Of a stretch of 64,000 nucleotides of DNA, positions 1 to 64,000 are shown one piece after another. How positions within the stretch are numbered: the first letter of the stretch is position 1; each line of letters starts with the position of its first letter. The notes under the pieces were generated by a model. That model saw nothing but the letters and a program-made list of their open reading frames with translations. It was not told the DNA's origin and searched no databases. Source of the stretch: Streptomyces sp. Tu6071 (GTDB taxonomy: Bacteria; Actinomycetota; Actinomycetes; Streptomycetales; Streptomycetaceae); contig NZ_CM001165.1 of assembly GCF_000213055.1 (NCBI RefSeq), forward strand, positions 4,796,945 through 4,860,944, given 5' to 3'. The position numbers were made by a program, and so were the translations under genes.

Positions 1-63
1 GTTGTAGGCGGCATCGGGTTCCGGGGGCTGCGGGCGCTGCGGAAACGTGATCTTCCCGTGTGA
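1..63 (+). CDS. 3' end of an upstream gene (partial)
   Basis: Frame 1 is open from the first base to a TGA at 61-63 and encodes about 20 residues ending in LRALRKRDLPV. A basic tail after a short Gly-rich stretch would suit the cytosolic end of a membrane protein, but there is too little to name a family. It lies 51 nt before the next start on the same strand. Function unknown. Confidence 0.35.
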   Translation, partial: VVGGIGFRGLRALRKRDLPV

Positions 64-114
64 TTCCGCGCGCGATACGGGAACCCGGCGCGGGTGACGG
101 GCCGTTGACGCGGC

Positions 115-1467
115 ATGGTGATCCTCATCGGCGCGGCCCTGCTGCTCGTACTCGCGCTGCTCGGCCTGGCCCACTGGTACCTGTGGCGCCGCCTCGTCCG
201 CGACACGACGCGCGGCCCCGGACCGGCCCGCACCCTGGGCACGGTCTTCTTCGTCGCGGCCCCCGTCCTCATGCTGGCCGCCTTCGCGGGCTCGCGCGCG
301 TTCCCCTTCGGGGTGCTGCGCGTCGTGGCGTGGCCGGGGTACCTGTGGGCGGCGCTCGCGCTGTACCTGCTCCTCGCGGTGGCGCTCGGCGAGCTGCTCC
401 GCCCCTTGCTCTTTCGGGTGATGCGCGGGCGGTACGGCCGGGAGGGTGAGGAGACCGTACCGGTGGCGGCTGCCGTGGGGGCGCCGGAGGAGGCGGAGCG
501 CGCGGCGTCGGGGCCGGTACCGGCCCCGGGTCCCGTACCGGCGGCCCCGGCTCCCGTACGAGCCCCCGATCCCGTCCCGGTGCCCGGTGCCACGCCCGCT
601 CCGGAGCCCGTACGGGACCAGGCGCCGCGTCCCGCGCCCGCGCCCTCCCGCCGGCTCTTCGTCTCGCGGATCGTGGGCGGCGCGGCGGGCGCGGCGGCGC
701 TCGGGACGGTCGGCCGCGGCGCGTACGGCGTGCTGCGCGGTCCGCGCCTCAAGCACGTGACGATCCCGCTCGCGAAGCTGCCGCGCTCGGCGCACGGCTT
801 CCGGATCGCGGTGGTGAGCGACATCCATCTCGGCCCGATCCTGGGCCACGCGCACACGCGGCGGATCGTGGACACGATCAACGGGGCGCAGCCGGACGCC
901 GTGGCGGTGGTGGGCGACCTCGTGGACGGCTCGGTGGCGGAGCTGGGGCACGCGGCGCAGCCGCTGAGCGACCTGCGCGCGCGGCACGGCGCGTACTTCG
1001 TCACGGGGAACCACGAGTACTACTCGGGCGCGGACGAGTGGATCGACGAGGTCCGCGAGCTGGGTCTGCGCCCGCTGGAGAACGCGCGCGTGGAGCTGCC
1101 CGGCTTCGACCTGGCGGGCGTCAACGACATCTCCGGCGAGGACCACCACGCCGCCCCGGACTACGACAAGGCCCTCGGCGACCGCGACCCGGCCCGCGCC
1201 TCCGTGCTCATGGCGCACCAGCCGGTGATGATCCACGAGGCGGTCGAGCACCACGTCGACCTCCAGCTCTCCGGCCACACCCACGGCGGCCAGCTCTTCC
1301 CCGGCAACCTCCTCGCCCGCGCCGCCAACCCCACGGTCGCGGGCCTCGACCACTACGGCGACACGACGCTGTACGTGACGCGCGGCGCGGGCGCCTGGGG
1401 CCCCCCGGTACGGGTCGGGGCCCCCTCGGACATCACGGTGGTGACGCTGGCGGCGGGGAGGGCGTGA
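115..1467 (+). CDS. membrane-anchored metallophosphoesterase
   Basis: 450-residue calcineurin-type metallophosphoesterase resembling the YkuE/YaeI group. Three hydrophobic segments fill residues 1-95, a Pro/Ala-rich linker covers about 115-175, and a further hydrophobic stretch (about 185-205) precedes the catalytic domain. The dinuclear-metal motifs appear in order: VSDIHLG near 235, VVGDLVDG, GNHEYY near 297, a MAHQP motif and SGHTHGG near 386. The catalytic domain probably lies on the outer face of the membrane, acting on a phosphoester or lipid-linked substrate; the substrate cannot be read from sequence. ATG 115 is the start that keeps the first membrane helix, though no strong ribosome site precedes it. 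It converges on the protease gene. Confidence 0.85.
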   Translation: MVILIGAALLLVLALLGLAHWYLWRRLVRDTTRGPGPARTLGTVFFVAAPVLMLAAFAGSRAFPFGVLRVVAWPGYLWAALALYLLLAVALGELLRPLLFRVMRGRYGREGEETVPVAAAVGAPEEAERAASGPVPAPGPVPAAPAPVRAPDPVPVPGATPAPEPVRDQAPRPAPAPSRRLFVSRIVGGAAGAAALGTVGRGAYGVLRGPRLKHVTIPLAKLPRSAHGFRIAVVSDIHLGPILGHAHTRRIVDTINGAQPDAVAVVGDLVDGSVAELGHAAQPLSDLRARHGAYFVTGNHEYYSGADEWIDEVRELGLRPLENARVELPGFDLAGVNDISGEDHHAAPDYDKALGDRDPARASVLMAHQPVMIHEAVEHHVDLQLSGHTHGGQLFPGNLLARAANPTVAGLDHYGDTTLYVTRGAGAWGPPVRVGAPSDITVVTLAAGRA

Positions 1468-1522
1468 GGGCCCCCGGGCGTCTCCCCGGGGGCCCTCACG
1501 TGTCATCGTGTCGCGCGAGGCG

Positions 1523-2743
1523 TCACGGGACGATGTTCAGCAGGCGGTTCGGGCTGCCGGAGCCGGGGCTGGTGACGACGCCCGTCGAGGCGCCCGCGAC
1601 GAGGGCCGAGGAGACCTGGGCCGGGGTCGCCGAGGTGTGGCCCGCGAGGTAGACGGCCGCCGCGCCCGTCACGTGCGGGGTCGCCATCGAGGTGCCGTTG
1701 ATGGTGTTGGTCGCGGTGTCGCCCGTGCCCCACGCCGAGGTGATCGACGAACCGGGCGCGAACAGGTCCACCACGGAGCCGTAGTTGGAGTAGCTGGCCT
1801 TCGCGTCGGTGCTCGTCGTCGCGCCGACCGTGATGGCCTCGCCGACGCGCGCCGGGGACTTGGTCGAGGCGTTCGTGGACTCGTTGCCCGCCGCGACCGC
1901 GTACGTGACGCCGGAGGCGATGGAGCGGCGCACGGCCGCGTCGATCGTCGAGTCGGCGCCGCCGCCGAGGCTCATGTTGGCGACGGCCGGCTTCACGGCG
2001 TGCGCCGTGACCCAGTCGATCCCGGCCACGACCTGTGCCGTCGTCCCGGAGCCCGCGTTGTTGAGCACGCGGACGCCCACGACCTTCGCCTTCTTCGCGA
2101 CGCCGTACGACGTCCCGGCGATCGTCGCGGCCACGTGCGTGCCGTGCCCGTTGCCGTCCTGCGCCGTGTTGTCGTTGTCGACGGCGTCGTAGCCGTACGA
2201 GGCCCGCCCGCCGAAGTCCTGGTGCGTGATGCGCACGCCGGTGTCGATGACGTACGCCGTCACGCCCTGCCCGGCCGAGTCCGGGTAGGTGTAACTCCGG
2301 CTCAGGGGCAGGTTCTTCTGGTCGATGCGGTCCAGGCCCCAGGACGGCGGGTTGGACTGCGTCGCGTCGGCCGTGAACACCCGGTCCTGGGCGACCTTCG
2401 CCACCGCGGGGTCCGCCGCGAGTCTCTTCGCCGCGCCCTCGTCGAGGCGCAGCGCGTAGCCGTTGAGCGCGGCCGAGTACGTACGGTCGATGGTGGCGCC
2501 GTACTTCTTCGCGAGCGCCTTGCCCGCCGCCGAACCTGCCTTCGGCGCTCCGGACTTGAGCGTCACGACATAGCTGCCGGAGACCGAGCCCGCCACTCCG
2601 GCGTTCTCGATCACGCCTACGGGGGCCGCCGAGGCGGGCAGCGCGACGACGGTGCTGAGCGCGAGCGCGGCGACGGCCGCCGCACTCAGCCCGGCCAGGG
2701 TGCGGCGGGTGGCGCGGGGGCGGTGGTCTGTCTGAGGTGCCAT
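1523..2743 (-). CDS. secreted S8 subtilisin-like serine protease
   Basis: Extracellular serine endopeptidase. An N-terminal signal peptide (basic start, hydrophobic core, cut near ASA-AP) is followed by an inhibitor_I9-type propeptide with the YVVTLKSG motif. The S8 domain shows the catalytic triad: Asp in VIDTGV (about 165), His in GHGTHVA (about 200) and Ser in GTSMATPHV (about 351). At 406 residues it matches streptomycete aqualysin/proteinase-K-like proteases without an extra C-terminal domain. The start is ATG 2743, preceded by GAGGAGAA at good spacing; an in-frame ATG at 2815 would add 24 residues ahead of a normal signal peptide and is less likely. The gene ends against the metallophosphoesterase. 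Confidence 0.92.
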   Translation of the reverse strand: MAPQTDHRPRATRRTLAGLSAAAVAALALSTVVALPASAAPVGVIENAGVAGSVSGSYVVTLKSGAPKAGSAAGKALAKKYGATIDRTYSAALNGYALRLDEGAAKRLAADPAVAKVAQDRVFTADATQSNPPSWGLDRIDQKNLPLSRSYTYPDSAGQGVTAYVIDTGVRITHQDFGGRASYGYDAVDNDNTAQDGNGHGTHVAATIAGTSYGVAKKAKVVGVRVLNNAGSGTTAQVVAGIDWVTAHAVKPAVANMSLGGGADSTIDAAVRRSIASGVTYAVAAGNESTNASTKSPARVGEAITVGATTSTDAKASYSNYGSVVDLFAPGSSITSAWGTGDTATNTINGTSMATPHVTGAAAVYLAGHTSATPAQVSSALVAGASTGVVTSPGSGSPNRLLNIVP

Positions 2744-3076
2744 CGGAAGGGTTCTCCTCGTGGATGGTGGTGTGGGGGTACGGGCGCGAACGCGAGCAGT
2801 CCCTGTTGTGCGCATGACAAACCAGCGTCCGGGTGGTCCGGTACGTGTCGTACCGGGACCCGCCGAACGGAATACTCCCGACCGTCACCACCTCCGCACA
2901 AGGCCGTCCCGCCCTGCTTGGCCGGATGTCATGCGACAGCCATTTTGCGGCAACACACGTCCACGCAAAGGGAGTTGAAGGGTGCGACCTCGCTCGTCGC
3001 GGGTCCGCCGATGAGCTTCGCCCCCGGGCGCGGTCACCCCTTCCGTACGGCACACCGTCGCGAAAGGACGCACGTC
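2744..3076. promoter_or_regulatory. divergent intergenic region, protease / DUF4287
   Basis: 333 bp without a convincing gene. It must hold both divergent promoters. The one clear structure is an inverted repeat at 2838-2856: CCGGTACG and CGTACCGG around a 3-nt centre, about 95 bp upstream of the protease start. It could be an operator or a leader hairpin. GAAAGGA near 3063 is the ribosome site of the rightward gene. Confidence 0.4.
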
Positions 3077-3301
3077 ATGAGCACCGCATCCGTCCCGCCC
3101 GCCAAGGGCCCCGCCTCCTACTTCCCCTCCATCGAGCGCGCCTACGGCCGCCCCGTCGGCGAGTGGCTCGACCTCGTCCGCGCCTCGCCCCTCACCCGGC
3201 ACGGCGAACTCGTCACGTGGCTCAAGACCGCTCACGGAATGGGGCACGGGCACGCGAACGCGGTGGTGGCGTACGTGCGCAGGGAGAGCGGGGCGGCGTG
3301 A
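3077..3301 (+). CDS. DUF4287 domain small protein
   Basis: 74-residue cytosolic protein starting at ATG 3077 behind GAAAGGA. It resembles the DUF4287 family: an N-terminal YFPSIE segment, RPVGEWLDLVR, then LVTWLKTAHGMGHGHANAVV, a compact helical fold probably related to DUF5655-type small proteins. No enzymatic motif is visible and no role is established. The same frame is open far upstream, but that stretch is antisense to the protease and is not coding. Confidence 0.75.
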   Translation: MSTASVPPAKGPASYFPSIERAYGRPVGEWLDLVRASPLTRHGELVTWLKTAHGMGHGHANAVVAYVRRESGAA

Positions 3302-3455
3302 GGGCGGCACGGCGCGGGAGCGGTGGGGTGCGCCGGCGCGGGGCGGCGGGCCGGGGCGGCCCGCGAGGCTGAGCGTGCGGGGGCGGTCACGAAGCGCTCA
3401 CACGCCCGCACCCACTCCTCCACCGTTACCGCCGGTAAAGTCCATCCCGCGCGCC

Positions 3456-3461
3456 TACGCT
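3456..3461 (+). promoter_or_regulatory. -10 box TACGCT of the DUF4190 gene
   Basis: TACGCT fits the streptomycete TAnnnT -10 pattern and lies about 66 nt before the chosen GTG start in a gap with no other gene. No convincing -35 was found. Confidence 0.35.
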
Positions 3462-3527
3462 GACCGCGCTGACCTGTGCCGACGCGGGTCGCACGGCAGA
3501 GAGCCGTACGGCAGGGAGTGGGAGAGC

Positions 3528-3842
3528 GTGGAGCAGGGTTTCATGACGGTGGACTACGGGGCACGGCCCAAGGCCGCGCCCGCCGAAGCAGCGGCAGGGC
3601 CCAACCGGCTCGCCGTCGCCGGGCTCGTCTTCGGCTTGCTCGGGCTGCTCCCCCTGCCCGTGCTCGGCCCGGTGCTCGCGCTGTGCTTCGGCGTCGCGGG
3701 CGGGCGCAAGGCGGACCGGGGGGAGGCCGGCGGGCGCGGGATGGCCACGGCGGCGATCGTGCTCGGGATCGTCGGCTGCGTGTGCGCGGTGCTCGGGATC
3801 GTCGTGGCCTTCATCCAGTTCACCGGCCCGCGCGGCGTCTAG
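3528..3842 (+). CDS. DUF4190 domain membrane protein
   Basis: About 104 residues with a short polar N-terminus followed by two hydrophobic helices. The first (AVAGLVFGLLGLLPLPVLGP) ends in a small Gly-rich turn with GGRKADRGEAGGRGMA, and the second is IVLGIVGCVCAVLGIVV. This Asn-Arg-Leu/Gly-rich two-helix arrangement is the DUF4190 pattern of small actinobacterial membrane proteins of unknown role. GTG 3528 (behind GGGAG) and ATG 3543 are both usable starts. It stands alone between the DUF4287 gene and the next cluster. Confidence 0.65.
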   Translation: MEQGFMTVDYGARPKAAPAEAAAGPNRLAVAGLVFGLLGLLPLPVLGPVLALCFGVAGGRKADRGEAGGRGMATAAIVLGIVGCVCAVLGIVVAFIQFTGPRGV

Positions 3843-3986
3843 GCCCCGCCTCCTCGGCCCCTGCCCGACCGGCACGCGGAGGCCGGTCGGGTGGAGAGGA
3901 CGCGAGCCCGCCCCGCCGCTTTCTCCACCCGGGGTTCCACCCGTGGGTCCAGGCGTCGCGGGCCCCGCGCCAGCAGTCTTGAGGGC

Positions 3987-4517
3987 ATGACAACGACCGA
4001 GTGGATCACCGACATCGCTCTCCTCCTCGTCGTCTTCCGGCAGCTGCGGGAAGACCGGCTGGACCTCAAGACCTTCCTGATCCCGCTGGGGATCGTGGCC
4101 TTCGTCGCTCACTCGTACCTGCACTCCGTCCCCACCGGGGGCAACGACCTGGTGCTCATCGGAACGCTCGTGGGCGTGGGTGCCGCGCTCGGCATCGCCG
4201 GAGGCGTCTACACCCGGGTCAGGCGCGCGGGCGAGCACGTCCTGATCAAGGCCGGCGCGGTCTCCGCGATCCTGTGGGTGCTCGGCATGGGCGCCCGGAT
4301 GGGCTTCCAGCTGTGGACCGGGCACGGCGGCGCCGACGACGTCGCCCGCTTCAGCCTCGCGCACGACATCACCAGCACGCAGGCGTGGGTGGCGGCCTTC
4401 GTCCTGATGGCGCTCACCGAGGTCGTCACCCGGCTGGCCACGATCTTCGTCCGCGGCCGGATGCTGACCACCGGGCCGGCCACCGCCGCCACGCACCGGG
4501 TCGGGGCCCGGCCGTGA
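3987..4517 (+). CDS. integral membrane protein coupled to a two-component system
   Basis: 176 residues with four to five hydrophobic helices (for example FLIPLGIVAFVAHSYL, LVLIGTLVGVGAALGIAGGVY, AVSAILWVLGMGARMGFQLW and WVAAFVLMALTEVV) and short charged loops, so an integral membrane protein. I do not recognise a functional family with confidence; the length and helix pattern resemble the DUF1453/CcdC-like group. The start is ATG 3987 behind GAGGGC. Its stop codon overlaps the GTG of the sensor kinase by 4 bp, so it is translationally coupled and may be an accessory sensor or the target of that system. Confidence 0.7.
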   Translation: MTTTEWITDIALLLVVFRQLREDRLDLKTFLIPLGIVAFVAHSYLHSVPTGGNDLVLIGTLVGVGAALGIAGGVYTRVRRAGEHVLIKAGAVSAILWVLGMGARMGFQLWTGHGGADDVARFSLAHDITSTQAWVAAFVLMALTEVVTRLATIFVRGRMLTTGPATAATHRVGARP

Positions 4518-5725
4518 GCTATGGTCTGGCCGTGCCCACCCCCGAGACGGACGCATCCCCCGGACAGGCCCCGCCCCCCTCGGCCGCCCCCCGGCGGCTC
4601 CCGGGGCGTGAGCCCTGGGTGCAGTGGGCACTGACCGCGGCGGTCATCGTCAGCGGGGCCCTGACGATCCGGCCGATGGGCGTCAGCGGGCGGGGGCTCC
4701 TCGTCGCGGTCCTGTTCGTGCTCAACTGCGCGGCGCTGCTGGCCCGGGGCCTTCCCCCGGGCAAGGTCCCGCAGCGGGCCGCCGTCGTCTGGCTGTCGCT
4801 GGGCGTCCTCGCGGCGGCGGCGCTCATCGGCGTCAGCCGCGAGGGAACGGGCTACCTCTTCGCCTACTTCCTCTGCGGCCACATCGGATACCGGCTGCCG
4901 ACCCGACCGGCCCTCGTCCTGGCGCTCTCCTGCGGCCTGCTCTGCGGCGGCGTCCTGTACTTCGCGATCGGACCGGGTCACGAGCTGCTGCCCTGGGCCG
5001 TCGGTCTCACCACCGCCGCACCGGTCGTGGTGGGGATGCTCAACCGCGTCCAGCACCAGGCCGTGGACGCCGTGCTCTCGGCGGCCGAGAGCGCGGAGCG
5101 CGCCGCGCGGGCCGAGGCGCGGACCGCCGTGCTCGCCGAACGCGGCCGTATCGCCCGGGACGTGCACGACGTCCTGGCGCACTCGCTGGCCGGGATCAAC
5201 ATGCAACTGGAACTGGCCGACGCGCTGCTCGAAACCGGCGACCTGGAGAAGGTCAGAGCGGCCAACGACAAGGCCCACAGCCTCGTCAAGGAGAGCCTGA
5301 AGCAGGCGCAGTGGACCGTCCACGCCCTCCGCGAGGACGCGCTGCCGCTGGTGGAGACCCTTGCCTCGATGCTGGAGTCCTCCGGCCACCGCGACGCCCT
5401 GACCGTCTCCGGCACCCCCGTGGAGGTACCGGCCCGGACGGCCCAGAACCTGCTGCGGATCGCTCAGGAATCCCTGACCAACGCCGCGCGGCACGCCCCG
5501 GGCGGCGCGGTACGGGTGGAGCTGGCCTTCGCGGCGTCCTCGACGGTGCTGAGGGTCCGCAACGGCCCCGCCACCCGTAGGGTGAACGCGGGGACCGGCA
5601 GCGGAATGGGGCTGATCGGCATGCGCGAACGCGTCGCCCTGCTGGGCGGCACCCTCACCGCGGGACCGGTCGGCGAGGGACCGGACCAAGGCGGCTGGCA
5701 CGTGGAGGCAGTGATCCCGCGATGA
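4514..5725 (+). CDS. sensor histidine kinase, NarL/DesK type
   Basis: 403-residue membrane histidine kinase. Hydrophobic helices occupy roughly residues 30-170. The HisKA_3 dimerisation domain carries the phospho-acceptor His in RDVHDVLAHSLAG (about 218). The C-terminal HATPase_c domain has an N-box (QESLTNAARH) and a G-box (GSGMGLIGMRERV near 363). These features define the short kinases that pair with LuxR-type regulators. GTG 4514 overlaps the previous stop (GTGA), and GTG 4532 is an alternative. ATGA coupling to the regulator downstream shows they are partners. The signal is unknown. Confidence 0.88.
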   Translation: MSYGLAVPTPETDASPGQAPPPSAAPRRLPGREPWVQWALTAAVIVSGALTIRPMGVSGRGLLVAVLFVLNCAALLARGLPPGKVPQRAAVVWLSLGVLAAAALIGVSREGTGYLFAYFLCGHIGYRLPTRPALVLALSCGLLCGGVLYFAIGPGHELLPWAVGLTTAAPVVVGMLNRVQHQAVDAVLSAAESAERAARAEARTAVLAERGRIARDVHDVLAHSLAGINMQLELADALLETGDLEKVRAANDKAHSLVKESLKQAQWTVHALREDALPLVETLASMLESSGHRDALTVSGTPVEVPARTAQNLLRIAQESLTNAARHAPGGAVRVELAFAASSTVLRVRNGPATRRVNAGTGSGMGLIGMRERVALLGGTLTAGPVGEGPDQGGWHVEAVIPR

Positions 5726-6387
5726 GTGAACCCACCGAGAGCTCCCGGCCGTTGCGCGTGGTCGTCGCCGACGACCAGGCCGCCGTCCGCGAACCGCTGG
5801 CCGCCGTGCTGGGCCTGGCCGAGGACATCGACGTCGTGGCGGCGGCGGCGGACGGCAACGGCGTACTGGAGGCGGTCGCCGCCGGTCCGGTGGACGTCGT
5901 GCTGATGGACCTGCGCATGCCCGTGCTCGACGGGATCGAGACCACCCGTCGGCTGAGCGAGGAGCACCCCGGGGTGGCCGTCGTCGTGCTCACCACGTTC
6001 GCCGACGACGACTCGATCCTGGCCGCCCTCGGCGCGGGCGCCCGCGGCTACCTGACGAAGAACGCCGGACGCCAGGACATCGTCCGCGCGATCCGTGCCG
6101 CCGCGGCGGGCCAGTCCGTCCTGGACCGCGAGGTCCAGGACCGGCTGCTGGCCACCGTCCGTGCCAGGCCGACGGCGTCCGGACAGGGACTGCCCGCGGA
6201 TCTCACGCCCCGCGAACGCGAAGTGCTCACCCTGATCGGCCAGGGGCTGCCCAACCGCGCGATCGCCGAGAAGCTCTTCGTGAGCGAGGCGACCGTCAAG
6301 ACGCACATCAACAACCTCTTCGCCAAGGCCGGTATCCGGGACCGCGCCGAGGCCGTGCGCCGCGCCCTCACCGCCGGCCTCGCCTGA
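5722..6387 (+). CDS. LuxR/NarL-family response regulator
   Basis: 221 residues with a receiver domain at 8-125: acidic pocket DD in VVVADDQA, phospho-acceptor Asp about 63 in LMDLRMPVLDG, Thr in LTTFADD, and Lys in YLTKNAG. The C-terminal LuxR helix-turn-helix is at about 155-215 (LTPREREVLTLIGQGLPN, then AIAEKLFVSEATVKTHINNLF). Its ATG overlaps the kinase stop by 4 bp, so kinase and regulator are made together. It should bind DNA as a dimer when phosphorylated; the targets are not visible, although the coupled membrane-protein gene upstream is the obvious candidate. Confidence 0.92.
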   Translation: MSEPTESSRPLRVVVADDQAAVREPLAAVLGLAEDIDVVAAAADGNGVLEAVAAGPVDVVLMDLRMPVLDGIETTRRLSEEHPGVAVVVLTTFADDDSILAALGAGARGYLTKNAGRQDIVRAIRAAAAGQSVLDREVQDRLLATVRARPTASGQGLPADLTPREREVLTLIGQGLPNRAIAEKLFVSEATVKTHINNLFAKAGIRDRAEAVRRALTAGLA

Positions 6388-6422
6388 CCTCCCGGCGCCC
6401 CGGCCCGGCTCCCGCCCCGCCG

Positions 6423-7061
6423 CTACACGCTCAGCGAGCGCGCGTAGTTCACCTGCTGCATGACCTGATGGAAGCTCCACGGCCCGAGCGCCGGGACCAT
6501 CGTGGAGTGGTGGTGTCCCGCGCTCGTCACGGTCACCTGGATGAAGCCGCTCGTCTTCCGCTCCTTCATGAGCAGGAAGAGGAGGCCGAGGCCGCAGAGC
6601 AGGATGCCGAAGATGATCGCGAGGATGATGCCGGTCTGGCTGATCTTCTCCTCGGTGCGGGACAGGTCGCTCGCGTTCCACACCGAGCCCCGCAGCGGCA
6701 TCGTCCCGGCGGGCGTGGTGATCTCCCCCTGCGTCACGATGATGTCGCCGATCGCGAGCAGCGGCGCGGGCCCGCCGTGGTGCGGGACGCCGGGACCGGG
6801 CGGCGGGAAGCCGTACCCCGCCTGCTGCTGCGGGTAGCCGTACCCGGCCGGGGGCTGCTGCGGGTAGCCGTACCCGGCGGGCGGCTGCTGGGGGTGGCCG
6901 TACCCGGCCGGGGGCTGCTGCGGGTAGCCGTACCCGGGCGGCGGCCCCCACTGCGGACCGCCCGGCCCCGGTGCCCCGCCCTGCGGCGGCACCCCCTGCG
7001 GGGCCGCGGGCCCCTTCGCGAACGGGTCGCTGCTGTCGGGCCCGGTCGGCGGTGTCGTCAT
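6423..7061 (-). CDS. proline/glycine/tyrosine-repeat single-pass membrane protein
   Basis: 212 residues. The N-terminal half is a disordered Pro/Gly/Gln-rich tail containing four copies of a ten-residue unit of the type GYGYPQQPPA. It is followed by a conserved segment (LLAIGDIIVTQGEITTPAGTMPL), one transmembrane helix (IILAIIFGILLCGLGLLFLLM) and a short C-terminal domain ending in a FHQVMQQVNYARSL motif. The start is ATG 7061 behind GGGGGAC. Such tails are common on actinobacterial membrane proteins with a cytosolic N-terminus, but no function is known. It is convergent with the response regulator and in line with the sdh operon downstream of sdhB, with an independent start. Confidence 0.75.
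   Translation of the reverse strand: MTTPPTGPDSSDPFAKGPAAPQGVPPQGGAPGPGGPQWGPPPGYGYPQQPPAGYGHPQQPPAGYGYPQQPPAGYGYPQQQAGYGFPPPGPGVPHHGGPAPLLAIGDIIVTQGEITTPAGTMPLRGSVWNASDLSRTEEKISQTGIILAIIFGILLCGLGLLFLLMKERKTSGFIQVTVTSAGHHHSTMVPALGPWSFHQVMQQVNYARSLSV
6831..6950 (-). repeat. 30-bp tandem repeat, four copies, coding
   Basis: Four near-perfect 30-bp units with the core CGGGTAGCCGTACCC inside the preceding gene, giving the ten-residue Gly-Tyr-Pro-Gln repeat. The unit is a whole number of codons, so copy-number change would keep the frame. Confidence 0.9.
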
Positions 7062-7246
7062 CGCTGCTGTCCCCCATGCGGGTGAGTCGGAGACGAGCAT
7101 GGTGACATACGACGAGGCCGCCACCCCGGCGCGGGGTGACGGCCTCGTCCCAACGAGAGCCCGGTGAGAGCCCAACGAGAGCTGCGAGGGCCCAGCGAGA
7201 GCCCGGTGAGAGCCCCACGACGAGCCCGCCGGGGCCCGTCCGGAGC

Positions 7247-8008
7247 TCAGTAGCGGCGCGTGATGAGCGCCCGCTTGACCTCCTGGATCGCCTTCGTCAC
7301 CTCGATGCCCCGCGGGCAGGCATCGGTGCAGTTGAAGGTGGTGCGGCAACGCCACACGCCATCACGGTCGTTGAGGATTTCGAGGCGCTGGCTGCCCGCC
7401 TCGTCGCGCGAGTCGAAGATGAAGCGGTGCGCGTTGACGATCGCCGCCGGGCCGAAGTACTGGCCGTCGTTCCAGAACACCGGGCACGAGGACGTGCACG
7501 CGGCGCACAGGATGCACTTGGTGGTGTCGTCGAAGCGCTCGCGGTCCTCGGCGCTCTGGAGCCGCTCGCGGGTCGGCTCGTTGCCCGTCGTGACGAGGAA
7601 CGGCATGACGTCGCGGTACGCCTGGAAGAACGGGTCCATGTCCACCACGAGGTCCTTGAGGACCGTGAGGCCCTTGATGGGCTCGACCGTGATGGGCTTG
7701 GCGGGGTTCAGGTCCTTGATGAGCGTCTTGCACGCGAGGCGGTTCTTGCCGTTGATCCGCATCGCGTCCGAGCCGCAGATCCCGTGCGCGCAGGAACGGC
7801 GGAACGTCAGGGTGCCGTCCTGCTCCCACTTGATCTTGTGGAGGGCGTCGAGAACGCGCTCCTTGGGGTCCATCGGGAGCTGGAAGTCCTGCCAGACGAC
7901 GTCGGCGGAGACCTCCGGGTTGAACCGGCGGACGCGCACGGTGACCGTGATGAGGTGGTCCGAGGCGGCCCCGGCCTCCTCCACCTTGTCCATGATCGCG
8001 GTAGTCAT
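7247..8008 (-). CDS. sdhB: succinate dehydrogenase iron-sulfur subunit
   Basis: 253 residues, the usual length for SdhB. It carries electrons from the flavoprotein to the membrane quinone site. The N-terminal ferredoxin domain binds [2Fe-2S] through CAHGICGSD and the later C in RLAC (about 70-90). The C-terminal domain binds [4Fe-4S] through CILCAACTSSCP (about 163-174) and [3Fe-4S] through the C in TFNC and CTDACPRG (about 210-220). Its ATG shares one base with the sdhA stop (TGATG), so translation is coupled. It is the last gene of a C-D-A-B operon, the order usual in actinobacteria. The first residues contain a second Met (MTTAIMDKV), but the first is chosen because of the coupling. Confidence 0.97.
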   Translation of the reverse strand: MTTAIMDKVEEAGAASDHLITVTVRVRRFNPEVSADVVWQDFQLPMDPKERVLDALHKIKWEQDGTLTFRRSCAHGICGSDAMRINGKNRLACKTLIKDLNPAKPITVEPIKGLTVLKDLVVDMDPFFQAYRDVMPFLVTTGNEPTRERLQSAEDRERFDDTTKCILCAACTSSCPVFWNDGQYFGPAAIVNAHRFIFDSRDEAGSQRLEILNDRDGVWRCRTTFNCTDACPRGIEVTKAIQEVKRALITRRY

Positions 8009-9768
8009 CAGTACTTACGCTCCATCGGCTGGTAGCGGGTCTGCACGACCGGCTTGTAGTCGAGGCGGATCGCCTCGGTGCCGTCCGCCGAGACCTCGCG
8101 GTACGCCATCGTGTGACGCATGAAGTTGACGTCGTCGCGCGTGGGGAAGTCCTCGCGGTAGTGACCGCCGCGCGACTCCTTGCGGGCGAGCGCGGAGGTC
8201 GCCATGACCTCGGCGAGGTCGAGCAGGTTGCCCAGCTCGATCGCTTCGAGGAGGTCGGTGTTGAAGCGGCGGCCCTTGTCCTGGATCGCGACGTTCTTGT
8301 ACCGGGCGCGCAGCTCGGCGATCTTCTCGACCGCCGTCTTGATGGTCTGCTCGGTGCGGAACACCATCACGTTGGCGTCCATGCACTCCTGCAGCTCGTT
8401 GCGCAGCACCGCGACCTTCTCGGTGCCCGTCGAGTTCCGCAGCCGCTCGACCTGTGCGACGACCTGCGTCTCCGGGTCCTCCGGGAGCGGCACGAACTCG
8501 TTGGCGTGCGCGTACTCGGCCGCCGCGATGCCCGCCCGGCGCCCGAAGACGTTGATGTCGAGCAGCGAGTTGGTGCCGAGCCGGTTGGCGCCGTGCACGG
8601 ACACGCAGGCGACCTCGCCGGCCGCGTACAGACCGGGCACGACCGTCGTGTTGTCGGCGAGGACCTCGCCCTCGACGTTGGTCGGGATTCCGCCCATCGC
8701 GTAGTGCGCGGTCGGCTGGATCGGGATCGGGTCCGTGTAGGGCTCGATGCCGAGGTACGTACGGGCGAACTCGGTGATGTCCGGGAGCTTCGCGTCGAGC
8801 TGCTCGGGCGGCAGGTGCGTGAGGTCCAGGTACACGTGGTCGCCCTCGGGACCGCAGCCGCGGCCCTCGCGGATCTCGGTGTAGATCGAGCGCGAGACGA
8901 CGTCGCGCGAGGCGAGGTCCTTCATGACGGGCGCGTACTTCTCCATGAAGCGCTCACCGTCCTTGTTGCGCAGGATGCCGCCCTCGCCGCGCGCGCCCTC
9001 GGTGAGGAGGATGCCCATGCGCCAGATGCCCGTCGGGTGGAACTGGAAGAACTCCATGTCCTCCAGCGGCAGCCCGCGCCGCCACACGGCGGCCTGCCCG
9101 TCACCGGTCAGGGTGTGCGCGTTCGACGTCACCTTGAAGAACTTGCCGGTCCCGCCGGAGGCGTAGATGACCGACTTCGCCTGGAAGACGTGGATCTCGC
9201 CGGTCGCCAGCTCGTACGCGACGACGCCGGCCGAGCGCTTGACGCCGTCGACCTCCACGAGGAGCTGGTCGAGGACGTAGAACTCGTTGAAGAACTCCAC
9301 GCCCTCCTTGACGCAGTTCTGGTAGAGCGTCTGGAGGATCATGTGACCGGTGCGGTCCGCCGCGTAGCACGAGCGGCGCACGGGCGCCTCGCCGTGGTTG
9401 CGGGTGTGGCCGCCGAAGCGGCGCTGGTCGATCGTGCCGTCCGGGGTGCGGTTGAACGGCAGGCCCATCTTCTCCAGGTCGAGGACCGAGTCGATGGCCT
9501 CCTTCGCGAGGATCTCGGCGGCGTCCTGGTCGACCAGGTAGTCACCACCCTTGATCGTGTCGAAGGTGTGCCACTCCCAGTTGTCCTCCTCGACGTTGGC
9601 GAGGGCCGCGGCCATGCCGCCCTGCGCCGCGCCGGTGTGGGAGCGCGTGGGGTAGAGCTTGGTCAGCACGGCGGTGCGGCTGCGCTTGGTCGCCTCGATG
9701 GCGGCGCGCATGCCCGCGCCACCGGCGCCGACGATGACGGTGTCGTACTTGTGGATCTTCAGCTTCAT
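8008..9768 (-). CDS. sdhA: succinate dehydrogenase flavoprotein subunit
   Basis: 586-residue catalytic subunit oxidising succinate to fumarate in the TCA cycle. Visible features are the dinucleotide-binding motif [13 protein letters not shown] near residue 11, the covalent-FAD site [11 protein letters not shown] (His about 44), the substrate-site FHPTGIW and TEGARGEGG motifs, and [13 protein letters not shown]. The C-terminal helical domain is complete. It starts at ATG 9768, 19 nt downstream of sdhD, and is coupled to sdhB by a 1-nt stop/start overlap. Length and motifs show no abnormality. Confidence 0.97.
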
Positions 9769-9787
9769 GATTCTCGTGGCCCCGGCT

Positions 9788-10276
9788 CTAACGGATGTTC
9801 GGGTCGAAGGTGAAGATCACCAGCGTGCCCAGCAGGACGGTGAAGATGGTCGCCGCCCACAGCAGGCCCTTGAGCCACATGCGGGTCGCGGGGCGCTCGG
9901 CGTAGTCGTTGATGACCGTGCGCAGGCCGTTGCCGCCGTGCAGCATCGCGAGCCACAGCATCAGCAGGTCCCAGCCCTGCCAGAAGGGCGAGGCCCAGCG
10001 GCCCGCGACGAACGCGAAGCCGATCTTCTGCACCCCGCCGTCCAGGAAGAGCTGGATGAGCAGGTGCCCGAGGACGAGGACGACCAGGACGACGCCCGAC
10101 AGGCGCATGAACAGCCAGGCGGCCAGTTCGAAGTTGCGCTGCGGGTTCTTCTTCGTCTTCTTGGTGCGCTGCCGGGGCGGCTCGATGACCGGCGCCGGGT
10201 TGTCGACGTCGTAGAGCGAGGCGCCCTCGACGGGGCCGATCGCGGAAGAGGCCGCGGAGGAGGTCTCGGTGGACAT
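9788..10276 (-). CDS. sdhD: succinate dehydrogenase hydrophobic membrane anchor
   Basis: 162 residues with a hydrophilic N-terminus of about 60 residues containing the basic [10 protein letters not shown] stretch, then three membrane helices ([59 protein letters not shown]). The His in LHGGNGLR is the likely haem b ligand and lies near the quinone site. It begins 4 nt after the sdhC stop with GGGAG upstream, so the two anchors are made together. The membrane anchors hold SdhAB to the inner face of the membrane and pass electrons to menaquinone. Confidence 0.93.
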
Positions 10277-10280
10277 CGCG

Positions 10281-10661
10281 TCAGCTCCCGAACAGTTGAC
10301 GTGCGGCGTGGCCGAGGACGGAGTAGAGCGAGCCGAGCATCAGCACGACCCACACCACGAGGACCGTCCACAGCATCTTCTTCTGGTGGCGGGGGCCCTG
10401 CGACCAGAAGTCGACGGCGATGATGCGCAGACCGTTGAGCGCGTGGAAGAGGATCGCGGCGACGAGGCCGTACTCCAGCAGCGCGACGATCGGATTCTTG
10501 TAAGTGGCGACGACGTCGTCGTACGCCTCGGGGGAGACACGCACGAGCGCGGTGTCCAGGACGTGTACGAACAGGAAGAAGAAAATGAGGACGCCGGTGA
10601 CTCGATGAGCCACCCAGGACCACATTCCTTCCCGGCCGCGGTACAGCGTTCCAGCCGGCAC
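10281..10661 (-). CDS. sdhC: succinate dehydrogenase cytochrome b556 subunit
   Basis: 126 residues, typical for streptomycete SdhC, beginning at GTG 10661 with GGAGGGTT 7 nt upstream. The sequence then reads PAGTLYRGREGMWSWVAHRVTG, the conserved family start, which rules out the upstream in-frame ATGs at 10742 and 10706. Three membrane helices follow; the His in LFHALNGLRI is the probable haem ligand. First gene of the sdhCDAB operon. Reduces menaquinone together with SdhD. Confidence 0.93.
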   Translation of the reverse strand: MPAGTLYRGREGMWSWVAHRVTGVLIFFFLFVHVLDTALVRVSPEAYDDVVATYKNPIVALLEYGLVAAILFHALNGLRIIAVDFWSQGPRHQKKMLWTVLVVWVVLMLGSLYSVLGHAARQLFGS

Positions 10662-11193
10662 GGAAGAACCCTCCGGGGAAAGGATTGGGAGCCTGCCGCG
10701 ATCCATTCCTGTCGACGGTCGGCCCGGCCGGGTACGGTCCACCGGCCCCGGCCATCGTAGTCACGGGCGGGGGTCCGCCCCGCACGGGGGCATGCGGTGT
10801 GATCAAACTGGCACGTACGGGCGAAGCAGTCGGCCGAAAGGGTGTGTTCGGCCCGCCCACCAGGCGTCCGATCAGGGCGGATGCCTGCCGTTATGCCTGC
10901 TCTCCACCCGCTCGTGACGCCCGTTCGGCTCCCTGGAAGCGGCTGTGCGCGCGCTGTGCCGCGCGTGTCGGACACGGCCGTACGGGGCAGACGCGGCCCG
11001 GGACCGGCGGGTCCGGGCCCCGCGCGGCGCGTCGCTCCGTCCCGGTGGGGCCGGGAAGTCATCCGAACGAGGGGCCGGGCGCCCGGAGTGACACCACGTC
11101 CGCCGTCGCGGGAAGGGATGCCGTACGGCGGCGCGCGCACCCGGCGGCCCGCACCCGCTCAGCACCCGCACCCGAGCACCGAGGACGTGACCC
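10662..11193. promoter_or_regulatory. divergent intergenic region upstream of sdhCDAB
   Basis: 532 bp with no gene that I believe. It must contain the sdh promoter and that of the hexosaminidase. A TAnnnT -10 candidate on the minus strand, TACGAT, lies at 10753-10758 about 90 nt before sdhC; no convincing -35 element was found. I looked for a Rex-type TGTGAACxxxxxxGTTCACA box and did not see one; TGTGATCA near 10798 is only a half match. The remainder is GC-rich with no clear repeat. Confidence 0.35.
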
Positions 11194-12861
11194 GTGGCCG
11201 ACCACCGCCGTCAGGACTTCCCCGACACGGGCGGGCGGCGCCGCCGCGCCGCGTGGGCCTCGATCGCGGCCCTCGTCGTCGCCGCGGCCGTAGCGCTCGG
11301 CCTCACGGTCTGGCCCGGCGGCGACCACGGCAAGGACAAGGGCGGCTCGGGCGCGGCGAGCAGCGCCGACGCGCTCACCGTCTCGCCGACCCCCGCCGCC
11401 TCGTACCCCGTCGCGAAGCCCCCGCGCACGATCCCCTCCGTGCGCGACTTCGAGGCCGCGCGCGGCCCCGGCTGGAAACCCGCGAAGTCCGGGCGTGTCC
11501 TCGCCGGTGACGACGCGCTGGCGGACGAGGCGAAGCTGCTGGCGGGCGAACTCGGCATGAGGTACGGGGGCGACGCGGACCCGAGGCGCGGGGACGTGTG
11601 GCTCGGGCTCGACAAGGACGCGAAGGGCGACGGCGGGGACGGCGGGCAGGGCGGTGACGAGGCGTACACGTTGCGCGTCGCCGCGGGTCAGGCGCGCATC
11701 ACCGCGGCGGGCCAGGACGGGGTGTGGTGGGGCACCCGCACGCTCAAGCAGGCCGTGCGCGCGGATGGCACGGCGCCCGAGGGCACGGTGCGCGACCGGC
11801 CCGCGAAGCCGCAGCGCGGGTTCATGCTCGACATCGCCCGCAAGTGGTACGACGAGGCGTGGATCAAGGCGCGGATCGCCGAGATCGCGGACCTCAAGTA
11901 CAACCAGTTCGGCCTGCACTTCTCCGACGACCAGGCGTTCCGCGTCGAGTCCTCCTCGCACCCCGAGATCGTCTCGGCGCAGCACCTGACGAAGGCGCAG
12001 GTCCGCTCGATCGTCTCGTACGCGGCGGCCCGGCACGTCACGGTCGTCCCCGAGATCGACTCGCCCGGCCACCTCGGCACGGTCATCAAGGCGCACCCGA
12101 AGCTCCAGTTGCGGGACGCGGCGGGCAAGCCGGTCGAGGGCGCGGTCGACATCGGGAACCCGGAGTCGGCCCGCATCGTCGACGACCTCCTCAAGGAGTA
12201 CGCGAGCCTCTTCCCCGGGCGCTGGTGGCACCTCGGCGCCGACGAGTACCAGGCCCTCGTCCGCTCCGACCCCGAGGCGTCCTTCCCCGAACTGGCCGCG
12301 CTCGCCCGCAAGAGGTACGGGGCGAAGGGCCGCGTCCAGGACCTCGCCGAGGCGTGGCTGAACGACCGCGCGAAGACGGTGCGGGACGCGCGCGAGGGCC
12401 GGATCGCGCGGGCGTGGAACGACGGCTTCTTCGCGGAGGGCCAGGTCGTGGCCGACCGGAAGGTCGAGGTCGTCTACTGGACGGGCAAGGAACTCGGCGC
12501 GCGCCCGCCCGCCGCCTACCTCGCCGAGGGCCGCCAGGTCCTCAACTACAACGACGAGTTCCTCTACTACGTCCTCGGCCAGCCCAACACCTTCACGTAC
12601 CCGACCGGGCAGCGCATCTACGAGTCCTGGACCCCGCGCGTGCTGCGCGGCACGAGCGCGGTGCCCGCGAGCTACGACCACCTCATCGAGGGCGGCGGCT
12701 TCGCGGTCTGGGGCGACTTCCCGAACGCCCAGACACCGGACCAGGTCGCGACGGGCATCCGGATGCCGCTCCGCGCCCTGTCCGAGAAGCTGTGGCCCGA
12801 GGCCGCGAAACCGTCCCGGAGCTGGACGGACTTCCAGGCCCTCTCACGGGCGATCGGCTGA
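11194..12861 (+). CDS. GH20 beta-N-acetylhexosaminidase, membrane-anchored or secreted
   Basis: 555 residues. It removes terminal GlcNAc (or GalNAc) from chitin oligosaccharides or cell-wall glycans by substrate-assisted catalysis. The N-terminal RRRRAA plus hydrophobic helix (about 19-41) is an export signal or uncleaved anchor. A GH20b-like domain spans about 95-200, and the TIM barrel begins at QRGFMLDIARKW. Barrel motifs include HFSDDQAFR, VPEIDSPGH and WWHLGADEY; the Asp-Glu pair near 349-350 is the catalytic dyad. The usual HxGGDE reads HLGADE here. GTG 11194 has GAGGAC just upstream. Single gene, divergent from sdhC. Confidence 0.9.
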   Translation: MADHRRQDFPDTGGRRRRAAWASIAALVVAAAVALGLTVWPGGDHGKDKGGSGAASSADALTVSPTPAASYPVAKPPRTIPSVRDFEAARGPGWKPAKSGRVLAGDDALADEAKLLAGELGMRYGGDADPRRGDVWLGLDKDAKGDGGDGGQGGDEAYTLRVAAGQARITAAGQDGVWWGTRTLKQAVRADGTAPEGTVRDRPAKPQRGFMLDIARKWYDEAWIKARIAEIADLKYNQFGLHFSDDQAFRVESSSHPEIVSAQHLTKAQVRSIVSYAAARHVTVVPEIDSPGHLGTVIKAHPKLQLRDAAGKPVEGAVDIGNPESARIVDDLLKEYASLFPGRWWHLGADEYQALVRSDPEASFPELAALARKRYGAKGRVQDLAEAWLNDRAKTVRDAREGRIARAWNDGFFAEGQVVADRKVEVVYWTGKELGARPPAAYLAEGRQVLNYNDEFLYYVLGQPNTFTYPTGQRIYESWTPRVLRGTSAVPASYDHLIEGGGFAVWGDFPNAQTPDQVATGIRMPLRALSEKLWPEAAKPSRSWTDFQALSRAIG

Positions 12862-12909
12862 GGGGGCGTCGGGTACGGGCCGGGCGCGCACCCCGCCCGG
12901 CGTGAGGGC

Positions 12910-13917
12910 TCAGCGCTGCTCCGCCGCCCCGTCGCCGCCACCGCCGCCGAAGAGCTTCGCGGCGTTGCGACTCGTCAGGTCCCGCCAGGTGCCGCCGCCG
13001 GAGGGCGGCGCTGCCCCGTCCACGGAGGTGATCTGATCGAGGGCTCCGGAGGCGGGCGTCCAGCAGTAGTCGCTGCCGTACAGCAGCCGCTCCGTGCCGA
13101 ACGCTGCGGCGAGGGCCGGGATCTGGCGCGGGAAGGGCGTCCCCGCCATGTCGTACCAGAGGGCGCCGAGCTGCTCCACGACGTCGGGGCCCTCACCCCC
13201 GATGACCCCCTTGCGGAAGAGGTCCATGCGGTCGGCGAGGAGCGGCAGCGCGCCGCCGCCGTGGGTCAGGACCCAGCGGATGTCCGGGGTACGGGTCAGG
13301 ACGCCGTGGAAGACGAGGTCGCTCGCCGTGCGGGCCGTGTCGAAGAGGAACTCCAGCATGGGACGGGGGCGCCCGAGGTCGACCGCGTCGGCGTGCGGGG
13401 GAGAGGTGGGGTGGACGAAGACGAGGGCGCCGCGCCGGTTCAGCTCCTCCCACAGCGGCGCGAAGCGCGCGTCGCCGAGGTAGACGCCGTGGTGGTTGCT
13501 CTCGACGGCGACGCCGTCCGCGCCGAGCACGTCGAGCGCGTACGCGGCCTCGGCGAGGGAGCCCTCGACGTCGGGCAGCGGCAGCGAGGCGAAGAGCCCG
13601 AACCGCTCGGGGTGCGCGTCGCGCACCCGCGCCCCGTACTCGTTCACGTCGCGTGCGAGGGCGCGTGCCGCGGTGTCGTCGCCGAAGTGGACGCCGGGTG
13701 AGGAGATCGACAGGTAGGACTTGGTGATGTCACCGCGCCTCATGAGGTCGAGGTGCGACTCGGGCGACCAGTCGGGCCAGCCCGGCATCCCGTCCGGGTG
13801 CGCGACGCCCGCCGCGCGCGCCTCGGCGACGTAACGGTCCGTGACGAAGTGGGCGTGGACGTCGACCAGGCCGGTCGGGGCCCCGGCGTCGGGGGCGTGG
13901 GTGCGGTGCGGACTCAT
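12910..13917 (-). CDS. amidohydrolase_2 family decarboxylase/hydrolase
   Basis: 335-residue metal-dependent TIM-barrel enzyme of the ACMSD / 6-methylsalicylate decarboxylase group. Motifs are VDVHAHF (metal site), VFVHPTSPP, THGGGALPLLADR and the catalytic-Asp region LLYGSDYCW. Such enzymes decarboxylate or hydrolyse aromatic or semialdehyde acids; the exact substrate cannot be read. The start is ATG 13917 with GGAGGAG six nt upstream. In-frame ATGs at 13932 and 14016 are less likely. It is transcribed away from an IclR regulator 74 bp distant, the usual layout for a catabolic gene and its regulator. A minus-strand -10 candidate TAGATT lies at 13952-13957. Confidence 0.85.
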   Translation of the reverse strand: MSPHRTHAPDAGAPTGLVDVHAHFVTDRYVAEARAAGVAHPDGMPGWPDWSPESHLDLMRRGDITKSYLSISSPGVHFGDDTAARALARDVNEYGARVRDAHPERFGLFASLPLPDVEGSLAEAAYALDVLGADGVAVESNHHGVYLGDARFAPLWEELNRRGALVFVHPTSPPHADAVDLGRPRPMLEFLFDTARTASDLVFHGVLTRTPDIRWVLTHGGGALPLLADRMDLFRKGVIGGEGPDVVEQLGALWYDMAGTPFPRQIPALAAAFGTERLLYGSDYCWTPASGALDQITSVDGAAPPSGGGTWRDLTSRNAAKLFGGGGGDGAAEQR

Positions 13918-13991
13918 GCGGCGCTCCTCCATCGGTGGTGGCTCGCCTGCGAATCTAGGAAGACGGAGCGGGAGCCGCAGGAGCGGTGCCA

Positions 13992-14864
13992 ATGAATGGA
14001 ACACCTGTGAACGCACGATCCGAGGGAAGCGCCGGGGAACCCGGCGGGGCGGACGGCACGGCCCGCGACGAGGGCGCCCCGCGGCGGCGCGGGGGCAAGC
14101 CCGCGGCGGGCAGCCCCGTCATCGACCGGGCCTTCGCGCTGCTCAACGCCTTCGACAGCGGGCACCGGGCGCTGACCCCCGCCGAGCTGGCCCAGCGCGC
14201 CGGGATGCCGCGCTCCTCGGCGCTGCGCCTCGCGCGTTCCCTCGTCCGGGTGGGGGCGCTCGAACGCCGCGCGGACGGCGTCTTCGTCGTGGGCCTGCGC
14301 CTCCTGGAGACGGCGTCGCTCGCCCCGCGCGGCCACGGGCTGCGGGCGGTCGCGATGCCGTACCTGGACGACCTCGTCCACGTCACCCACCAGCACGCGC
14401 TTCTCGCGGTGCGTGACGAGGCGGAGGCGCTGCTCGTCGAACGGCTCTCGGCGCGCGAGGCGAGCCCCGTGCGGTACCGGGTCGGCGGGCGGGTGCCGCT
14501 CACGCACACGGGCGTCGGTCTCGTCCTGCTCGCCTTCGCGCCGCCCACCCTCCAGGACTGCCTGATCGCCTCGTACGTGCCCGGACCGGGCCTGGACGAC
14601 GTCCGCACCCCCGCCGACCTGCGCCGCCTCCTCGCCGAGGTGCGCAGGACCGGCTTCGCCCGGGGCCGGCTCACCACGCCGTGGCCGATGAGCACGGTCG
14701 CGGCCCCGGTCCGCGACGCCTCGGGCGTCGTGGCGGCCCTCTCGGTGGTGGCGCCCAGCGACTCCTTCCCCGCCACCGATTACGCCGCCGCCGTCCGCGC
14801 CACCGCCCGCGCGGTCTCCCGCGCCCTGCGCGCGGACGCTGAGGAGGCCCCGGCGGCGGGCTGA
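13992..14864 (+). CDS. IclR-family transcriptional regulator
   Basis: 290 residues. A disordered Gly/Ala-rich N-terminus leads into a winged helix-turn-helix at about 35-105 (SPVIDRAFALLNAF, then LTPAELAQRAGMPRSSALRLARSLVRVGALER). The IclR effector domain extends to about 285 (VRYRVGGRVPLTHTGVG, then APVRDASGVVAALSVVAPS). IclR proteins bind promoters as dimers or tetramers and sense small aromatic or organic acids. ATG 13992 has AGGAG eight nt upstream; GTG 13986 is an alternative. It lies back-to-back with the amidohydrolase, its most likely target. Confidence 0.9.
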   Translation: MNGTPVNARSEGSAGEPGGADGTARDEGAPRRRGGKPAAGSPVIDRAFALLNAFDSGHRALTPAELAQRAGMPRSSALRLARSLVRVGALERRADGVFVVGLRLLETASLAPRGHGLRAVAMPYLDDLVHVTHQHALLAVRDEAEALLVERLSAREASPVRYRVGGRVPLTHTGVGLVLLAFAPPTLQDCLIASYVPGPGLDDVRTPADLRRLLAEVRRTGFARGRLTTPWPMSTVAAPVRDASGVVAALSVVAPSDSFPATDYAAAVRATARAVSRALRADAEEAPAAG

Positions 14865-14897
14865 GCGGGTTGTTGCGGAGTCGGGACATCCGCAGGG

Positions 14898-14943
14898 TTT
14901 TGAACGCGCTCAAAAATCTCTAGTTTTTGAGCATGTTCAAAAA
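14898..14943. promoter_or_regulatory. twin palindromic operator covering promoter and start codon
   Basis: Two mirrored half-sites, TTTTGAACGCGCTCAAAAA (14898-14916) and TTTTTGAGCATGTTCAAAA (14924-14942), each nearly palindromic itself, which is the style of TetR-family operators. Left half overlaps a TTGAAC -35. A TAGTTT -10 (14921-14926) lies between the halves and runs into the right half, and the right half contains the ATG at 14933, 6 nt after the -10. The AT-rich block stands out in this GC-rich sequence. No TetR gene is adjacent. Confidence 0.75.
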
Positions 14944-15985
14944 CACGCGGGACGGTGGCGGGGGCGGCCGATACGCCTCCTGGACAAGGGACTTCGAGTC
15001 CGAGCGGGAGCGCAGGGCGCGACAGGGGGACCCGGAGTGGGCGCGGGGCGCGGCGCTGCCGCCCGCGCTCGTGCGCAGCCTGCGCCGCTTCCAGGTCGGC
15101 GAGAACGGGGACGGCGCGGAGCTGATCGGCAAGGCGGACCGGGCGGGCGACCCCACCTACGCCGCCGCGGCCCGGCTGTTCGTCGCGGAGGAGCGGAACC
15201 ACGCCCGGCTGCTCGCGGAACTCCTCGCGGCGGGCGGGGCGGGGACGCTGGAGGCGCACTGGAGCGACACGGCCTTCGTGCGCCTGCGCCGACTGCTCGG
15301 GCTCCGGCTCGAACTGCTCGTCCTGATGGTCGCCGAGGTCGTGGCCCTGCGCTACTACCGGACCTTGCGGGACGGCCGCGTCGATCCCCTGCTCTCCGAG
15401 GTCGCGGGGCGCGTCCTGGCGGACGAGGAGCGCCACGTCCCCTTCCACTGCGCGCGCCTGCGCGAGGGCTTCGCGCACCTCCCGGGCCCCGCGCGCCGCC
15501 TCGTCACGGCGGGCTGGCGCGCGCTGCTCGCGGGAGCGGTCTGCGTGGTCGCGGCCGACCACGGGGCGGCCCTGCGCCGCTGCGGGGTCACGCGGCGGGA
15601 GTTCGTGCGGGACGTCGTCTCGTCCTCGGCCCCGGTGGCCGCGACGATCGCGGGAGCGGGCCCGGCCCCGCCCCCCCCGCTGTGCTGCTCACCTGAGGGC
15701 CGCCGCCGACCGGCGAGATCCGGACGCGTTGTCGCACGGCCGCGCGCGGGAGCTCGCGCCCGCGCGCGCACGCCCGTGTCCCGCCCGGTCGCGGAGGGTG
15801 GGGACAGGCGAACGGCCGGGTCGCCACCCCCCACAGGAGAGACCCGGCCGTCGCACGGCACGGGCCGCTTGAGGGCCCGTACTTCCTACAGCGCCATGGT
15901 CTCCCGAGACGTCACACCCGGACGGTCACGTGTCGGTAACGCTTCGTGGTGCGCGGGGCAGGGCCGAAGGTCCGGCTCGGCCTGA
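14933..15985 (+). CDS. ferritin-like di-iron protein, 3' end probably frameshifted
   Basis: About 250 residues form a ferritin-like four-helix bundle. Iron-ligand motifs are AEERNHARLL (about 85), a mid-bundle Glu in LLVLMVAEVVALRYY (about 135) and DEERHVPFH (about 164). Iron storage or a di-iron oxidase role is possible; the subfamily is not clear. ATG 14933 has no ribosome site but a TAGTTT -10 six nt upstream, so the mRNA is probably leaderless. After a run of eight C at 15671-15678 the frame enters about 100 residues of low-complexity sequence crossing two hairpins. One extra C would instead end the protein in PPPAVLLT at a stop near 15696. The true gene end is therefore likely 15696. Confidence 0.65.
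   Translation: MFKNTRDGGGGGRYASWTRDFESERERRARQGDPEWARGAALPPALVRSLRRFQVGENGDGAELIGKADRAGDPTYAAAARLFVAEERNHARLLAELLAAGGAGTLEAHWSDTAFVRLRRLLGLRLELLVLMVAEVVALRYYRTLRDGRVDPLLSEVAGRVLADEERHVPFHCARLREGFAHLPGPARRLVTAGWRALLAGAVCVVAADHGAALRRCGVTRREFVRDVVSSSAPVAATIAGAGPAPPPPLCCSPEGRRRPARSGRVVARPRAGARARARTPVSRPVAEGGDRRTAGSPPPTGETRPSHGTGRLRARTSYSAMVSRDVTPGRSRVGNASWCAGQGRRSGSA
15812..15880 (+). terminator. two successive hairpins
   Basis: First hairpin: an 11-bp perfect stem ACGGCCGGGTC / GACCCGGCCGT (15812-15822, 15841-15851) with an 18-nt loop. Second: ACGGGCC / GGCCCGT (15860-15866, 15874-15880) with a 7-nt loop. Neither has a U-tract, which is normal for streptomycete terminators. Their position fits termination of the ferritin-like gene near 15696. 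Confidence 0.55.
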
Positions 15986-16080
15986 AAGGGTGGAGTACTG
16001 GCCAAGTGACCGGTAGCGTGCTGATTCGCGCCGGACCGGACACGGGCCCGGTGGGGACGCGAGTGGGGGCAGGCTGAGGG
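15881..16080 (+). promoter_or_regulatory. upstream region of the sigma factor gene
   Basis: TAGCGT at 16014-16019 fits a TAnnnT -10 box about 62 nt before the GTG start. If the ferritin-like gene really stops near 15696, the whole 15697-16080 stretch is non-coding and holds the two hairpins plus this promoter. Nothing else is recognisable. Confidence 0.35.
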
Positions 16081-17289
16081 GTGCTGGGGGACGACGCGGA
16101 GCTGACCGCCGCGGTACTCGCGGCTCAGCGGGGGGACGAGGCCGCTTTCCGTACGGTGTACCGCGAGGTGCAGCCGCGCCTGCTCGGCTACATCCGGACC
16201 CTCGTCGGCGAGGCCGACGCCGAGGACGTGGCCTCCGAGTCCTGGCTCCAGATAGCCCGTGACCTGGGCCGTTTCGACGGCGACGCGGACCGCTTCCGGG
16301 GCTGGGCCGCGCGGATAGCGCGCAATCGCTCCCTCGACCACATCCGGATGCGGGGCCGCCGCCCCGCCGTCGGCGGCGACGAGTCCGAACTCACCGTGCG
16401 GCCGGGGAACTCCGACACGGCGGGCGAGGCCATCGAGGCGCTCGCGACCGGCGAGACCCTCGCCCTCATCGCCCGCCTCCCGCAGGACCAGGCCGAGGCC
16501 GTCGTCCTCCGCGTCGTCGTGGGCCTCGACGCGAAGAGCGCCGCAGCGACCCTCGGCAAACGTCCGGGCGCGGTACGCACGGCGGCCCACCGGGGACTGA
16601 AGAAACTGGCCGAACTCCTCGGCGGGCGCGAGGCGGACGGGGCGGACGGGCGCGGCGGGACGACCGGCGGCGGGACGGGCATCGCCGACGCGGGCGAGGG
16701 CCCGGGGCCCGCCGGTTCCGTGGGCGGCACCGGCCCCGGCGGCCCGGCCGGACCCGGCGGCGCCGGGGGAGCGGGCGGAGCGGGCGGCCCCGGCGGGGCC
16801 CGGGTGCCCGGCGGTGTGCGCGGCGCGGGCGGGCGCCTGCCCGGCGGCCCGCGCGGCACGACGGGCGCGGTCCGCGACAGCGTCCACGACGGCACGGGCC
16901 GCCCGTCCGGCGAGGGCGAGCACGAGCACGAGCGCGGCGGGGCGCGTACGTACGGAGAGGTAGCGACGTACGGCGAGGCGGCGACGTACGGCGAGGCGGC
17001 GACGTACGGAGACGCCGCCCCGTACGAGGGCGAGCGCCCCCACGCCCGCCCGCACCCCGCGTCCCCCGGCCATCCCACCGGCGGCCACCCGGCCCCGGCT
17101 TCCGGCCACTCCACCCCCGGCCACCCGGCCCCCGGTCACCCCGCCCCCGCTTCCGGTCACCCCGCCCCCGTCCCGCCCGCCCGGCGGGCCGCCGTTCCCG
17201 CGCAGCGGCGGGGCGAGGGGCAGGGCGGGCGGCAGTCGGTGCCCGCCGGGGCGAGCCCCTGCCCCGGCGTCGTGCGGAAGGAGGCGTGA
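16081..17289 (+). CDS. ECF sigma factor with a 210-residue disordered tail
   Basis: Residues 1-185 are a compact ECF sigma factor: region 2 at about 10-85 (AFRTVYREVQPRLLGYIRTLV, DAEDVASESWLQIAR, WAARIARNRSLDHIRMR) and region 4 at about 125-180 (ARLPQDQAEAVVLRVVVGLD, AAATLGKRPGAVRTAAHRGLKKL). The last 215 or so residues are low-complexity: Gly-rich, then four copies of TYGEAA-like units and GHPAPASGHSTP-type repeats. The core should direct RNA polymerase to a stress or envelope regulon; the tail is unexplained. GTG 16081 is the start. Stop and next start overlap as TGATG, coupling it to a membrane protein that may be its anti-sigma factor. Confidence 0.85.
   Translation: MLGDDAELTAAVLAAQRGDEAAFRTVYREVQPRLLGYIRTLVGEADAEDVASESWLQIARDLGRFDGDADRFRGWAARIARNRSLDHIRMRGRRPAVGGDESELTVRPGNSDTAGEAIEALATGETLALIARLPQDQAEAVVLRVVVGLDAKSAAATLGKRPGAVRTAAHRGLKKLAELLGGREADGADGRGGTTGGGTGIADAGEGPGPAGSVGGTGPGGPAGPGGAGGAGGAGGPGGARVPGGVRGAGGRLPGGPRGTTGAVRDSVHDGTGRPSGEGEHEHERGGARTYGEVATYGEAATYGEAATYGDAAPYEGERPHARPHPASPGHPTGGHPAPASGHSTPGHPAPGHPAPASGHPAPVPPARRAAVPAQRRGEGQGGRQSVPAGASPCPGVVRKEA
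16948..17019 (+). repeat. 18-bp tandem repeat, four copies, coding
   Basis: Four units of ACGTACGGCGAGGCGGCG type in the sigma factor tail (16948, 16966, 16984, 17002); the middle two are identical. They encode TYGEVA, TYGEAA, TYGEAA and TYGDAA. Confidence 0.9.
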
Positions 17290-18347
17290 TGGCACAGGAG
17301 TCCGGCACGCGCCGCACGGGCGCCGCGCCGCCCGGCGGCCGTCCCGCGCGCACCGAGCGCGCCCTCGCCCGTACGGCGCGGGCCGCGCTGCTCGCGGAGC
17401 GCCCGTACGAGTCGCTCGACCCCCGGGCGCGGACCGAGGCCCGCCGGGTCGAGGCGGCGCTCGGCACCCTGACGCGCCCCGGAGGGCCGTCCGGCCCCCC
17501 GGAGCCGCCCGCCGAACTGCTCGCGGTCTTCCGCGCGGGCGCCGCGCGTGACGCGCGGGGGGCGGAGGCGCCCGCCGGGACGCGCTTCGGGGCGCGGCGC
17601 GCGCGGCTGCTCGCCGCCGGGGTGCTGAGCCTCGGCATGGTCGGCGGCGTCGCCGTCGCTGGCGGCACCGGCGCGCTCACCTCCTTCCCGAGCTTCCCGA
17701 GGACGGTCCAGCCGCGCGACCCCGGCCCCGCCCCCGACGATTCCGGCACCCCCGAGGGCGCGGTCCCGGGAGCCACCTCGTCCCCCGACCCGGCGCGGGA
17801 ACTGCTCGCCCCCTCCGGCCAACCGTCCGGGGTGTCCCCCAGCCCCTCCCCGAGCGGCACCCGGAGCGGCCCCGCCGCCACCGGCACCGCCGCCTCCGGC
17901 ACCGCGAACGCCTGCCGCGCGCACCTGCGCGGGCACGTCGTACGTGCGACGGAGCGGCGGCTCGCGGCGCTCGCGGGCGGGACGGGGCGGATCGAGGCGT
18001 ACTGCGCCTCGCTCCTGCGCGGCGGGACCCACGTCCCGGGCCCGAGCCTGCCGGTCCCCGCCCCGGCGGCCCCCTCGCTGACCCTCCCGGGGCTCCCGGG
18101 CCTCCCCACCACGTACCCCACCTACGGTTTCGAGGAGCCCACCGGCAGCCCGAGCCCGAGCCCGACCCCCTCCGCCACCGAGGAGCCGGACGGCAGCGGG
18201 ACGCCGACGTGGGGACCCCACGAGACGAGCCCCGCCCCGCCGACGGACGCCCCGTCACCACCCCCCGACTCCCCGGAGGCCCCGGCCCCGGCCGACTCCC
18301 CGGCGCCCTCCGCACCGCCCACCGGGGACCTCCGGGACCAGCCCTGA
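17289..18347 (+). CDS. single-pass membrane protein, candidate anti-sigma partner
   Basis: 352 residues. The cytosolic N-terminal 100 residues are Arg/Ala-rich, followed by one helix (LLAAGVLSLGMVGGVAVAGG, about 110-130) and a long Pro/Ser/Thr-rich extracytoplasmic part. Inside that part sits one conserved-looking segment with two Cys (ACRAHLRGHVV to IEAYCASLLRG). There is no recognisable zinc anti-sigma (HxxxCxxC) motif, so the anti-sigma role rests on topology and on its TGATG coupling with the ECF sigma gene. ATG 17289 follows GGAAGGAGG. Convergent with the L,D-transpeptidase. Confidence 0.65.
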   Translation: MAQESGTRRTGAAPPGGRPARTERALARTARAALLAERPYESLDPRARTEARRVEAALGTLTRPGGPSGPPEPPAELLAVFRAGAARDARGAEAPAGTRFGARRARLLAAGVLSLGMVGGVAVAGGTGALTSFPSFPRTVQPRDPGPAPDDSGTPEGAVPGATSSPDPARELLAPSGQPSGVSPSPSPSGTRSGPAATGTAASGTANACRAHLRGHVVRATERRLAALAGGTGRIEAYCASLLRGGTHVPGPSLPVPAPAAPSLTLPGLPGLPTTYPTYGFEEPTGSPSPSPTPSATEEPDGSGTPTWGPHETSPAPPTDAPSPPPDSPEAPAPADSPAPSAPPTGDLRDQP

Positions 18348-18541
18348 TCCCGCCGCGCGGGGGCGCGCGCGAACGGGGTGTGACACTTTTCGCGCCCTTG
18401 ACGCAGAGATAAGTGAGCCGACTGGTCATCGGCTGTCGCACGAGCCGGGGTTCCCCCCGTACCACCGGCTCGTTGCCACCGGCGCGGGCGGGACACGTTC
18501 CCCCGGTCCCGTCCGCGCCTCGGCACATACTGAGCGGACGT

Positions 18542-19435
18542 TCAGTACACGATCACCTTGTCCCCCGTGCGCACCGTGTCGAAGAGCGCGGCGACCTTCG
18601 CCTTGTCCCGTACGTTGACGCAGCCGTGCGAGGCGCCCGCGTAGCCGCGCGCGGCGAAGTCGGGGGAGTAGTGCACGGCCTGGCCGCCGCTGAAGAAGAG
18701 CGCGTAGGGCATGGGCGTGTGGTAGATCGTCGAGACGTGGTCGCGGGACTTCCAGTAGACCTTGAAGGTGCCGTCACGGGTCGGCGTGTACGCGGAGCCG
18801 AAGCGGACGTCCATGACGGAGACGACGCGCCCGTCCACCATCCACGCGAGGGTCCGGCTCTTCTTGCTGACGCACAGGGCGCGTCCCGTGAGGCAGCGGG
18901 GATCGGGCCTGGTGGGCGGCAGCGTCGTCTCGGGATACAGCGCGGCCTTCGTCGGCGCGGGTCCCGCGGCCCTGAGCCGCGCCCACGTCGCGGCGTCGAG
19001 CACGCCGCTCGCCGCGAGCCCCCGGTCGCGCTGGAACGCGGCGAGCGCCTGCGCGGTGACGTCCCCGAAGTACCCGGTCGGCTGCTGCCGGAAGAACCCG
19101 AGCGACCAGAGCCGGGCCTGCAGGGCGCGCACGTCGGAGGTGCGCTGTCCCTTGCGGGGGAGGGCGGGGGCGGTCGAGCGCGGCGGGGTGCTCGGGCGCG
19201 GGGCGCTGGCGCGGGGCGCGGGGCTCGTACGGGCGGGCGCGGGGTTCACCGGGGCCGGGCGCGTGGGGGCGGGACTCGTCCGGGCGGGGCTAGACCGGGC
19301 CGGAGCGGGCGTCGCGACGGAGCCGGGCGCCTTCGCCTCGCCGGAGACGCCGGCCCCGGCCACCCCGTCCACCCTGCACCCGGCGAGCACGAGCACACCC
19401 AACACCCCTGCCACGACCACCGATCCGCGCCGCAT
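18542..19435 (-). CDS. L,D-transpeptidase lipoprotein with peptidoglycan-binding domain
   Basis: 297 residues. A lipoprotein signal (RRGSVVVAGVLGVLVLAGC) is followed by a Pro/Ala/Ser-rich spacer with repeated RTSPAP-like units. Then come a PG_binding_1 domain (RTSDVRALQARLWSLGFF, FGDVTAQALAAFQRDRGLAASG) and a YkuD domain. The active site is SHGCVNVRD, with the nucleophilic Cys near the C-terminus. It forms 3-3 cross-links in peptidoglycan or attaches proteins, acting outside the membrane. ATG 19435 is best spaced from GAGGGGG; ATG 19441 adds two residues. It ends 195 bp from the membrane-protein gene. Confidence 0.88.
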   Translation of the reverse strand: MRRGSVVVAGVLGVLVLAGCRVDGVAGAGVSGEAKAPGSVATPAPARSSPARTSPAPTRPAPVNPAPARTSPAPRASAPRPSTPPRSTAPALPRKGQRTSDVRALQARLWSLGFFRQQPTGYFGDVTAQALAAFQRDRGLAASGVLDAATWARLRAAGPAPTKAALYPETTLPPTRPDPRCLTGRALCVSKKSRTLAWMVDGRVVSVMDVRFGSAYTPTRDGTFKVYWKSRDHVSTIYHTPMPYALFFSGGQAVHYSPDFAARGYAGASHGCVNVRDKAKVAALFDTVRTGDKVIVY

Positions 19436-19615
19436 CCGCATCCCCCTCGTCGTCCGGACGCCTTCTGAATGCCCCGGACAGGACGGGACGAACCCCCCGT
19501 GCCTCCTGCCGGTGGACACGTTGCTCGACGGCGACTGAGGCGGGCGGTCCGGCGGGGCTGTCCGGCTGCCGGAAAGGGGGTGTTCGCGTGGGTACGCGCG
19601 TGCGACACTGCCGCC

Positions 19616-20269
19616 ATGTTCGGCGTCATAGATCTCCCCACGTACCTCGCGGGCGTTGCCCTCATCGTCCTGCTGCCCGGACCCAACTCGCTCTACGTGC
19701 TCTCGGTGGGCGCGCGGCGCGGGGTGCGGACCGGGTACAAGGCCGCCGCCGGGGTGTTCCTCGGGGACACGGTGCTCATGACGCTGTCGGCGGCCGGGGT
19801 CGCCTCGCTGCTCCAGGCGAACGAGGTGCTGTTCTCGATCGTCAAGTACGCGGGCGCCGGTTACCTGACGTGGCTCGCCTACGGGATGATCCGCTCCGCG
19901 CTCGCGCTGTGGCGCACGCGCAGGGAGCGGGCCGCCGGGGCGGCGGGCGAGGAGGTGCCCGCCGGACGCGAGCGGCCCTTCCGCCGGGCCTTCGTGATCA
20001 GCCTCTTCAACCCGAAGGCGATCCTCTTCTTCATCGCGTTCTTCGTGCAGTTCGTCGACCCGGCCTACGCCCACCCGGCGCTCTCCTTCGTCGTGCTCGG
20101 CTTCTTCGCCCAGCTCGCCAGCGCCCTCTACCTCAGCGTCCTCATCTTCACCGGCACCCGCCTCGCCGCCGCCTTCACCCGCCGCCGTCGCCTCCGCGCC
20201 ACGGTCACCTCGGCGGCGGGAGCCCTCTTCCTGGGCTTCGCGGTGAAGCTCTCGCTGAGCGGCGTCTGA
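19616..20269 (+). CDS. LysE/LeuE-family amino-acid exporter
   Basis: 217-residue inner-membrane exporter with six predicted helices. The N-terminus reads LAGVALIVLLPGPNSLYVLSVGARRGVRTGY, the PGPN motif and following Gly-Arg typical of the LysE/RhtB superfamily; FNPKAILFFIAFFVQFVDP is the second family motif. LeuE-like members export leucine or homoserine-lactone-type compounds; the substrate is uncertain here. ATG 19616 lacks a ribosome site, but GACACT lies 6 nt upstream, which fits a leaderless promoter. Divergent from the L,D-transpeptidase and convergent with the monooxygenase. Confidence 0.88.
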   Translation: MFGVIDLPTYLAGVALIVLLPGPNSLYVLSVGARRGVRTGYKAAAGVFLGDTVLMTLSAAGVASLLQANEVLFSIVKYAGAGYLTWLAYGMIRSALALWRTRRERAAGAAGEEVPAGRERPFRRAFVISLFNPKAILFFIAFFVQFVDPAYAHPALSFVVLGFFAQLASALYLSVLIFTGTRLAAAFTRRRRLRATVTSAAGALFLGFAVKLSLSGV

Positions 20270-20354
20270 ACGCCTCCGCACACCCGAACGCGTGCGGCCC
20301 GCAGCGGACTTCGGGCGCCGCTCCTCCATCTGAGCCGCCCCGGGAGTCGGGATC

Positions 20355-21836
20355 TCAGGCCCCGTCCGGCGCCGCGTGCGCCGCCGCTCCCAGGTGCCGC
20401 TCCAGCCACGCCACCGCCCCCTCCGGGGCCAGCCCCTCGCCGCCGCCCGTCCAGGCCACGTAGCCGTCGGGGCGGATGAGGAAGAGGCCCTGGCCGTAGG
20501 GGGCGTAGGGGCCGATGGCGTGGGTGCGGACGTGCGCGGGGAGGGTGCTGGGGAAGGGGAGGGCGACCTCGTCGGGGGTGCGGCCCAGCCCCACCGCCAG
20601 GTAGGTCCAGTGCGGGCCCCGGAAGACGTCGAAGAGGCGTTCGCCGGGGGCGTCCCCGAACGGCCCGTCCGGCGCCCTGTCCCCCGCGCGGAGCGGGGCA
20701 TCCGCTCCGCTCGTGTGCTCGCTCAGGCTCGATTCCCGGTAGTGGAGGCCCAGTTGGCGGGTCTCCTTGCCCCTGCGGGTCTCGCCCCTGTGGACGCGCG
20801 TGGAGAGGTCGAGCATCCCGGCGGCGACCGCGCGGCGCTCCTCCTCGTACGTGGCGAGCAGCGCTTCCGGGGCGCCCGCGAGGACGGCGCCGAGCTTCCA
20901 GCCGAGGTTGTACGCGTCCTGGATGCTCGTGTTGAGGCCCTGGCCCCCGGCCGGTGAGTGCACGTGCGCCGCGTCCCCCGCGAGGAACACGCGGCCGTCC
21001 TGGAAGCGGTCGGCGAGCGCCGCGCGGGCGGTGAAGGCCGAGGCCCACGCCACGGCGGTCACCCGCGAGGGCGCGAGGTGCGTGCGCGCGGCGATCGCCG
21101 CCCGTACCGCCTCGGGGTCCGTCTCGACGGCGGTGCCCTCGGGGAAGGCCGTGACGAACTGGAAGTCGTCGGTCCCGGCGAGCGGGCACAGCGCCGCGAA
21201 ACCCCCGTCCGCGCCCGGGAAGACGTGCCAGTGGGTACGGGGCAGCGCGCCCTCCGCGAGCCGCACGTCCGCGACGAGCATCGGCTTCGGGTCCACCGTC
21301 CCGCCCGTCATGCCGATCCCGAGCAGCCGCCGCACGGCACCGCGCGCCCCGTCCGTGCCGACGGCGTACCGGGCCCGCACGCTCCCCGCGCGCCCGGCGA
21401 AGCGCAGGCGCGCCCCCTCGGCGTCCTGCTCCAGGCCGGTCAGCTCGTGCCCGTACGAGACCTCGCCGCCCAGCTCCGTGAGCCGCTCGCGAAGGAGCCG
21501 GGCCGTGCGCCACTGCGGCAGCATGAGCGTGCCGCCGTACGGCTCGCTCTCCGTCGGCTCCGCCTCCTCGATCATGCGGAACTCGTCGCCCGGCGTGCCC
21601 GCCGTCCACGGCAGGTTGGGCGGGTACGGGCCGCCCGCCGCCAGGAAGCGGCTCGCGAGGCCGAGGTCGTCGAGGACTTCGAGGGTGCGGGACTGGATGC
21701 CCTTGCCGCGCGAGCCCGCGAAAAGGTCCGTGCCGCGCTCGGCGAGCAGGACCCGCGCGCCGCGCCGCACGAGGTCGATCGCGAGCGTGAGCCCGGTGGG
21801 GCCCGCGCCGATCACCGCGACGTCGTAGGTGTTCAT
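20355..21836 (-). CDS. FAD-dependent aromatic monooxygenase (PHBH fold)
   Basis: 493-residue class A flavin monooxygenase. Motifs are VAVIGAGPTGLTLAIDLVRRGARVLLAERG (FAD ADP-binding, residues 6-35), a DG-type motif in AVGTDGARGAVR near 155, and LAGDAAHVHSPAGGQGLNTSIQDAYNLGWKL near 280-310. The C-terminal thioredoxin-like domain is present. It resembles polyketide hydroxylases and rifampicin monooxygenase-like enzymes that hydroxylate aromatic xenobiotics or antibiotics using NAD(P)H and O2. ATG 21836 has AAGGAG inside the operator upstream. Divergent from a TetR regulator that should repress it, so it is probably substrate-inducible. Confidence 0.9.
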   Translation of the reverse strand: MNTYDVAVIGAGPTGLTLAIDLVRRGARVLLAERGTDLFAGSRGKGIQSRTLEVLDDLGLASRFLAAGGPYPPNLPWTAGTPGDEFRMIEEAEPTESEPYGGTLMLPQWRTARLLRERLTELGGEVSYGHELTGLEQDAEGARLRFAGRAGSVRARYAVGTDGARGAVRRLLGIGMTGGTVDPKPMLVADVRLAEGALPRTHWHVFPGADGGFAALCPLAGTDDFQFVTAFPEGTAVETDPEAVRAAIAARTHLAPSRVTAVAWASAFTARAALADRFQDGRVFLAGDAAHVHSPAGGQGLNTSIQDAYNLGWKLGAVLAGAPEALLATYEEERRAVAAGMLDLSTRVHRGETRRGKETRQLGLHYRESSLSEHTSGADAPLRAGDRAPDGPFGDAPGERLFDVFRGPHWTYLAVGLGRTPDEVALPFPSTLPAHVRTHAIGPYAPYGQGLFLIRPDGYVAWTGGGEGLAPEGAVAWLERHLGAAAHAAPDGA

Positions 21837-21844
21837 GGACTCAC

Positions 21845-21900
21845 TCCTTAACGGTGTTAAGCGCTGGTGTCCGCAAGGATGCGCTTAACGGCGTTAAGGA
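21845..21900. promoter_or_regulatory. twin inverted TetR operators overlapping both ribosome sites
   Basis: TCCTTAACGGTGTTAAGCGC (21845-21864) and its mirror GCGCTTAACGGCGTTAAGGA (21881-21900) each contain a CTTAAC-n3-GTTAAG palindrome. The AAGGAG ribosome site of each divergent gene is the outer edge of one operator, so bound repressor would cover both promoter and translation start. Arrangement typical of an autoregulating TetR. Confidence 0.85.
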
Positions 21901-21908
21901 GTCAAGCG

Positions 21909-22601
21909 ATGCTCTTCGCGGCCGTCTACATTGGGGGCGTGGCCAGCAAGAATCAGACGCCCCGGCTCGACCGGGCACAGGTCGTGGACACCGCGCTGCG
22001 ACTGCTCAACGAAGTCGGTCTCGACCGGCTCAGCCTGCGGCTCATCGCGGGGGAGCTGGAGGTGAAGGCGCCCGCGCTCTACTGGCACTTCCGCGACAAG
22101 CGCGAACTGCTCGACGAGATGGCCACGGAGATGTACCGGCGGATGACGGCGGGGGGCGACGAACCGTCGGGACCCGCCGCCGGGGACTGGCGCGGGCGGC
22201 TCACCGCGACCGCGCGCGGGCTGCGCGCGGGCCTGCTCTCCTGGCGCGACGGGGCCCGCGTCTTCTCGGGCACCCGCTTCACCGGCGACGAGCACGGCCC
22301 CGGCCTGGAGGCCCAGCTCGCGGCCCTCACGGCGGCCGGCTTCACCCTCGCGCAGGCGGCCACGACGAGCACGGCGCTCTTCACGTACGTCCTGGGCTTC
22401 GTCACCGAGGAGCAGGGCATGATCACGTACGCCGACGACCCGCGCCCCGCCTTCGACATCGCCGAACGCGAGCGCCGCCTCGCCGCGACCCCCCTCGCGG
22501 CCGAGGCCGGCCCCCTCGTCTTCGGCGACTACGACGCCCGCTTCACGGAGGGCGTCGCACTGCTCGTGACGGGGGCGGGGGCGCGGTACGGGGTGGCGTG
22601 A
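21909..22601 (+). CDS. TetR/AcrR-family repressor
   Basis: 230 residues from ATG 21909 or 220 from GTG 21939. The DNA-binding domain reads LDRAQVVDTALRLLNEVGLDRLSLRLIAGELEVKAPALYWHFRDKRELLDEM, the classical tetracycline-repressor-type HTH with an LYWHF recognition end. The C-terminal TetR_C-like ligand domain continues to the end. ATG 21909 is preferred because AAGGAG is placed exactly as for the divergent monooxygenase. However, the extra MLFAAVYIGG is unusual, and GTG 21939 would give the conventional N-terminus. Likely represses itself and the monooxygenase until an aromatic or polyketide ligand binds. Confidence 0.9.
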   Translation: MLFAAVYIGGVASKNQTPRLDRAQVVDTALRLLNEVGLDRLSLRLIAGELEVKAPALYWHFRDKRELLDEMATEMYRRMTAGGDEPSGPAAGDWRGRLTATARGLRAGLLSWRDGARVFSGTRFTGDEHGPGLEAQLAALTAAGFTLAQAATTSTALFTYVLGFVTEEQGMITYADDPRPAFDIAERERRLAATPLAAEAGPLVFGDYDARFTEGVALLVTGAGARYGVA

Positions 22602-22629
22602 GGGGGGCGCCCGGCGGGGCTCACACGGC

Positions 22630-22700
22630 GGTACGGGGCGGCGCTCACGGTACGGGGCGGGCGCACGAGCACGGGGCGGGCGCTCACGAGCACGGGGCGA
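22630..22700. repeat. GGTACGGGGCGG repeats between convergent genes
   Basis: GGTACGGGGCGG occurs at 22630-22641 and 22649-22660, followed by two related GAGCACGGGGCG units. They fill the 148-bp gap between the TetR stop and the acyltransferase stop. The same word recurs in other convergent gaps of this window (28268, 28292). Confidence 0.6.
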
Positions 22701-22749
22701 CGCCCCACGGGTACCGGGCGCGTGTCGCACCCGTACGGAACCGGCCCCG

Positions 22750-23928
22750 TCAGCGCCCCGTACGCGCCTGAGCGACCCCCCGCGCCACCGCCCGCCGCAG
22801 CTTCGGCGTCAACGGCCGCTCCACGCAGCGGTGCAGGAGCCAGGCGAGGAGCAGCATCGCGGCGATCGTCGCGGGGAACGTGACGGCGGCCGGGACGCCG
22901 AGCGAGACGTGCAGGGCGTGCACGACGACCCAGCCCAGGTGTTCGTGGACGAGGTAGAAGGGGTACGTGAGCGCCCCCGCCACCGTCAGCCAGCGCCAAT
23001 TGGCGCGGTCGAGCCAGCCCACGGCGATCGCCGCGACGGCCGCGAAGCCGAGCGTCACGATCGCGATGATCACGACGGTCGAGCGGTACGAGAAGGCGTC
23101 GGGCCCGTCCGGGTGCCACAGGTCGCCGACCGCGTAGTGCTGGCCGAGGAGCAGCCCGAGCAGCGCGAAACCCCAGCCGAGGACGTCGCGGCGGTCGCGG
23201 TGCACGAGGTAGAGGCCGATGCCGCCGACGAAGAACGGCGCGTAGCGCGGCATGAGAACCTGGTCCAGGAGCGCCGAGTCCGCCGCGTCGCCGAGCGCGG
23301 CGGCGAGCGTCCACAGCGCGCAGAAGAGGACGACCCTGCGCCGCGTCACCCCGGGCAGGACGACACACACCGCGAACAGCGCGTAGAACCGGACCTCGGC
23401 CCACAGCGTCCAGCACACCCCGAGCACGCGCGGCGCGCCGAGCGGCATCTGGAGCAGCGTCAGGTTGAGGAGCGTGTCGCTCGGTGAGAGCGCGTGCCAC
23501 AGCACCCACGGCAGCGCGAACACACCGCTGACCAGCAGGATCGCGACCCAGTACGCGGGCATGAGGCGCGCCACGCGCGAGGCGAAGAAGTCCGTGAGGC
23601 CGCGCCCCCAGCCGCTCATGCAGATCACGAACCCGCTGATGACGAAGAAGATCTGCACCCCGAGCGGACCGTAGGCGAACCACTCGTGCAGGCGCGGGAA
23701 CTGGGCGGCGGGCGAGGCGCCCCAGGCCCGCGTGATGTCGCCGCCCCGGCCGCCGTAGTGGTAGCACGCGACCATGAGCGCGGCGAGCAGGCGCAGGCCG
23801 TCGAGGGCGCGCAGGCGGGGGCGCCGGGGAGGCGCGGGGTCGGTCGCCGCCGGGATGGGGGGCGCCGCCTCGGTGGGGAGCGCGCGGTGGAGCGGTGCCA
23901 CGCGGACGGGCTCGGCGGGTGCGGACAT
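22750..23928 (-). CDS. acyltransferase 3 (OafA-like) membrane O-acyltransferase
   Basis: 392-residue polytopic membrane protein of the acyltransferase_3 family. It has about ten hydrophobic helices, and near the N-terminus the hallmark RLRALDGLRLLAALMVACYHYGG with the conserved Arg and catalytic-type His. FFVISGFVICMSGWGRGL is the second family signature. These proteins O-acetylate surface polysaccharides, lipids or antibiotics. ATG 23928 follows an AAGAAGG ribosome site; further upstream ATG 24012 is weaker. Divergent from the GT29 gene, so it may acylate the polymer made by that cluster (inference). Confidence 0.87.
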   Translation of the reverse strand: MSAPAEPVRVAPLHRALPTEAAPPIPAATDPAPPRRPRLRALDGLRLLAALMVACYHYGGRGGDITRAWGASPAAQFPRLHEWFAYGPLGVQIFFVISGFVICMSGWGRGLTDFFASRVARLMPAYWVAILLVSGVFALPWVLWHALSPSDTLLNLTLLQMPLGAPRVLGVCWTLWAEVRFYALFAVCVVLPGVTRRRVVLFCALWTLAAALGDAADSALLDQVLMPRYAPFFVGGIGLYLVHRDRRDVLGWGFALLGLLLGQHYAVGDLWHPDGPDAFSYRSTVVIIAIVTLGFAAVAAIAVGWLDRANWRWLTVAGALTYPFYLVHEHLGWVVVHALHVSLGVPAAVTFPATIAAMLLLAWLLHRCVERPLTPKLRRAVARGVAQARTGR

Positions 23929-24270
23929 GCGCGCCTTCTTCGGGACGGGTGGACGACGAGGCCGCCGTTCCCGGTCGGGGAGGTACGGCGGCCCTGGCAG
24001 CGTAGGGAGCAAGACGGCGTCCCGTACGTCCCTGACGGGACCGTTCGCCAGGTCTTCGGCGAGAGTTCACCGGCAGCGCCCGTGCGCGGCGATCGCGGTG
24101 GGAAGGGGATTCGCCACCCCTTCGCCGTCCGTTCACCTTCACGTGGCGGCGCTTTACCCCGCGCGCCGAAGACTGCCGCACGCCCCCCGTCCGCGTCCAC
24201 GCGCCCCGGGGGCGGGACTTCGCGCCCGTGGCGCACCGCACATCCGCACCACCGAACCGCCAGGAGAGCC
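23929..24270. promoter_or_regulatory. divergent region, acyltransferase / GT29
   Basis: 342 bp without a gene. A minus-strand -10 candidate TACGCT lies at 23999-24004, about 70 nt before the acyltransferase. An inverted repeat GAAGGGG / CCCCTTC (24102-24108, 24117-24123; 8-nt loop) is in the middle. AGGAG just before 24271 is the ribosome site of the rightward gene. No -10 for that gene is convincing. Confidence 0.4.
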
Positions 24271-25830
24271 ATGCCGAGAAGCCGAGCCCTCAGTCCGCAG
24301 GAGGAGCGGGGCGCCGTCGAGGAGCCGCCGCCCGCGCTGGAGGAGTGCCTGCGGGCCTGTGCCACGCACAGCGGGAAGCTCGTCGCGGGCCTCGACCGGC
24401 GGCGCGGCGAACTCGCCGAGGCACTCCGGGCCTTGCTCGCCCTGCACGCCTCGCGCGCGCTTCCCGCCGGGGCGCCGCGCGCCGAACGCGGCCCGGTCTC
24501 CGCGCTGTTGCGCCGCGCCCAGGCCACCGCCTCGGCCGCGCCCGCCGCCACGCCCGGTCCGCTCACGCTCGACAACGCGCTCCTCGACGCGCTCCTCGCC
24601 GTCGGCGGCAAGGCGCTGGACTGCGGGTACGAGGACGAGCGGGCCCTCGCGGACGTCGTCTCGCGCTGCCTCGTCGCCCTGCGCAAGGGCTCCCGTGCCG
24701 CGTGGCGGCTGCGCGGGCGCGTGCTGGAGGCGCAGGGCGCGTACGCGGAGGCGGCCGACGCCTACGACGAGTACCTGTCCAGGACCGAGGAGGACGGCTT
24801 CGGGGTGCGGGCCCGCGTCGCGGGGCTGCGCGTCGCCGCGGAGCGCGAACGCGAACTCGCCGGGCTCCTCGCCGCCGCCCGCCCCGGGGCCGGGGCGTAC
24901 CGCGAGGAGCCCCTCACGGAGACCTGGTTCGACGGCCTGGAGCTGGTCGCGCGCGGTGAACTCGACGGCGCGCACGACCGGTTCGCCGGGGCGCTGCTCG
25001 GTCTCGCCGACCGGGGCGAGTGGCGTGAGTTCCAGGACGCCCTGGGCCGCACGCTCGACGTGAGCCTCCACGACCTCGACAGCCGGGTCACGACGCCGGG
25101 GCCGGACGCGCCGGTCGGCGGCGGCACGGACGGCGGCCCCCGTGCCGCGCTCAACGCGCTCCTCGCGCACTACGCCGACCTCGCCCGCTCGCGGCAGCGC
25201 GGCCCCGTCGAGGAGCCGACCTTCGGCGGCGCGAAGTGGCTCTCGCTCGGCGAGTTCCGCAACAGGATCGCGGGCAAGTCGGTCTGCCTCGTGGCCAACT
25301 CCGGTCGCGTGGGCACGGGTTCGCTCGGCGCGGAGATCGACGCGTACGACCTCGTGGTGCGCTTCAACTCGTACCGCATCGACCCGCGGGCGACCGGCGC
25401 GCGCACCGACATCCACGTCACGATCCACAAGCACGCCTTCAACTGGGACCAGCACGTCGACACCCGCCTCGTCTTCGGCGGCGACGTGGGCGCCTGGCGC
25501 TCCTCGCTGCGCAACCGGCTCGTCCCCGGGGCCCAAGTACACCTCGGAGACGACTCGTTGCGGTGGCCGCTGCGCGAGATCGGCAAGGTCGGCCCCGAGG
25601 AGTGGCCCGCGATCCCGACCACGGGCTTCAACACGCTCTTCCTCCTCGACTTCCTCGACGTGAACCCCGTCATCGACCTCATCGGCTTCGACTTCTACGA
25701 GTCGGGTGCCTACCGCACGAGCGAGGCCATGCGGATGCCGGTGACCTCGGTCCACGAGTACGCCGACGAGAAGACGTGGGTGCTCGACCGCGCGACGAAG
25801 GTGACCGAGCACCGGATCAGCCTGCGCTGA
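24271..25830 (+). CDS. GT29-type sialyltransferase-like glycosyltransferase
   Basis: 519 residues. About 330 N-terminal residues are helical and Ala/Arg/Glu-rich with a TPR-like part (AYAEAADAYDEYLSRTEEDG). The C-terminal 180 residues show the sialylmotifs of family GT29: motif L, SVCLVANSGRVGTGSLG then IDAYDLVVRFN (about 335-365); motif S, PTTGFNTLFLLDFLDVNPVIDLIGFDFY (about 447-475); and motif VS, HEYADE (HxxxxE, about 493-498). Eukaryotic members transfer sialic acid from CMP-sugars. Here it would use CMP-nonulosonate in cell-wall polymer assembly, given the synthase and cytidylyltransferase genes 8 kb downstream. No signal peptide is seen, so it is probably cytosolic. ATG 24271 follows AGGAG. 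Confidence 0.82.
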   Translation: MPRSRALSPQEERGAVEEPPPALEECLRACATHSGKLVAGLDRRRGELAEALRALLALHASRALPAGAPRAERGPVSALLRRAQATASAAPAATPGPLTLDNALLDALLAVGGKALDCGYEDERALADVVSRCLVALRKGSRAAWRLRGRVLEAQGAYAEAADAYDEYLSRTEEDGFGVRARVAGLRVAAERERELAGLLAAARPGAGAYREEPLTETWFDGLELVARGELDGAHDRFAGALLGLADRGEWREFQDALGRTLDVSLHDLDSRVTTPGPDAPVGGGTDGGPRAALNALLAHYADLARSRQRGPVEEPTFGGAKWLSLGEFRNRIAGKSVCLVANSGRVGTGSLGAEIDAYDLVVRFNSYRIDPRATGARTDIHVTIHKHAFNWDQHVDTRLVFGGDVGAWRSSLRNRLVPGAQVHLGDDSLRWPLREIGKVGPEEWPAIPTTGFNTLFLLDFLDVNPVIDLIGFDFYESGAYRTSEAMRMPVTSVHEYADEKTWVLDRATKVTEHRISLR

Positions 25831-25891
25831 GCCGCCGCCCGGCACCCGTGACCCCCGTACTCCGCCGCAGACCTGAGGACTTCACCCCGCC

Positions 25892-28267
25892 ATGTCCCGT
25901 ACCACCGCCTCCGCCGCCCCGCCCGCCGTCCACACCCCCGCAGCGCCCGTGCGCGAGGCCGCCGCGGACGACGTGCGCGACCTCACGGGCAAGCGCCGCG
26001 TCGCCTTCGCGAGCTTCGTCGACGAGAACTACCTCCCCGGCTTCCTCGCCCTGCTGCGCTCCCTCGCCCTGAGCAACCCGGAGGTCTGCGAGGACTTCCT
26101 CGTCCTCCACGACGGCCTGCGCCCCGCCTCCCTCGCGCGCATCCGCGCCCTCCACCCGCGCATCAGGCCGCGCCGCGTGGACGCCGCCCGCTACGACGCC
26201 TACGCCAAGGGCGACCAGAACAACTACCTCGTCCGCAAGGCGTACTTCCTCCTCGACGTCTTCCGCGTCCGCGACTACGACACGATCATCACGCTCGACA
26301 CGGACATGGTCGTCCTCGGCGACCTCTCCGAACTCCTGCGCCTGCGCGAAGGGCTCGCCGCCGTACCGCAGTTCTTCTACGGCACCCACAAGCTCAACAG
26401 CGGACTCCTCGTCATCCAGCGGGAATTCCTCTCGGACGCCTTCTGCGAGCGCATCGACGAGACGGGCCTCGCGGGCACCTACGAACTCGACAAGCACGAC
26501 CAGGGCATCCTCAACGCCGTGCTCGACGGGGACTTCGTGCGCCTGCCCGCGCGCTACAACTTCGTCAAGCGCCGCCTCTCGGGCGACAAGCCCGTCCCCG
26601 AGGACACCGCCGTGCTCCACTTCACCGGGCGCCACAAGCCCTGGCAGGGCGGCGAGAACGGCTACGCGGAGGCCGAGGCCCGCTGGCGCGACTTCCACCT
26701 GACCGAGCGGGAGTTCCAGGACGCGTACCTCGCCCTGCCCGGCGCGAAGCACCCCGATCTCCTCGTCCACCTCGGCACCCCGTACGTCCACCGCACGGGC
26801 GAGGTCGAGGCGGCCCGCAGGATCGCCACGGCGCACATCGGCGCGGGGCACTTCGAGGAAGCCGTCGAGATCCTGCGCGCCGTCCGCGTGCCCGTGCACG
26901 ACGCGTGGCCGCACGAGGTCCTGGGCCACGCCCTGCTCAGCGTCTCGCGCTACGCCGAGGCCACGAGCCACCTGCTCCTCGCGGCCACGTCGCCGCACCG
27001 CGCCCCGACCGCGTACAGCCGTCTCGCGCAGATCGCCTGGATACACCACCGCGACGAGGAGGCCCACGCCTACGCCGGGAAGGGCCTCTCCGTCGACCCC
27101 ACGCACCGCGCCGCGCGCATCTGGCACCAGCGCACCCGCCACGCGGCCCCCGGCGCCTCGCTGCCCCAGCAGCCGGAGGGCCCCGCGCACGAGCAACTCG
27201 CCCACGTCGCCTTCTACATGGAGGGCCAGGGCAACGCGGGCGACAAGGTGCTCCCCGAGTCGGTGCGCCTCGCCCTGGACGCCGACCCCTCCGCGCGCCG
27301 CTGGCACTCCCTGCACGCGCACCGCCTCTTCGACCGCGCCGCGCTCGCCGAGGTCAACCGGCGGCGCGGGCTCGTCATCGGCGGCGGCGGCCTCTTCATC
27401 CCGGACACGGCGCCGAACGGCAACAGCGGCTGGCAGTGGAACGTACCGCCTGAGCACCTGCGCGCGATCGACGTGCCCGTCATCGTGCACGCGGTCGGCT
27501 TCAACGCCTTCGACGGGCAGTCCTACCGCCACCGCCGCTTCCACGAGAGCCTGCGGCTCCTCGCCGAGCAGTCCTCCTTCTTCGGCCTGCGCAACCACGG
27601 TTCGGTCGAGAAGGTGCGGGCGCTGCTCCCGCCGCACCTGCGCGAGCGCGTGCGCTGGCAGCCCTGCCCGACGACGGTCACGCGGCACCTCGTGCCGGGC
27701 TGGACGGACCCCGTCGCGCGCGAGGACACGATCCTCCTCAACGCCGCCTACGACCGCGCCGGCCTGCGCTTCGGGCACGACTACCCGTACTTCCTCGACC
27801 AGATGGCCCGCGCCGTCCGCGGCCTCGGCGCCCTCGCCCAGGTGAAGATCGCCGCGCACGCGCTCGACGACGAACGCCTCGCTCACGACCTGCGCCGCAC
27901 GCACGGCATCTCGCTGCCGGTGCTGCCGATGTACGACTGGGACAACGACGAGATCCGCGCGGCCTACGCGAAGACCCGCCTCGTCATCGGGATGCGCGGC
28001 CACGCGGGCATGATCCCCTTCGGCTGCGGCACACCGATCCTGAGCCTCGTCTCGCACCCGAAGATGGCGTACTTCCTCGCCGACATCGACCGCCCCGAGT
28101 GGGGCATCAGCGTCCACGACCGCCACCTGGCCGACCACCTCACCGAGGCCGCCCGCACCCTCCTCGCCGACCACGCGGCGAGCGTGGCGGACGTGCACGA
28201 GCGCCAGCGGGCGCTGTGGGAGGTGACCCGGGCGAACGGGGCGGACATCCGGGCGGTGCTGGCCTGA
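25892..28267 (+). CDS. fusion: GT8 glycosyltransferase, TPR linker, polysaccharide pyruvyltransferase
   Basis: 791 residues in three parts. Residues 35-285 are a GT8 retaining glycosyltransferase: VAFASFVDENYLPGFLALLRSL, metal motif LDTDMVVLGDL (about 135) and the C-terminal HFTGRHKPW. Residues about 300-425 are TPR-like helical repeats. From about 440 a polysaccharide pyruvyl transferase domain follows (MEGQGNAGDKVLPESV, GLVIGGGGLFIP, VIGMRGHAGMIPFGCGTPILSLVSH). It would add a hexose (or glycogenin-like sugar) and a ketal pyruvate to the same polymer. It begins 61 nt after the GT29 gene on the same strand with GAGGAC upstream, so the two probably share a transcript. Cytosolic; no membrane segment. 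Confidence 0.88.
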   Translation: MSRTTASAAPPAVHTPAAPVREAAADDVRDLTGKRRVAFASFVDENYLPGFLALLRSLALSNPEVCEDFLVLHDGLRPASLARIRALHPRIRPRRVDAARYDAYAKGDQNNYLVRKAYFLLDVFRVRDYDTIITLDTDMVVLGDLSELLRLREGLAAVPQFFYGTHKLNSGLLVIQREFLSDAFCERIDETGLAGTYELDKHDQGILNAVLDGDFVRLPARYNFVKRRLSGDKPVPEDTAVLHFTGRHKPWQGGENGYAEAEARWRDFHLTEREFQDAYLALPGAKHPDLLVHLGTPYVHRTGEVEAARRIATAHIGAGHFEEAVEILRAVRVPVHDAWPHEVLGHALLSVSRYAEATSHLLLAATSPHRAPTAYSRLAQIAWIHHRDEEAHAYAGKGLSVDPTHRAARIWHQRTRHAAPGASLPQQPEGPAHEQLAHVAFYMEGQGNAGDKVLPESVRLALDADPSARRWHSLHAHRLFDRAALAEVNRRRGLVIGGGGLFIPDTAPNGNSGWQWNVPPEHLRAIDVPVIVHAVGFNAFDGQSYRHRRFHESLRLLAEQSSFFGLRNHGSVEKVRALLPPHLRERVRWQPCPTTVTRHLVPGWTDPVAREDTILLNAAYDRAGLRFGHDYPYFLDQMARAVRGLGALAQVKIAAHALDDERLAHDLRRTHGISLPVLPMYDWDNDEIRAAYAKTRLVIGMRGHAGMIPFGCGTPILSLVSHPKMAYFLADIDRPEWGISVHDRHLADHLTEAARTLLADHAASVADVHERQRALWEVTRANGADIRAVLA

Positions 28268-28654
28268 GGGGTACGGGGCGGCCCGCGCCGCGGGGTACGG
28301 GGCGGAGGGGCCGGGCCGGAGCGCTGGTGACGGGTGTGGGGCGGCGCCTCGGCGGCCCCCGACCGGAAGCTGTGCCTCCCGGCACCGCGTCGGTGGGGAG
28401 CGCGGGCCGGTGGGGGTGGTGCCGCGTCCGAGGGGCAGCGGCGCGAGGGCCCGAGCCGCGGGAGAAGGTCCGGCGGGCGGCGGGGGCGTGGGCTGACCGG
28501 GCGTGGGGGACGCCTGACGGGGCGGTGCGGTCCGGGCGACGGGCACGCTCGCGGCGGGGGTGCTCCGCGAGGGGGCATCTCGCGGGGGCCCGCGACAGGT
28601 CCTTCCCGCGACGGGCCCGCCCCGCCATCCGGGCCGCCCCGCCCCTCGTACCCC
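28268..28654. other. 387-bp convergent gap with inverted and direct repeats
   Basis: No credible gene. GGGGTACGGGGCGG is repeated at 28268-28281 and 28292-28305. The right edge carries CGGGCCGCCCCGCCCCTCGTACCCC, the approximate reverse complement of the left edge with a short insertion, so a long-range stem could form across the gap. It separates two converging transcripts and probably holds their terminators. Confidence 0.5.
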
Positions 28655-30001
28655 CTACCTCCTGCGCACCACCCGCGAGCGCAGGGCCCGGGTGCGGCGG
28701 GCCACCTTCCGGACCGTCGCGTTGCGCGGCAGGAAGCCGAGCTGCTGCGGCATTCCGCCGGGGAGGCCCAGCGCCGTGAGGCGCTTGCGCTTGATGTAGC
28801 GCCTCGCCGTCTCCTCGCCGCAGGCCGCGAGGTGCGCCTCGGCGCGGGCCCGCAGGCCGGGGTGGATCTTCGGCTGCATCGCGAAGCCGACCGCGACGAG
28901 GAGTTCCTGCGTCGCGGGGTCCGCCGCGAGATCCTGGGCCGCGACCGCCTCGGGGTCCGACAGCTCGGGGAGGAGCGCGTCGACGAGCGTCACGGGGACG
29001 CGGTTGCTGTTCTCGAACGGTGTCAGGCGCTCCAGGAGCCGGCCCGTCCCGGTCCGCGCGACCGGGAGCCCGTAGAACGTCGCCGCCGTGAGCAGCGCCG
29101 TCGAGAAGCAGCCCACGACGAGCGCGGGCCGGAGCACCGGGTACAGCGTCTCGGCGAGCAACGGCACGTCCAGCACGAGGAGTTCGGCGCCGAGTCGTTC
29201 CGCCTCCGCCTCCATGAGCCGGGCCCAGCGGGCGGGCGCCGTCGGGTGCGGCTTGAAGACGAGGTGCCGGTGGCCGAGCGCGACCGCGCCGCGCACCATG
29301 TCCGCGTGCAGCGTCTCCTCCTCCTCGGCGGTGAGGATGCCGAGCGCCGACAGGTACTGGCCGAGGAGCAACGCGGGCCGGGACGAAGGGAGTTCCGGCA
29401 GGCCGGGCATCTCCTCCGCCACCTCGGCGAGCACCCGTACGAACGCCTCCGCGTCCACGACCTCGCGCCGCACCCCGAACTCGCTAAGCAGCAACGGCTC
29501 CAGGCCCGGCACGAGGTCCAGGTGCAGCAGGCGCTCGACGCGGGTGCCGAGGAGCGGGTCGAGCTTGTTCCGCGTCGGCCCGTAACTCATGAGCCCGTCC
29601 GCGTACACGTCCACGCGCGCGCCCGTGAAGATCGTGGTGACGGCGAGCGCGGGCACGACCTGGATCGACTCGACGACGAACTCGACCTCCTCGTCCGCCC
29701 CGAGTCCCCACAGGAGCCGCAAGTACCGTTCCCACAGCGGCACATCGTCCGGCGCGGGTTCCCACGCGCCGGGGTGGAAGGGCGCGATGGCCTCGTTCCA
29801 GTGCCGTACCTCGTCGAAGCGCGTGCGCAGGCGCGCGAAGCCCGCGAGCGCGTCGGGGCCCGGCGTCGTCTCGGGGTTCGCCGCGTTGTTGCTGAGCAGC
29901 AGGATCGTACGGTCCACGGGCGCGAACTGCCCCGCGTCGATCGCGGCGGCGAGCGTCGCCGTCCCGTACAGCGTCGAGGCGAGGAGGATGCGGGCGCTCA
30001 C
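28655..30001 (-). CDS. polysialyltransferase-type glycosyltransferase
   Basis: 448 residues resembling the alpha-2,8-polysialyltransferase family (GT-B fold). N-terminus ILLASTLYGTATLAAAIDAG, an acidic/Gly segment VDVYADGLMSYGP (about 134) and KPHPTAPARW (about 250), matching the D/E-D/E-G and HP motifs of bacterial sialyltransferases. FSTALLTAATFYGLPVAR follows. The basic C-terminus (RYIKRKRLTALG, RRTRALRSRVVRRR) suggests membrane association. It would extend a polymer of nonulosonic acid from a CMP-sugar. GTG 30001 overlaps the stop of the upstream GT2 gene (GTGA), so the two are coupled. Confidence 0.8.
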   Translation of the reverse strand: MSARILLASTLYGTATLAAAIDAGQFAPVDRTILLLSNNAANPETTPGPDALAGFARLRTRFDEVRHWNEAIAPFHPGAWEPAPDDVPLWERYLRLLWGLGADEEVEFVVESIQVVPALAVTTIFTGARVDVYADGLMSYGPTRNKLDPLLGTRVERLLHLDLVPGLEPLLLSEFGVRREVVDAEAFVRVLAEVAEEMPGLPELPSSRPALLLGQYLSALGILTAEEEETLHADMVRGAVALGHRHLVFKPHPTAPARWARLMEAEAERLGAELLVLDVPLLAETLYPVLRPALVVGCFSTALLTAATFYGLPVARTGTGRLLERLTPFENSNRVPVTLVDALLPELSDPEAVAAQDLAADPATQELLVAVGFAMQPKIHPGLRARAEAHLAACGEETARRYIKRKRLTALGLPGGMPQQLGFLPRNATVRKVARRTRALRSRVVRRR

Positions 30002-30975
30002 GCGGCCACCCCCGCGGCCGGACGGCGCCGCAAGCGGCGGATCAGGCCCGCGCGTTCGACGTCCATCGAGGCGAGCGCGGCGGTGAGCACGTCCTGCGGG
30101 AGCCGCCGCAGCGCGGCAGCGCTCCGCGTCCGCAACTCCCGTGCCACGGAGGGCTGGAAATACTCGACGCGGCCGAGGTGGTGGGCGATGATCGCGCAGT
30201 ACGTGCGGACGGCCTTCGGCAGCAGCGCGGCGGCCTCCGGATCGGCGGCGGTCTCCGCCACGACCTGGTCGAAGGCGGGCAGGAAGTCGAGCTGGCGCAC
30301 GTCGCCGATCTGCGTCAGCGAACTCCCCACGCCGCGCCGGTAGAAGTAGCCGAGCGTGTTCACGGCCGCGCAGCTCTCCGCCTCCCGGTGCAGCCGCCAG
30401 ATCCACGGCCGGTCCTCGGCGGTGTGCAGCCCCTCGGGGAAGTCGAGCAGGCCCTGTTCGAGGAGCCGCCGGTGGTACAACCCGGCCCAGGAGTAGGGGT
30501 AGTCGACGGATGTGGACCGCTCGGCCGGCAGGATCAGCGCGCGCGGATCGAGGACGACCCCGCGCCGCCCGATGGGCGCCCGGTAGAGCGAACGCGCCCG
30601 TGCGGTGCACCGCACGTGGTCGACGCGCAGGAAGTCGACGCCGAGCCGCTCGGCATCGGCGACGAGCCGCGCGAGATACCCCGGAGCGAGCCAGTCGTCC
30701 CCGTCGAGGAACGTCAGCCACTCCCCGCGCGCGGCGGCGAGCCCGCTGTTCCTGGCCGTCCCGATACTGCTGTTCACCTCGTGCCGCACGACTCTCGCGG
30801 GCGCCCCGAGCCCTCCGAGAGCCTCCGCCACCACCTCCCCGGTCCCATCGTCGGAACAGTCGTCCACGAAGACGAACTCGTAGTCCGGCCGGGCATTGGC
30901 GCGCAGCGAACGCAGCGCCTCGGACACATAGGGCCGCACATTGTGGAACGGCACGATGACGGAGAGCTTGAGCAC
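29998..30975 (-). CDS. GT2 family glycosyltransferase
   Basis: 325-residue inverting glycosyltransferase of the GT-A fold: LSVIVPFHNVRPYVSEALRSL at the N-terminus, FVFVDDCSDDGTGEV, the metal-binding FLDGDDWLAPGYL (DxD-type) near 95, and an acceptor loop HTAEDRPWIWRLH. It transfers a sugar from a nucleotide donor, here probably within the wall-polymer locus. GTG 30975 has no ribosome site; TAGCGT lies exactly 7 nt upstream, so the message appears leaderless. Its stop overlaps the GTG of the polysialyltransferase gene. Divergent from the DUF6716 gene. Confidence 0.9.
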   Translation of the reverse strand: MLKLSVIVPFHNVRPYVSEALRSLRANARPDYEFVFVDDCSDDGTGEVVAEALGGLGAPARVVRHEVNSSIGTARNSGLAAARGEWLTFLDGDDWLAPGYLARLVADAERLGVDFLRVDHVRCTARARSLYRAPIGRRGVVLDPRALILPAERSTSVDYPYSWAGLYHRRLLEQGLLDFPEGLHTAEDRPWIWRLHREAESCAAVNTLGYFYRRGVGSSLTQIGDVRQLDFLPAFDQVVAETAADPEAAALLPKAVRTYCAIIAHHLGRVEYFQPSVARELRTRSAAALRRLPQDVLTAALASMDVERAGLIRRLRRRPAAGVAA

Positions 30976-31273
30976 GGCCGCGACGCTAGGACGCGCGCCG
31001 AGCGGGCGCCTGAAGGGCGGGCGTACGGGAGGTGAAATCGAGGGGGCGGCGCGGGGGAGGTCCGCGTGAACCAGGGCCGAGCCCGGCCCGCGGGGCCCGT
31101 CCCGCAAGGGTCCCGGGGCCCGTCCCGGTGCCCCGGCAGGCCCCCGGGGGCCGCCCCGTCGGCCCGTCCGGGGTGAGCCGGGCGCGCCCCTCCCCCCACT
31201 CGATCCACGCTGTTCACCCCCCGTTGCAGTCAAGTTCGGTGTCCCCTCGGAATCGGTTCCTAGCGTCCGGGGT
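30976..31273. promoter_or_regulatory. divergent leaderless promoters of the polymer cluster
   Basis: 298 bp. Each end carries the same -10 word: TAGCGT 7 nt before GTG 31274 on the plus strand (31261-31266) and TAGCGT 7 nt before GTG 30975 on the minus strand (30983-30988). Neither start has a ribosome site. The interior is GC-rich with a CCCGGGGCC-type palindromic block near 31110-31130; no operator is obvious. Confidence 0.6.
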
Positions 31274-32572
31274 GTGTCGATAAGCAAGCCGAAGCCCCCG
31301 CGCGTCGCGGTGCTCGCCGACTCGGACACGCGGTGGAAGTGGGGCGCCCTCACGGCCGCCCGCGTCACCGGGTGCGAGGAGCCGGACGGGTTCCTGCTGC
31401 GCGGACGCGCCACCCCCACCGCGCGGCAGCTCCGCGAGGTCGGGGTGCGGGCCGCCTCGCTCCGTGAAGTGACCGCGAACGGGTTCGTACGGGCCATGGG
31501 CGAGACGGAGTACGACGTCGTCGTGCTCGCGCTCGTCGGGGGCGGCGTGCAGGCCCTCGTGCACGGGCTGCGGTACGCCTGGCAGGAAGCCGTCAAGCGG
31601 CCCGTGCTCGTGACCGGGTACGTCGGGGTCGTCTACGAGAAGCTCGCGGACGGGCTCCTCCTGCGCCACGGCGCCGACGTCGTGCTCGCCAACTCGCGCG
31701 ACGACGCCGAACGCTTCCGCGCCGTGTACGAGGGCGTGGGCGCCGACAGCGCGAGCGTCGTCGAGTGCGCGCTCCCCTTCCTCCAGGGCGAACCCGCCAC
31801 GGGGGACGGCGAGGGCCCCGTCGTCTTCGCCGTGCAGCCCTCCGTGCCCGAGCGCCGCGCCGACCGGCTCTACCTGCTGCGCCGCGCGGCCCAGCACGCC
31901 CGGCTCCACCCCGGGCGCGAGGTCCTCGTCAAGCTCCGTTCCCGCCCCGGCGAGCACACGACGCACATCGAGGAACAGCCGTACCAGAAGCTCGCCCGCT
32001 CGCTCGACCTGCCGCCCAACTGCCGCCTCGAATACGGCCATATGGGCGCCATTCTCGACACCGCGAGCCTCCTTGTCACGGTCAGCTCCACGGCCGCGCT
32101 GGAAGCCCTGCACCGCGGAGTGCCCACCGCGGTCCTCACGGACCTCGGCATCCGCGAAGCCCTCGGCAACCACGCCTTCCTCGGCTCGGGGTGCCTCACC
32201 TCCTGGGACGCGCTCGACGCCGGGCACCTCCCGAAGGCCGACCCCGCGTGGGCCGCGCGGCAGGGCGTCGCGAGCGACCGCCCGTACGAGAGCGCCTTCG
32301 ACGCGGCGCGCGCCCGCATCGCCGCCCTGCTCGCCCGGCCCCAACTGCCGCCGCTCTCCCCGTACTACACACTCGCGACCGCCCCCGGCTACCTGCCCGG
32401 CATCCTCGCCCGCCACCACCTCGCCCCGGACGGCTCACCGCTGCCGGGCGCGCCGAGCGAGGCCCGCCCGCCGGGGCCGCTCAAGCAGGTCGTGCGCCAG
32501 GCCGCCCGCGGCGCCTACCGGCACGGCGTCCAGCGCGTCGCGCCCGTCATCCGCCGCATGGGGGACCTGTGA
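31274..32572 (+). CDS. DUF6716 putative glycosyltransferase
   Basis: 432 residues. The pattern is that of a GT-B-fold glycosyltransferase: PPRVAVLADSDTRWKWGAL at the N-terminus, GYVGVVYEKLADGLLLRHGADVVLANSRDDAERF in the middle, then a donor half with VVFAVQPSVPERRADRLYLL, VLVKLRSRPGEHTTH and LLVTVSSTAALEALHRGVPTAVL. It matches what I recall as family DUF6716, found next to cytidylyltransferase and NeuB-type genes in streptomycetes. Donor and acceptor are unknown. GTG 31274 is leaderless by its TAGCGT box. Its stop overlaps the next GTG (GTGA), so it leads a four-gene operon with the nonulosonate genes. Confidence 0.8.
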   Translation: MSISKPKPPRVAVLADSDTRWKWGALTAARVTGCEEPDGFLLRGRATPTARQLREVGVRAASLREVTANGFVRAMGETEYDVVVLALVGGGVQALVHGLRYAWQEAVKRPVLVTGYVGVVYEKLADGLLLRHGADVVLANSRDDAERFRAVYEGVGADSASVVECALPFLQGEPATGDGEGPVVFAVQPSVPERRADRLYLLRRAAQHARLHPGREVLVKLRSRPGEHTTHIEEQPYQKLARSLDLPPNCRLEYGHMGAILDTASLLVTVSSTAALEALHRGVPTAVLTDLGIREALGNHAFLGSGCLTSWDALDAGHLPKADPAWAARQGVASDRPYESAFDAARARIAALLARPQLPPLSPYYTLATAPGYLPGILARHHLAPDGSPLPGAPSEARPPGPLKQVVRQAARGAYRHGVQRVAPVIRRMGDL

Positions 32573-33918
32573 CCGCCGCGCACGACAGCACCGCCACCGA
32601 AGCCCCCTCAGCCACCGAAGGCCCCGCAATGACCCCTCGTGTCCTCGCCGTCATCCCCGCCAGGGGAGGCTCCAAGGGCGTGCCCGCGAAGAACCTCGCG
32701 CCCGTCGGCGGCGTCCCGCTCGTCGTCCGCGCCGTGCGCGAGTGCCTGGCCGCGCGGTACGTGAGCGACGTCCACGTCTCGACCGACGACCCCGCGATCT
32801 CCCGCGCGGCCCGCGAGGCCGGGGCCGAAGTCGTCCGCAGGCCCGCCGAGTTGTCCGGCGACCTCGCGAGCAGCGAGGCCGCGGTCCTGCACGCGCTCGA
32901 CACGTACGAGCAGCGGCACGGCACCGCGCCCGACGTCGTCCTCCTCGTGCAGTGCACGAGCCCCTTCCTCCTCGCCTCCGACGTCGACGGCGTCGCGAAG
33001 GCCGTCGTGGACGGCGACGCGGACTCCGCGCTCACCGCCGCGCCCTTCCACGGCTTCGTGTGGCGCCGCGGCGAGGACACCGACGAGGGCGCGCACGGCG
33101 TCAACCACGACCGCCGCACCCGCCCCCGCCGCCAGGACCGCCCCGAGGACCTCGTCGAGACCGGCGCGGCCTACGCGATGGACGTCGCCGGGTTCCGTGC
33201 CCACAAGCACCGCTTCTTCGGCCGTACCGAGCTCGTACGGACCGACCCCGCACGGGTGCTGGAGATCGACGACCTCCACGAGCTGGAGCGCGCCCGCCTC
33301 CTCGCCCCGCACTTCGACGCGCACCGCCCCGGCGCGCTGCCGAGCCGCGCGGACGTCGACGCCGTCGTGCTCGACTTCGACGGCACGCAGACCGACGACC
33401 GCGTCCACATCGACGCCGAGGGCCGCGAACTCGTCTCCGTGCACCGCGGCGACGGCCTCGGCATCGCCGCGCTGCGCCGCTCCGGGCTCGCCCTGCTCAT
33501 CCTCTCCACCGAGCAGAACCCCGTCGTCGCCGCGCGCGCCCGCAAACTCCACGTCCCCGTCCTGCACGGCGTCGACCGCAAGGACCTGGCGCTCAAGCAG
33601 TGGTGCGAGGAGCAGGGCATCGCGCCCGAACGCGTCCTCTACGCGGGCAACGACGCCAACGACCTGGCCTGCTTCGGCCTCGTCGGCTGGCCCGTCGCCG
33701 TCGCGAACGCCCACGACGCCGTGAAGGGCGCCGCGCGCGCCGTCACGACCGTGCCCGGCGGCTCCGGGGCGATCCGCGAGGTGGCCGGCTGGCTCCTCGG
33801 CGGCGACCTCGGCACGCGCAGCGCCCCCGGCGACCCGGCGGCGCGGGACGCCCTTACGGACCAACCCACCCCGGAAACAACCGAGTCCACCCGAACCCCC
33901 CACACCCACCAGCACTGA
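32569..33918 (+). CDS. fusion: CMP-nonulosonate cytidylyltransferase + HAD phosphatase
   Basis: 449 residues. After a short Thr/Ala-rich leader, residues about 22-255 are a NeuA-type cytidylyltransferase (VLAVIPARGGSKGVPAKNLAPVGG, QCTSPFLLASDVD), which activates a nonulosonic acid with CTP. Residues about 265-430 are a KdsC-like HAD phosphatase: nucleophile motif VVLDFDGTQTDD, LLILSTEQNP, Lys in GVDRKDLALKQW and YAGNDANDLACF. The second domain could dephosphorylate a nonulosonate-9-phosphate before activation, so one protein would catalyse two successive steps. GTG 32569 overlaps the previous stop with GGGGGAC upstream; ATG 32629 would skip the leader. Cytosolic. Confidence 0.88.
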   Translation: MTAAHDSTATEAPSATEGPAMTPRVLAVIPARGGSKGVPAKNLAPVGGVPLVVRAVRECLAARYVSDVHVSTDDPAISRAAREAGAEVVRRPAELSGDLASSEAAVLHALDTYEQRHGTAPDVVLLVQCTSPFLLASDVDGVAKAVVDGDADSALTAAPFHGFVWRRGEDTDEGAHGVNHDRRTRPRRQDRPEDLVETGAAYAMDVAGFRAHKHRFFGRTELVRTDPARVLEIDDLHELERARLLAPHFDAHRPGALPSRADVDAVVLDFDGTQTDDRVHIDAEGRELVSVHRGDGLGIAALRRSGLALLILSTEQNPVVAARARKLHVPVLHGVDRKDLALKQWCEEQGIAPERVLYAGNDANDLACFGLVGWPVAVANAHDAVKGAARAVTTVPGGSGAIREVAGWLLGGDLGTRSAPGDPAARDALTDQPTPETTESTRTPHTHQH

Positions 33919-33932
33919 CCCAAGGACCCGCA

Positions 33933-34904
33933 ATGAGCAACGTCACCACCACCCCCCGCCTCCGCGCCTTCGGCTCCCGCGAGGTCGGCCCCGGGCGGCC
34001 CGTCTACGTCACCGGCGAGATCGGGATCAACCACAACGGCGAGCTGGACAACGCCCTCGCGCTCATCGACATCGCCGCCGACGCCGGGTGCGACGCCGTC
34101 AAGTTCCAGAAGCGCACGCCCGAGATCTGCACCCCGCGCGATCAGTGGGACATCGAGCGCGACACGCCGTGGGGCCGCATGACGTACATCGACTACCGCC
34201 ACCGCGTCGAGTTCGGCGAGGACGAGTACCGCGCGATCGACGCGCACTGCCGCGAGCGCGGCATCGACTGGTTCGCCTCGCCGTGGGACACCGAGGCCGT
34301 CGCCTTCCTGGAGAAGTTCGACGTGCCCGCGCACAAGGTCGCCTCGGCCTCGCTCACCGACGACGAACTCCTGCGCGCGCTGCGCGCCACGGGCCGCTCC
34401 GTCATCCTCTCGACGGGCATGTCCACGCCGCGCCAGATCCGGCACGCGGTCGAGGTGCTCGGCAGCGACAACATCGTGCTGTGCCACGCCACGTCGACCT
34501 ACCCGGCGAAGGCCGAGGAGCTGAACCTGCGGGTCATCCACACCCTCCAGGCCGAGTTCCCGAACGTCCCGATCGGCTACTCGGGCCACGAGACCGGGCT
34601 CCAGACGACGCTCGCCGCCGTCGCGCTCGGCGCGACCTTCGTCGAGCGGCACATCACTCTCGACCGCGCCATGTGGGGCTCCGATCAGGCCGCCTCCGTG
34701 GAGCCGCAGGGCCTCGCGCGCCTCGTCCGCGACATCCGCACGATCGAGCACTCGCTCGGCGACGGGGTCAAGAAGGTGTACGAGTCGGAGCTGGGCCCGA
34801 TGAAGAAGCTGCGCCGGGTGCCCGGCGTCGTCGCGGAGGCCGAGGAGGCCGTCCTGGCGGCGGACGAGGCGGCGGACGAGGCCGTGGCCTCGGCCCGCGT
34901 CTGA
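33933..34904 (+). CDS. neuB: NeuB-family nonulosonate synthase lacking the SAF domain
   Basis: 323 residues forming the NeuB TIM barrel: YVTGEIGINHNGELDNALALID (28-50), DAVKFQKRTPEI, WFASPWDTEAVAFLEKFDVPAHKVAS, ILSTGMSTPRQIRHAV, CHATSTYPA, GYSGHETGLQTTLAAVALGATFVERHITLDR and the catalytic-site D-Q-A in SDQAAS. It condenses phosphoenolpyruvate with a six-carbon sugar or its phosphate. The protein ends in an acidic Ala/Glu tail where family members continue into the SAF (antifreeze-like) domain of about 60 residues. Without ManNAc-forming genes nearby, mannose-6-phosphate (giving Kdn-9-phosphate) is the simplest substrate. ATG 33933 follows AAGGA, 14 nt after the fusion gene. Confidence 0.9.
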   Translation: MSNVTTTPRLRAFGSREVGPGRPVYVTGEIGINHNGELDNALALIDIAADAGCDAVKFQKRTPEICTPRDQWDIERDTPWGRMTYIDYRHRVEFGEDEYRAIDAHCRERGIDWFASPWDTEAVAFLEKFDVPAHKVASASLTDDELLRALRATGRSVILSTGMSTPRQIRHAVEVLGSDNIVLCHATSTYPAKAEELNLRVIHTLQAEFPNVPIGYSGHETGLQTTLAAVALGATFVERHITLDRAMWGSDQAASVEPQGLARLVRDIRTIEHSLGDGVKKVYESELGPMKKLRRVPGVVAEAEEAVLAADEAADEAVASARV

Positions 34905-34917
34905 GCGCGGTCAGCGC

Positions 34918-36123
34918 ATGACGATCCCGGGGGCGGCGGGCCCGGACGCGGAGGGGCCCGCCCCCGCCGCCACCCCGGCGGGAACCTCCGCCACCCCGGC
35001 GGGAATCTCCGCCACCCCGGCGGGAACCTCCGCCCCGACGGCGGGCACCTCCGCCGCCCCGGCGGACCCGCCGTCCCCCGCCCCCGCCACGCTCGCCTTC
35101 GTGGAGAGCCCCGTCCAGCTCCTCAACGTCCTCGAATGGGCCCACGCCACCCCCGGCGCCGACCCCGCCGACGTGCTGCTCGTCGTGCTCTCGCCCACCG
35201 ACCCCATGTCGCGCGGCCAGTTGCGGCGCATGGCCGAGTTCGCACGCGAGGCGGGGATGCGGCTGCGGTGGGAGGAGGCGCGGGGCGGGAGCGCGGCGCC
35301 CGTGCACACGGTGCGGGGGCTCGCGCCACTGCTGCGGGGCGCGCGCCGGATCGTCATCGGCGACCCGTTCTCGCGGTACGTGCAGCTCCTGCTGACGCTC
35401 GCCCGCGCGCGGGAGCTGGTCGTGGTGGACGATGGGACCGCCACGATGGAGTTCATCGCGCTGCTCGCGCGCGGCGAACCCCTCGTGCGCTGGCACCGGG
35501 GCGGGCGCGGCGGCCCCCGCGACCTCGCCTTCGCGCCCTTCGCGCGCACGGCGCGGCGCAAGCTCACCCCGGGCCAGGGGCGCCGGGTCGCCCTGTTCAC
35601 GTGCATGCCGGTCGAGGGCGTCCCGGAGGGCGTCACCGTCACGACGCACGACTTCGCCTGGACCCGTACCGCCTTCGGGCCGCCCGCCGTGCGCGCGGGC
35701 GCCGACCTCGTCGGCACCTCGCTCGTCGAGACCGGGGTCGTCGCCGAGGACCACTACGTGGCGGCGGTCGACGCGCTCGTGCGGCACCACGGCGCGGTCC
35801 GCTACTTCGCCCACCGCAGGGAGAACACCACGAAGCTCCACCGCCTCGCCGTCGAGACGGGCCTCCAGATCGTCCGCCCCGACCTCCCGCTCGAACTCAT
35901 CGCGCGACGGGGCCCGATCGGCGCCACGATCCTGAGCTTCCCCTCGACCGTCGTCCACACGCTCCCGCTCGCGCTGACGGGCACGGGCGTCCGCGTCGCG
36001 GTCTGCGACATCGACCCCGCCTGGCTCACCCCCCACGCCTCCCCCCGCGCCCCCGGCTTCCTCGCCGGGGTGACGGGGACGGCACGAGGGGTGCGGCGGA
36101 TAGGCGTGGGCGGCGGGGTCTGA
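34918..36123 (+). CDS. GT52/polysialyltransferase-like enzyme with repeat-rich N-terminus
   Basis: 401 residues. The first 58 residues are disordered, built from a TPAGTSA heptapeptide repeat. The catalytic part begins with TLAFVESPVQLLNVLEWAH (about 58-76), very like the start of lipooligosaccharide sialyltransferases (GT52). ELVVVDDGTATMEFI near 170 gives the D/E-D/E-G motif, and RYFAHRREN near 300 corresponds to the HP region, although the Pro is missing. ILSFPSTVVHTLPLALTG completes the family pattern. It would use the CMP-nonulosonate made by the two preceding gene products. ATG 34918 lies 13 nt after the synthase stop in the same operon. Confidence 0.75.
   Translation: MTIPGAAGPDAEGPAPAATPAGTSATPAGISATPAGTSAPTAGTSAAPADPPSPAPATLAFVESPVQLLNVLEWAHATPGADPADVLLVVLSPTDPMSRGQLRRMAEFAREAGMRLRWEEARGGSAAPVHTVRGLAPLLRGARRIVIGDPFSRYVQLLLTLARARELVVVDDGTATMEFIALLARGEPLVRWHRGGRGGPRDLAFAPFARTARRKLTPGQGRRVALFTCMPVEGVPEGVTVTTHDFAWTRTAFGPPAVRAGADLVGTSLVETGVVAEDHYVAAVDALVRHHGAVRYFAHRRENTTKLHRLAVETGLQIVRPDLPLELIARRGPIGATILSFPSTVVHTLPLALTGTGVRVAVCDIDPAWLTPHASPRAPGFLAGVTGTARGVRRIGVGGGV
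34972..35055 (+). repeat. 21-bp tandem repeat, four copies, coding
   Basis: Units of 21 bp (ACCCCGGCGGGAACCTCCGCC type) at 34972, 34993, 35014 and 35035. The first three are almost identical and the fourth is diverged. They encode the seven-residue repeat at the N-terminus of the GT52-like protein. Confidence 0.9.
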
Positions 36124-36221
36124 GACGGGGGGAAAGGGACGGCCCCGGAGCGGCGCCCGAGCGGGCTCCGCGCGCCGAAATGCCGTTGCGGCGCCACGGG
36201 CGCGGGGCCGACGATCCCCGT

Positions 36222-37157
36222 ATGCCCCCCGCCGCCACGCCCACAGCCCCCACACCCCCCGACGGCCGCGCCGGGATCGACGCCGCGCTCGTGCGGCGCC
36301 TGCTCGCCGCGCAGTTCCCGCAATGGGCCGGCCTCCCGCTCGCGCCCGTACCGGCCGAGGGCTGGGACAACCGCACCTACCGCCTCGGCGACGCGCTCAC
36401 CGTCCGGCTGCCCACCGGGCCCGGCTACGTGCCCGCCGTCGCCAAGGAGAACACCTGGCTGCCCCGCCTCGCCCCCCACCTGCCGCTGCCCGTGCCGCAG
36501 GTGCTCGGGGAGGGCCGGCCCGGCGAGGGATACCCGTACCCGTGGTCGGTACGGCGCTGGCTCGACGGCGAGACGCTGCTCGGCGCCGAGCCCCGCTCCC
36601 GTACCACCCTGGCCCGCGAACTCGCCGCCTTCGCGCGGGCGTTGTGGGAAGCCCCGGTCGACGGCCCCGCGGCGGGGGAGCACAGCTGGTACCGGGGCGC
36701 CTCGCCCGCGCACTACGACGGGGAGACCCGCTCCTGCCTCGCCGCGCTCGACGGCGTCGTGGACACCCGCGCGGCGACCGAGGTCTGGGAGGCCGCGCTC
36801 GCCGCGCCCTTCACAGGGCGCCCCGGCTGGTTCCACGGCGACCTCGCCCCCGGAAACCTCCTGCTGCGCGAGGGCGGACTCGCCGCCGTCATCGACTTCG
36901 GCACCTCGGGCGTCGGCGACCCGGCCTGCGACCTCGTCCCCGCCTGGGGCATGTTCGAGGGCGCGGCGCGCGAAGCCTTCCGCGAGGCGGTCGCCCAGGA
37001 CACGGGCACGTGGGCGCGGGCGCGCGGCTGGGCCCTGTGGAAGGCGCTCCTCGTGCTGGCGGAGACGCTGCGCGGCGAGCGCGAGGACTCCGGCGCCGTA
37101 CCGGAGTGCCGGCGGATCGTCGCAGCGGTGCTCGACGAACACGCGCAGTGTCGGTGA
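36222..37157 (+). CDS. aminoglycoside phosphotransferase (APH)-family kinase
   Basis: 311-residue protein-kinase-like small-molecule kinase. Seen: a nucleotide-binding N-lobe with EGWDNRTYRLGDALTVRLPT, a hinge (WSVRRWLDGETL), the catalytic loop WFHGDLAPGNLLLREG (Asp and Asn) near 205, and the metal-binding VIDFGTSGVGDPACDL. Family members phosphorylate aminoglycosides, homoserine, choline or sugars; antibiotic resistance should not be assumed. ATG 36222 has no ribosome site, but GACGAT lies 6 nt upstream, consistent with a leaderless message. It is separated from the polymer operon by 98 bp and probably independent. Confidence 0.85.
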   Translation: MPPAATPTAPTPPDGRAGIDAALVRRLLAAQFPQWAGLPLAPVPAEGWDNRTYRLGDALTVRLPTGPGYVPAVAKENTWLPRLAPHLPLPVPQVLGEGRPGEGYPYPWSVRRWLDGETLLGAEPRSRTTLARELAAFARALWEAPVDGPAAGEHSWYRGASPAHYDGETRSCLAALDGVVDTRAATEVWEAALAAPFTGRPGWFHGDLAPGNLLLREGGLAAVIDFGTSGVGDPACDLVPAWGMFEGAAREAFREAVAQDTGTWARARGWALWKALLVLAETLRGEREDSGAVPECRRIVAAVLDEHAQCR

Positions 37158-37292
37158 AGCGTGGGTAAAGGGGAGCCATACCCACCTTGAGCGTCCACCA
37201 TGCGGGATCGCATGAATTTTCTTACGCCTTTCCCGGTGAACTTTGACGTTTGACTGGATAGTTGCCCCCCGCACCGCCTTACCCTTCGAAGG
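37158..37292 (+). promoter_or_regulatory. leaderless promoter of the M20 amidohydrolase
   Basis: TACCCT at 37280-37285 lies 7 nt before GTG 37293, the spacing of a leaderless -10. The region is less GC-rich than its surroundings (CATGAATTTTCTTACG, TTTGACGTTTGACTGGATAG), with two TTGAC words at 37244 and 37250 that are too far from the box for an ordinary -35. Confidence 0.5.
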
Positions 37293-38594
37293 GTGAGCCA
37301 CCTCGAAGCGCCCGAGACCGAAGCCCCCGTCCCGACTCCCGTCGCCGCCCTCACCGCACCCTCCGTCACGGCCCCCGCCGCGCCGGGAGCCGCGTTGCCC
37401 GGGGCGCGCGCCGACTTCCCCGCCGGGCTGTGCGAGGAGCTGATCGCCTTCCGGCGCGATCTGCACGCGCACCCCGAGCTGGGGAACCAGGAGGTCCGCA
37501 CGACCGGGGCGATCAAGGCCAGACTGGAGGAGGCGGGGCTGCGCCCCCGCGTGCTCAAGGGCGGCACGGGGCTCGTCTGCGACATCGGCGAGTGGGACGG
37601 GGGGCACCCGATGCTCGCGCTGCGTGCCGACATCGACGCGCTGCCCATCCCCGACACCAAGGTCACGACCCCCTACCGCTCCACCGTCCCCGGGCGCGCG
37701 CACGCCTGCGGCCACGACGTGCACACGACCGTCGTGCTCGGTACGGGCCTCGTCCTCGCCGACCTCCAGCGGCGCGGCCTGCTCCCACGCCCGGTCCGGC
37801 TCGTCTTCCAGCCCGCCGAGGAGGTCCTGCCCGGCGGCGCCGCCGACGCGGTGCGCGACGGAGTGCTGGAGAACGTGGGCCGCATCCTCGCCGTGCACTG
37901 CGACCCGAAGGTGGACGCGGGCCGCATCGGGCTGCGCCACGGCCCCATCACCTCGGCGTGCGACAGCCTCAAGATCTCGCTCGACGGCCCCGGCGGCCAC
38001 ACCGCGCGCCCGCACCTGACGACCGACCTCGTCACGGCCGTCGCCAAGGTCGCCACCGAGGTCCCCGCGCTCGTCGGCCGCCGCGTCGACACCCGCGCCG
38101 GGCTCGCGATCACGTGGGGCCGCATCGAGTCCGGGCACGCCACGAACGTCATCCCGCAGCACGCCGAACTCGCCGGGACCGTACGGTGCCTGGACCAGCG
38201 CACGTGGGAGACGGCACCCGACGCGGTGTACGCCGCGATCGACGAGGTCGCGGCGCTCTACGGCGCGAAGACGCAGATCACCTACGTGCGCGGGGTGCCG
38301 CCCGTCGTCAACGAGGCGTCGGCGGCGGACCTGCTGCGCGACGCGATGACCGCGCGGCACGGCGCCGAGTCCGTCGAGAGCACCGAACAGAGCCTCGGCG
38401 GCGAGGACTTCTCCTGGTACCTCCAGCACGTCCCGGGCGCGATGGCCCGGCTCGGCGTCCGCACCCCGGGCGACCGCCTCTCGCGCGACCTGCACCAGGG
38501 CGATTTCGACGTGGACGAATCGGCGATCGCGGTGGGCGTGGAGCTCTTCACGGCGGCGGCGCTGCTCGACGCGGCGGGGGAGCGGACGAGCTGA
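37293..38594 (+). CDS. M20 family amidohydrolase (hippurate-hydrolase-like)
   Basis: 433 residues. Dinuclear-metal peptidase/amidohydrolase motifs appear in order: RRDLHAHPELGNQE, ALRADIDALPIPD (catalytic Asp), ACGHDVHTTVVLGTGLVL, VFQPAEEVLPGGAADAV (Glu pair), AVHCDPKVDAGRIGLR, the lid-domain GGHTARPHLTTDLV, and the C-terminal RDLHQGDFDVDE. This is the hippuricase / IAA-amino acid hydrolase group that splits N-acyl amino acids. There is a disordered Pro/Ala N-terminus of about 40 residues but no signal peptide, so it is cytosolic. GTG 37293 matches the leaderless box. Confidence 0.9.
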   Translation: MSHLEAPETEAPVPTPVAALTAPSVTAPAAPGAALPGARADFPAGLCEELIAFRRDLHAHPELGNQEVRTTGAIKARLEEAGLRPRVLKGGTGLVCDIGEWDGGHPMLALRADIDALPIPDTKVTTPYRSTVPGRAHACGHDVHTTVVLGTGLVLADLQRRGLLPRPVRLVFQPAEEVLPGGAADAVRDGVLENVGRILAVHCDPKVDAGRIGLRHGPITSACDSLKISLDGPGGHTARPHLTTDLVTAVAKVATEVPALVGRRVDTRAGLAITWGRIESGHATNVIPQHAELAGTVRCLDQRTWETAPDAVYAAIDEVAALYGAKTQITYVRGVPPVVNEASAADLLRDAMTARHGAESVESTEQSLGGEDFSWYLQHVPGAMARLGVRTPGDRLSRDLHQGDFDVDESAIAVGVELFTAAALLDAAGERTS

Positions 38595-38817
38595 GCCCCC
38601 GAGGGCGGGGCGGGCCCCTTGTGGGGCTCCGCCCCACACCCCGCTCCTCGATCTCCCCCAGCCTTCGGCCGGGAGGTGCCCCCCGGAGGGGCTGGATTTT
38701 TGGACCGAGGTTTTCGGCCTGGCGCCCAAATCCCCCCTTCGTCACGCTCGTTCACCGTGCCGTAACGGGGCGTTGGCACGAATAGGTAACGCCTCGCCGA
38801 AGCCCTTCGCCACCGCT
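38595..38817. terminator. hairpin terminator within a genus-wide intergenic repeat
   Basis: TGTGGGGC / GCCCCACA (38620-38627, 38631-38638) with loop TCC is a strong terminator stem just after the amidohydrolase. It belongs to the GGGGCTCCGCCCC-ACCCCGCTCCTC type of intergenic repeat found many times in streptomycetes, continued here by GGAGGGGCTGGATTTTT near 38700. Copies of related sequence lie at about 40020-40067 and 48233-48265. Nothing else is seen up to the promoter at 38818; the whole gap to the next start is 302 bp. Confidence 0.65.
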
Positions 38818-38840
38818 TCTACGCGCGTTACTGTGCGGCG
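38818..38840 (+). promoter_or_regulatory. promoter element of first BMP gene
   Basis: TCTACGCGCGTTAC followed by TGTGCGGCG. The same 23 bp recurs before the second BMP gene (40132-40154) with two mismatches. The TACTGT inside it is the likely -10. The leader would be about 60 nt. Confidence 0.6.
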
Positions 38841-38896
38841 CGTTGGAGAGCGCCGACGAACGCGTCGAACAAGCGCCTGGAGAAGGGGAGTTCCCC

Positions 38897-39973
38897 GTGG
38901 GTCACAAGTCGAGGTTCACCCGGGTCGCCGTGGGAGTCGCCGCGCTGGCGCTCGCCGCCACCGCCTGCGGGAAGACGAGCGGTGAGGCCGGGAAGGACGA
39001 CGACGCGAAGAAGGGCGACTCCGCCTCCTCCGCCGCCGCCAAGGGCATCGGTCTCGCGTACGACGTCGGCGGGCGCGGCGACCAGTCCTTCAACGACGCC
39101 GCGTACTCGGGCTTCGAGAAGGCCCGCAAGGAGTTCAAGCTCGGCGGCCAGGACGTGGAGCCGCAGGACGGCGAGTCGGACGCCGACAAGGTCGCGCGCC
39201 TCACGCAGCTCGCCAAGAACGGCTACAACCCGATCGTCGGCGTCGGCTTCGCGTACGCGCCCGCCCTGAAGGAGGTCGCGCCCAAGTACCCGAAGCTCAC
39301 CTTCGGCATCATCGACGACGACACCGTCAAGGGCGACAACGTCGCCGACCTCGTCTTCCACGAGGAGCAGGGCTCCTACCTCGCGGGCGTCGCGGCGGCG
39401 AAGGCGACGAAGAAGAAGCACGTGGGCTTCATCGGCGGCGTCGACGTGCCGCTCATCCACAAGTTCGGCGCGGGCTTCAAGGCGGGGGTCGCCTCCGTGG
39501 ACCCGAAGATCGAGGTCGAGGAGCAGTACCTCACCGAGAAGGCCGAGGACGGCGGCTTCTCCAGCCCGAACCTGGGCAAGGAGGCGGCGAAGGGCCAGCT
39601 CGACAAGGGCGCCGACGTCCTCTACGCGGCGGCCGGGCTCTCGGGCCAGGGCGTCATCGAGGAGGCCGCCGCCGCGAAGAAATGGGTCATCGGCGTCGAC
39701 TCCGACCAGTACCGCCAGAAGCCGCTCGCGAAGTACAAGGAGTGCATCCTGACGTCGGTCCTGAAGGACGTGGGCGGCGCGGTCTACGACCTGACGAAGT
39801 CGGTCGTGGACGGCTCCCCGAAGACGGGCGAGACCCGCTTCGACCTGTCCTCGGGCCGCGTGGGACTCTCCGAGTCGAACCCGGCCTACGGGAAGATGAC
39901 GGAGCTGACGGCGGCGGTCGAGAAGGCCGAAGCGGACATCAAGGCGGGCAAGATCAAGGTCCCGACGTCCTGA
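38897..39973 (+). CDS. BMP-family nucleoside-binding lipoprotein, copy 1
   Basis: 358-residue substrate-binding lipoprotein of the BMP (PnrA/BmpA) family. The signal is HKSRFTRVAVGVAALALAATAC with the lipid-modified Cys at the end. The mature part reads GIGLAYDVGGRGDQSFNDAAYSGFEKA, LVFHEEQGSYLAGVAAA, VGFIGGVDVPLIHKFGAGF and GLSGQGVIEEAA. It catches purine or pyrimidine nucleosides outside the membrane for the ABC importer encoded downstream. GTG 38897 has AGGGGAG upstream. The next gene encodes a close paralogue, so the locus has duplicated its binding protein. Confidence 0.92.
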   Translation: MGHKSRFTRVAVGVAALALAATACGKTSGEAGKDDDAKKGDSASSAAAKGIGLAYDVGGRGDQSFNDAAYSGFEKARKEFKLGGQDVEPQDGESDADKVARLTQLAKNGYNPIVGVGFAYAPALKEVAPKYPKLTFGIIDDDTVKGDNVADLVFHEEQGSYLAGVAAAKATKKKHVGFIGGVDVPLIHKFGAGFKAGVASVDPKIEVEEQYLTEKAEDGGFSSPNLGKEAAKGQLDKGADVLYAAAGLSGQGVIEEAAAAKKWVIGVDSDQYRQKPLAKYKECILTSVLKDVGGAVYDLTKSVVDGSPKTGETRFDLSSGRVGLSESNPAYGKMTELTAAVEKAEADIKAGKIKVPTS

Positions 39974-40051
39974 CGCGGTAGCGCACGAGAGGGGCTGGGC
40001 ATGCGCTGTCGCGCGAACACCCGGCCCCTCCGGCGTTTGAGGAGCGGGGTC

Positions 40052-40067
40052 CGGGGCGGACGCCCCG
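40052..40067 (+). terminator. hairpin after first BMP gene
   Basis: CGGGGCG / CGCCCCG (40052-40058, 40061-40067) with a 2-nt centre, inside a GTTTGAGGAGCGGGG-type genus repeat that is the reverse orientation of the one at 38620. It separates the two BMP genes into two transcripts or limits readthrough. Confidence 0.6.
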
Positions 40068-40131
40068 AAAACGGCCCGCCCCTGCGGGGCACAGGTGGAT
40101 AACGGGTGACCTGCGGGGGTTTTCCGTGCGA

Positions 40132-40154
40132 TCTACGCGCGTTACGCTGCGGCG
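40132..40154 (+). promoter_or_regulatory. promoter element of second BMP gene
   Basis: TCTACGCGCGTTAC followed by GCTGCGGCG, matching the element at 38818-38840 at 21 of 23 positions. TACGCT is the likely -10, 45 nt or so before the start codon. Confidence 0.6.
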
Positions 40155-40198
40155 GAACCAGCGCCCATCGGGGCGCCGCCACACAAGGAGTCCCGCTC

Positions 40199-41263
40199 AT
40201 GCGCCGCCTGTCCCGAATCGCTGCCGCAGGCATTGCGACCGCTGCTCTCGCCGTCTCCGTCACCGCTTGTGGCGGTACCTCCAGCGACGCCGCCGCCGAC
40301 AAGGACAAGGGCGGCGACTCCAAGGCCAAGGGCCTCGCCCTCGCCTACGACGTCGGTGGCCGCGGCGACCAGTCCTTCAATGATGCCGCGCACGCGGGCA
40401 TGGCGAAGGCCGAGCAGGACTTCAAGCTCACCGGCAAGGACGTCGAGCCCACCGACGGCGAGTCCGACGCCGACAAGGTCGCGCGTCTCGACCAGCTCGC
40501 CAAGCAGGGCTACAACCCCGTCATCGGTGTCGGCTTCGCCTACGCGCCCGCCATCAAGGAGGTCGCGGCCAAGCACCCGAAGACGACCTTCGGCATCGTG
40601 GACGACGAGACCGTCCAGGAGAAGAACGTCGCCGACCTCGTCTTCCACGAGGAGCAGGCCAGCTACCTCGCCGGCATCGCCGCCGCGATGACCAGCAAGA
40701 GCGACCACATCGGCTTCGTCGGCGGCGTGGACGTCCCCCTCATCCACAAGTTCGAGGCCGGGTACGTCCAGGGCGCCCAGTCGGTCAACCCGAAGATCAA
40801 GATCGAGAAGCAGTACCTCACCGAGAAGGCCGAGGACGGCGGCTTCTCCAGCCCGAACCTGGGCAAGGAGGCCGCGAAGGGCCAGATCGACAAGGGCGCG
40901 GACGTCGTCTACGCCGCCGCAGGTCTCTCGGGCCAGGGCGTCATCGAGGCCGCTGCCGCCGCCGACAAGTGGGCGATCGGCGTCGACTCCGACCAGTACA
41001 ACCAGAAGCCGCTCGCGAAGTACAAGGACCACATCCTCACCTCCGCCACGAAGGACGTCGCGGGCGCGGTCTACAACCTCGTGAAGTCGGTCCGGGACGG
41101 CAAGCCCGCGACCGGCGTCGTCCGCGCCGACCTCGGCTCCGACGGTGTCGGCCTCGCCGACTCCAACCCGGAGTTCAAGGGCGACGCCAAGCTCCAGAAG
41201 GCCATCGAGAAGGCCAAGGCCGACATCGCCGCGGGCAAGATCAAGGTCAAGACCACCAGCTGA
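40199..41263 (+). CDS. BMP-family nucleoside-binding lipoprotein, copy 2
   Basis: 354 residues with lipoprotein signal RRLSRIAAAGIATAALAVSVTAC. The mature protein runs parallel to copy 1 (LALAYDVGGRGDQSFNDAAHAGMAKA, FGIVDDETVQEKNVADLVFHEEQ, VGGVDVPLIHKFEAGYVQGAQ), and long stretches are identical, for example in the QYLTEKAEDGGFSSPNLGKEAAKGQ region. ATG 40199 follows AAGGAG at 8 nt. It lies directly upstream of the ABC genes and is probably the main binding protein of that importer. Differences from copy 1 are clustered in surface positions, so ligand range could differ. Confidence 0.93.
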   Translation: MRRLSRIAAAGIATAALAVSVTACGGTSSDAAADKDKGGDSKAKGLALAYDVGGRGDQSFNDAAHAGMAKAEQDFKLTGKDVEPTDGESDADKVARLDQLAKQGYNPVIGVGFAYAPAIKEVAAKHPKTTFGIVDDETVQEKNVADLVFHEEQASYLAGIAAAMTSKSDHIGFVGGVDVPLIHKFEAGYVQGAQSVNPKIKIEKQYLTEKAEDGGFSSPNLGKEAAKGQIDKGADVVYAAAGLSGQGVIEAAAAADKWAIGVDSDQYNQKPLAKYKDHILTSATKDVAGAVYNLVKSVRDGKPATGVVRADLGSDGVGLADSNPEFKGDAKLQKAIEKAKADIAAGKIKVKTTS

Positions 41264-41313
41264 CCCGTCCGCCGGGCCCGGACGGCGCGTATCGTCCGGG
41301 CACGGCACGCGCA

Positions 41314-41389
41314 GGCGGTACGGGGCCGAGCGGAGCCTGTACGGGACCGGGGGGAGCCCGTACCACCGCGCGGCGGTCCCCGTACCGCC
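41314..41389 (+). repeat. nested inverted repeat between binding protein and ABC genes
   Basis: Outer arms GGCGGTACGGGG (41314-41325) and CCCCGTACCGCC (41378-41389) are a perfect 12-bp inverted repeat. Inside them GTACGGG (41339-41345) and CCCGTAC (41357-41363) form a second stem. In RNA this is a stable branched hairpin, well placed to stop or slow readthrough from the abundant binding protein into the transporter genes, or to protect the upstream message. Confidence 0.75.
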
Positions 41390-41539
41390 ACAACTGAACC
41401 AGTGGATACCGCCACGCAACGGTGCCGTCACCGGCCCCGGGGAGGCTGAACCCGCCCCGGGGCCGCCCGGCACCCGCACCACCCCTCCCGACACGTCCCG
41501 GGCCGCCGCACGCGGGCCCCCTTCCGAGGAGAATGCGCC

Positions 41540-43213
41540 ATCAACGCGTCTCAAAGCCCCCCGTCCGGCGGCCAGGCGCCCGCGGTCGAGCTCCAGGGCA
41601 TCACCAAGCGCTTCCCGGGCGTGGTCGCCAACCACGACATCCACCTCAGCGTCCGCAAGGGCACCGTGCACGCGCTCGTCGGCGAGAACGGCGCGGGCAA
41701 GTCGACGCTCATGAAGATCCTCTACGGGATGCAGAAGCCCGACGAGGGCACGATCCGCGTGGACGGCCAGGAGGCCGCCTTCGGCTCCCCGGCCGACGCC
41801 ATCGCGCGCGGCATCGGCATGGTGCACCAGCACTTCATGCTCGCCGACTACCTCACGGTCCTGGAGAACACGGTCCTCGGCAGCGAGAAGCTGCACGGCA
41901 TCGGCGGGGCCGCGCGCCGCCGGATCATCGAGCTGTCGGAGCGGTACGGGCTCGGGGTCCGCCCCGACGCGCGCGTCGAGGACCTCGGCGTCGCCGAGCG
42001 GCAGCGCGTCGAGATCCTCAAGGTCCTCTACCGGGGCGCGACGACGCTCATTCTCGACGAGCCGACCGCGGTGCTCGTCCCGCAGGAGGTCGACGCGCTC
42101 TTCGGCAACCTGCGCGAGCTGAAGGCCGAGGGCCTCAGCGTCATCTTCATCTCGCACAAGCTCGGCGAGGTCCTCTCCGTCGCCGACGACATCACCGTCA
42201 TCCGGCGCGGTACGACGGTGGGCACCGCCGTCCCCGCCGAGACGACCCCCAAGCAGCTCGCCGAGCTGATGGTCGGCAGCGAACTGCCGACCCCGGAGAC
42301 CGCCGAGTCGACCGTGACGGAGCGCGAGCTGCTGCGCGTCGAGGGCCTGCGGCTGTGCGCCGACGGCGGGCGCCCCGTGCTCGACGACATCGGCTTCACG
42401 ATCCACGAGGGCGAAGTCCTCGGCATCGCGGGCGTCGAGGGCAACGGGCAGACCGAGCTGATCGAGGCGCTCATCGGCCTCAAGGGCGCCGACTCGGGCC
42501 GCATCCTCCTCGCGGGCGAGGAGATCACGCCGTGGCCGACGCGCAAGCGCCGCGAGCACGGCGTCGGCTACATCCCCGAGGACCGCCACCGCCACGGCCT
42601 CCTCCTGGACGCGCCGCTGTGGGAGAACCGCATGCTCGGGCACGTCACCGAGGAGCCCTCGGCGAAGGGCTTCTGGCTCACGCCGAAGGCCGCGCAGGAG
42701 GACACGCGCCGCATCGTCGCCGAGTACGACGTCCGTACGCCCGGCATCGACGTGACGGCCGGTTCGCTCTCCGGCGGCAACCAGCAGAAGCTCATCGTCG
42801 GCCGCGAGATGAGCCACAAGCCGCGCTTCCTCATCGCCGCGCACCCCACCCGCGGCGTGGACGTCGGCGCGCAGGCGCAGATCTGGGACCAGATCCGCGA
42901 GGCACGCCGCGAAGGACTCGCGGTCCTCCTCATCTCCGCCGACCTCGACGAACTCATCGGCCTCTCGGACACGCTGCGGGTCATCTACCGGGGCCGCCTC
43001 GTCGCCGACGCCGACCCCGCGCACATCACCCCCGAGGAGCTGGGCTCCGCGATGACGGGCGCGAGCAGCGGCCACCTGGAGGAGGCGGCGCCCACGACGG
43101 CCGCCCCCGCGCCGGCCGCCCCCGCGCCGGACGCCCCCGCGCCGGACGCCGTGCAGAAACCCGTACCCCCGCAGACCGCGAAGGCCCGGCAGGAGAAGGA
43201 CACCCCCCGATGA
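41540..43213 (+). CDS. nucleoside ABC importer ATPase, two ABC domains; probable ATC start
   Basis: About 557 residues resembling NupO/YufO and RbsA. First domain: VELQGITKRFPGVVANHDIH, Walker A GENGAGKSTLMKILYG, a variant signature DLGVAERQRVEILK, and Walker B LILDEPTAVL. Second domain: degenerate Walker A VEGNGQTELIEALIG, signature LSGGNQQKLIVGREM and FLIAAHPTRGVDVG. The tail is an Ala/Pro repeat. The frame has no ATG, GTG or TTG before GTG 41621, which would delete the first beta-strand of the ATPase. GAGGAG (41526-41531) sits 8 nt before ATC 41540, giving the N-terminus INASQSPPSGG. It powers uptake through the two permeases. The 3' end overlaps the next start (ATGA). Confidence 0.85.
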   Translation: MNASQSPPSGGQAPAVELQGITKRFPGVVANHDIHLSVRKGTVHALVGENGAGKSTLMKILYGMQKPDEGTIRVDGQEAAFGSPADAIARGIGMVHQHFMLADYLTVLENTVLGSEKLHGIGGAARRRIIELSERYGLGVRPDARVEDLGVAERQRVEILKVLYRGATTLILDEPTAVLVPQEVDALFGNLRELKAEGLSVIFISHKLGEVLSVADDITVIRRGTTVGTAVPAETTPKQLAELMVGSELPTPETAESTVTERELLRVEGLRLCADGGRPVLDDIGFTIHEGEVLGIAGVEGNGQTELIEALIGLKGADSGRILLAGEEITPWPTRKRREHGVGYIPEDRHRHGLLLDAPLWENRMLGHVTEEPSAKGFWLTPKAAQEDTRRIVAEYDVRTPGIDVTAGSLSGGNQQKLIVGREMSHKPRFLIAAHPTRGVDVGAQAQIWDQIREARREGLAVLLISADLDELIGLSDTLRVIYRGRLVADADPAHITPEELGSAMTGASSGHLEEAAPTTAAPAPAAPAPDAPAPDAVQKPVPPQTAKARQEKDTPR

Positions 43214-44439
43214 GCAACCTCTCCGCGAAGAAGCCGGACGAGTCGCCGCTGGAGCCGGGCAAGCCCGGAGCGCCGGGCAAGGCCCCCACCGGCACGGCGC
43301 ACGGCCCCTCCGGCAAGAAGTGGGACTCCGAGCGCCTGATCCTGGCCGCGGCGGGCCCCGTCATCGCCCTCGTGCTGTCCCTCGTCGTGACCGGCGTCGT
43401 CCTCCTCGCCTCCGGCAAGAACCCGGTCGAGCCGTTCCAGCTCATGTTCGAGCAGATCGGCTACTCCGACCAGCAGGTCCTGATCATCAACCAGGCGGGC
43501 GTCTACTACCTCGCCGCGCTCGCGGTCGCCGTCGGCTTCCGCATGAACCTCTTCAACATCGGCGTGGACGGCCAGTACCGCCTCGCCGCCTGCGTCACCG
43601 CGATCGCCGGTTTCCACCTCGCGCTGCCGCAGGTCCTCCAGATCCCCGTGCTGCTGATCATCGCGATGCTCACCGGGGCGCTGTGGGCCGGGGTCGCCGG
43701 TGTCCTCAAGGTCACGCGCGGCGTGAGCGAGGTCGTCGCGACGATCATGCTCAACTCGATCGCGACCGCGCTCATCGTGTGGCTGTGCCTCACCGACAAC
43801 TTCGGCGTCCCCGTCGGCAACAACCAGACGACGGGCGCCATGGACAAGGCCGGCTGGTTCCCCGGCATCGGCATGGGCGACGCGGGCGAGATCTACGGTT
43901 TCGTCTTCGTCGCCGTCCTCGCGGGCGTCGTCTACTGGCTCGTCCTCAACCGCACCCGCTTCGGCTTCGACCTGCGCGCCTCGGGCGCCTCCGAGGAGGC
44001 CGCGGCGGCGAGCGGCGTCAGCGCCAAGCGCATGACGCTCACCGCGATGCTCCTCTCCGGCGCGGTCGCCGGGCTCGCGGGCCTGCCGATCCTGCTCGGC
44101 GACACGCACACGTACAGCCAGAGCTTCCCCAGCGGCCTCGGCTTCACCGGCATCACGATCGCCCTGCTCGGCCGCAACAACCCGCTCGGCATCGCCGCCG
44201 CCTCGCTCCTGATCGCCTTCCTCGACAAGGCCAGTTCGGTCCTGGACTACAACGGCTACGAGAAGGAGATCGCGACGATCATGCAGGGGATCATCGTGAT
44301 CGCCGTCGTCGTCTCCTACGAGCAGGTACGCCTGTGGGGCCTGCGCCGCCAGCAGCGCCGCGTCGGGCTCGAACTCGCGGCAGCCGCTGCCGCCGCCACC
44401 CCGTCCACCGAGGTCAAGAAGGAGGCGGCGGCCCGATGA
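43210..44439 (+). CDS. nucleoside ABC transporter permease 1
   Basis: 409-residue BPD_transp_2-type permease (YufP/NupP-like). A hydrophilic N-terminus of about 45 residues precedes nine or so membrane helices. Family landmarks are AVAVGFRMNLFNIGVDGQYRLAA, GVSEVVATIMLNSIATALIVW, the cytosolic coupling loop FGFDLRASGASEEAAAASGVSAKRM, and SGLGFTGITIALLGRNNPLGI. It forms half of the membrane channel for nucleoside import. ATG 43210 overlaps the ATPase stop, and its own stop overlaps the next ATG, so all transporter parts are translationally coupled. Confidence 0.92.
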   Translation: MSNLSAKKPDESPLEPGKPGAPGKAPTGTAHGPSGKKWDSERLILAAAGPVIALVLSLVVTGVVLLASGKNPVEPFQLMFEQIGYSDQQVLIINQAGVYYLAALAVAVGFRMNLFNIGVDGQYRLAACVTAIAGFHLALPQVLQIPVLLIIAMLTGALWAGVAGVLKVTRGVSEVVATIMLNSIATALIVWLCLTDNFGVPVGNNQTTGAMDKAGWFPGIGMGDAGEIYGFVFVAVLAGVVYWLVLNRTRFGFDLRASGASEEAAAASGVSAKRMTLTAMLLSGAVAGLAGLPILLGDTHTYSQSFPSGLGFTGITIALLGRNNPLGIAAASLLIAFLDKASSVLDYNGYEKEIATIMQGIIVIAVVVSYEQVRLWGLRRQQRRVGLELAAAAAAATPSTEVKKEAAAR

Positions 44440-45704
44440 GTACGCCCACCACCACCGCACCGGAGAAGGCGCGGGCCGCTTCGGCCCGTCCCCGCACCAC
44501 ACTCACCTGGCCCGTCGCGCTGCTGCTCGTCGCCGGGCTGCTGATCATCGTCTCCGTCGTCCGCCTCGTGACGGGCGCGGACGGCATCACCTCGACCGGG
44601 CAGATGTCCGCCGCGCTGCGCCTCGCCGTGCCGATCGGCCTCGCCGGGCTCGGCGGCCTGTGGGCGGAGCGCGCGGGCGTCGTCAACATCGGCCTCGAAG
44701 GCATGATGATCCTCGGCACCTGGTTCGGCGCCTGGGCCGGTTACCAGTGGGGCCCGTGGACCGGCATCCTGCTGGGCGTCGTCGGCGGCGCGATCGGCGG
44801 CCTGCTGCACGCGATCATCACGGTGACGTACAACGTCAACCACATCGTCTCCGGTGTCGCGATCAACATCCTCGCGCTCGGCGTCACGCGCTACCTCTCG
44901 ATCTTCACCTTCGCCGAGGCGGACGGCGGCACGTCGAAGCAGTCCCCGCCGATCGACTCGCTCGGCACCTGGACCGTGCCCGGGATCGCGGACGGGCTCG
45001 GCGACCTCGCCGACAAGCACTGGTTCCTGGTCTCGGACCTCGCCGGACTGGTCGGCGGCGTCCTCACCGACCTCTCGCCGCTGACCCTGATCGCCCTGCT
45101 CCTCGTGCCGTTCACGTGGTGGGTGCTGTGGCGCACGAGCTTCGGCCTGCGGCTGCGCTCCTGCGGCGAGAACCCGGTCGCGGCCGAGTCCCTCGGCGTG
45201 GACGTCTACCGCTACAAGTACCTCGCGGTGATCATCTCCGGCGGTTTCGCGGGGCTCGGCGGCGCCTTCCTCGCGCTCGTCTCCTCGAACATCTACCTGG
45301 AGGGCCAGACCGGCGGGCGCGGCTACATCGGCCTCGCCGCGATGATCTTCGGCAACTGGATGCCGGGCGGACTCGCCCTCGGCGCCGGGCTCTTCGGCTA
45401 CACCGACTCGCTCCGCCTGCGCGGCGGCGGCGAGAACGTGCACGCGGTGCTCCTCCTCCTCGTCATCCTGCTCGTCTTCGCCGTGGCGTGGCTCGTGTGG
45501 CGCAAGAAGTGGCTCGCGGCGGCCGTCACGACGGTCGTCGGGGCGCTGCTGCTCGTGTGGTACCTGTTGAGCGACGAGGTCCCCTCGCAGTTCGTCTCCA
45601 TGACGCCGTACGTCGTGACGCTCCTGGTGCTCGCGCTCTCGGCGCAGCGGCTGCGGATGCCGAAGGCGGACGGGATGCCGTACCGGAAGGGCCAGGGCGG
45701 ATGA
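44436..45704 (+). CDS. nucleoside ABC transporter permease 2
   Basis: 422 residues, second BPD_transp_2 permease (YufQ/NupQ-like). Landmarks are LRLAVPIGLAGLGGLWAERAGVVNIGLEGMMILGTW, VNHIVSGVAINILALGVTRYLS, the coupling loop FGLRLRSCGENPVAAESLGVDVYRYKY, and GYIGLAAMIFGNWMPGGLALGA. The C-terminal third has three extra hydrophobic helices and a basic end. It pairs with permease 1 to make the translocation pore. Coupled by ATGA to the gene before and to cytidine deaminase after, which ties the importer to pyrimidine salvage. Confidence 0.92.
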   Translation: MSTPTTTAPEKARAASARPRTTLTWPVALLLVAGLLIIVSVVRLVTGADGITSTGQMSAALRLAVPIGLAGLGGLWAERAGVVNIGLEGMMILGTWFGAWAGYQWGPWTGILLGVVGGAIGGLLHAIITVTYNVNHIVSGVAINILALGVTRYLSIFTFAEADGGTSKQSPPIDSLGTWTVPGIADGLGDLADKHWFLVSDLAGLVGGVLTDLSPLTLIALLLVPFTWWVLWRTSFGLRLRSCGENPVAAESLGVDVYRYKYLAVIISGGFAGLGGAFLALVSSNIYLEGQTGGRGYIGLAAMIFGNWMPGGLALGAGLFGYTDSLRLRGGGENVHAVLLLLVILLVFAVAWLVWRKKWLAAAVTTVVGALLLVWYLLSDEVPSQFVSMTPYVVTLLVLALSAQRLRMPKADGMPYRKGQGG

Positions 45705-46105
45705 CGGTGACGCGGGCGGACGCGGACTTCGACTGGGACGGGCTGCGCGAGGCCGCCCGTACGGCGATGCTCCAGGCGTACGCGCCGTACTCCGGCTACC
45801 GCGTCGGAGCCGCCGCGCGCGTCGCCGACGGCCGCACCGTGACCGGCTGCAACGTCGAGAACGCGAGCTACGGGCTGAGCCTGTGCGCCGAGTGCGGGCT
45901 CGTCTCGCAGCTCCTGCTCTCGGGCGGCGGCAGGCTCACCCACTTCACGTGCGTGGACGGCGAGGGCCAGGTCCTCATGCCGTGCGGGCGCTGCCGCCAG
46001 CTCCTCCACGAGCACGGGGGCGACGCGCTGCTCCTGGAGACGGCGGCCGGTGTCCGCACCCTCGCGCAGCAACTGCCCGACGCCTTCGGGCCGCACAAGC
46101 TCTGA
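45701..46105 (+). CDS. cdd: cytidine deaminase
   Basis: 134-residue zinc enzyme converting cytidine and deoxycytidine to uridine and deoxyuridine. Catalytic motifs: VTGCNVENASYGLSLCAECG, with the first zinc Cys and the proton-shuttling Glu in CAE, and MPCGRCRQLLHEH with the PCxxC zinc pair. Homotetrameric-type length. ATG 45701 overlaps the permease stop by 4 bp. Being last in the importer operon, it processes incoming nucleosides before phosphorolysis by the next gene product. Confidence 0.95.
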   Translation: MTVTRADADFDWDGLREAARTAMLQAYAPYSGYRVGAAARVADGRTVTGCNVENASYGLSLCAECGLVSQLLLSGGGRLTHFTCVDGEGQVLMPCGRCRQLLHEHGGDALLLETAAGVRTLAQQLPDAFGPHKL

Positions 46106-46127
46106 CCCGTAGTGGGCACACGTCATG

Positions 46128-46155
46128 ACGGGCCCGGCGCACGCGCCGGGCCCGT
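46128..46155 (+). terminator. perfect 13-bp hairpin between cdd and deoA
   Basis: ACGGGCCCGGCGC (46128-46140) and GCGCCGGGCCCGT (46143-46155) are exact reverse complements separated by 2 nt. Most likely the terminator of the transporter/cdd transcript; deoA starts 27 nt downstream and would need its own promoter or readthrough. A TACCGT word at 46154-46159 overlaps the right arm and could be its -10. Confidence 0.75.
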
Positions 46156-46181
46156 ACCGTTCTTCATGTTGGGAGCCGTCA

Positions 46182-47462
46182 GTGGACGTCATCTCCGTCA
46201 TCCGTACGAAGCGCGACCGGGGGGAGCTGAGCGAGGCGCAGATCGACTGGGTCGTGGACGCGTACACGCGGGGCGCCGTCGCGGACGAGCAGATGTCCGC
46301 GCTCGCGATGGCGATCCTGCTCAACGGCATGACGCGCCGCGAGATCGCGCGCTGGACCGCCGCGATGATCGCCTCGGGCGAGCGCATGGACTTCTCCTCG
46401 CTCAGCCGCCCGACCGCCGACAAGCACTCCACCGGCGGCGTGGGCGACAAGATCACGCTCCCGCTCGCGCCGCTCGTCGCGGCGTGCGGGGCGGCGGTGC
46501 CGCAGCTCAGCGGGCGCGGGCTCGGGCACACGGGCGGCACGCTCGACAAGCTGGAGGCCGTCCCCGGCTGGCGCGCGAGCCTCTCGAACGCCGAGCTGAT
46601 GGACGTACTGGACTCGACGGGCGCCGTCATCTGCGCGGCGGGCGACGGCCTCGCCCCCGCCGACAAGAAGCTGTACGCGCTGCGCGACGTGACCGGGACG
46701 GTCGAGGCGATCCCGCTCATCGCCTCCTCGATCATGTCGAAGAAGATCGCGGAGGGCACGGGCTCGCTCGTCCTGGACGTGAAGTGCGGGTCCGGTGCCT
46801 TCATGAAGAACGCGGCCGACGCACGCGAACTCGCCGAGACGATGGTCGGCCTGGGCACGGACCACGGGGTACGGACGGTGGCGCTGCTCACCGACATGTC
46901 CACGCCGCTCGGCCTGACGGCGGGCAACGCCCTGGAGGTACGGGAGTCGCTGGAGGTCCTGGCGGGCGGGGGCCCGGCGGACGTCGTCGAGCTGACGCTC
47001 GCGCTGGCGCGGGAGATGCTGGACGGGGCGGGCCTGACGGACGCGGACCCGGCGAAGGCGCTCGCGGACGGCTCGGCGATGGACGTGTGGCGGCGGATGA
47101 TCGCGGCGCAGGGCGGCGACCCGGACGCCGATCTGCCGGTGGCCCGCGAGACCCACGTGGTCACGGCCCCGCGCGACGGCGTCCTGACCCGCCTCGACGC
47201 CTACGACATCGGCGTGGCCGCCTGGCGCCTGGGCGCGGGCCGCGCCCGCAAGGAGGACCCGGTACAGGCCGGGGCGGGCGTCGAACTCCACGCGAAGCCC
47301 GGGGAACCGGTCCGGGCCGGCCAGCCGCTGCTGACGCTGCACACGGACACCCCGGACCGCTTCGCGTACGCGCTGGAGTCGGTGGAGGGCTCGTACGACA
47401 TCGAGGAAACGGGTGGCCTGATGGCCCGCCCGATCGTGCTGGACCGGGTGGCGGCGGGCTGA
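46182..47462 (+). CDS. deoA: thymidine phosphorylase
   Basis: 426 residues. Reversible phosphorolysis of thymidine and deoxyuridine to base and deoxyribose-1-phosphate. Motifs are DKHSTGGVGDKITLPLAPLVAACG (phosphate loop), the family signature SGRGLGHTGGTLDKLEAVPGW, SKKIAEGTGSLVLDVKCGSGAFMK, and a C-terminal PYNP-type domain (DAYDIGVAAWRLGAGRARKED). GTG 46182 has GGGAG seven nt upstream and gives VDVISVIRTKRDRGEL, the usual N-terminus; an upstream start at 46125 lies in the hairpin and is rejected. Works with Cdd in pyrimidine salvage. Confidence 0.95.
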   Translation: MDVISVIRTKRDRGELSEAQIDWVVDAYTRGAVADEQMSALAMAILLNGMTRREIARWTAAMIASGERMDFSSLSRPTADKHSTGGVGDKITLPLAPLVAACGAAVPQLSGRGLGHTGGTLDKLEAVPGWRASLSNAELMDVLDSTGAVICAAGDGLAPADKKLYALRDVTGTVEAIPLIASSIMSKKIAEGTGSLVLDVKCGSGAFMKNAADARELAETMVGLGTDHGVRTVALLTDMSTPLGLTAGNALEVRESLEVLAGGGPADVVELTLALAREMLDGAGLTDADPAKALADGSAMDVWRRMIAAQGGDPDADLPVARETHVVTAPRDGVLTRLDAYDIGVAAWRLGAGRARKEDPVQAGAGVELHAKPGEPVRAGQPLLTLHTDTPDRFAYALESVEGSYDIEETGGLMARPIVLDRVAAG

Positions 47463-47482
47463 CCCCCAACGGGCCGTCCCTT

Positions 47483-47499
47483 CCGGGGCGGAGCCCCGG
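47483..47499. terminator. bidirectional hairpin between convergent genes
   Basis: CCGGGGC / GCCCCGG with loop GGA, extended outward by imperfect TTC/GGAA and GGGCC/GGCCC pairing. Placed in the 55-bp gap between the convergent deoA and PIG-L genes, so it can serve both. Confidence 0.7.
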
Positions 47500-47517
47500 G
47501 AAAGGCCCGCCCGGGTG

Positions 47518-48207
47518 TCAGGGGACTTCCGGCCCGGCCCCGCCGGTCTCGTACCACTCCGTCCCGAGCAACCGCCCCCGCTCCTCCGCCGACATGGCGG
47601 CCAGCCGCCCGGGAGCCGCCCCCCGCTCCACCTCACTCGCATGCGCGAGAACCGCCGCCCACTTCCGTTCCAGCCAGGGCCGTACGTCCACCCGCAGGTC
47701 CACCCGCTCCTCCGGCAGGACGTGCGCGGCCTGCCCGGCCCGCAGCAGGACGCCCCAGTCCCGCAGCGCCGACCCGGGGTGCGTCGCGCACCACAGCGGG
47801 ACGCCCGCCGCCTCGGCCGCCCCGGCGGCGACCTCGTGCGTCCGGACGTGGTCGGGGTGGCCGGTCAGCCCGCCGAGCGCGTCGTGCGTGACGATCACGT
47901 CGGGCCCGAACTCGGACACGTACCCGCCGAGCCGCGCCACCGCGTCTTCGAGCGCGGCGTCCAGCAACCGCACCTCGCCCGGCGCCGACTCCGGCACCCT
48001 CGCGTCCGCGTACCCGAGGAACCTCGGCGCCCCGGCCCCCAACACCCGCAGCGCCTCGCGGAGTTCGGGCTCGCGATGCGTCCCCGCCGTCCACGTGGCC
48101 GTCACGACCCCCGTGTGCCAGCCCGCGTCGGCCGCCCGCGCGAGCAGACCACCGGCGGACAGGGACTCGTCGTCGGGATGGGCGAAGACAGCGAGGAGAG
48201 CGGGCAT
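47518..48207 (-). CDS. PIG-L family deacetylase (MshB/Mca-like)
   Basis: 229-residue zinc-dependent N-acetylglucosamine-type deacetylase. The metal motif LLAVFAHPDDESLSAGG is at the N-terminus, with the second ligand set in VTHDALGGLTGHPDHVRTHE (about 105-125). Relatives deacetylate GlcNAc-inositol or mycothiol conjugates, or GlcNAc residues in antibiotics; the substrate is open. ATG 48207 has no ribosome site; TACGCT (48214-48219) lies 6 nt upstream on the same strand, so it is likely leaderless. Confidence 0.88.
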   Translation of the reverse strand: MPALLAVFAHPDDESLSAGGLLARAADAGWHTGVVTATWTAGTHREPELREALRVLGAGAPRFLGYADARVPESAPGEVRLLDAALEDAVARLGGYVSEFGPDVIVTHDALGGLTGHPDHVRTHEVAAGAAEAAGVPLWCATHPGSALRDWGVLLRAGQAAHVLPEERVDLRVDVRPWLERKWAAVLAHASEVERGAAPGRLAAMSAEERGRLLGTEWYETGGAGPEVP

Positions 48208-48213
48208 GGGGGC

Positions 48214-48219
48214 AGCGTA
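48214..48219 (-). promoter_or_regulatory. leaderless -10 box of PIG-L gene
   Basis: TACGCT on the minus strand, 6 nt before ATG 48207, with no Shine-Dalgarno between. Confidence 0.5.
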
Positions 48220-48246
48220 GGGGGCGCGCCCCCCGGCCCCCGCTCC

Positions 48247-56621: not shown

Positions 56622-57623
56622 TCAGCCCACGACCCCCCGCCCCTCCGCGTCGAGCCGCGTCGGCAGCCCGAAGAGCGGGAACCAGCGGGCCGCGTCCAGG
56701 AAGCAGTGCACGCCCCGGACGCGGCCCGCGTCCAGGTCCATGACCTGCACCGCCCACGGCGTGAAGCCCGAGCCGTCCGGCTCCCGGTGGTAGTGCCCGA
56801 AGGCGGGGGCGCCGTTGGCGACGGTCGGGACGAGGCGCGAGCCCCGGCAGACGGAGCCGGTGCCGAGCATCCAGCCCGTGAAGTTCTCCGGGCCGACGAG
56901 CCACAGGTCGTACGGGGGCATCGACATCACGGCGTCCTCGTGGAGCAGCGCCGTGAGGGCCTCCATGTCGTAGCCCTCGAAGGCGGCCACGTACCGGTCG
57001 AGGAGCGCGCGTTGCCCGGCGTCGAGCGGGGCGACGGTGTCGGTCTGCCGGACCGGGTGCTCGGCGAGGGTCGCGCGGGCGCGCTGGAGCGCGCTGTTGA
57101 CGCCCGCGACCGTCGTGCCGAGCAGGTGGGCGACCTCCTGCGCGCGCCAGGCGAGGACTTCCCTGAGGATGAGCACGGCGCGCTGCTTCGCGGGGAGGTG
57201 CTGGAGCGCGGCGACGAAGGCGAGCCGCACGGAGTCGCGGAGCGCCGCGGTCTCGGCGGGGTCGTCCGGATGGGCGGGGAGCACCTTCGCGTCCGGCACG
57301 GGCTCCAGCCACGTCGGCTCGGGGCGCTCCTTGAGGACGGCGCTCGCGGCGGGCTGCGGCGAGGTGAGGTCCATGGGGAGCGCGCGCCTGTTGCCCGCGT
57401 TGAGCGCGTCGAGGCACACGTTGGTCGCGATGCGGTAGAGCCACGAGCGCAGCGAGGAGCGGCCCTCGAAGGAGTCGAGCGCCTTCCACGCCCGCACCAT
57501 CGTGTCCTGCACCGCGTCCTCGGCCTCGAAGGGGGAGCCGAGCATCCGGTAGCAGTACCCCGTCAACTCCCGGCGGTACTCCTCAAGACGCGCGTCCGTG
57601 ATGGTCGCCCCGGCCTCGCCCAC
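56622..57623 (-). CDS. sigma-70 family factor with SnoaL-like C-terminal domain
   Basis: 333 residues. Region 2 (LTGYCYRMLGSPFEAEDAVQDTMVRAWKALDSFEGRSSLRSWLYRIATNVCLD) and region 4 (ALQHLPAKQRAVLILREVLAWRAQEVAHLLGTTVAGVNSALQRARATL) are followed by a SnoaL/NTF2-like domain (LLDRYVAAFEGYDMEALTALLHEDAVMSMPP, VGPENFTGWM). This is the SigG/SigX5-like ECF type in which the C-terminal domain replaces a separate anti-sigma factor and senses a ligand. GTG 57623 has GGGGG 7 nt upstream. Not coupled to a neighbour. Confidence 0.88.
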   Translation of the reverse strand: MGEAGATITDARLEEYRRELTGYCYRMLGSPFEAEDAVQDTMVRAWKALDSFEGRSSLRSWLYRIATNVCLDALNAGNRRALPMDLTSPQPAASAVLKERPEPTWLEPVPDAKVLPAHPDDPAETAALRDSVRLAFVAALQHLPAKQRAVLILREVLAWRAQEVAHLLGTTVAGVNSALQRARATLAEHPVRQTDTVAPLDAGQRALLDRYVAAFEGYDMEALTALLHEDAVMSMPPYDLWLVGPENFTGWMLGTGSVCRGSRLVPTVANGAPAFGHYHREPDGSGFTPWAVQVMDLDAGRVRGVHCFLDAARWFPLFGLPTRLDAEGRGVVG

Positions 57624-57699
57624 GACATACCCCCGGCTCGGAAAACAGCGTGCGGAAGCCGCCCCCGCACTGACGCGACGACGGTCCTGCGGACGCTAC

Positions 57700-57832
57700 A
57701 AGAGCCCACTGACAACGGCCCGCGCCCGCCGGGACAGCGCCCGCGCCCGCCGTGCCGCCCCCGTCCGCCGCGACACCGCTCACGCCCGCCGTGCCGCCCA
57801 TGCCCGCCGTGCCCTCACGCTCGCCGCGCCCC
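57700..57832. repeat. degenerate GCCCGCCGTGCC repeats between genes
   Basis: At least five variants of CGCCCGCCGTGCCG fill the 209-bp gap between the sigma gene start and the MFS gene stop, with spacing of about 15-30 bp. No promoter word could be picked out among them. Confidence 0.55.
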
Positions 57833-59104
57833 TCACGCCCGCCGTGCCGTCACCGTCCCCACCAGCGTCACGCCCACGACGCCCGCCACCGCGAGCAGCC
57901 CGAGGAGGACCGTGCCGCTCCAGCCCGCCGTGTGGTACGCGCTCGCGCCGAGCGTGCCGCCGAGGCTGGAGCCGAGGTAGTACGCGGACTGGTAGAGCGC
58001 GGACGCCTGGGCGCGTCCCGTACGGGCCGTGTCGCTCACGGACGAGGAGGCGACCGCGTGCCCGGCGAAGAAACCGGCCGTCACGAGCACGAGCCCCGGC
58101 AGTACGCACCACAGCGGGCCGCCGAGCGAGACGAGGAGCCCGGCCGCCGTCGTGCCCGCCGCGAGGTAGAGCGCGCCGCGCCGCCCGGTGCGCCGCACGA
58201 GCCGTCCGGCGGCGGCCGAGGAGCCCGTACCGACGAGGTAGACGAGGAAGACCGAGCCCACGAGGCCCTGCGGGAGCGCGAGTGGCGGGGCCGCGAGGCG
58301 GTAGCCGATGACCGTGTAGACCGCGCCGAAGACGGTCATGAAGAGCCCGCCGATCGCGTACAGGCGCAGGAGCAGCGGGTTCGCGAGGTGGCCGCGCACG
58401 GTCCGTACGAGCGCGCGGGGCGCGAGCGGCGCGGGCGTGAAGTGACGGGGCGCGGGGAGCAGGGCGCGGAAGGCGAGGGCGCAGCCGAGCGCGAGGACCG
58501 CGACCGCGCCGACCGCCGCGCGCCAGCCCCACCACTGCGCGACCCAGCCGGTCAGGACGCGCCCGCTCATGCCGCCGACGCTGTTGCCCGCGACGAAGAG
58601 CCCGATCGCGGCGACGAGCGCCTTGGGCCGTACCTCCTCGGCGAGGTAGGCCATCGCGGAGGCGGGGAGCGCGGCGAGCGCGGCGCCCTGGACGGCGCGC
58701 AGCGCGATGAGGGTGCCGAGGGTCGGGGCGAAGGGGGCGAGGAGGGCGAGCGGGACGGCGACGCAGAGCGCGGCGGTCATCATCGTGCGCCGCCCGAAGC
58801 GCTCCGAGAGCGCGCTGAGCGGGACGACGGCGAGCGCGAGGGCACCGGTCGCGGCCGAGACGGTCCAGCTCGTGTCGCTCGCGCTCGCGTGGAAGTCGGC
58901 GGAGAGGAGCGGGAGGAGGGCCTGCGTGGCGTAGAGGAGCGCGAAGGTCGCGACGCCCGCGAGGAAGAGCGCGAGCGACATCCGCCGGAAGCCGGGACCG
59001 CCGGGGCGCAGACGGCGATCGGGGGCGGGGGAGGCGGGGCGGGTGACGGGGCGGAGGGCGTCCGGGCGCGGGGCCTCGGGCGCCTCGGTACTGACGGCGG
59101 GCAT
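57833..59104 (-). CDS. MFS transporter
   Basis: 423 residues, twelve helices, about 40-residue Pro-rich cytosolic N-terminus. LFLAGVATFALLYATQALLPLLSADFHASASDTSWTVSAATGALALAVVPLSALSERFGRRTMM shows the first two helices and motif A (the D-R-x-G-R-R part reads SERFGRRT). AGNSVGGMSGRVLTGWVAQWWGWR is typical of YnfM-like arabinose/drug exporters. ATG 59104 is preceded by TACGTT at 6 nt, so it is probably leaderless. Divergent from a LysR regulator, its likely controller. Confidence 0.9.
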   Translation of the reverse strand: MPAVSTEAPEAPRPDALRPVTRPASPAPDRRLRPGGPGFRRMSLALFLAGVATFALLYATQALLPLLSADFHASASDTSWTVSAATGALALAVVPLSALSERFGRRTMMTAALCVAVPLALLAPFAPTLGTLIALRAVQGAALAALPASAMAYLAEEVRPKALVAAIGLFVAGNSVGGMSGRVLTGWVAQWWGWRAAVGAVAVLALGCALAFRALLPAPRHFTPAPLAPRALVRTVRGHLANPLLLRLYAIGGLFMTVFGAVYTVIGYRLAAPPLALPQGLVGSVFLVYLVGTGSSAAAGRLVRRTGRRGALYLAAGTTAAGLLVSLGGPLWCVLPGLVLVTAGFFAGHAVASSSVSDTARTGRAQASALYQSAYYLGSSLGGTLGASAYHTAGWSGTVLLGLLAVAGVVGVTLVGTVTARRA

Positions 59105-59130
59105 GAGCCGAACGTACGGAGGCCCGCACT

Positions 59131-59147
59131 CATGCGTCCAATGCATG
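59131..59147. promoter_or_regulatory. LysR box, CATGC-n7-GCATG
   Basis: Perfect 5-bp arms CATGC (59131-59135) and GCATG (59143-59147) contain the T-n11-A core expected of LysR regulators. It lies between the divergent MFS and LysR genes, behind the MFS -10 box (59111-59116). Confidence 0.6.
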
Positions 59148-59272
59148 GAAACGCCGAAACCGATCCATGGCAGCATGACAGCAGGCAGGAGGCGGTACGG
59201 GACGGTGCGGACCGCCGCCGGATCTCCGCCCCCGCCCCGCCGTATCCGTGCCGCACCCCGCCGAGGACGCCC

Positions 59273-60256
59273 GTGACCAGCCCGCCCCCGCCGCTCCCCC
59301 CGCGCCCCGAGCCGCCCTCCCGCCCCCTCGCCGCGCTCGATCCCGAGTCCTGGGCCACCGTGCTCGCCCCGCGCCTCGCGCACTTCGCGGGCGTGGCCCG
59401 CAGCGAGCACGTGACGCGGGCCGCGCACGAGATGCGCATGCCGCAGTCCACGCTGTCGCGTTCGCTCGCGCGCCTCGAAGAGGACCTGGGCGTCGCGCTG
59501 TTCGCGCGGCGCGGCAGGACGCTCGCGCTCACCCCCGCCGGACGGACGTTCCTGGCGGGCGTGGAACGGGCGCTCGGCGAGGTGGAGCGGGCGGCGGACG
59601 AGGTACGGGCCGACGCGGACCCGGCGGCGGGCAAGGTCGCCTTCGGCTTCCTGCACACGCTCGGCCCCGAGACCGTCCCCGGTCTCCTGCGCGCCTTCCG
59701 CGCCGACCACCCGGGCGTGCGCTTCTCGCTCGTGCAGAACTACGGCGAGGCCATGCTCGAACGCCTGCGCGCGGGCGGGCTGGACCTGTGCCTGACCTCG
59801 CCCGTGCCCCAGGAGACCGGCCTCGTCGCCCGCCGCGTCGACGAACAGCGCCTCCATCTCGTCGTCCCCGACGACCACCCCCTGGCCCCGCGCCGCCGGG
59901 TGCGGCTCGCGGAGGCGGCCGGTGAGACGTTCGTGACGCTCGAACCGGGCTACGGGCTCCGCCGGATCACCGACGACCTGTGCGCGGAGGCGGGCTTCCG
60001 GCCCCGTATCGCCTTCGAGGGGGAGGAGGCGGAGACGCTGCGCGGGCTGGTCGCGGCGGGTCTCGGCGTCGCCCTGCTGCCCCCGCCGGCCGTTCCCCGC
60101 CCGGGGGTCGTCGAGCTGGGCATCACCGCGCCCCGCGCCGTGCGCGAGATCGGCCTCGCCTGGCGCGAGGGGGCCCCGGACACGGCGCCCGTCGCGGCCT
60201 TCAAGCGGTTCCTCCTGGGGCGGCGGGGGAGGCTGCTGCCGAGGGGGGAGGGGTAA
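59273..60256 (+). CDS. LysR-family transcriptional regulator
   Basis: 327 residues. A Pro-rich leader of about 25 residues precedes the winged helix (LAPRLAHFAGVARSEHVTRAAHEMRMPQSTLSRSLARLEEDLGVALFARRGRTLALTPAGRTFL) and the periplasmic-binding-like effector domain (GKVAFGFLHTLGPETVPGLLRAFRADHPGVRFSL, RLHLVVPDDHPLA, VAAGLGVALLPPPAV). GTG 59273 follows GAGGAC. It sits back-to-back with the MFS exporter and would activate it on binding a ligand while repressing itself. Confidence 0.9.
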   Translation: MTSPPPPLPPRPEPPSRPLAALDPESWATVLAPRLAHFAGVARSEHVTRAAHEMRMPQSTLSRSLARLEEDLGVALFARRGRTLALTPAGRTFLAGVERALGEVERAADEVRADADPAAGKVAFGFLHTLGPETVPGLLRAFRADHPGVRFSLVQNYGEAMLERLRAGGLDLCLTSPVPQETGLVARRVDEQRLHLVVPDDHPLAPRRRVRLAEAAGETFVTLEPGYGLRRITDDLCAEAGFRPRIAFEGEEAETLRGLVAAGLGVALLPPPAVPRPGVVELGITAPRAVREIGLAWREGAPDTAPVAAFKRFLLGRRGRLLPRGEG

Positions 60257-61714
<1,458 letters not shown>

Positions 61715-61758
61715 CACCCGCCTCCGCGCCGGACGACCTGAGGAGCGTCCGGCGCGGG

Positions 61759-61940
61759 GACGGCGGCCCCAGGAGCCGGGCGGGGTTGGGGGGGCGTGGG
61801 GACGGCGGGCCTAGCGGCTGGGCGGCGTTGGGGGGTGTCCGGCGTGGACGGCGGCCCTAGCGGCTGGGCGGCGTTGGGGGGCGTCCGGCGCGGACCGCGG
61901 CGGCCCCAGCAGTCGGGCGACCCGAGGGGCATCCGGCGCG
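61759..61940. repeat. 46-bp tandem repeat array, about four copies
   Basis: Copies start at 61759 (42 bp, diverged), 61801 (46 bp), 61847 (46 bp) and 61893 (diverged). The two central units share GACGGCGG-CCTAGCGGCTGGGC with only a few differences. The array lies between gdhA and the small minus-strand gene and supplies the low-complexity end of that gene. Confidence 0.8.
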
Positions 61941-62177
61941 GAGGGGCAGCACGGCGGCCCGAGGGGCGCCCGCCGGGGGACCGGGAGGGCCGACGCGGAG
62001 AGCCGCGGCAGGTCCGCCCCGCGCACACGCGGAAGCGCGGGGCGGATGATGCGGATGCCGCTTGACGAGCACGCGGCAATCCGTGGCACGGGAGTGGTCC
62101 CCCACGGCTTCGGCGGCCCGCTCCGCACGCCTCAACTCGACGCAACGCGGGCACTCTTCACGGTGCGGGATGCTCAC
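61857..62177 (-). CDS. small Cys-containing protein of an HTH/ATPase triad
   Basis: Up to 106 residues from GTG 62177, which overlaps the stop of the ATPase gene (GTGA). The first 45 residues (REECPRCVELRRAERAAEAVGDHSRATDCRVLVKRH) match a small streptomycete family with a CPxCxELxxAE start and a DCRVL end, usually of 45-60 residues, with a possible metal-binding CxxC. The remaining 55 residues are Ala/Pro/Arg-rich and read into the 46-bp repeats, so the normal stop has probably been lost or moved. Function unknown; the coupling points to a role with the ATPase. Confidence 0.6.
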   Translation of the reverse strand: MSIPHREECPRCVELRRAERAAEAVGDHSRATDCRVLVKRHPHHPPRASACARGGPAAALRVGPPGPPAGAPRAAVLPLRAGCPSGRPTAGAAAVRAGRPPTPPSR

Positions 62178-62965
62178 GCCCGTACCTCCGCCCAGACCCG
62201 CTTGCCCTCGGGCTCCGGATCCGTCCCCCAGGCCGACGCGAAGGCGTCGACAAGGGTGAGTCCGCGCCCCTTCAACGCCTCGGGGCACGGCGTGCGAGGG
62301 AGAGGGCGGGCGTGGGAGCAGTCCGAGACGGTGATGCGCACGCCTTCGACATCGAGCTTCTTCACGGCGAGGCGGATCACGCCGCCCTCCGTGTGCGTGA
62401 CCGCGTTGCCGACCAGCTCGGAGATGATGAGGGCGGCGGGCTCGGTGAGGTGGGCTAGGTCCCAGTAGGTGAGCACTTCGCGGATCAACATGCGGGCGGT
62501 GGCCGCCGATTCGGCGGTACGAGGAAGTTCGGCGCTCACAGGCGGAGCAGCCTCGGCGACCATGCGAGTGAGCGCCTGACAGAGGTCTTTCGCCTCCTTC
62601 CACAAGAGAACCATGAGGGAGTCCGTACTGTGGCCGTCCTCGTGGTGGACGCCGACCGCCAGGCCCACCTGCCGCGCCCTGCGGTCGAGGACCGGCTCCG
62701 CCCTTCTCAGGGTCACGTGCGTGACGGGGACTGCTACGGGCCGCAGCGTCGCCCCGGTCCCGGGAGCCCGCCAGTCGCCGCCCCCGCCGGGCTCCCGCAG
62801 GTGGTACGAGGACGCGGTATCGCCGGGGATGTCGACCACGACGCCGATGCGGCCGTCCTTGGCCAGGTCGAGAGCCAGGTCCCCGAGGCGGGGGCGGAAG
62901 GGGGAGCCGACCGGGGGTGCGAGGGATTGCCAATTTTGGGGCTGATGCCCCGTCATGTCTGCCAT
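62174..62965 (-). CDS. ATP-binding (RsbW-like HATPase) regulator protein
   Basis: 263 residues. The first 120 form a separate segment (RLGDLALDLAKDGRIGVVVDIPGDTASSYHLREPGGGGDW) seen in other streptomycete regulators of this kind. Residues about 150-263 are a GHKL kinase-like domain: AATARMLIREVLTYWDL, N-box ALIISELVGNAVTHTEGG, VRITVSDCSHARP (G1 variant lacking DxGxG) and KGRGLTLVDAFASAWG. Such proteins act as anti-sigma-like kinases. ATG 62965 is the start. Between an HTH regulator upstream and the small protein downstream; coupled to the latter. Confidence 0.8.
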   Translation of the reverse strand: MADMTGHQPQNWQSLAPPVGSPFRPRLGDLALDLAKDGRIGVVVDIPGDTASSYHLREPGGGGDWRAPGTGATLRPVAVPVTHVTLRRAEPVLDRRARQVGLAVGVHHEDGHSTDSLMVLLWKEAKDLCQALTRMVAEAAPPVSAELPRTAESAATARMLIREVLTYWDLAHLTEPAALIISELVGNAVTHTEGGVIRLAVKKLDVEGVRITVSDCSHARPLPRTPCPEALKGRGLTLVDAFASAWGTDPEPEGKRVWAEVRA

Positions 62966-63019
62966 GACGGCAGTGTCGACGACCGTGCGTACGTGAATAT
63001 GAACAGGGCGAATACGGGC

Positions 63020-64000
63020 TTATCCGTCCAGGTGGAAGCGGTTGGACATGCTGCGCAGGCGTTCGCGCGTGGCCGCGCGTTCGGCGTGGACGATGGTGCG
63101 GAGGGTCGCGCGGGCGAGGGGGTGGTTGCGGATGAGCTGGGGGGCGAGACGCTCGGCCGTCTCCAGTTCGCGCAGTGCGTTGTCGCGGTGGCCGTCCCAC
63201 ATCCACGCGCGGGCGAGGTCCATGTGGTGGTGGCCCCTGCGGGAATGCGGGAGAGCTTCGACGAGGGCCGGTGGAGTGCGGCGGTTTATGGTCAATGCCC
63301 TTGTGTGATCGCCCATTTCCATGGCGACGCTGATCGCGTGGAGGTGCACGTTGCCCGGCGAGAAGGTGAGCGAGTGGCGGTCGTGGACGGGACGGGTGCT
63401 CAGGCGTGCCGCGGCGTCCTTGGCGTGCGCGACGCGTTCCTCTGCCTCGGTCCTGCTCCCGGCCCTGGCGGCGGAAACGGCGGCCCGCAGTTGCAGGGAG
63501 CCCCATACGCGTACCGCCAACTGCTCTCCACTCTCGTACTGTTGCTGTACCCGGGCCAGTGCCCGGTCCGAGAGTGCCAGCGCGTCGTGCCAGTCGGCCG
63601 TGGCCCACATGTCCCACACGCGCATCCAGTCCGTCACGGCGGGGAGTACGGGGTCCCCGGAGCGGGCCGCCGCCCAGGCCGCACGCTCGCACGTCATCGC
63701 GATCAGCTCGGGGTGCCCGAGCGCGTGCGCCGCCGTGTGCGCGAACTTGCAGGCGACCGCGTACACCCCGTACGCCTCCTCGCGTTCCCGGCCGTCACTG
63801 ATCTCGGCCAACGCCCTTGCCTCCCGCAGGAGATCGGGCAGTACGCGGAGGATCGACGTGTTCGCCGCCGCGTCCCGCAAGCGGTGCAGCCGGGCCGTCT
63901 CCTCCCACAGGCGGGCGGCGTCGCGCGGCGTGCCGTCGAAGACCGGGACGAGGTCGTAGCGCCGCAGTTCGCGCAGGATCGACGCGGCAGCAGCCTGCCA
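63020..64000 (-). CDS. HTH-regulator C-terminal TPR-like domain (partial at window edge)
   Basis: About 326 residues in the window; the gene continues past 64000. The visible part begins QAAAASILRELRRYDLVPVFDGTPRDAARLWEETARLHRLRDAAANTSILRVLPDLLREARAL and goes on with alpha-helical repeats (YGVYAVACKFAHTAAHALGHPELIAMTCERAAWAA, then DRALARVQQQYESG). This is the pattern of streptomycete XRE-type regulators whose N-terminal HTH precedes a TPR sensor. The HTH itself lies outside. It ends 54 bp before the ATPase gene on the same strand, forming a regulator-ATPase-small-protein set like the whiJ/abaA loci. Confidence 0.75.
   Translation of the reverse strand, partial: WQAAAASILRELRRYDLVPVFDGTPRDAARLWEETARLHRLRDAAANTSILRVLPDLLREARALAEISDGREREEAYGVYAVACKFAHTAAHALGHPELIAMTCERAAWAAARSGDPVLPAVTDWMRVWDMWATADWHDALALSDRALARVQQQYESGEQLAVRVWGSLQLRAAVSAARAGSRTEAEERVAHAKDAAARLSTRPVHDRHSLTFSPGNVHLHAISVAMEMGDHTRALTINRRTPPALVEALPHSRRGHHHMDLARAWMWDGHRDNALRELETAERLAPQLIRNHPLARATLRTIVHAERAATRERLRSMSNRFHLDG

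Follow-up and report, generated by a model that had tools for sequence, protein, structure and literature searches.

The window, a stretch of 64,000 nucleotides of Streptomyces sp. Tu6071, contains at positions 22750-36123 a group of genes for a nonulosonic acid, which raises the question of which sugar is made, what polymer it enters and which of the genes set this locus apart. Domain and profile scans recovered within these limits every gene class named in the initial annotation, and the gene models are backed by GC-frame phase. The three transcription units proposed there do not hold, however, as the genes form at least four strand blocks: acyltransferase (- strand), GT29 plus GT8-pyruvyltransferase (+), GT2-polysialyltransferase (-) and DUF6716-NeuA/HAD-NeuB-GT52-like (+). 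The gene content indicates that this is probably the Streptomyces teichulosonic-acid locus and that the polymer is probably built from Kdn, a relative of sialic acid. We consider it quite likely that the product of the locus is a cell-wall teichulosonic acid that contains Kdn, with a conserved core that makes and polymerises CMP-Kdn and variable genes that decorate the polymer.

NeuB was present in 139 of 150 Streptomyces genomes. The genes for the polysialyltransferase-like protein (polyST), GT2, DUF6716 and the cytidylyltransferase (NeuA) occurred together in 59 of 60 fetched Streptomyces loci, 54 of which also held the HAD domain, and the GT52-like gene was found in 60 of 60 (as was NeuB, by selection). 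The core consists of the GT2 and polyST genes, divergent from those for DUF6716, the CMP-synthetase/phosphatase, NeuB and a transferase with a DDG motif (the "GT52-like" protein), and the window conforms to this neighbourhood, polyST-GT2 / DUF6716-NeuA-NeuB-GT52-like. The genus-wide comparison of loci, suggested in the initial annotation as a check, gave a near-universal core with a variable flank. The enzyme set, at first called unusual, is in its core the standard of the genus, the GT29/GT8-pyruvyltransferase pair being one of the variable parts. The locus as a whole is the usual Streptomyces gene set, and its distinctive part is an optional two-gene insert with a sialyltransferase. A role as sugar kinase in the pathway was weighed for the APH-type gene at 36291-37157 and discarded; it had a match in 2 of 60 loci, both at other positions of the locus.

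The NeuB-family synthase (33933-34904, + strand), a putative Kdn-9-P synthase, matched PF03102 with 275.7 bits (cut-off 22.1) and is the single NeuB of its genome. No match to NeuC/WecB (Epimerase_2, PF02350) or NanE (PF04131) was found in that genome, which supports the proposed route from mannose-6-phosphate (Man-6-P), and the best PseB-family score was 60.7 bits, short of the curated cut-off of 407.75; the search with these families for a ManNAc or Pse supply that would refute Kdn thus returned nothing above cut-off. The synthase has no SAF domain, which was present in 0 of 29 Kdn-type NeuBs (that of the window and those of 28 loci outside Streptomyces) but in all 20 distant NeuBs that were fetched. 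In the Neu5Ac synthase of Neisseria a SAF arginine contacts ManNAc, and this arginine therefore has no counterpart in the Kdn-type NeuBs. The human synthase NANS carries a SAF domain. As NANS accepts Man-6-P too, according to PMC6200933, loss of the SAF domain is not required for Kdn.

The gene preceding NeuB (32569-33918, + strand) encodes, as judged from profile matches and conserved residues, a CMP-nonulosonate cytidylyltransferase (about aa 24-250) fused to a HAD phosphatase of predicted Kdn-9-P type (about aa 255-417). Glu56 and Lys67 of BT1713, which we take to be the functional pair of a Kdn-9-P phosphatase, were conserved in 11 of the 11 HAD rows picked, whereas two Kdo-8-P-type enzymes have Arg and Asp/Ser at these positions. 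The HAD domain scored 69.8 bits with the Kdn-9-P phosphatase equivalog NF058599 (NCBIfam), missing the cut-off of 180. NeuA, HAD and NeuB form a single fused protein in 10 of the 28 loci outside Streptomyces; in five Streptomyces genomes the HAD domain has been lost and none of them has a close copy elsewhere, which indicates that a dedicated phosphatase is dispensable.

The same genes might instead make a polymer of another nonulosonic acid, such as Neu5Ac, legionaminic or pseudaminic acid, and the best NCBIfam models, NeuB_NnaB for the synthase (251 bits) and PseF for the cytidylyltransferase (102 bits), both below cut-off, point in that direction. The missing NeuC/WecB, NanE and above-cut-off PseB, the NeuB without SAF domain, the phosphatase residues of Kdn-9-P type and the published Streptomyces polymer, which contains Kdn, all argue against this, and we regard it as very unlikely. 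The sole NeuB, the lack of NeuC/WecB and NanE matches and the retained phosphatase residues uphold the original reading, and Kdn is well supported as the predicted product. The logic is that reported for Bacteroides thetaiotaomicron BT1713-BT1715 and Prymnesium parvum, in which Man-6-P is converted to Kdn-9-P, Kdn and CMP-Kdn (PMC6200933), and the window-type phosphatase keeps the Glu56/Lys67 pair of BT1713. It differs from them in the fusion of the phosphatase to the cytidylyltransferase, extended to the synthase in the 10 of 28 other actinobacterial loci mentioned above, and the absence of SAF is a feature seen on the side of the window-type NeuB.

The parallel drawn earlier with sco4873-4882 of S. 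coelicolor is borne out in print, SCO4873-SCO4882 being given as the teichulosonic acid locus of that species (Ostash 2014, as cited in PMC13011467). The wall polymer of S. coelicolor is a Gal-Kdn polymer bearing GlcNAc or methyl, and a Kdn polymer is reported to be the principal glycopolymer in Streptomyces walls. Our reading of the window has in common with SCO4873-4882 the Kdn polymer and control by PhoP, the latter published for S. coelicolor (PMC13011467). The products given for SCO4877-4882 in PMC8269224 (hypothetical, GT2, hypothetical, sialic acid synthase, hypothetical) fit the order polyST, GT2, DUF6716, NeuA/NeuB and GT52-like, a likeness in product order. Where the S. coelicolor polymer has GlcNAc/methyl, the window has instead GT29 and GT8-pyruvyltransferase genes, and no methyltransferase match was obtained among the window genes scanned.

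Neither an LCP ligase nor an exporter was noticed among the genes of the locus, as would be expected if the product were not bound to peptidoglycan but were a polysaccharide of the secreted or capsular kind, or else a glycosylated small molecule. We consider this highly improbable because the locus is near-universal in Streptomyces, the S. coelicolor counterpart is assigned to a wall polymer in print (PMC13011467), the genome itself contains 10 LCP matches, and a PHO box in the locus suits a switch to a phosphate-free wall polymer.

This putative PhoP operator, a new feature, is a three-unit PHO box located between the core operons (31212-31244, + strand) and recognised by its conservation across species; its 11-nt units are GTTCACCCCCC, GTTGCAGTCAA and GTTCGGTGTCC. 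The pattern GTT[AC]ACC-N4-GTT was present in 46 of 56 intergenic stretches, a count that is partly circular because the pattern was picked after earlier results had been viewed, as compared with four sites in the remaining 1.1 Mb when both strands were counted. A PHO-box scan of the whole window gave a weak signal (20 matches versus 11.7 expected, with 2 of 100 shuffles reaching 20), and the case for the box comes from its conservation between species. The hexamer TAGCGT at 31261-31266 (+ strand) is probably the -10 element for a DUF6716 transcript without leader; on the opposite strand a second copy precedes the GT2 start by 7 nt.

The polyST (28655-30001, - strand), a putative Kdn polymerase, matched PF07388 with 89 bits (Pfam gathering cut-off 23.3) and carries (A/S)DG, PHP and FST motifs; in its family most rows keep (A/S)DG and 23 of 23 keep PHP. 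The start of its gene is overlapped by 4 bp by the gene for the GT2 glycosyltransferase (29998-30975, - strand), putatively the hexose transferase of the repeat, and the two were duplicated jointly in 13 of 61 loci. The divergent operon begins with the putative glycosyltransferase DUF6716 (31274-32572, + strand; PF20471). We found DUF6716 in 49 of 50 genomes with a close NeuB versus 4 of 196 others, one of the four under cut-off; this near-perfect tracking of NeuB is new. Seven of 37 family members, that of the window not among them, matched the KpsC/KpsS-like PF05159 at E <= 0.1 (best 9.2e-4).

The last core gene (34918-36123, + strand) encodes a transferase-like protein with DDG, HRRE and PS(S/T) motifs, a candidate CMP-Kdn transferase. 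The window protein had no match in Pfam or NCBIfam, and PF07922 (GT52) matched 1 of 29 family members (E = 0.14), not that of the window. The label "GT52-like" thus finds no backing in profiles and rests on motifs: DDG was conserved in 29 of 29 members, as was the His, present as HR where the GT-B sialyltransferase motif has HP. Bacterial polysialyltransferases and GT52 enzymes are GT-B proteins with D/E-D/E-G and HP motifs (PMC5517516); the polyST family shares with them (A/S)DG, in most rows, and PHP, and the DDG-motif enzyme keeps DDG and an invariant His but has HRRE in place of HP and belongs to no Pfam family. The locus type also differs from those systems in having two or three such enzymes per locus. 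Searches of solved structures with the DUF6716 and GT52-like families yielded no strong match, and probabilities were negligible when the three transferase families were compared profile to profile, with the S/T-motif stretch aligned in two of three. A look through the open-licence literature turned up no publication on DUF6716 or on a Streptomyces GT29; Streptomyces proteins automatically named "glycosyltransferase family 29 protein" do exist.

The optional insert starts with the GT29-like gene (24271-25830, + strand), whose product has a TPR-like region at its N-terminus and a sialyltransferase domain at its C-terminus. Its partner (25892-28267, + strand) was recognised by domain matches; both domains of the "GT8/pyruvyltransferase" annotated before are present, but in a single 791-aa protein with a TPR stretch in between. 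Sialylmotifs L (about aa 335-385), S (about aa 449-475) and VS (HxxxxE, His495) were found in the GT29-like protein, and in 77, 80 and 80 of its best 80 named relatives, respectively. These motifs sustain the name GT29-like; the PF00777 score of 20.8 bits, under the Pfam gathering cut-off of 23, does not. PF00777 matches 15 of 19 family members at E <= 0.01. Across 296 genomes of the phylum PF00777 gave three matches (the window, G130 and G406), all inside Kdn-type loci, in a scan that is insensitive, the window's own protein scoring under cut-off. In G406, from another actinobacterial family, a GT29 gene (44.5 bits) whose product has a C-terminal GT4 domain lies directly upstream of the NeuA-HAD gene. 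Known GT29 sialyltransferases share motifs L, S and VS with the window protein (PMC5811610), which differs from them in its TPR fusion and its occurrence in Streptomyces; the main text of PMC5811610 places bacterial GT29 in proteobacteria and mentions neither Streptomyces nor actinobacteria. In 80 of the best 80 named loci GT29 is immediately followed by the GT8-TPR-pyruvyltransferase gene, and the two co-occur in 40 of 42 genomes with GT29. They are a pair within the variable flank, which is a new observation.

These two proteins might not use CMP-Kdn, and modify another glycan while merely sharing the locus, for example if GT29 took a different CMP-sugar or had no transferase role. The sub-threshold Pfam score fits this, as do the weak sialyltransferase matches in a profile search of solved structures (E about 0.03), the diverged GT29 copies without the HxxxxE histidine (L199, L200, L198, L202, L053 and L060), two genomes with the pair and no NeuB (G110 and G132, both contigs ending about 70 bp past the pair) and two with GT29 and no GT8-pyruvyltransferase (G036 and G117). 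In addition, 19 of 76 named loci have their nearest polyST more than 3 kb off or on the opposite strand, and in L237 the 7.7 kb that follow contain no polyST. However, the motifs are kept in nearly all of the best 80 relatives, polyST is within the fetched stretch of 76 of the 80 named GT29 loci and convergent within 3 kb in 57, NeuB is present in 40 of 42 GT29 genomes, and the over-cut-off GT29 of G406 ends just before the NeuA-HAD gene. We therefore consider this alternative unlikely, and favor a role of the pair in decorating the Kdn polymer.

The acyltransferase (22750-23928, - strand; PF01757), for which ATG at 23928 is a better start than 24012, may add an O-acyl decoration to the polymer and was found in 40 of 61 Streptomyces loci, including the window. 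The flank of other loci contains a methyltransferase, a GT4 or a second GT2-polyST pair. A view of the variable part as a single slot was rejected; additional GT2-polyST pairs, like the majority of the methyltransferase genes, sit beyond the acyltransferase, and "variable flank" is therefore the apt term. The utr teichuronic-acid loci of S. griseus, which provide umbrella-toxin receptors, likewise combine a core with species-variable decoration genes (PMC13274773); their sugars are others, ManNAc3NAcA/GalNAc, and it is for these loci that a link to umbrella toxins has been reported.

Based on families and residues, NeuB would condense Man-6-P and PEP to Kdn-9-P, the HAD domain would dephosphorylate it and the fused cytidylyltransferase would form CMP-Kdn. 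Hexose and Kdn would be laid down by the GT2/PF07388 polymerase-like pair, while DUF6716 and the DDG-motif enzyme may be further CMP-Kdn-dependent or linkage transferases for initiation, and phosphate scarcity would turn on the divergent core operons through PhoP. In the optional decoration cassette, GT8 would add a hexose, the pyruvyltransferase a ketal on that hexose or on Kdn, and GT29 a Kdn cap or branch; the acyltransferase would add an O-acyl group, and export and attachment would proceed via unlinked genes. Which transferase forms which bond, and the pyruvate decoration, we infer. More tentatively still, all of the following may hold together: a PhoP-controlled Kdn core accompanied by a fast-changing flank, an actinobacterial GT29 branch that transfers Kdn alongside the GT8-TPR-pyruvyltransferase, DUF6716 and the DDG/HRRE proteins as two new families of CMP-Kdn transferases, and a flank whose turnover is caused by recognition of the surface by phages or umbrella-toxin lectins, in line with a proposal made for teichuronic acids.

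If true, a fixed core with a variable flank would link genes to polymer structure throughout the genus in a map that can be tested. The locus offers three uncharacterised candidate CMP-Kdn transferases, as well as a bacterial representative of a family of sialyltransferases known chiefly from animals. Should decoration determine what binds the hyphae, the flank would be the place to seek the specificity of phage or toxin receptors.

The initial annotation had read the locus as a nonulosonic-acid gene set in three transcription units. Gene models built from ORFs, GC-frame phase and start sites, together with family matches, confirmed the gene set, but the genes form four strand blocks instead. 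These comprise an acyltransferase gene (22750-23928, minus strand); genes for a GT29-like protein (24271-25830) and a GT8-TPR-pyruvyltransferase (25892-28267), both on the plus strand; those for a polysialyltransferase-like PF07388 protein (polyST; 28655-30001) and a GT2 (29998-30975), both on the minus strand; and, again on the plus strand, those for DUF6716 (31274-32572), a cytidylyltransferase-HAD fusion (32569-33918), NeuB (33933-34904) and a 'GT52-like' protein (34918-36123). The window lies at 4.80-4.86 Mb in a 7.5-Mb genome of 2 contigs. An APH-family phosphotransferase gene 3' of the locus (36291-37157, plus strand) was rejected as a core gene; matches occur in 2 of 60 Streptomyces loci, at other places within them.

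NeuB orthologues were present in 139 of 150 Streptomyces genomes, and 60 loci were hand-picked from NeuB-bearing genomes for low contig number (61 with the window). In 59 of the 60 Streptomyces loci the search recovered genes for all of polyST, GT2, DUF6716 and the cytidylyltransferase; none of the four was recovered in L038. In this locus, which falls inside a phosphatase-less clade, NeuB and the GT52-like gene are the sole core genes found. GT2 and polyST probably act together, since 13 of the 61 loci carry a second copy of the pair. An IS110-type transposase gene separates polyST from GT2 in one locus (L057:8383-9579). Ten LCP (LytR-CpsA-Psr) matches in the window's own genome, five of them within 2.940-2.950 Mb, are candidate polymer-attachment proteins.

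Three 11-nt units are located between GT2 and DUF6716 (31212-31244), and each of their start codons has a TAGCGT hexamer 7 nt 5' of it. The pattern GTT[AC]ACC-N4-GTT was present in 46 of 56 GT2-DUF6716 intergenic stretches (5 of the 61 loci were left out for want of a called gene); in the other 1.1 Mb of these loci, searched on both strands, it was seen 4 times. PMC13011467 places SCO4873-4882, the S. coelicolor counterpart, under PhoP control.

The genome encodes a single NeuB according to a genome search. A ManNAc or Pse pathway feeding this enzyme would have spoken against Kdn as the product; searches of the same genome gave no match to Epimerase_2 (NeuC/WecB) or NanE, and for PseB only weak SDR matches, none close to the cut-off. 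The SAF domain, C-terminal in Neisseria-type NeuB, was absent from all 29 close NeuB relatives (the window and 28 non-Streptomyces loci) and present in all 20 of a hand-picked set of distant NeuBs. Trp118 is invariant among the close relatives; 17 of the 20 distant NeuBs have Phe there. Because an arginine of the Neisseria SAF domain touches ManNAc and helps to position its N-acetyl group (PMC6795526), a SAF-less NeuB is consistent with an unacetylated substrate, SAF loss being no proof of it. Some Streptomyces carry elsewhere a second NeuB with SAF, 37-39% identical (L208, L209, L210, L211, L223), which possibly makes another nonulosonic acid.

DUF6716 tracked the close NeuB (≥52% identity) in 246 class-level genomes, being found in 49 of 50 genomes with it (exception G556) and in 4 of 196 without it, one of the four below cut-off. 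The E. coli control genome of this search gave a DUF6716 match above cut-off. DUF6716 bears a faint likeness to the capsule-synthesis family PF05159 (E ≤ 0.1 for 7 of 37 members, best 9.2e-4), which includes the KpsC/KpsS Kdo transferases. For the GT52-like protein, 2146 of 7996 candidates scored were relatives, and no Pfam domain was found in the 120 listed among them. DDG and an invariant His were conserved in 29 of 29 members. Bacterial sialyltransferases use D/E-D/E-G and HP as base and donor motifs (PMC5517516); in the GT52-like family HRRE stands in the place of HP.

The HAD domain, with 3mmz as a close solved relative, was compared with the Bacteroides thetaiotaomicron Kdn-9-P phosphatase BT1713, in which Glu56 and Lys67 presumably set Kdn-9-P specificity. 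Glu and Lys are kept at these positions in 11 of 11 hand-picked HAD rows, and Arg and Asp/Ser occupy them in two chains of Kdo-8-P type. This pair is precisely what distinguishes PDB chains 4hgq and 4hgr from 3e81. Cytidylyltransferase, phosphatase and synthase form a single protein in 10 of 28 non-Streptomyces loci from 27 genomes (L163, L164, L166, L167, L168, L175, L176, L178, L190, L207). The HAD domain is absent from 5 of the 60 Streptomyces loci (L046, L054, L064, L067, L088), four of which have a cytidylyltransferase-NeuB fusion. A search of these five genomes for a HAD copy outside the locus gave just three short matches, none above 26.4 bits; the two controls scored 351 and 281 bits. 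The alga P. parvum has no recognised phosphatase, yet its synthase accepts Man-6-P only (PMC6200933); the simplest explanation for the HAD-less clade would therefore be that a general phosphatase performs the step.

The GT29-like and GT8-pyruvyl genes occur in 42 and 41 of the 150 genomes, respectively, and together in 40; GT29 stands without its partner in G036 and G117, and the GT8-pyruvyl match of G140 is marginal. A named collection yielded 255 stretches fitting the search patterns; 177 of these encode relatives, and the best 80 of the 177, all from Streptomyces, were used. In all 80 the GT8-pyruvyl gene immediately follows GT29 on the same strand, with a median gap by profile envelope of -1 base (range -25 to 160; 61 bases in the window). 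polyST was present in 76 of the 80 fetched stretches, convergent within 3 kb in 57 and farther away or on the opposite strand in 19. Of the four others, three stop at the pair or shortly past it; L237 runs 7.7 kb further without polyST. Sialylmotifs L, S and VS were found in 77, 80 and 80 of these 80 relatives. Diverged copies (L199, L200, L198, L202, L053, L060) miss the VS histidine; in L199, L200, L053 and L060 a GT8-pyruvyltransferase gene still adjoins. Two observations were counted against our reading: the window GT29 protein scores below the Pfam cut-off, and G110 and G132 have the cassette and no NeuB match, both contigs ending ~70 bp past it (L206 and L205, respectively, with the pair at contig ends).

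A PF00777 search of 296 phylum genomes gave three matches: the window, G130, where match and NeuB are 10 kb apart on one contig, and G406, from another actinobacterial family. The G406 match (44.5 bits, above cut-off) lies in a second Kdn-type locus of this genome; its GT29 domain belongs to an 818-aa frame that also encodes a C-terminal GT4 domain, directly 5' of NeuA-HAD (L172:3932-7548). On the same strand, the NeuA-HAD domain starts at ~6400, just past the end of the frame at 6385; a Kdn-type NeuB lies ~2 kb past the frame on the opposite strand. Therefore, a GT29 that has neither a TPR match nor a pyruvyl partner likewise adjoins CMP-Kdn genes. Judged from gene order, this locus would provide an independent link between GT29 and Kdn.

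Comparison of locus content across Streptomyces, as the initial annotation had proposed, revealed a conserved core and a variable flank left of polyST, where the acyltransferase adjoins polyST in many loci. Of 61 loci, 10 have a methyltransferase in the flank, 4 a large GT4, 10 the GT29 pair and 13 a second GT2-polyST pair. The window's GT29 pair sits between acyltransferase and polyST; second GT2-polyST pairs, like most methyltransferases, are found on the far side of the acyltransferase. When the labels were mapped on a quick tree (61 rows, three core proteins), GT29 required a minimum of 6 changes, and the duplicate pair and methyltransferase 7 each. The flank labels are partly inherited, because together they required 27 changes versus a shuffled mean of 39.1. 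The sisters L090 and L091 differ in their flanks: L090 has the GT4, and L091 has the GT29 pair, with four further genes in between. The methyltransferase plus GT4 flank type would fit the methyl and GlcNAc of the S. coelicolor polymer. Promicromonospora is known to have Kdn that is 7,9-pyruvylated (PMC6801904).

The locus as such was already known. The novelty lies in how it is built: the core is PHO-boxed, the variable flank can hold a GT29/GT8-pyruvyl pair, NeuB is SAF-less, DUF6716 tracks the Kdn-type NeuB, and one clade is phosphatase-less.
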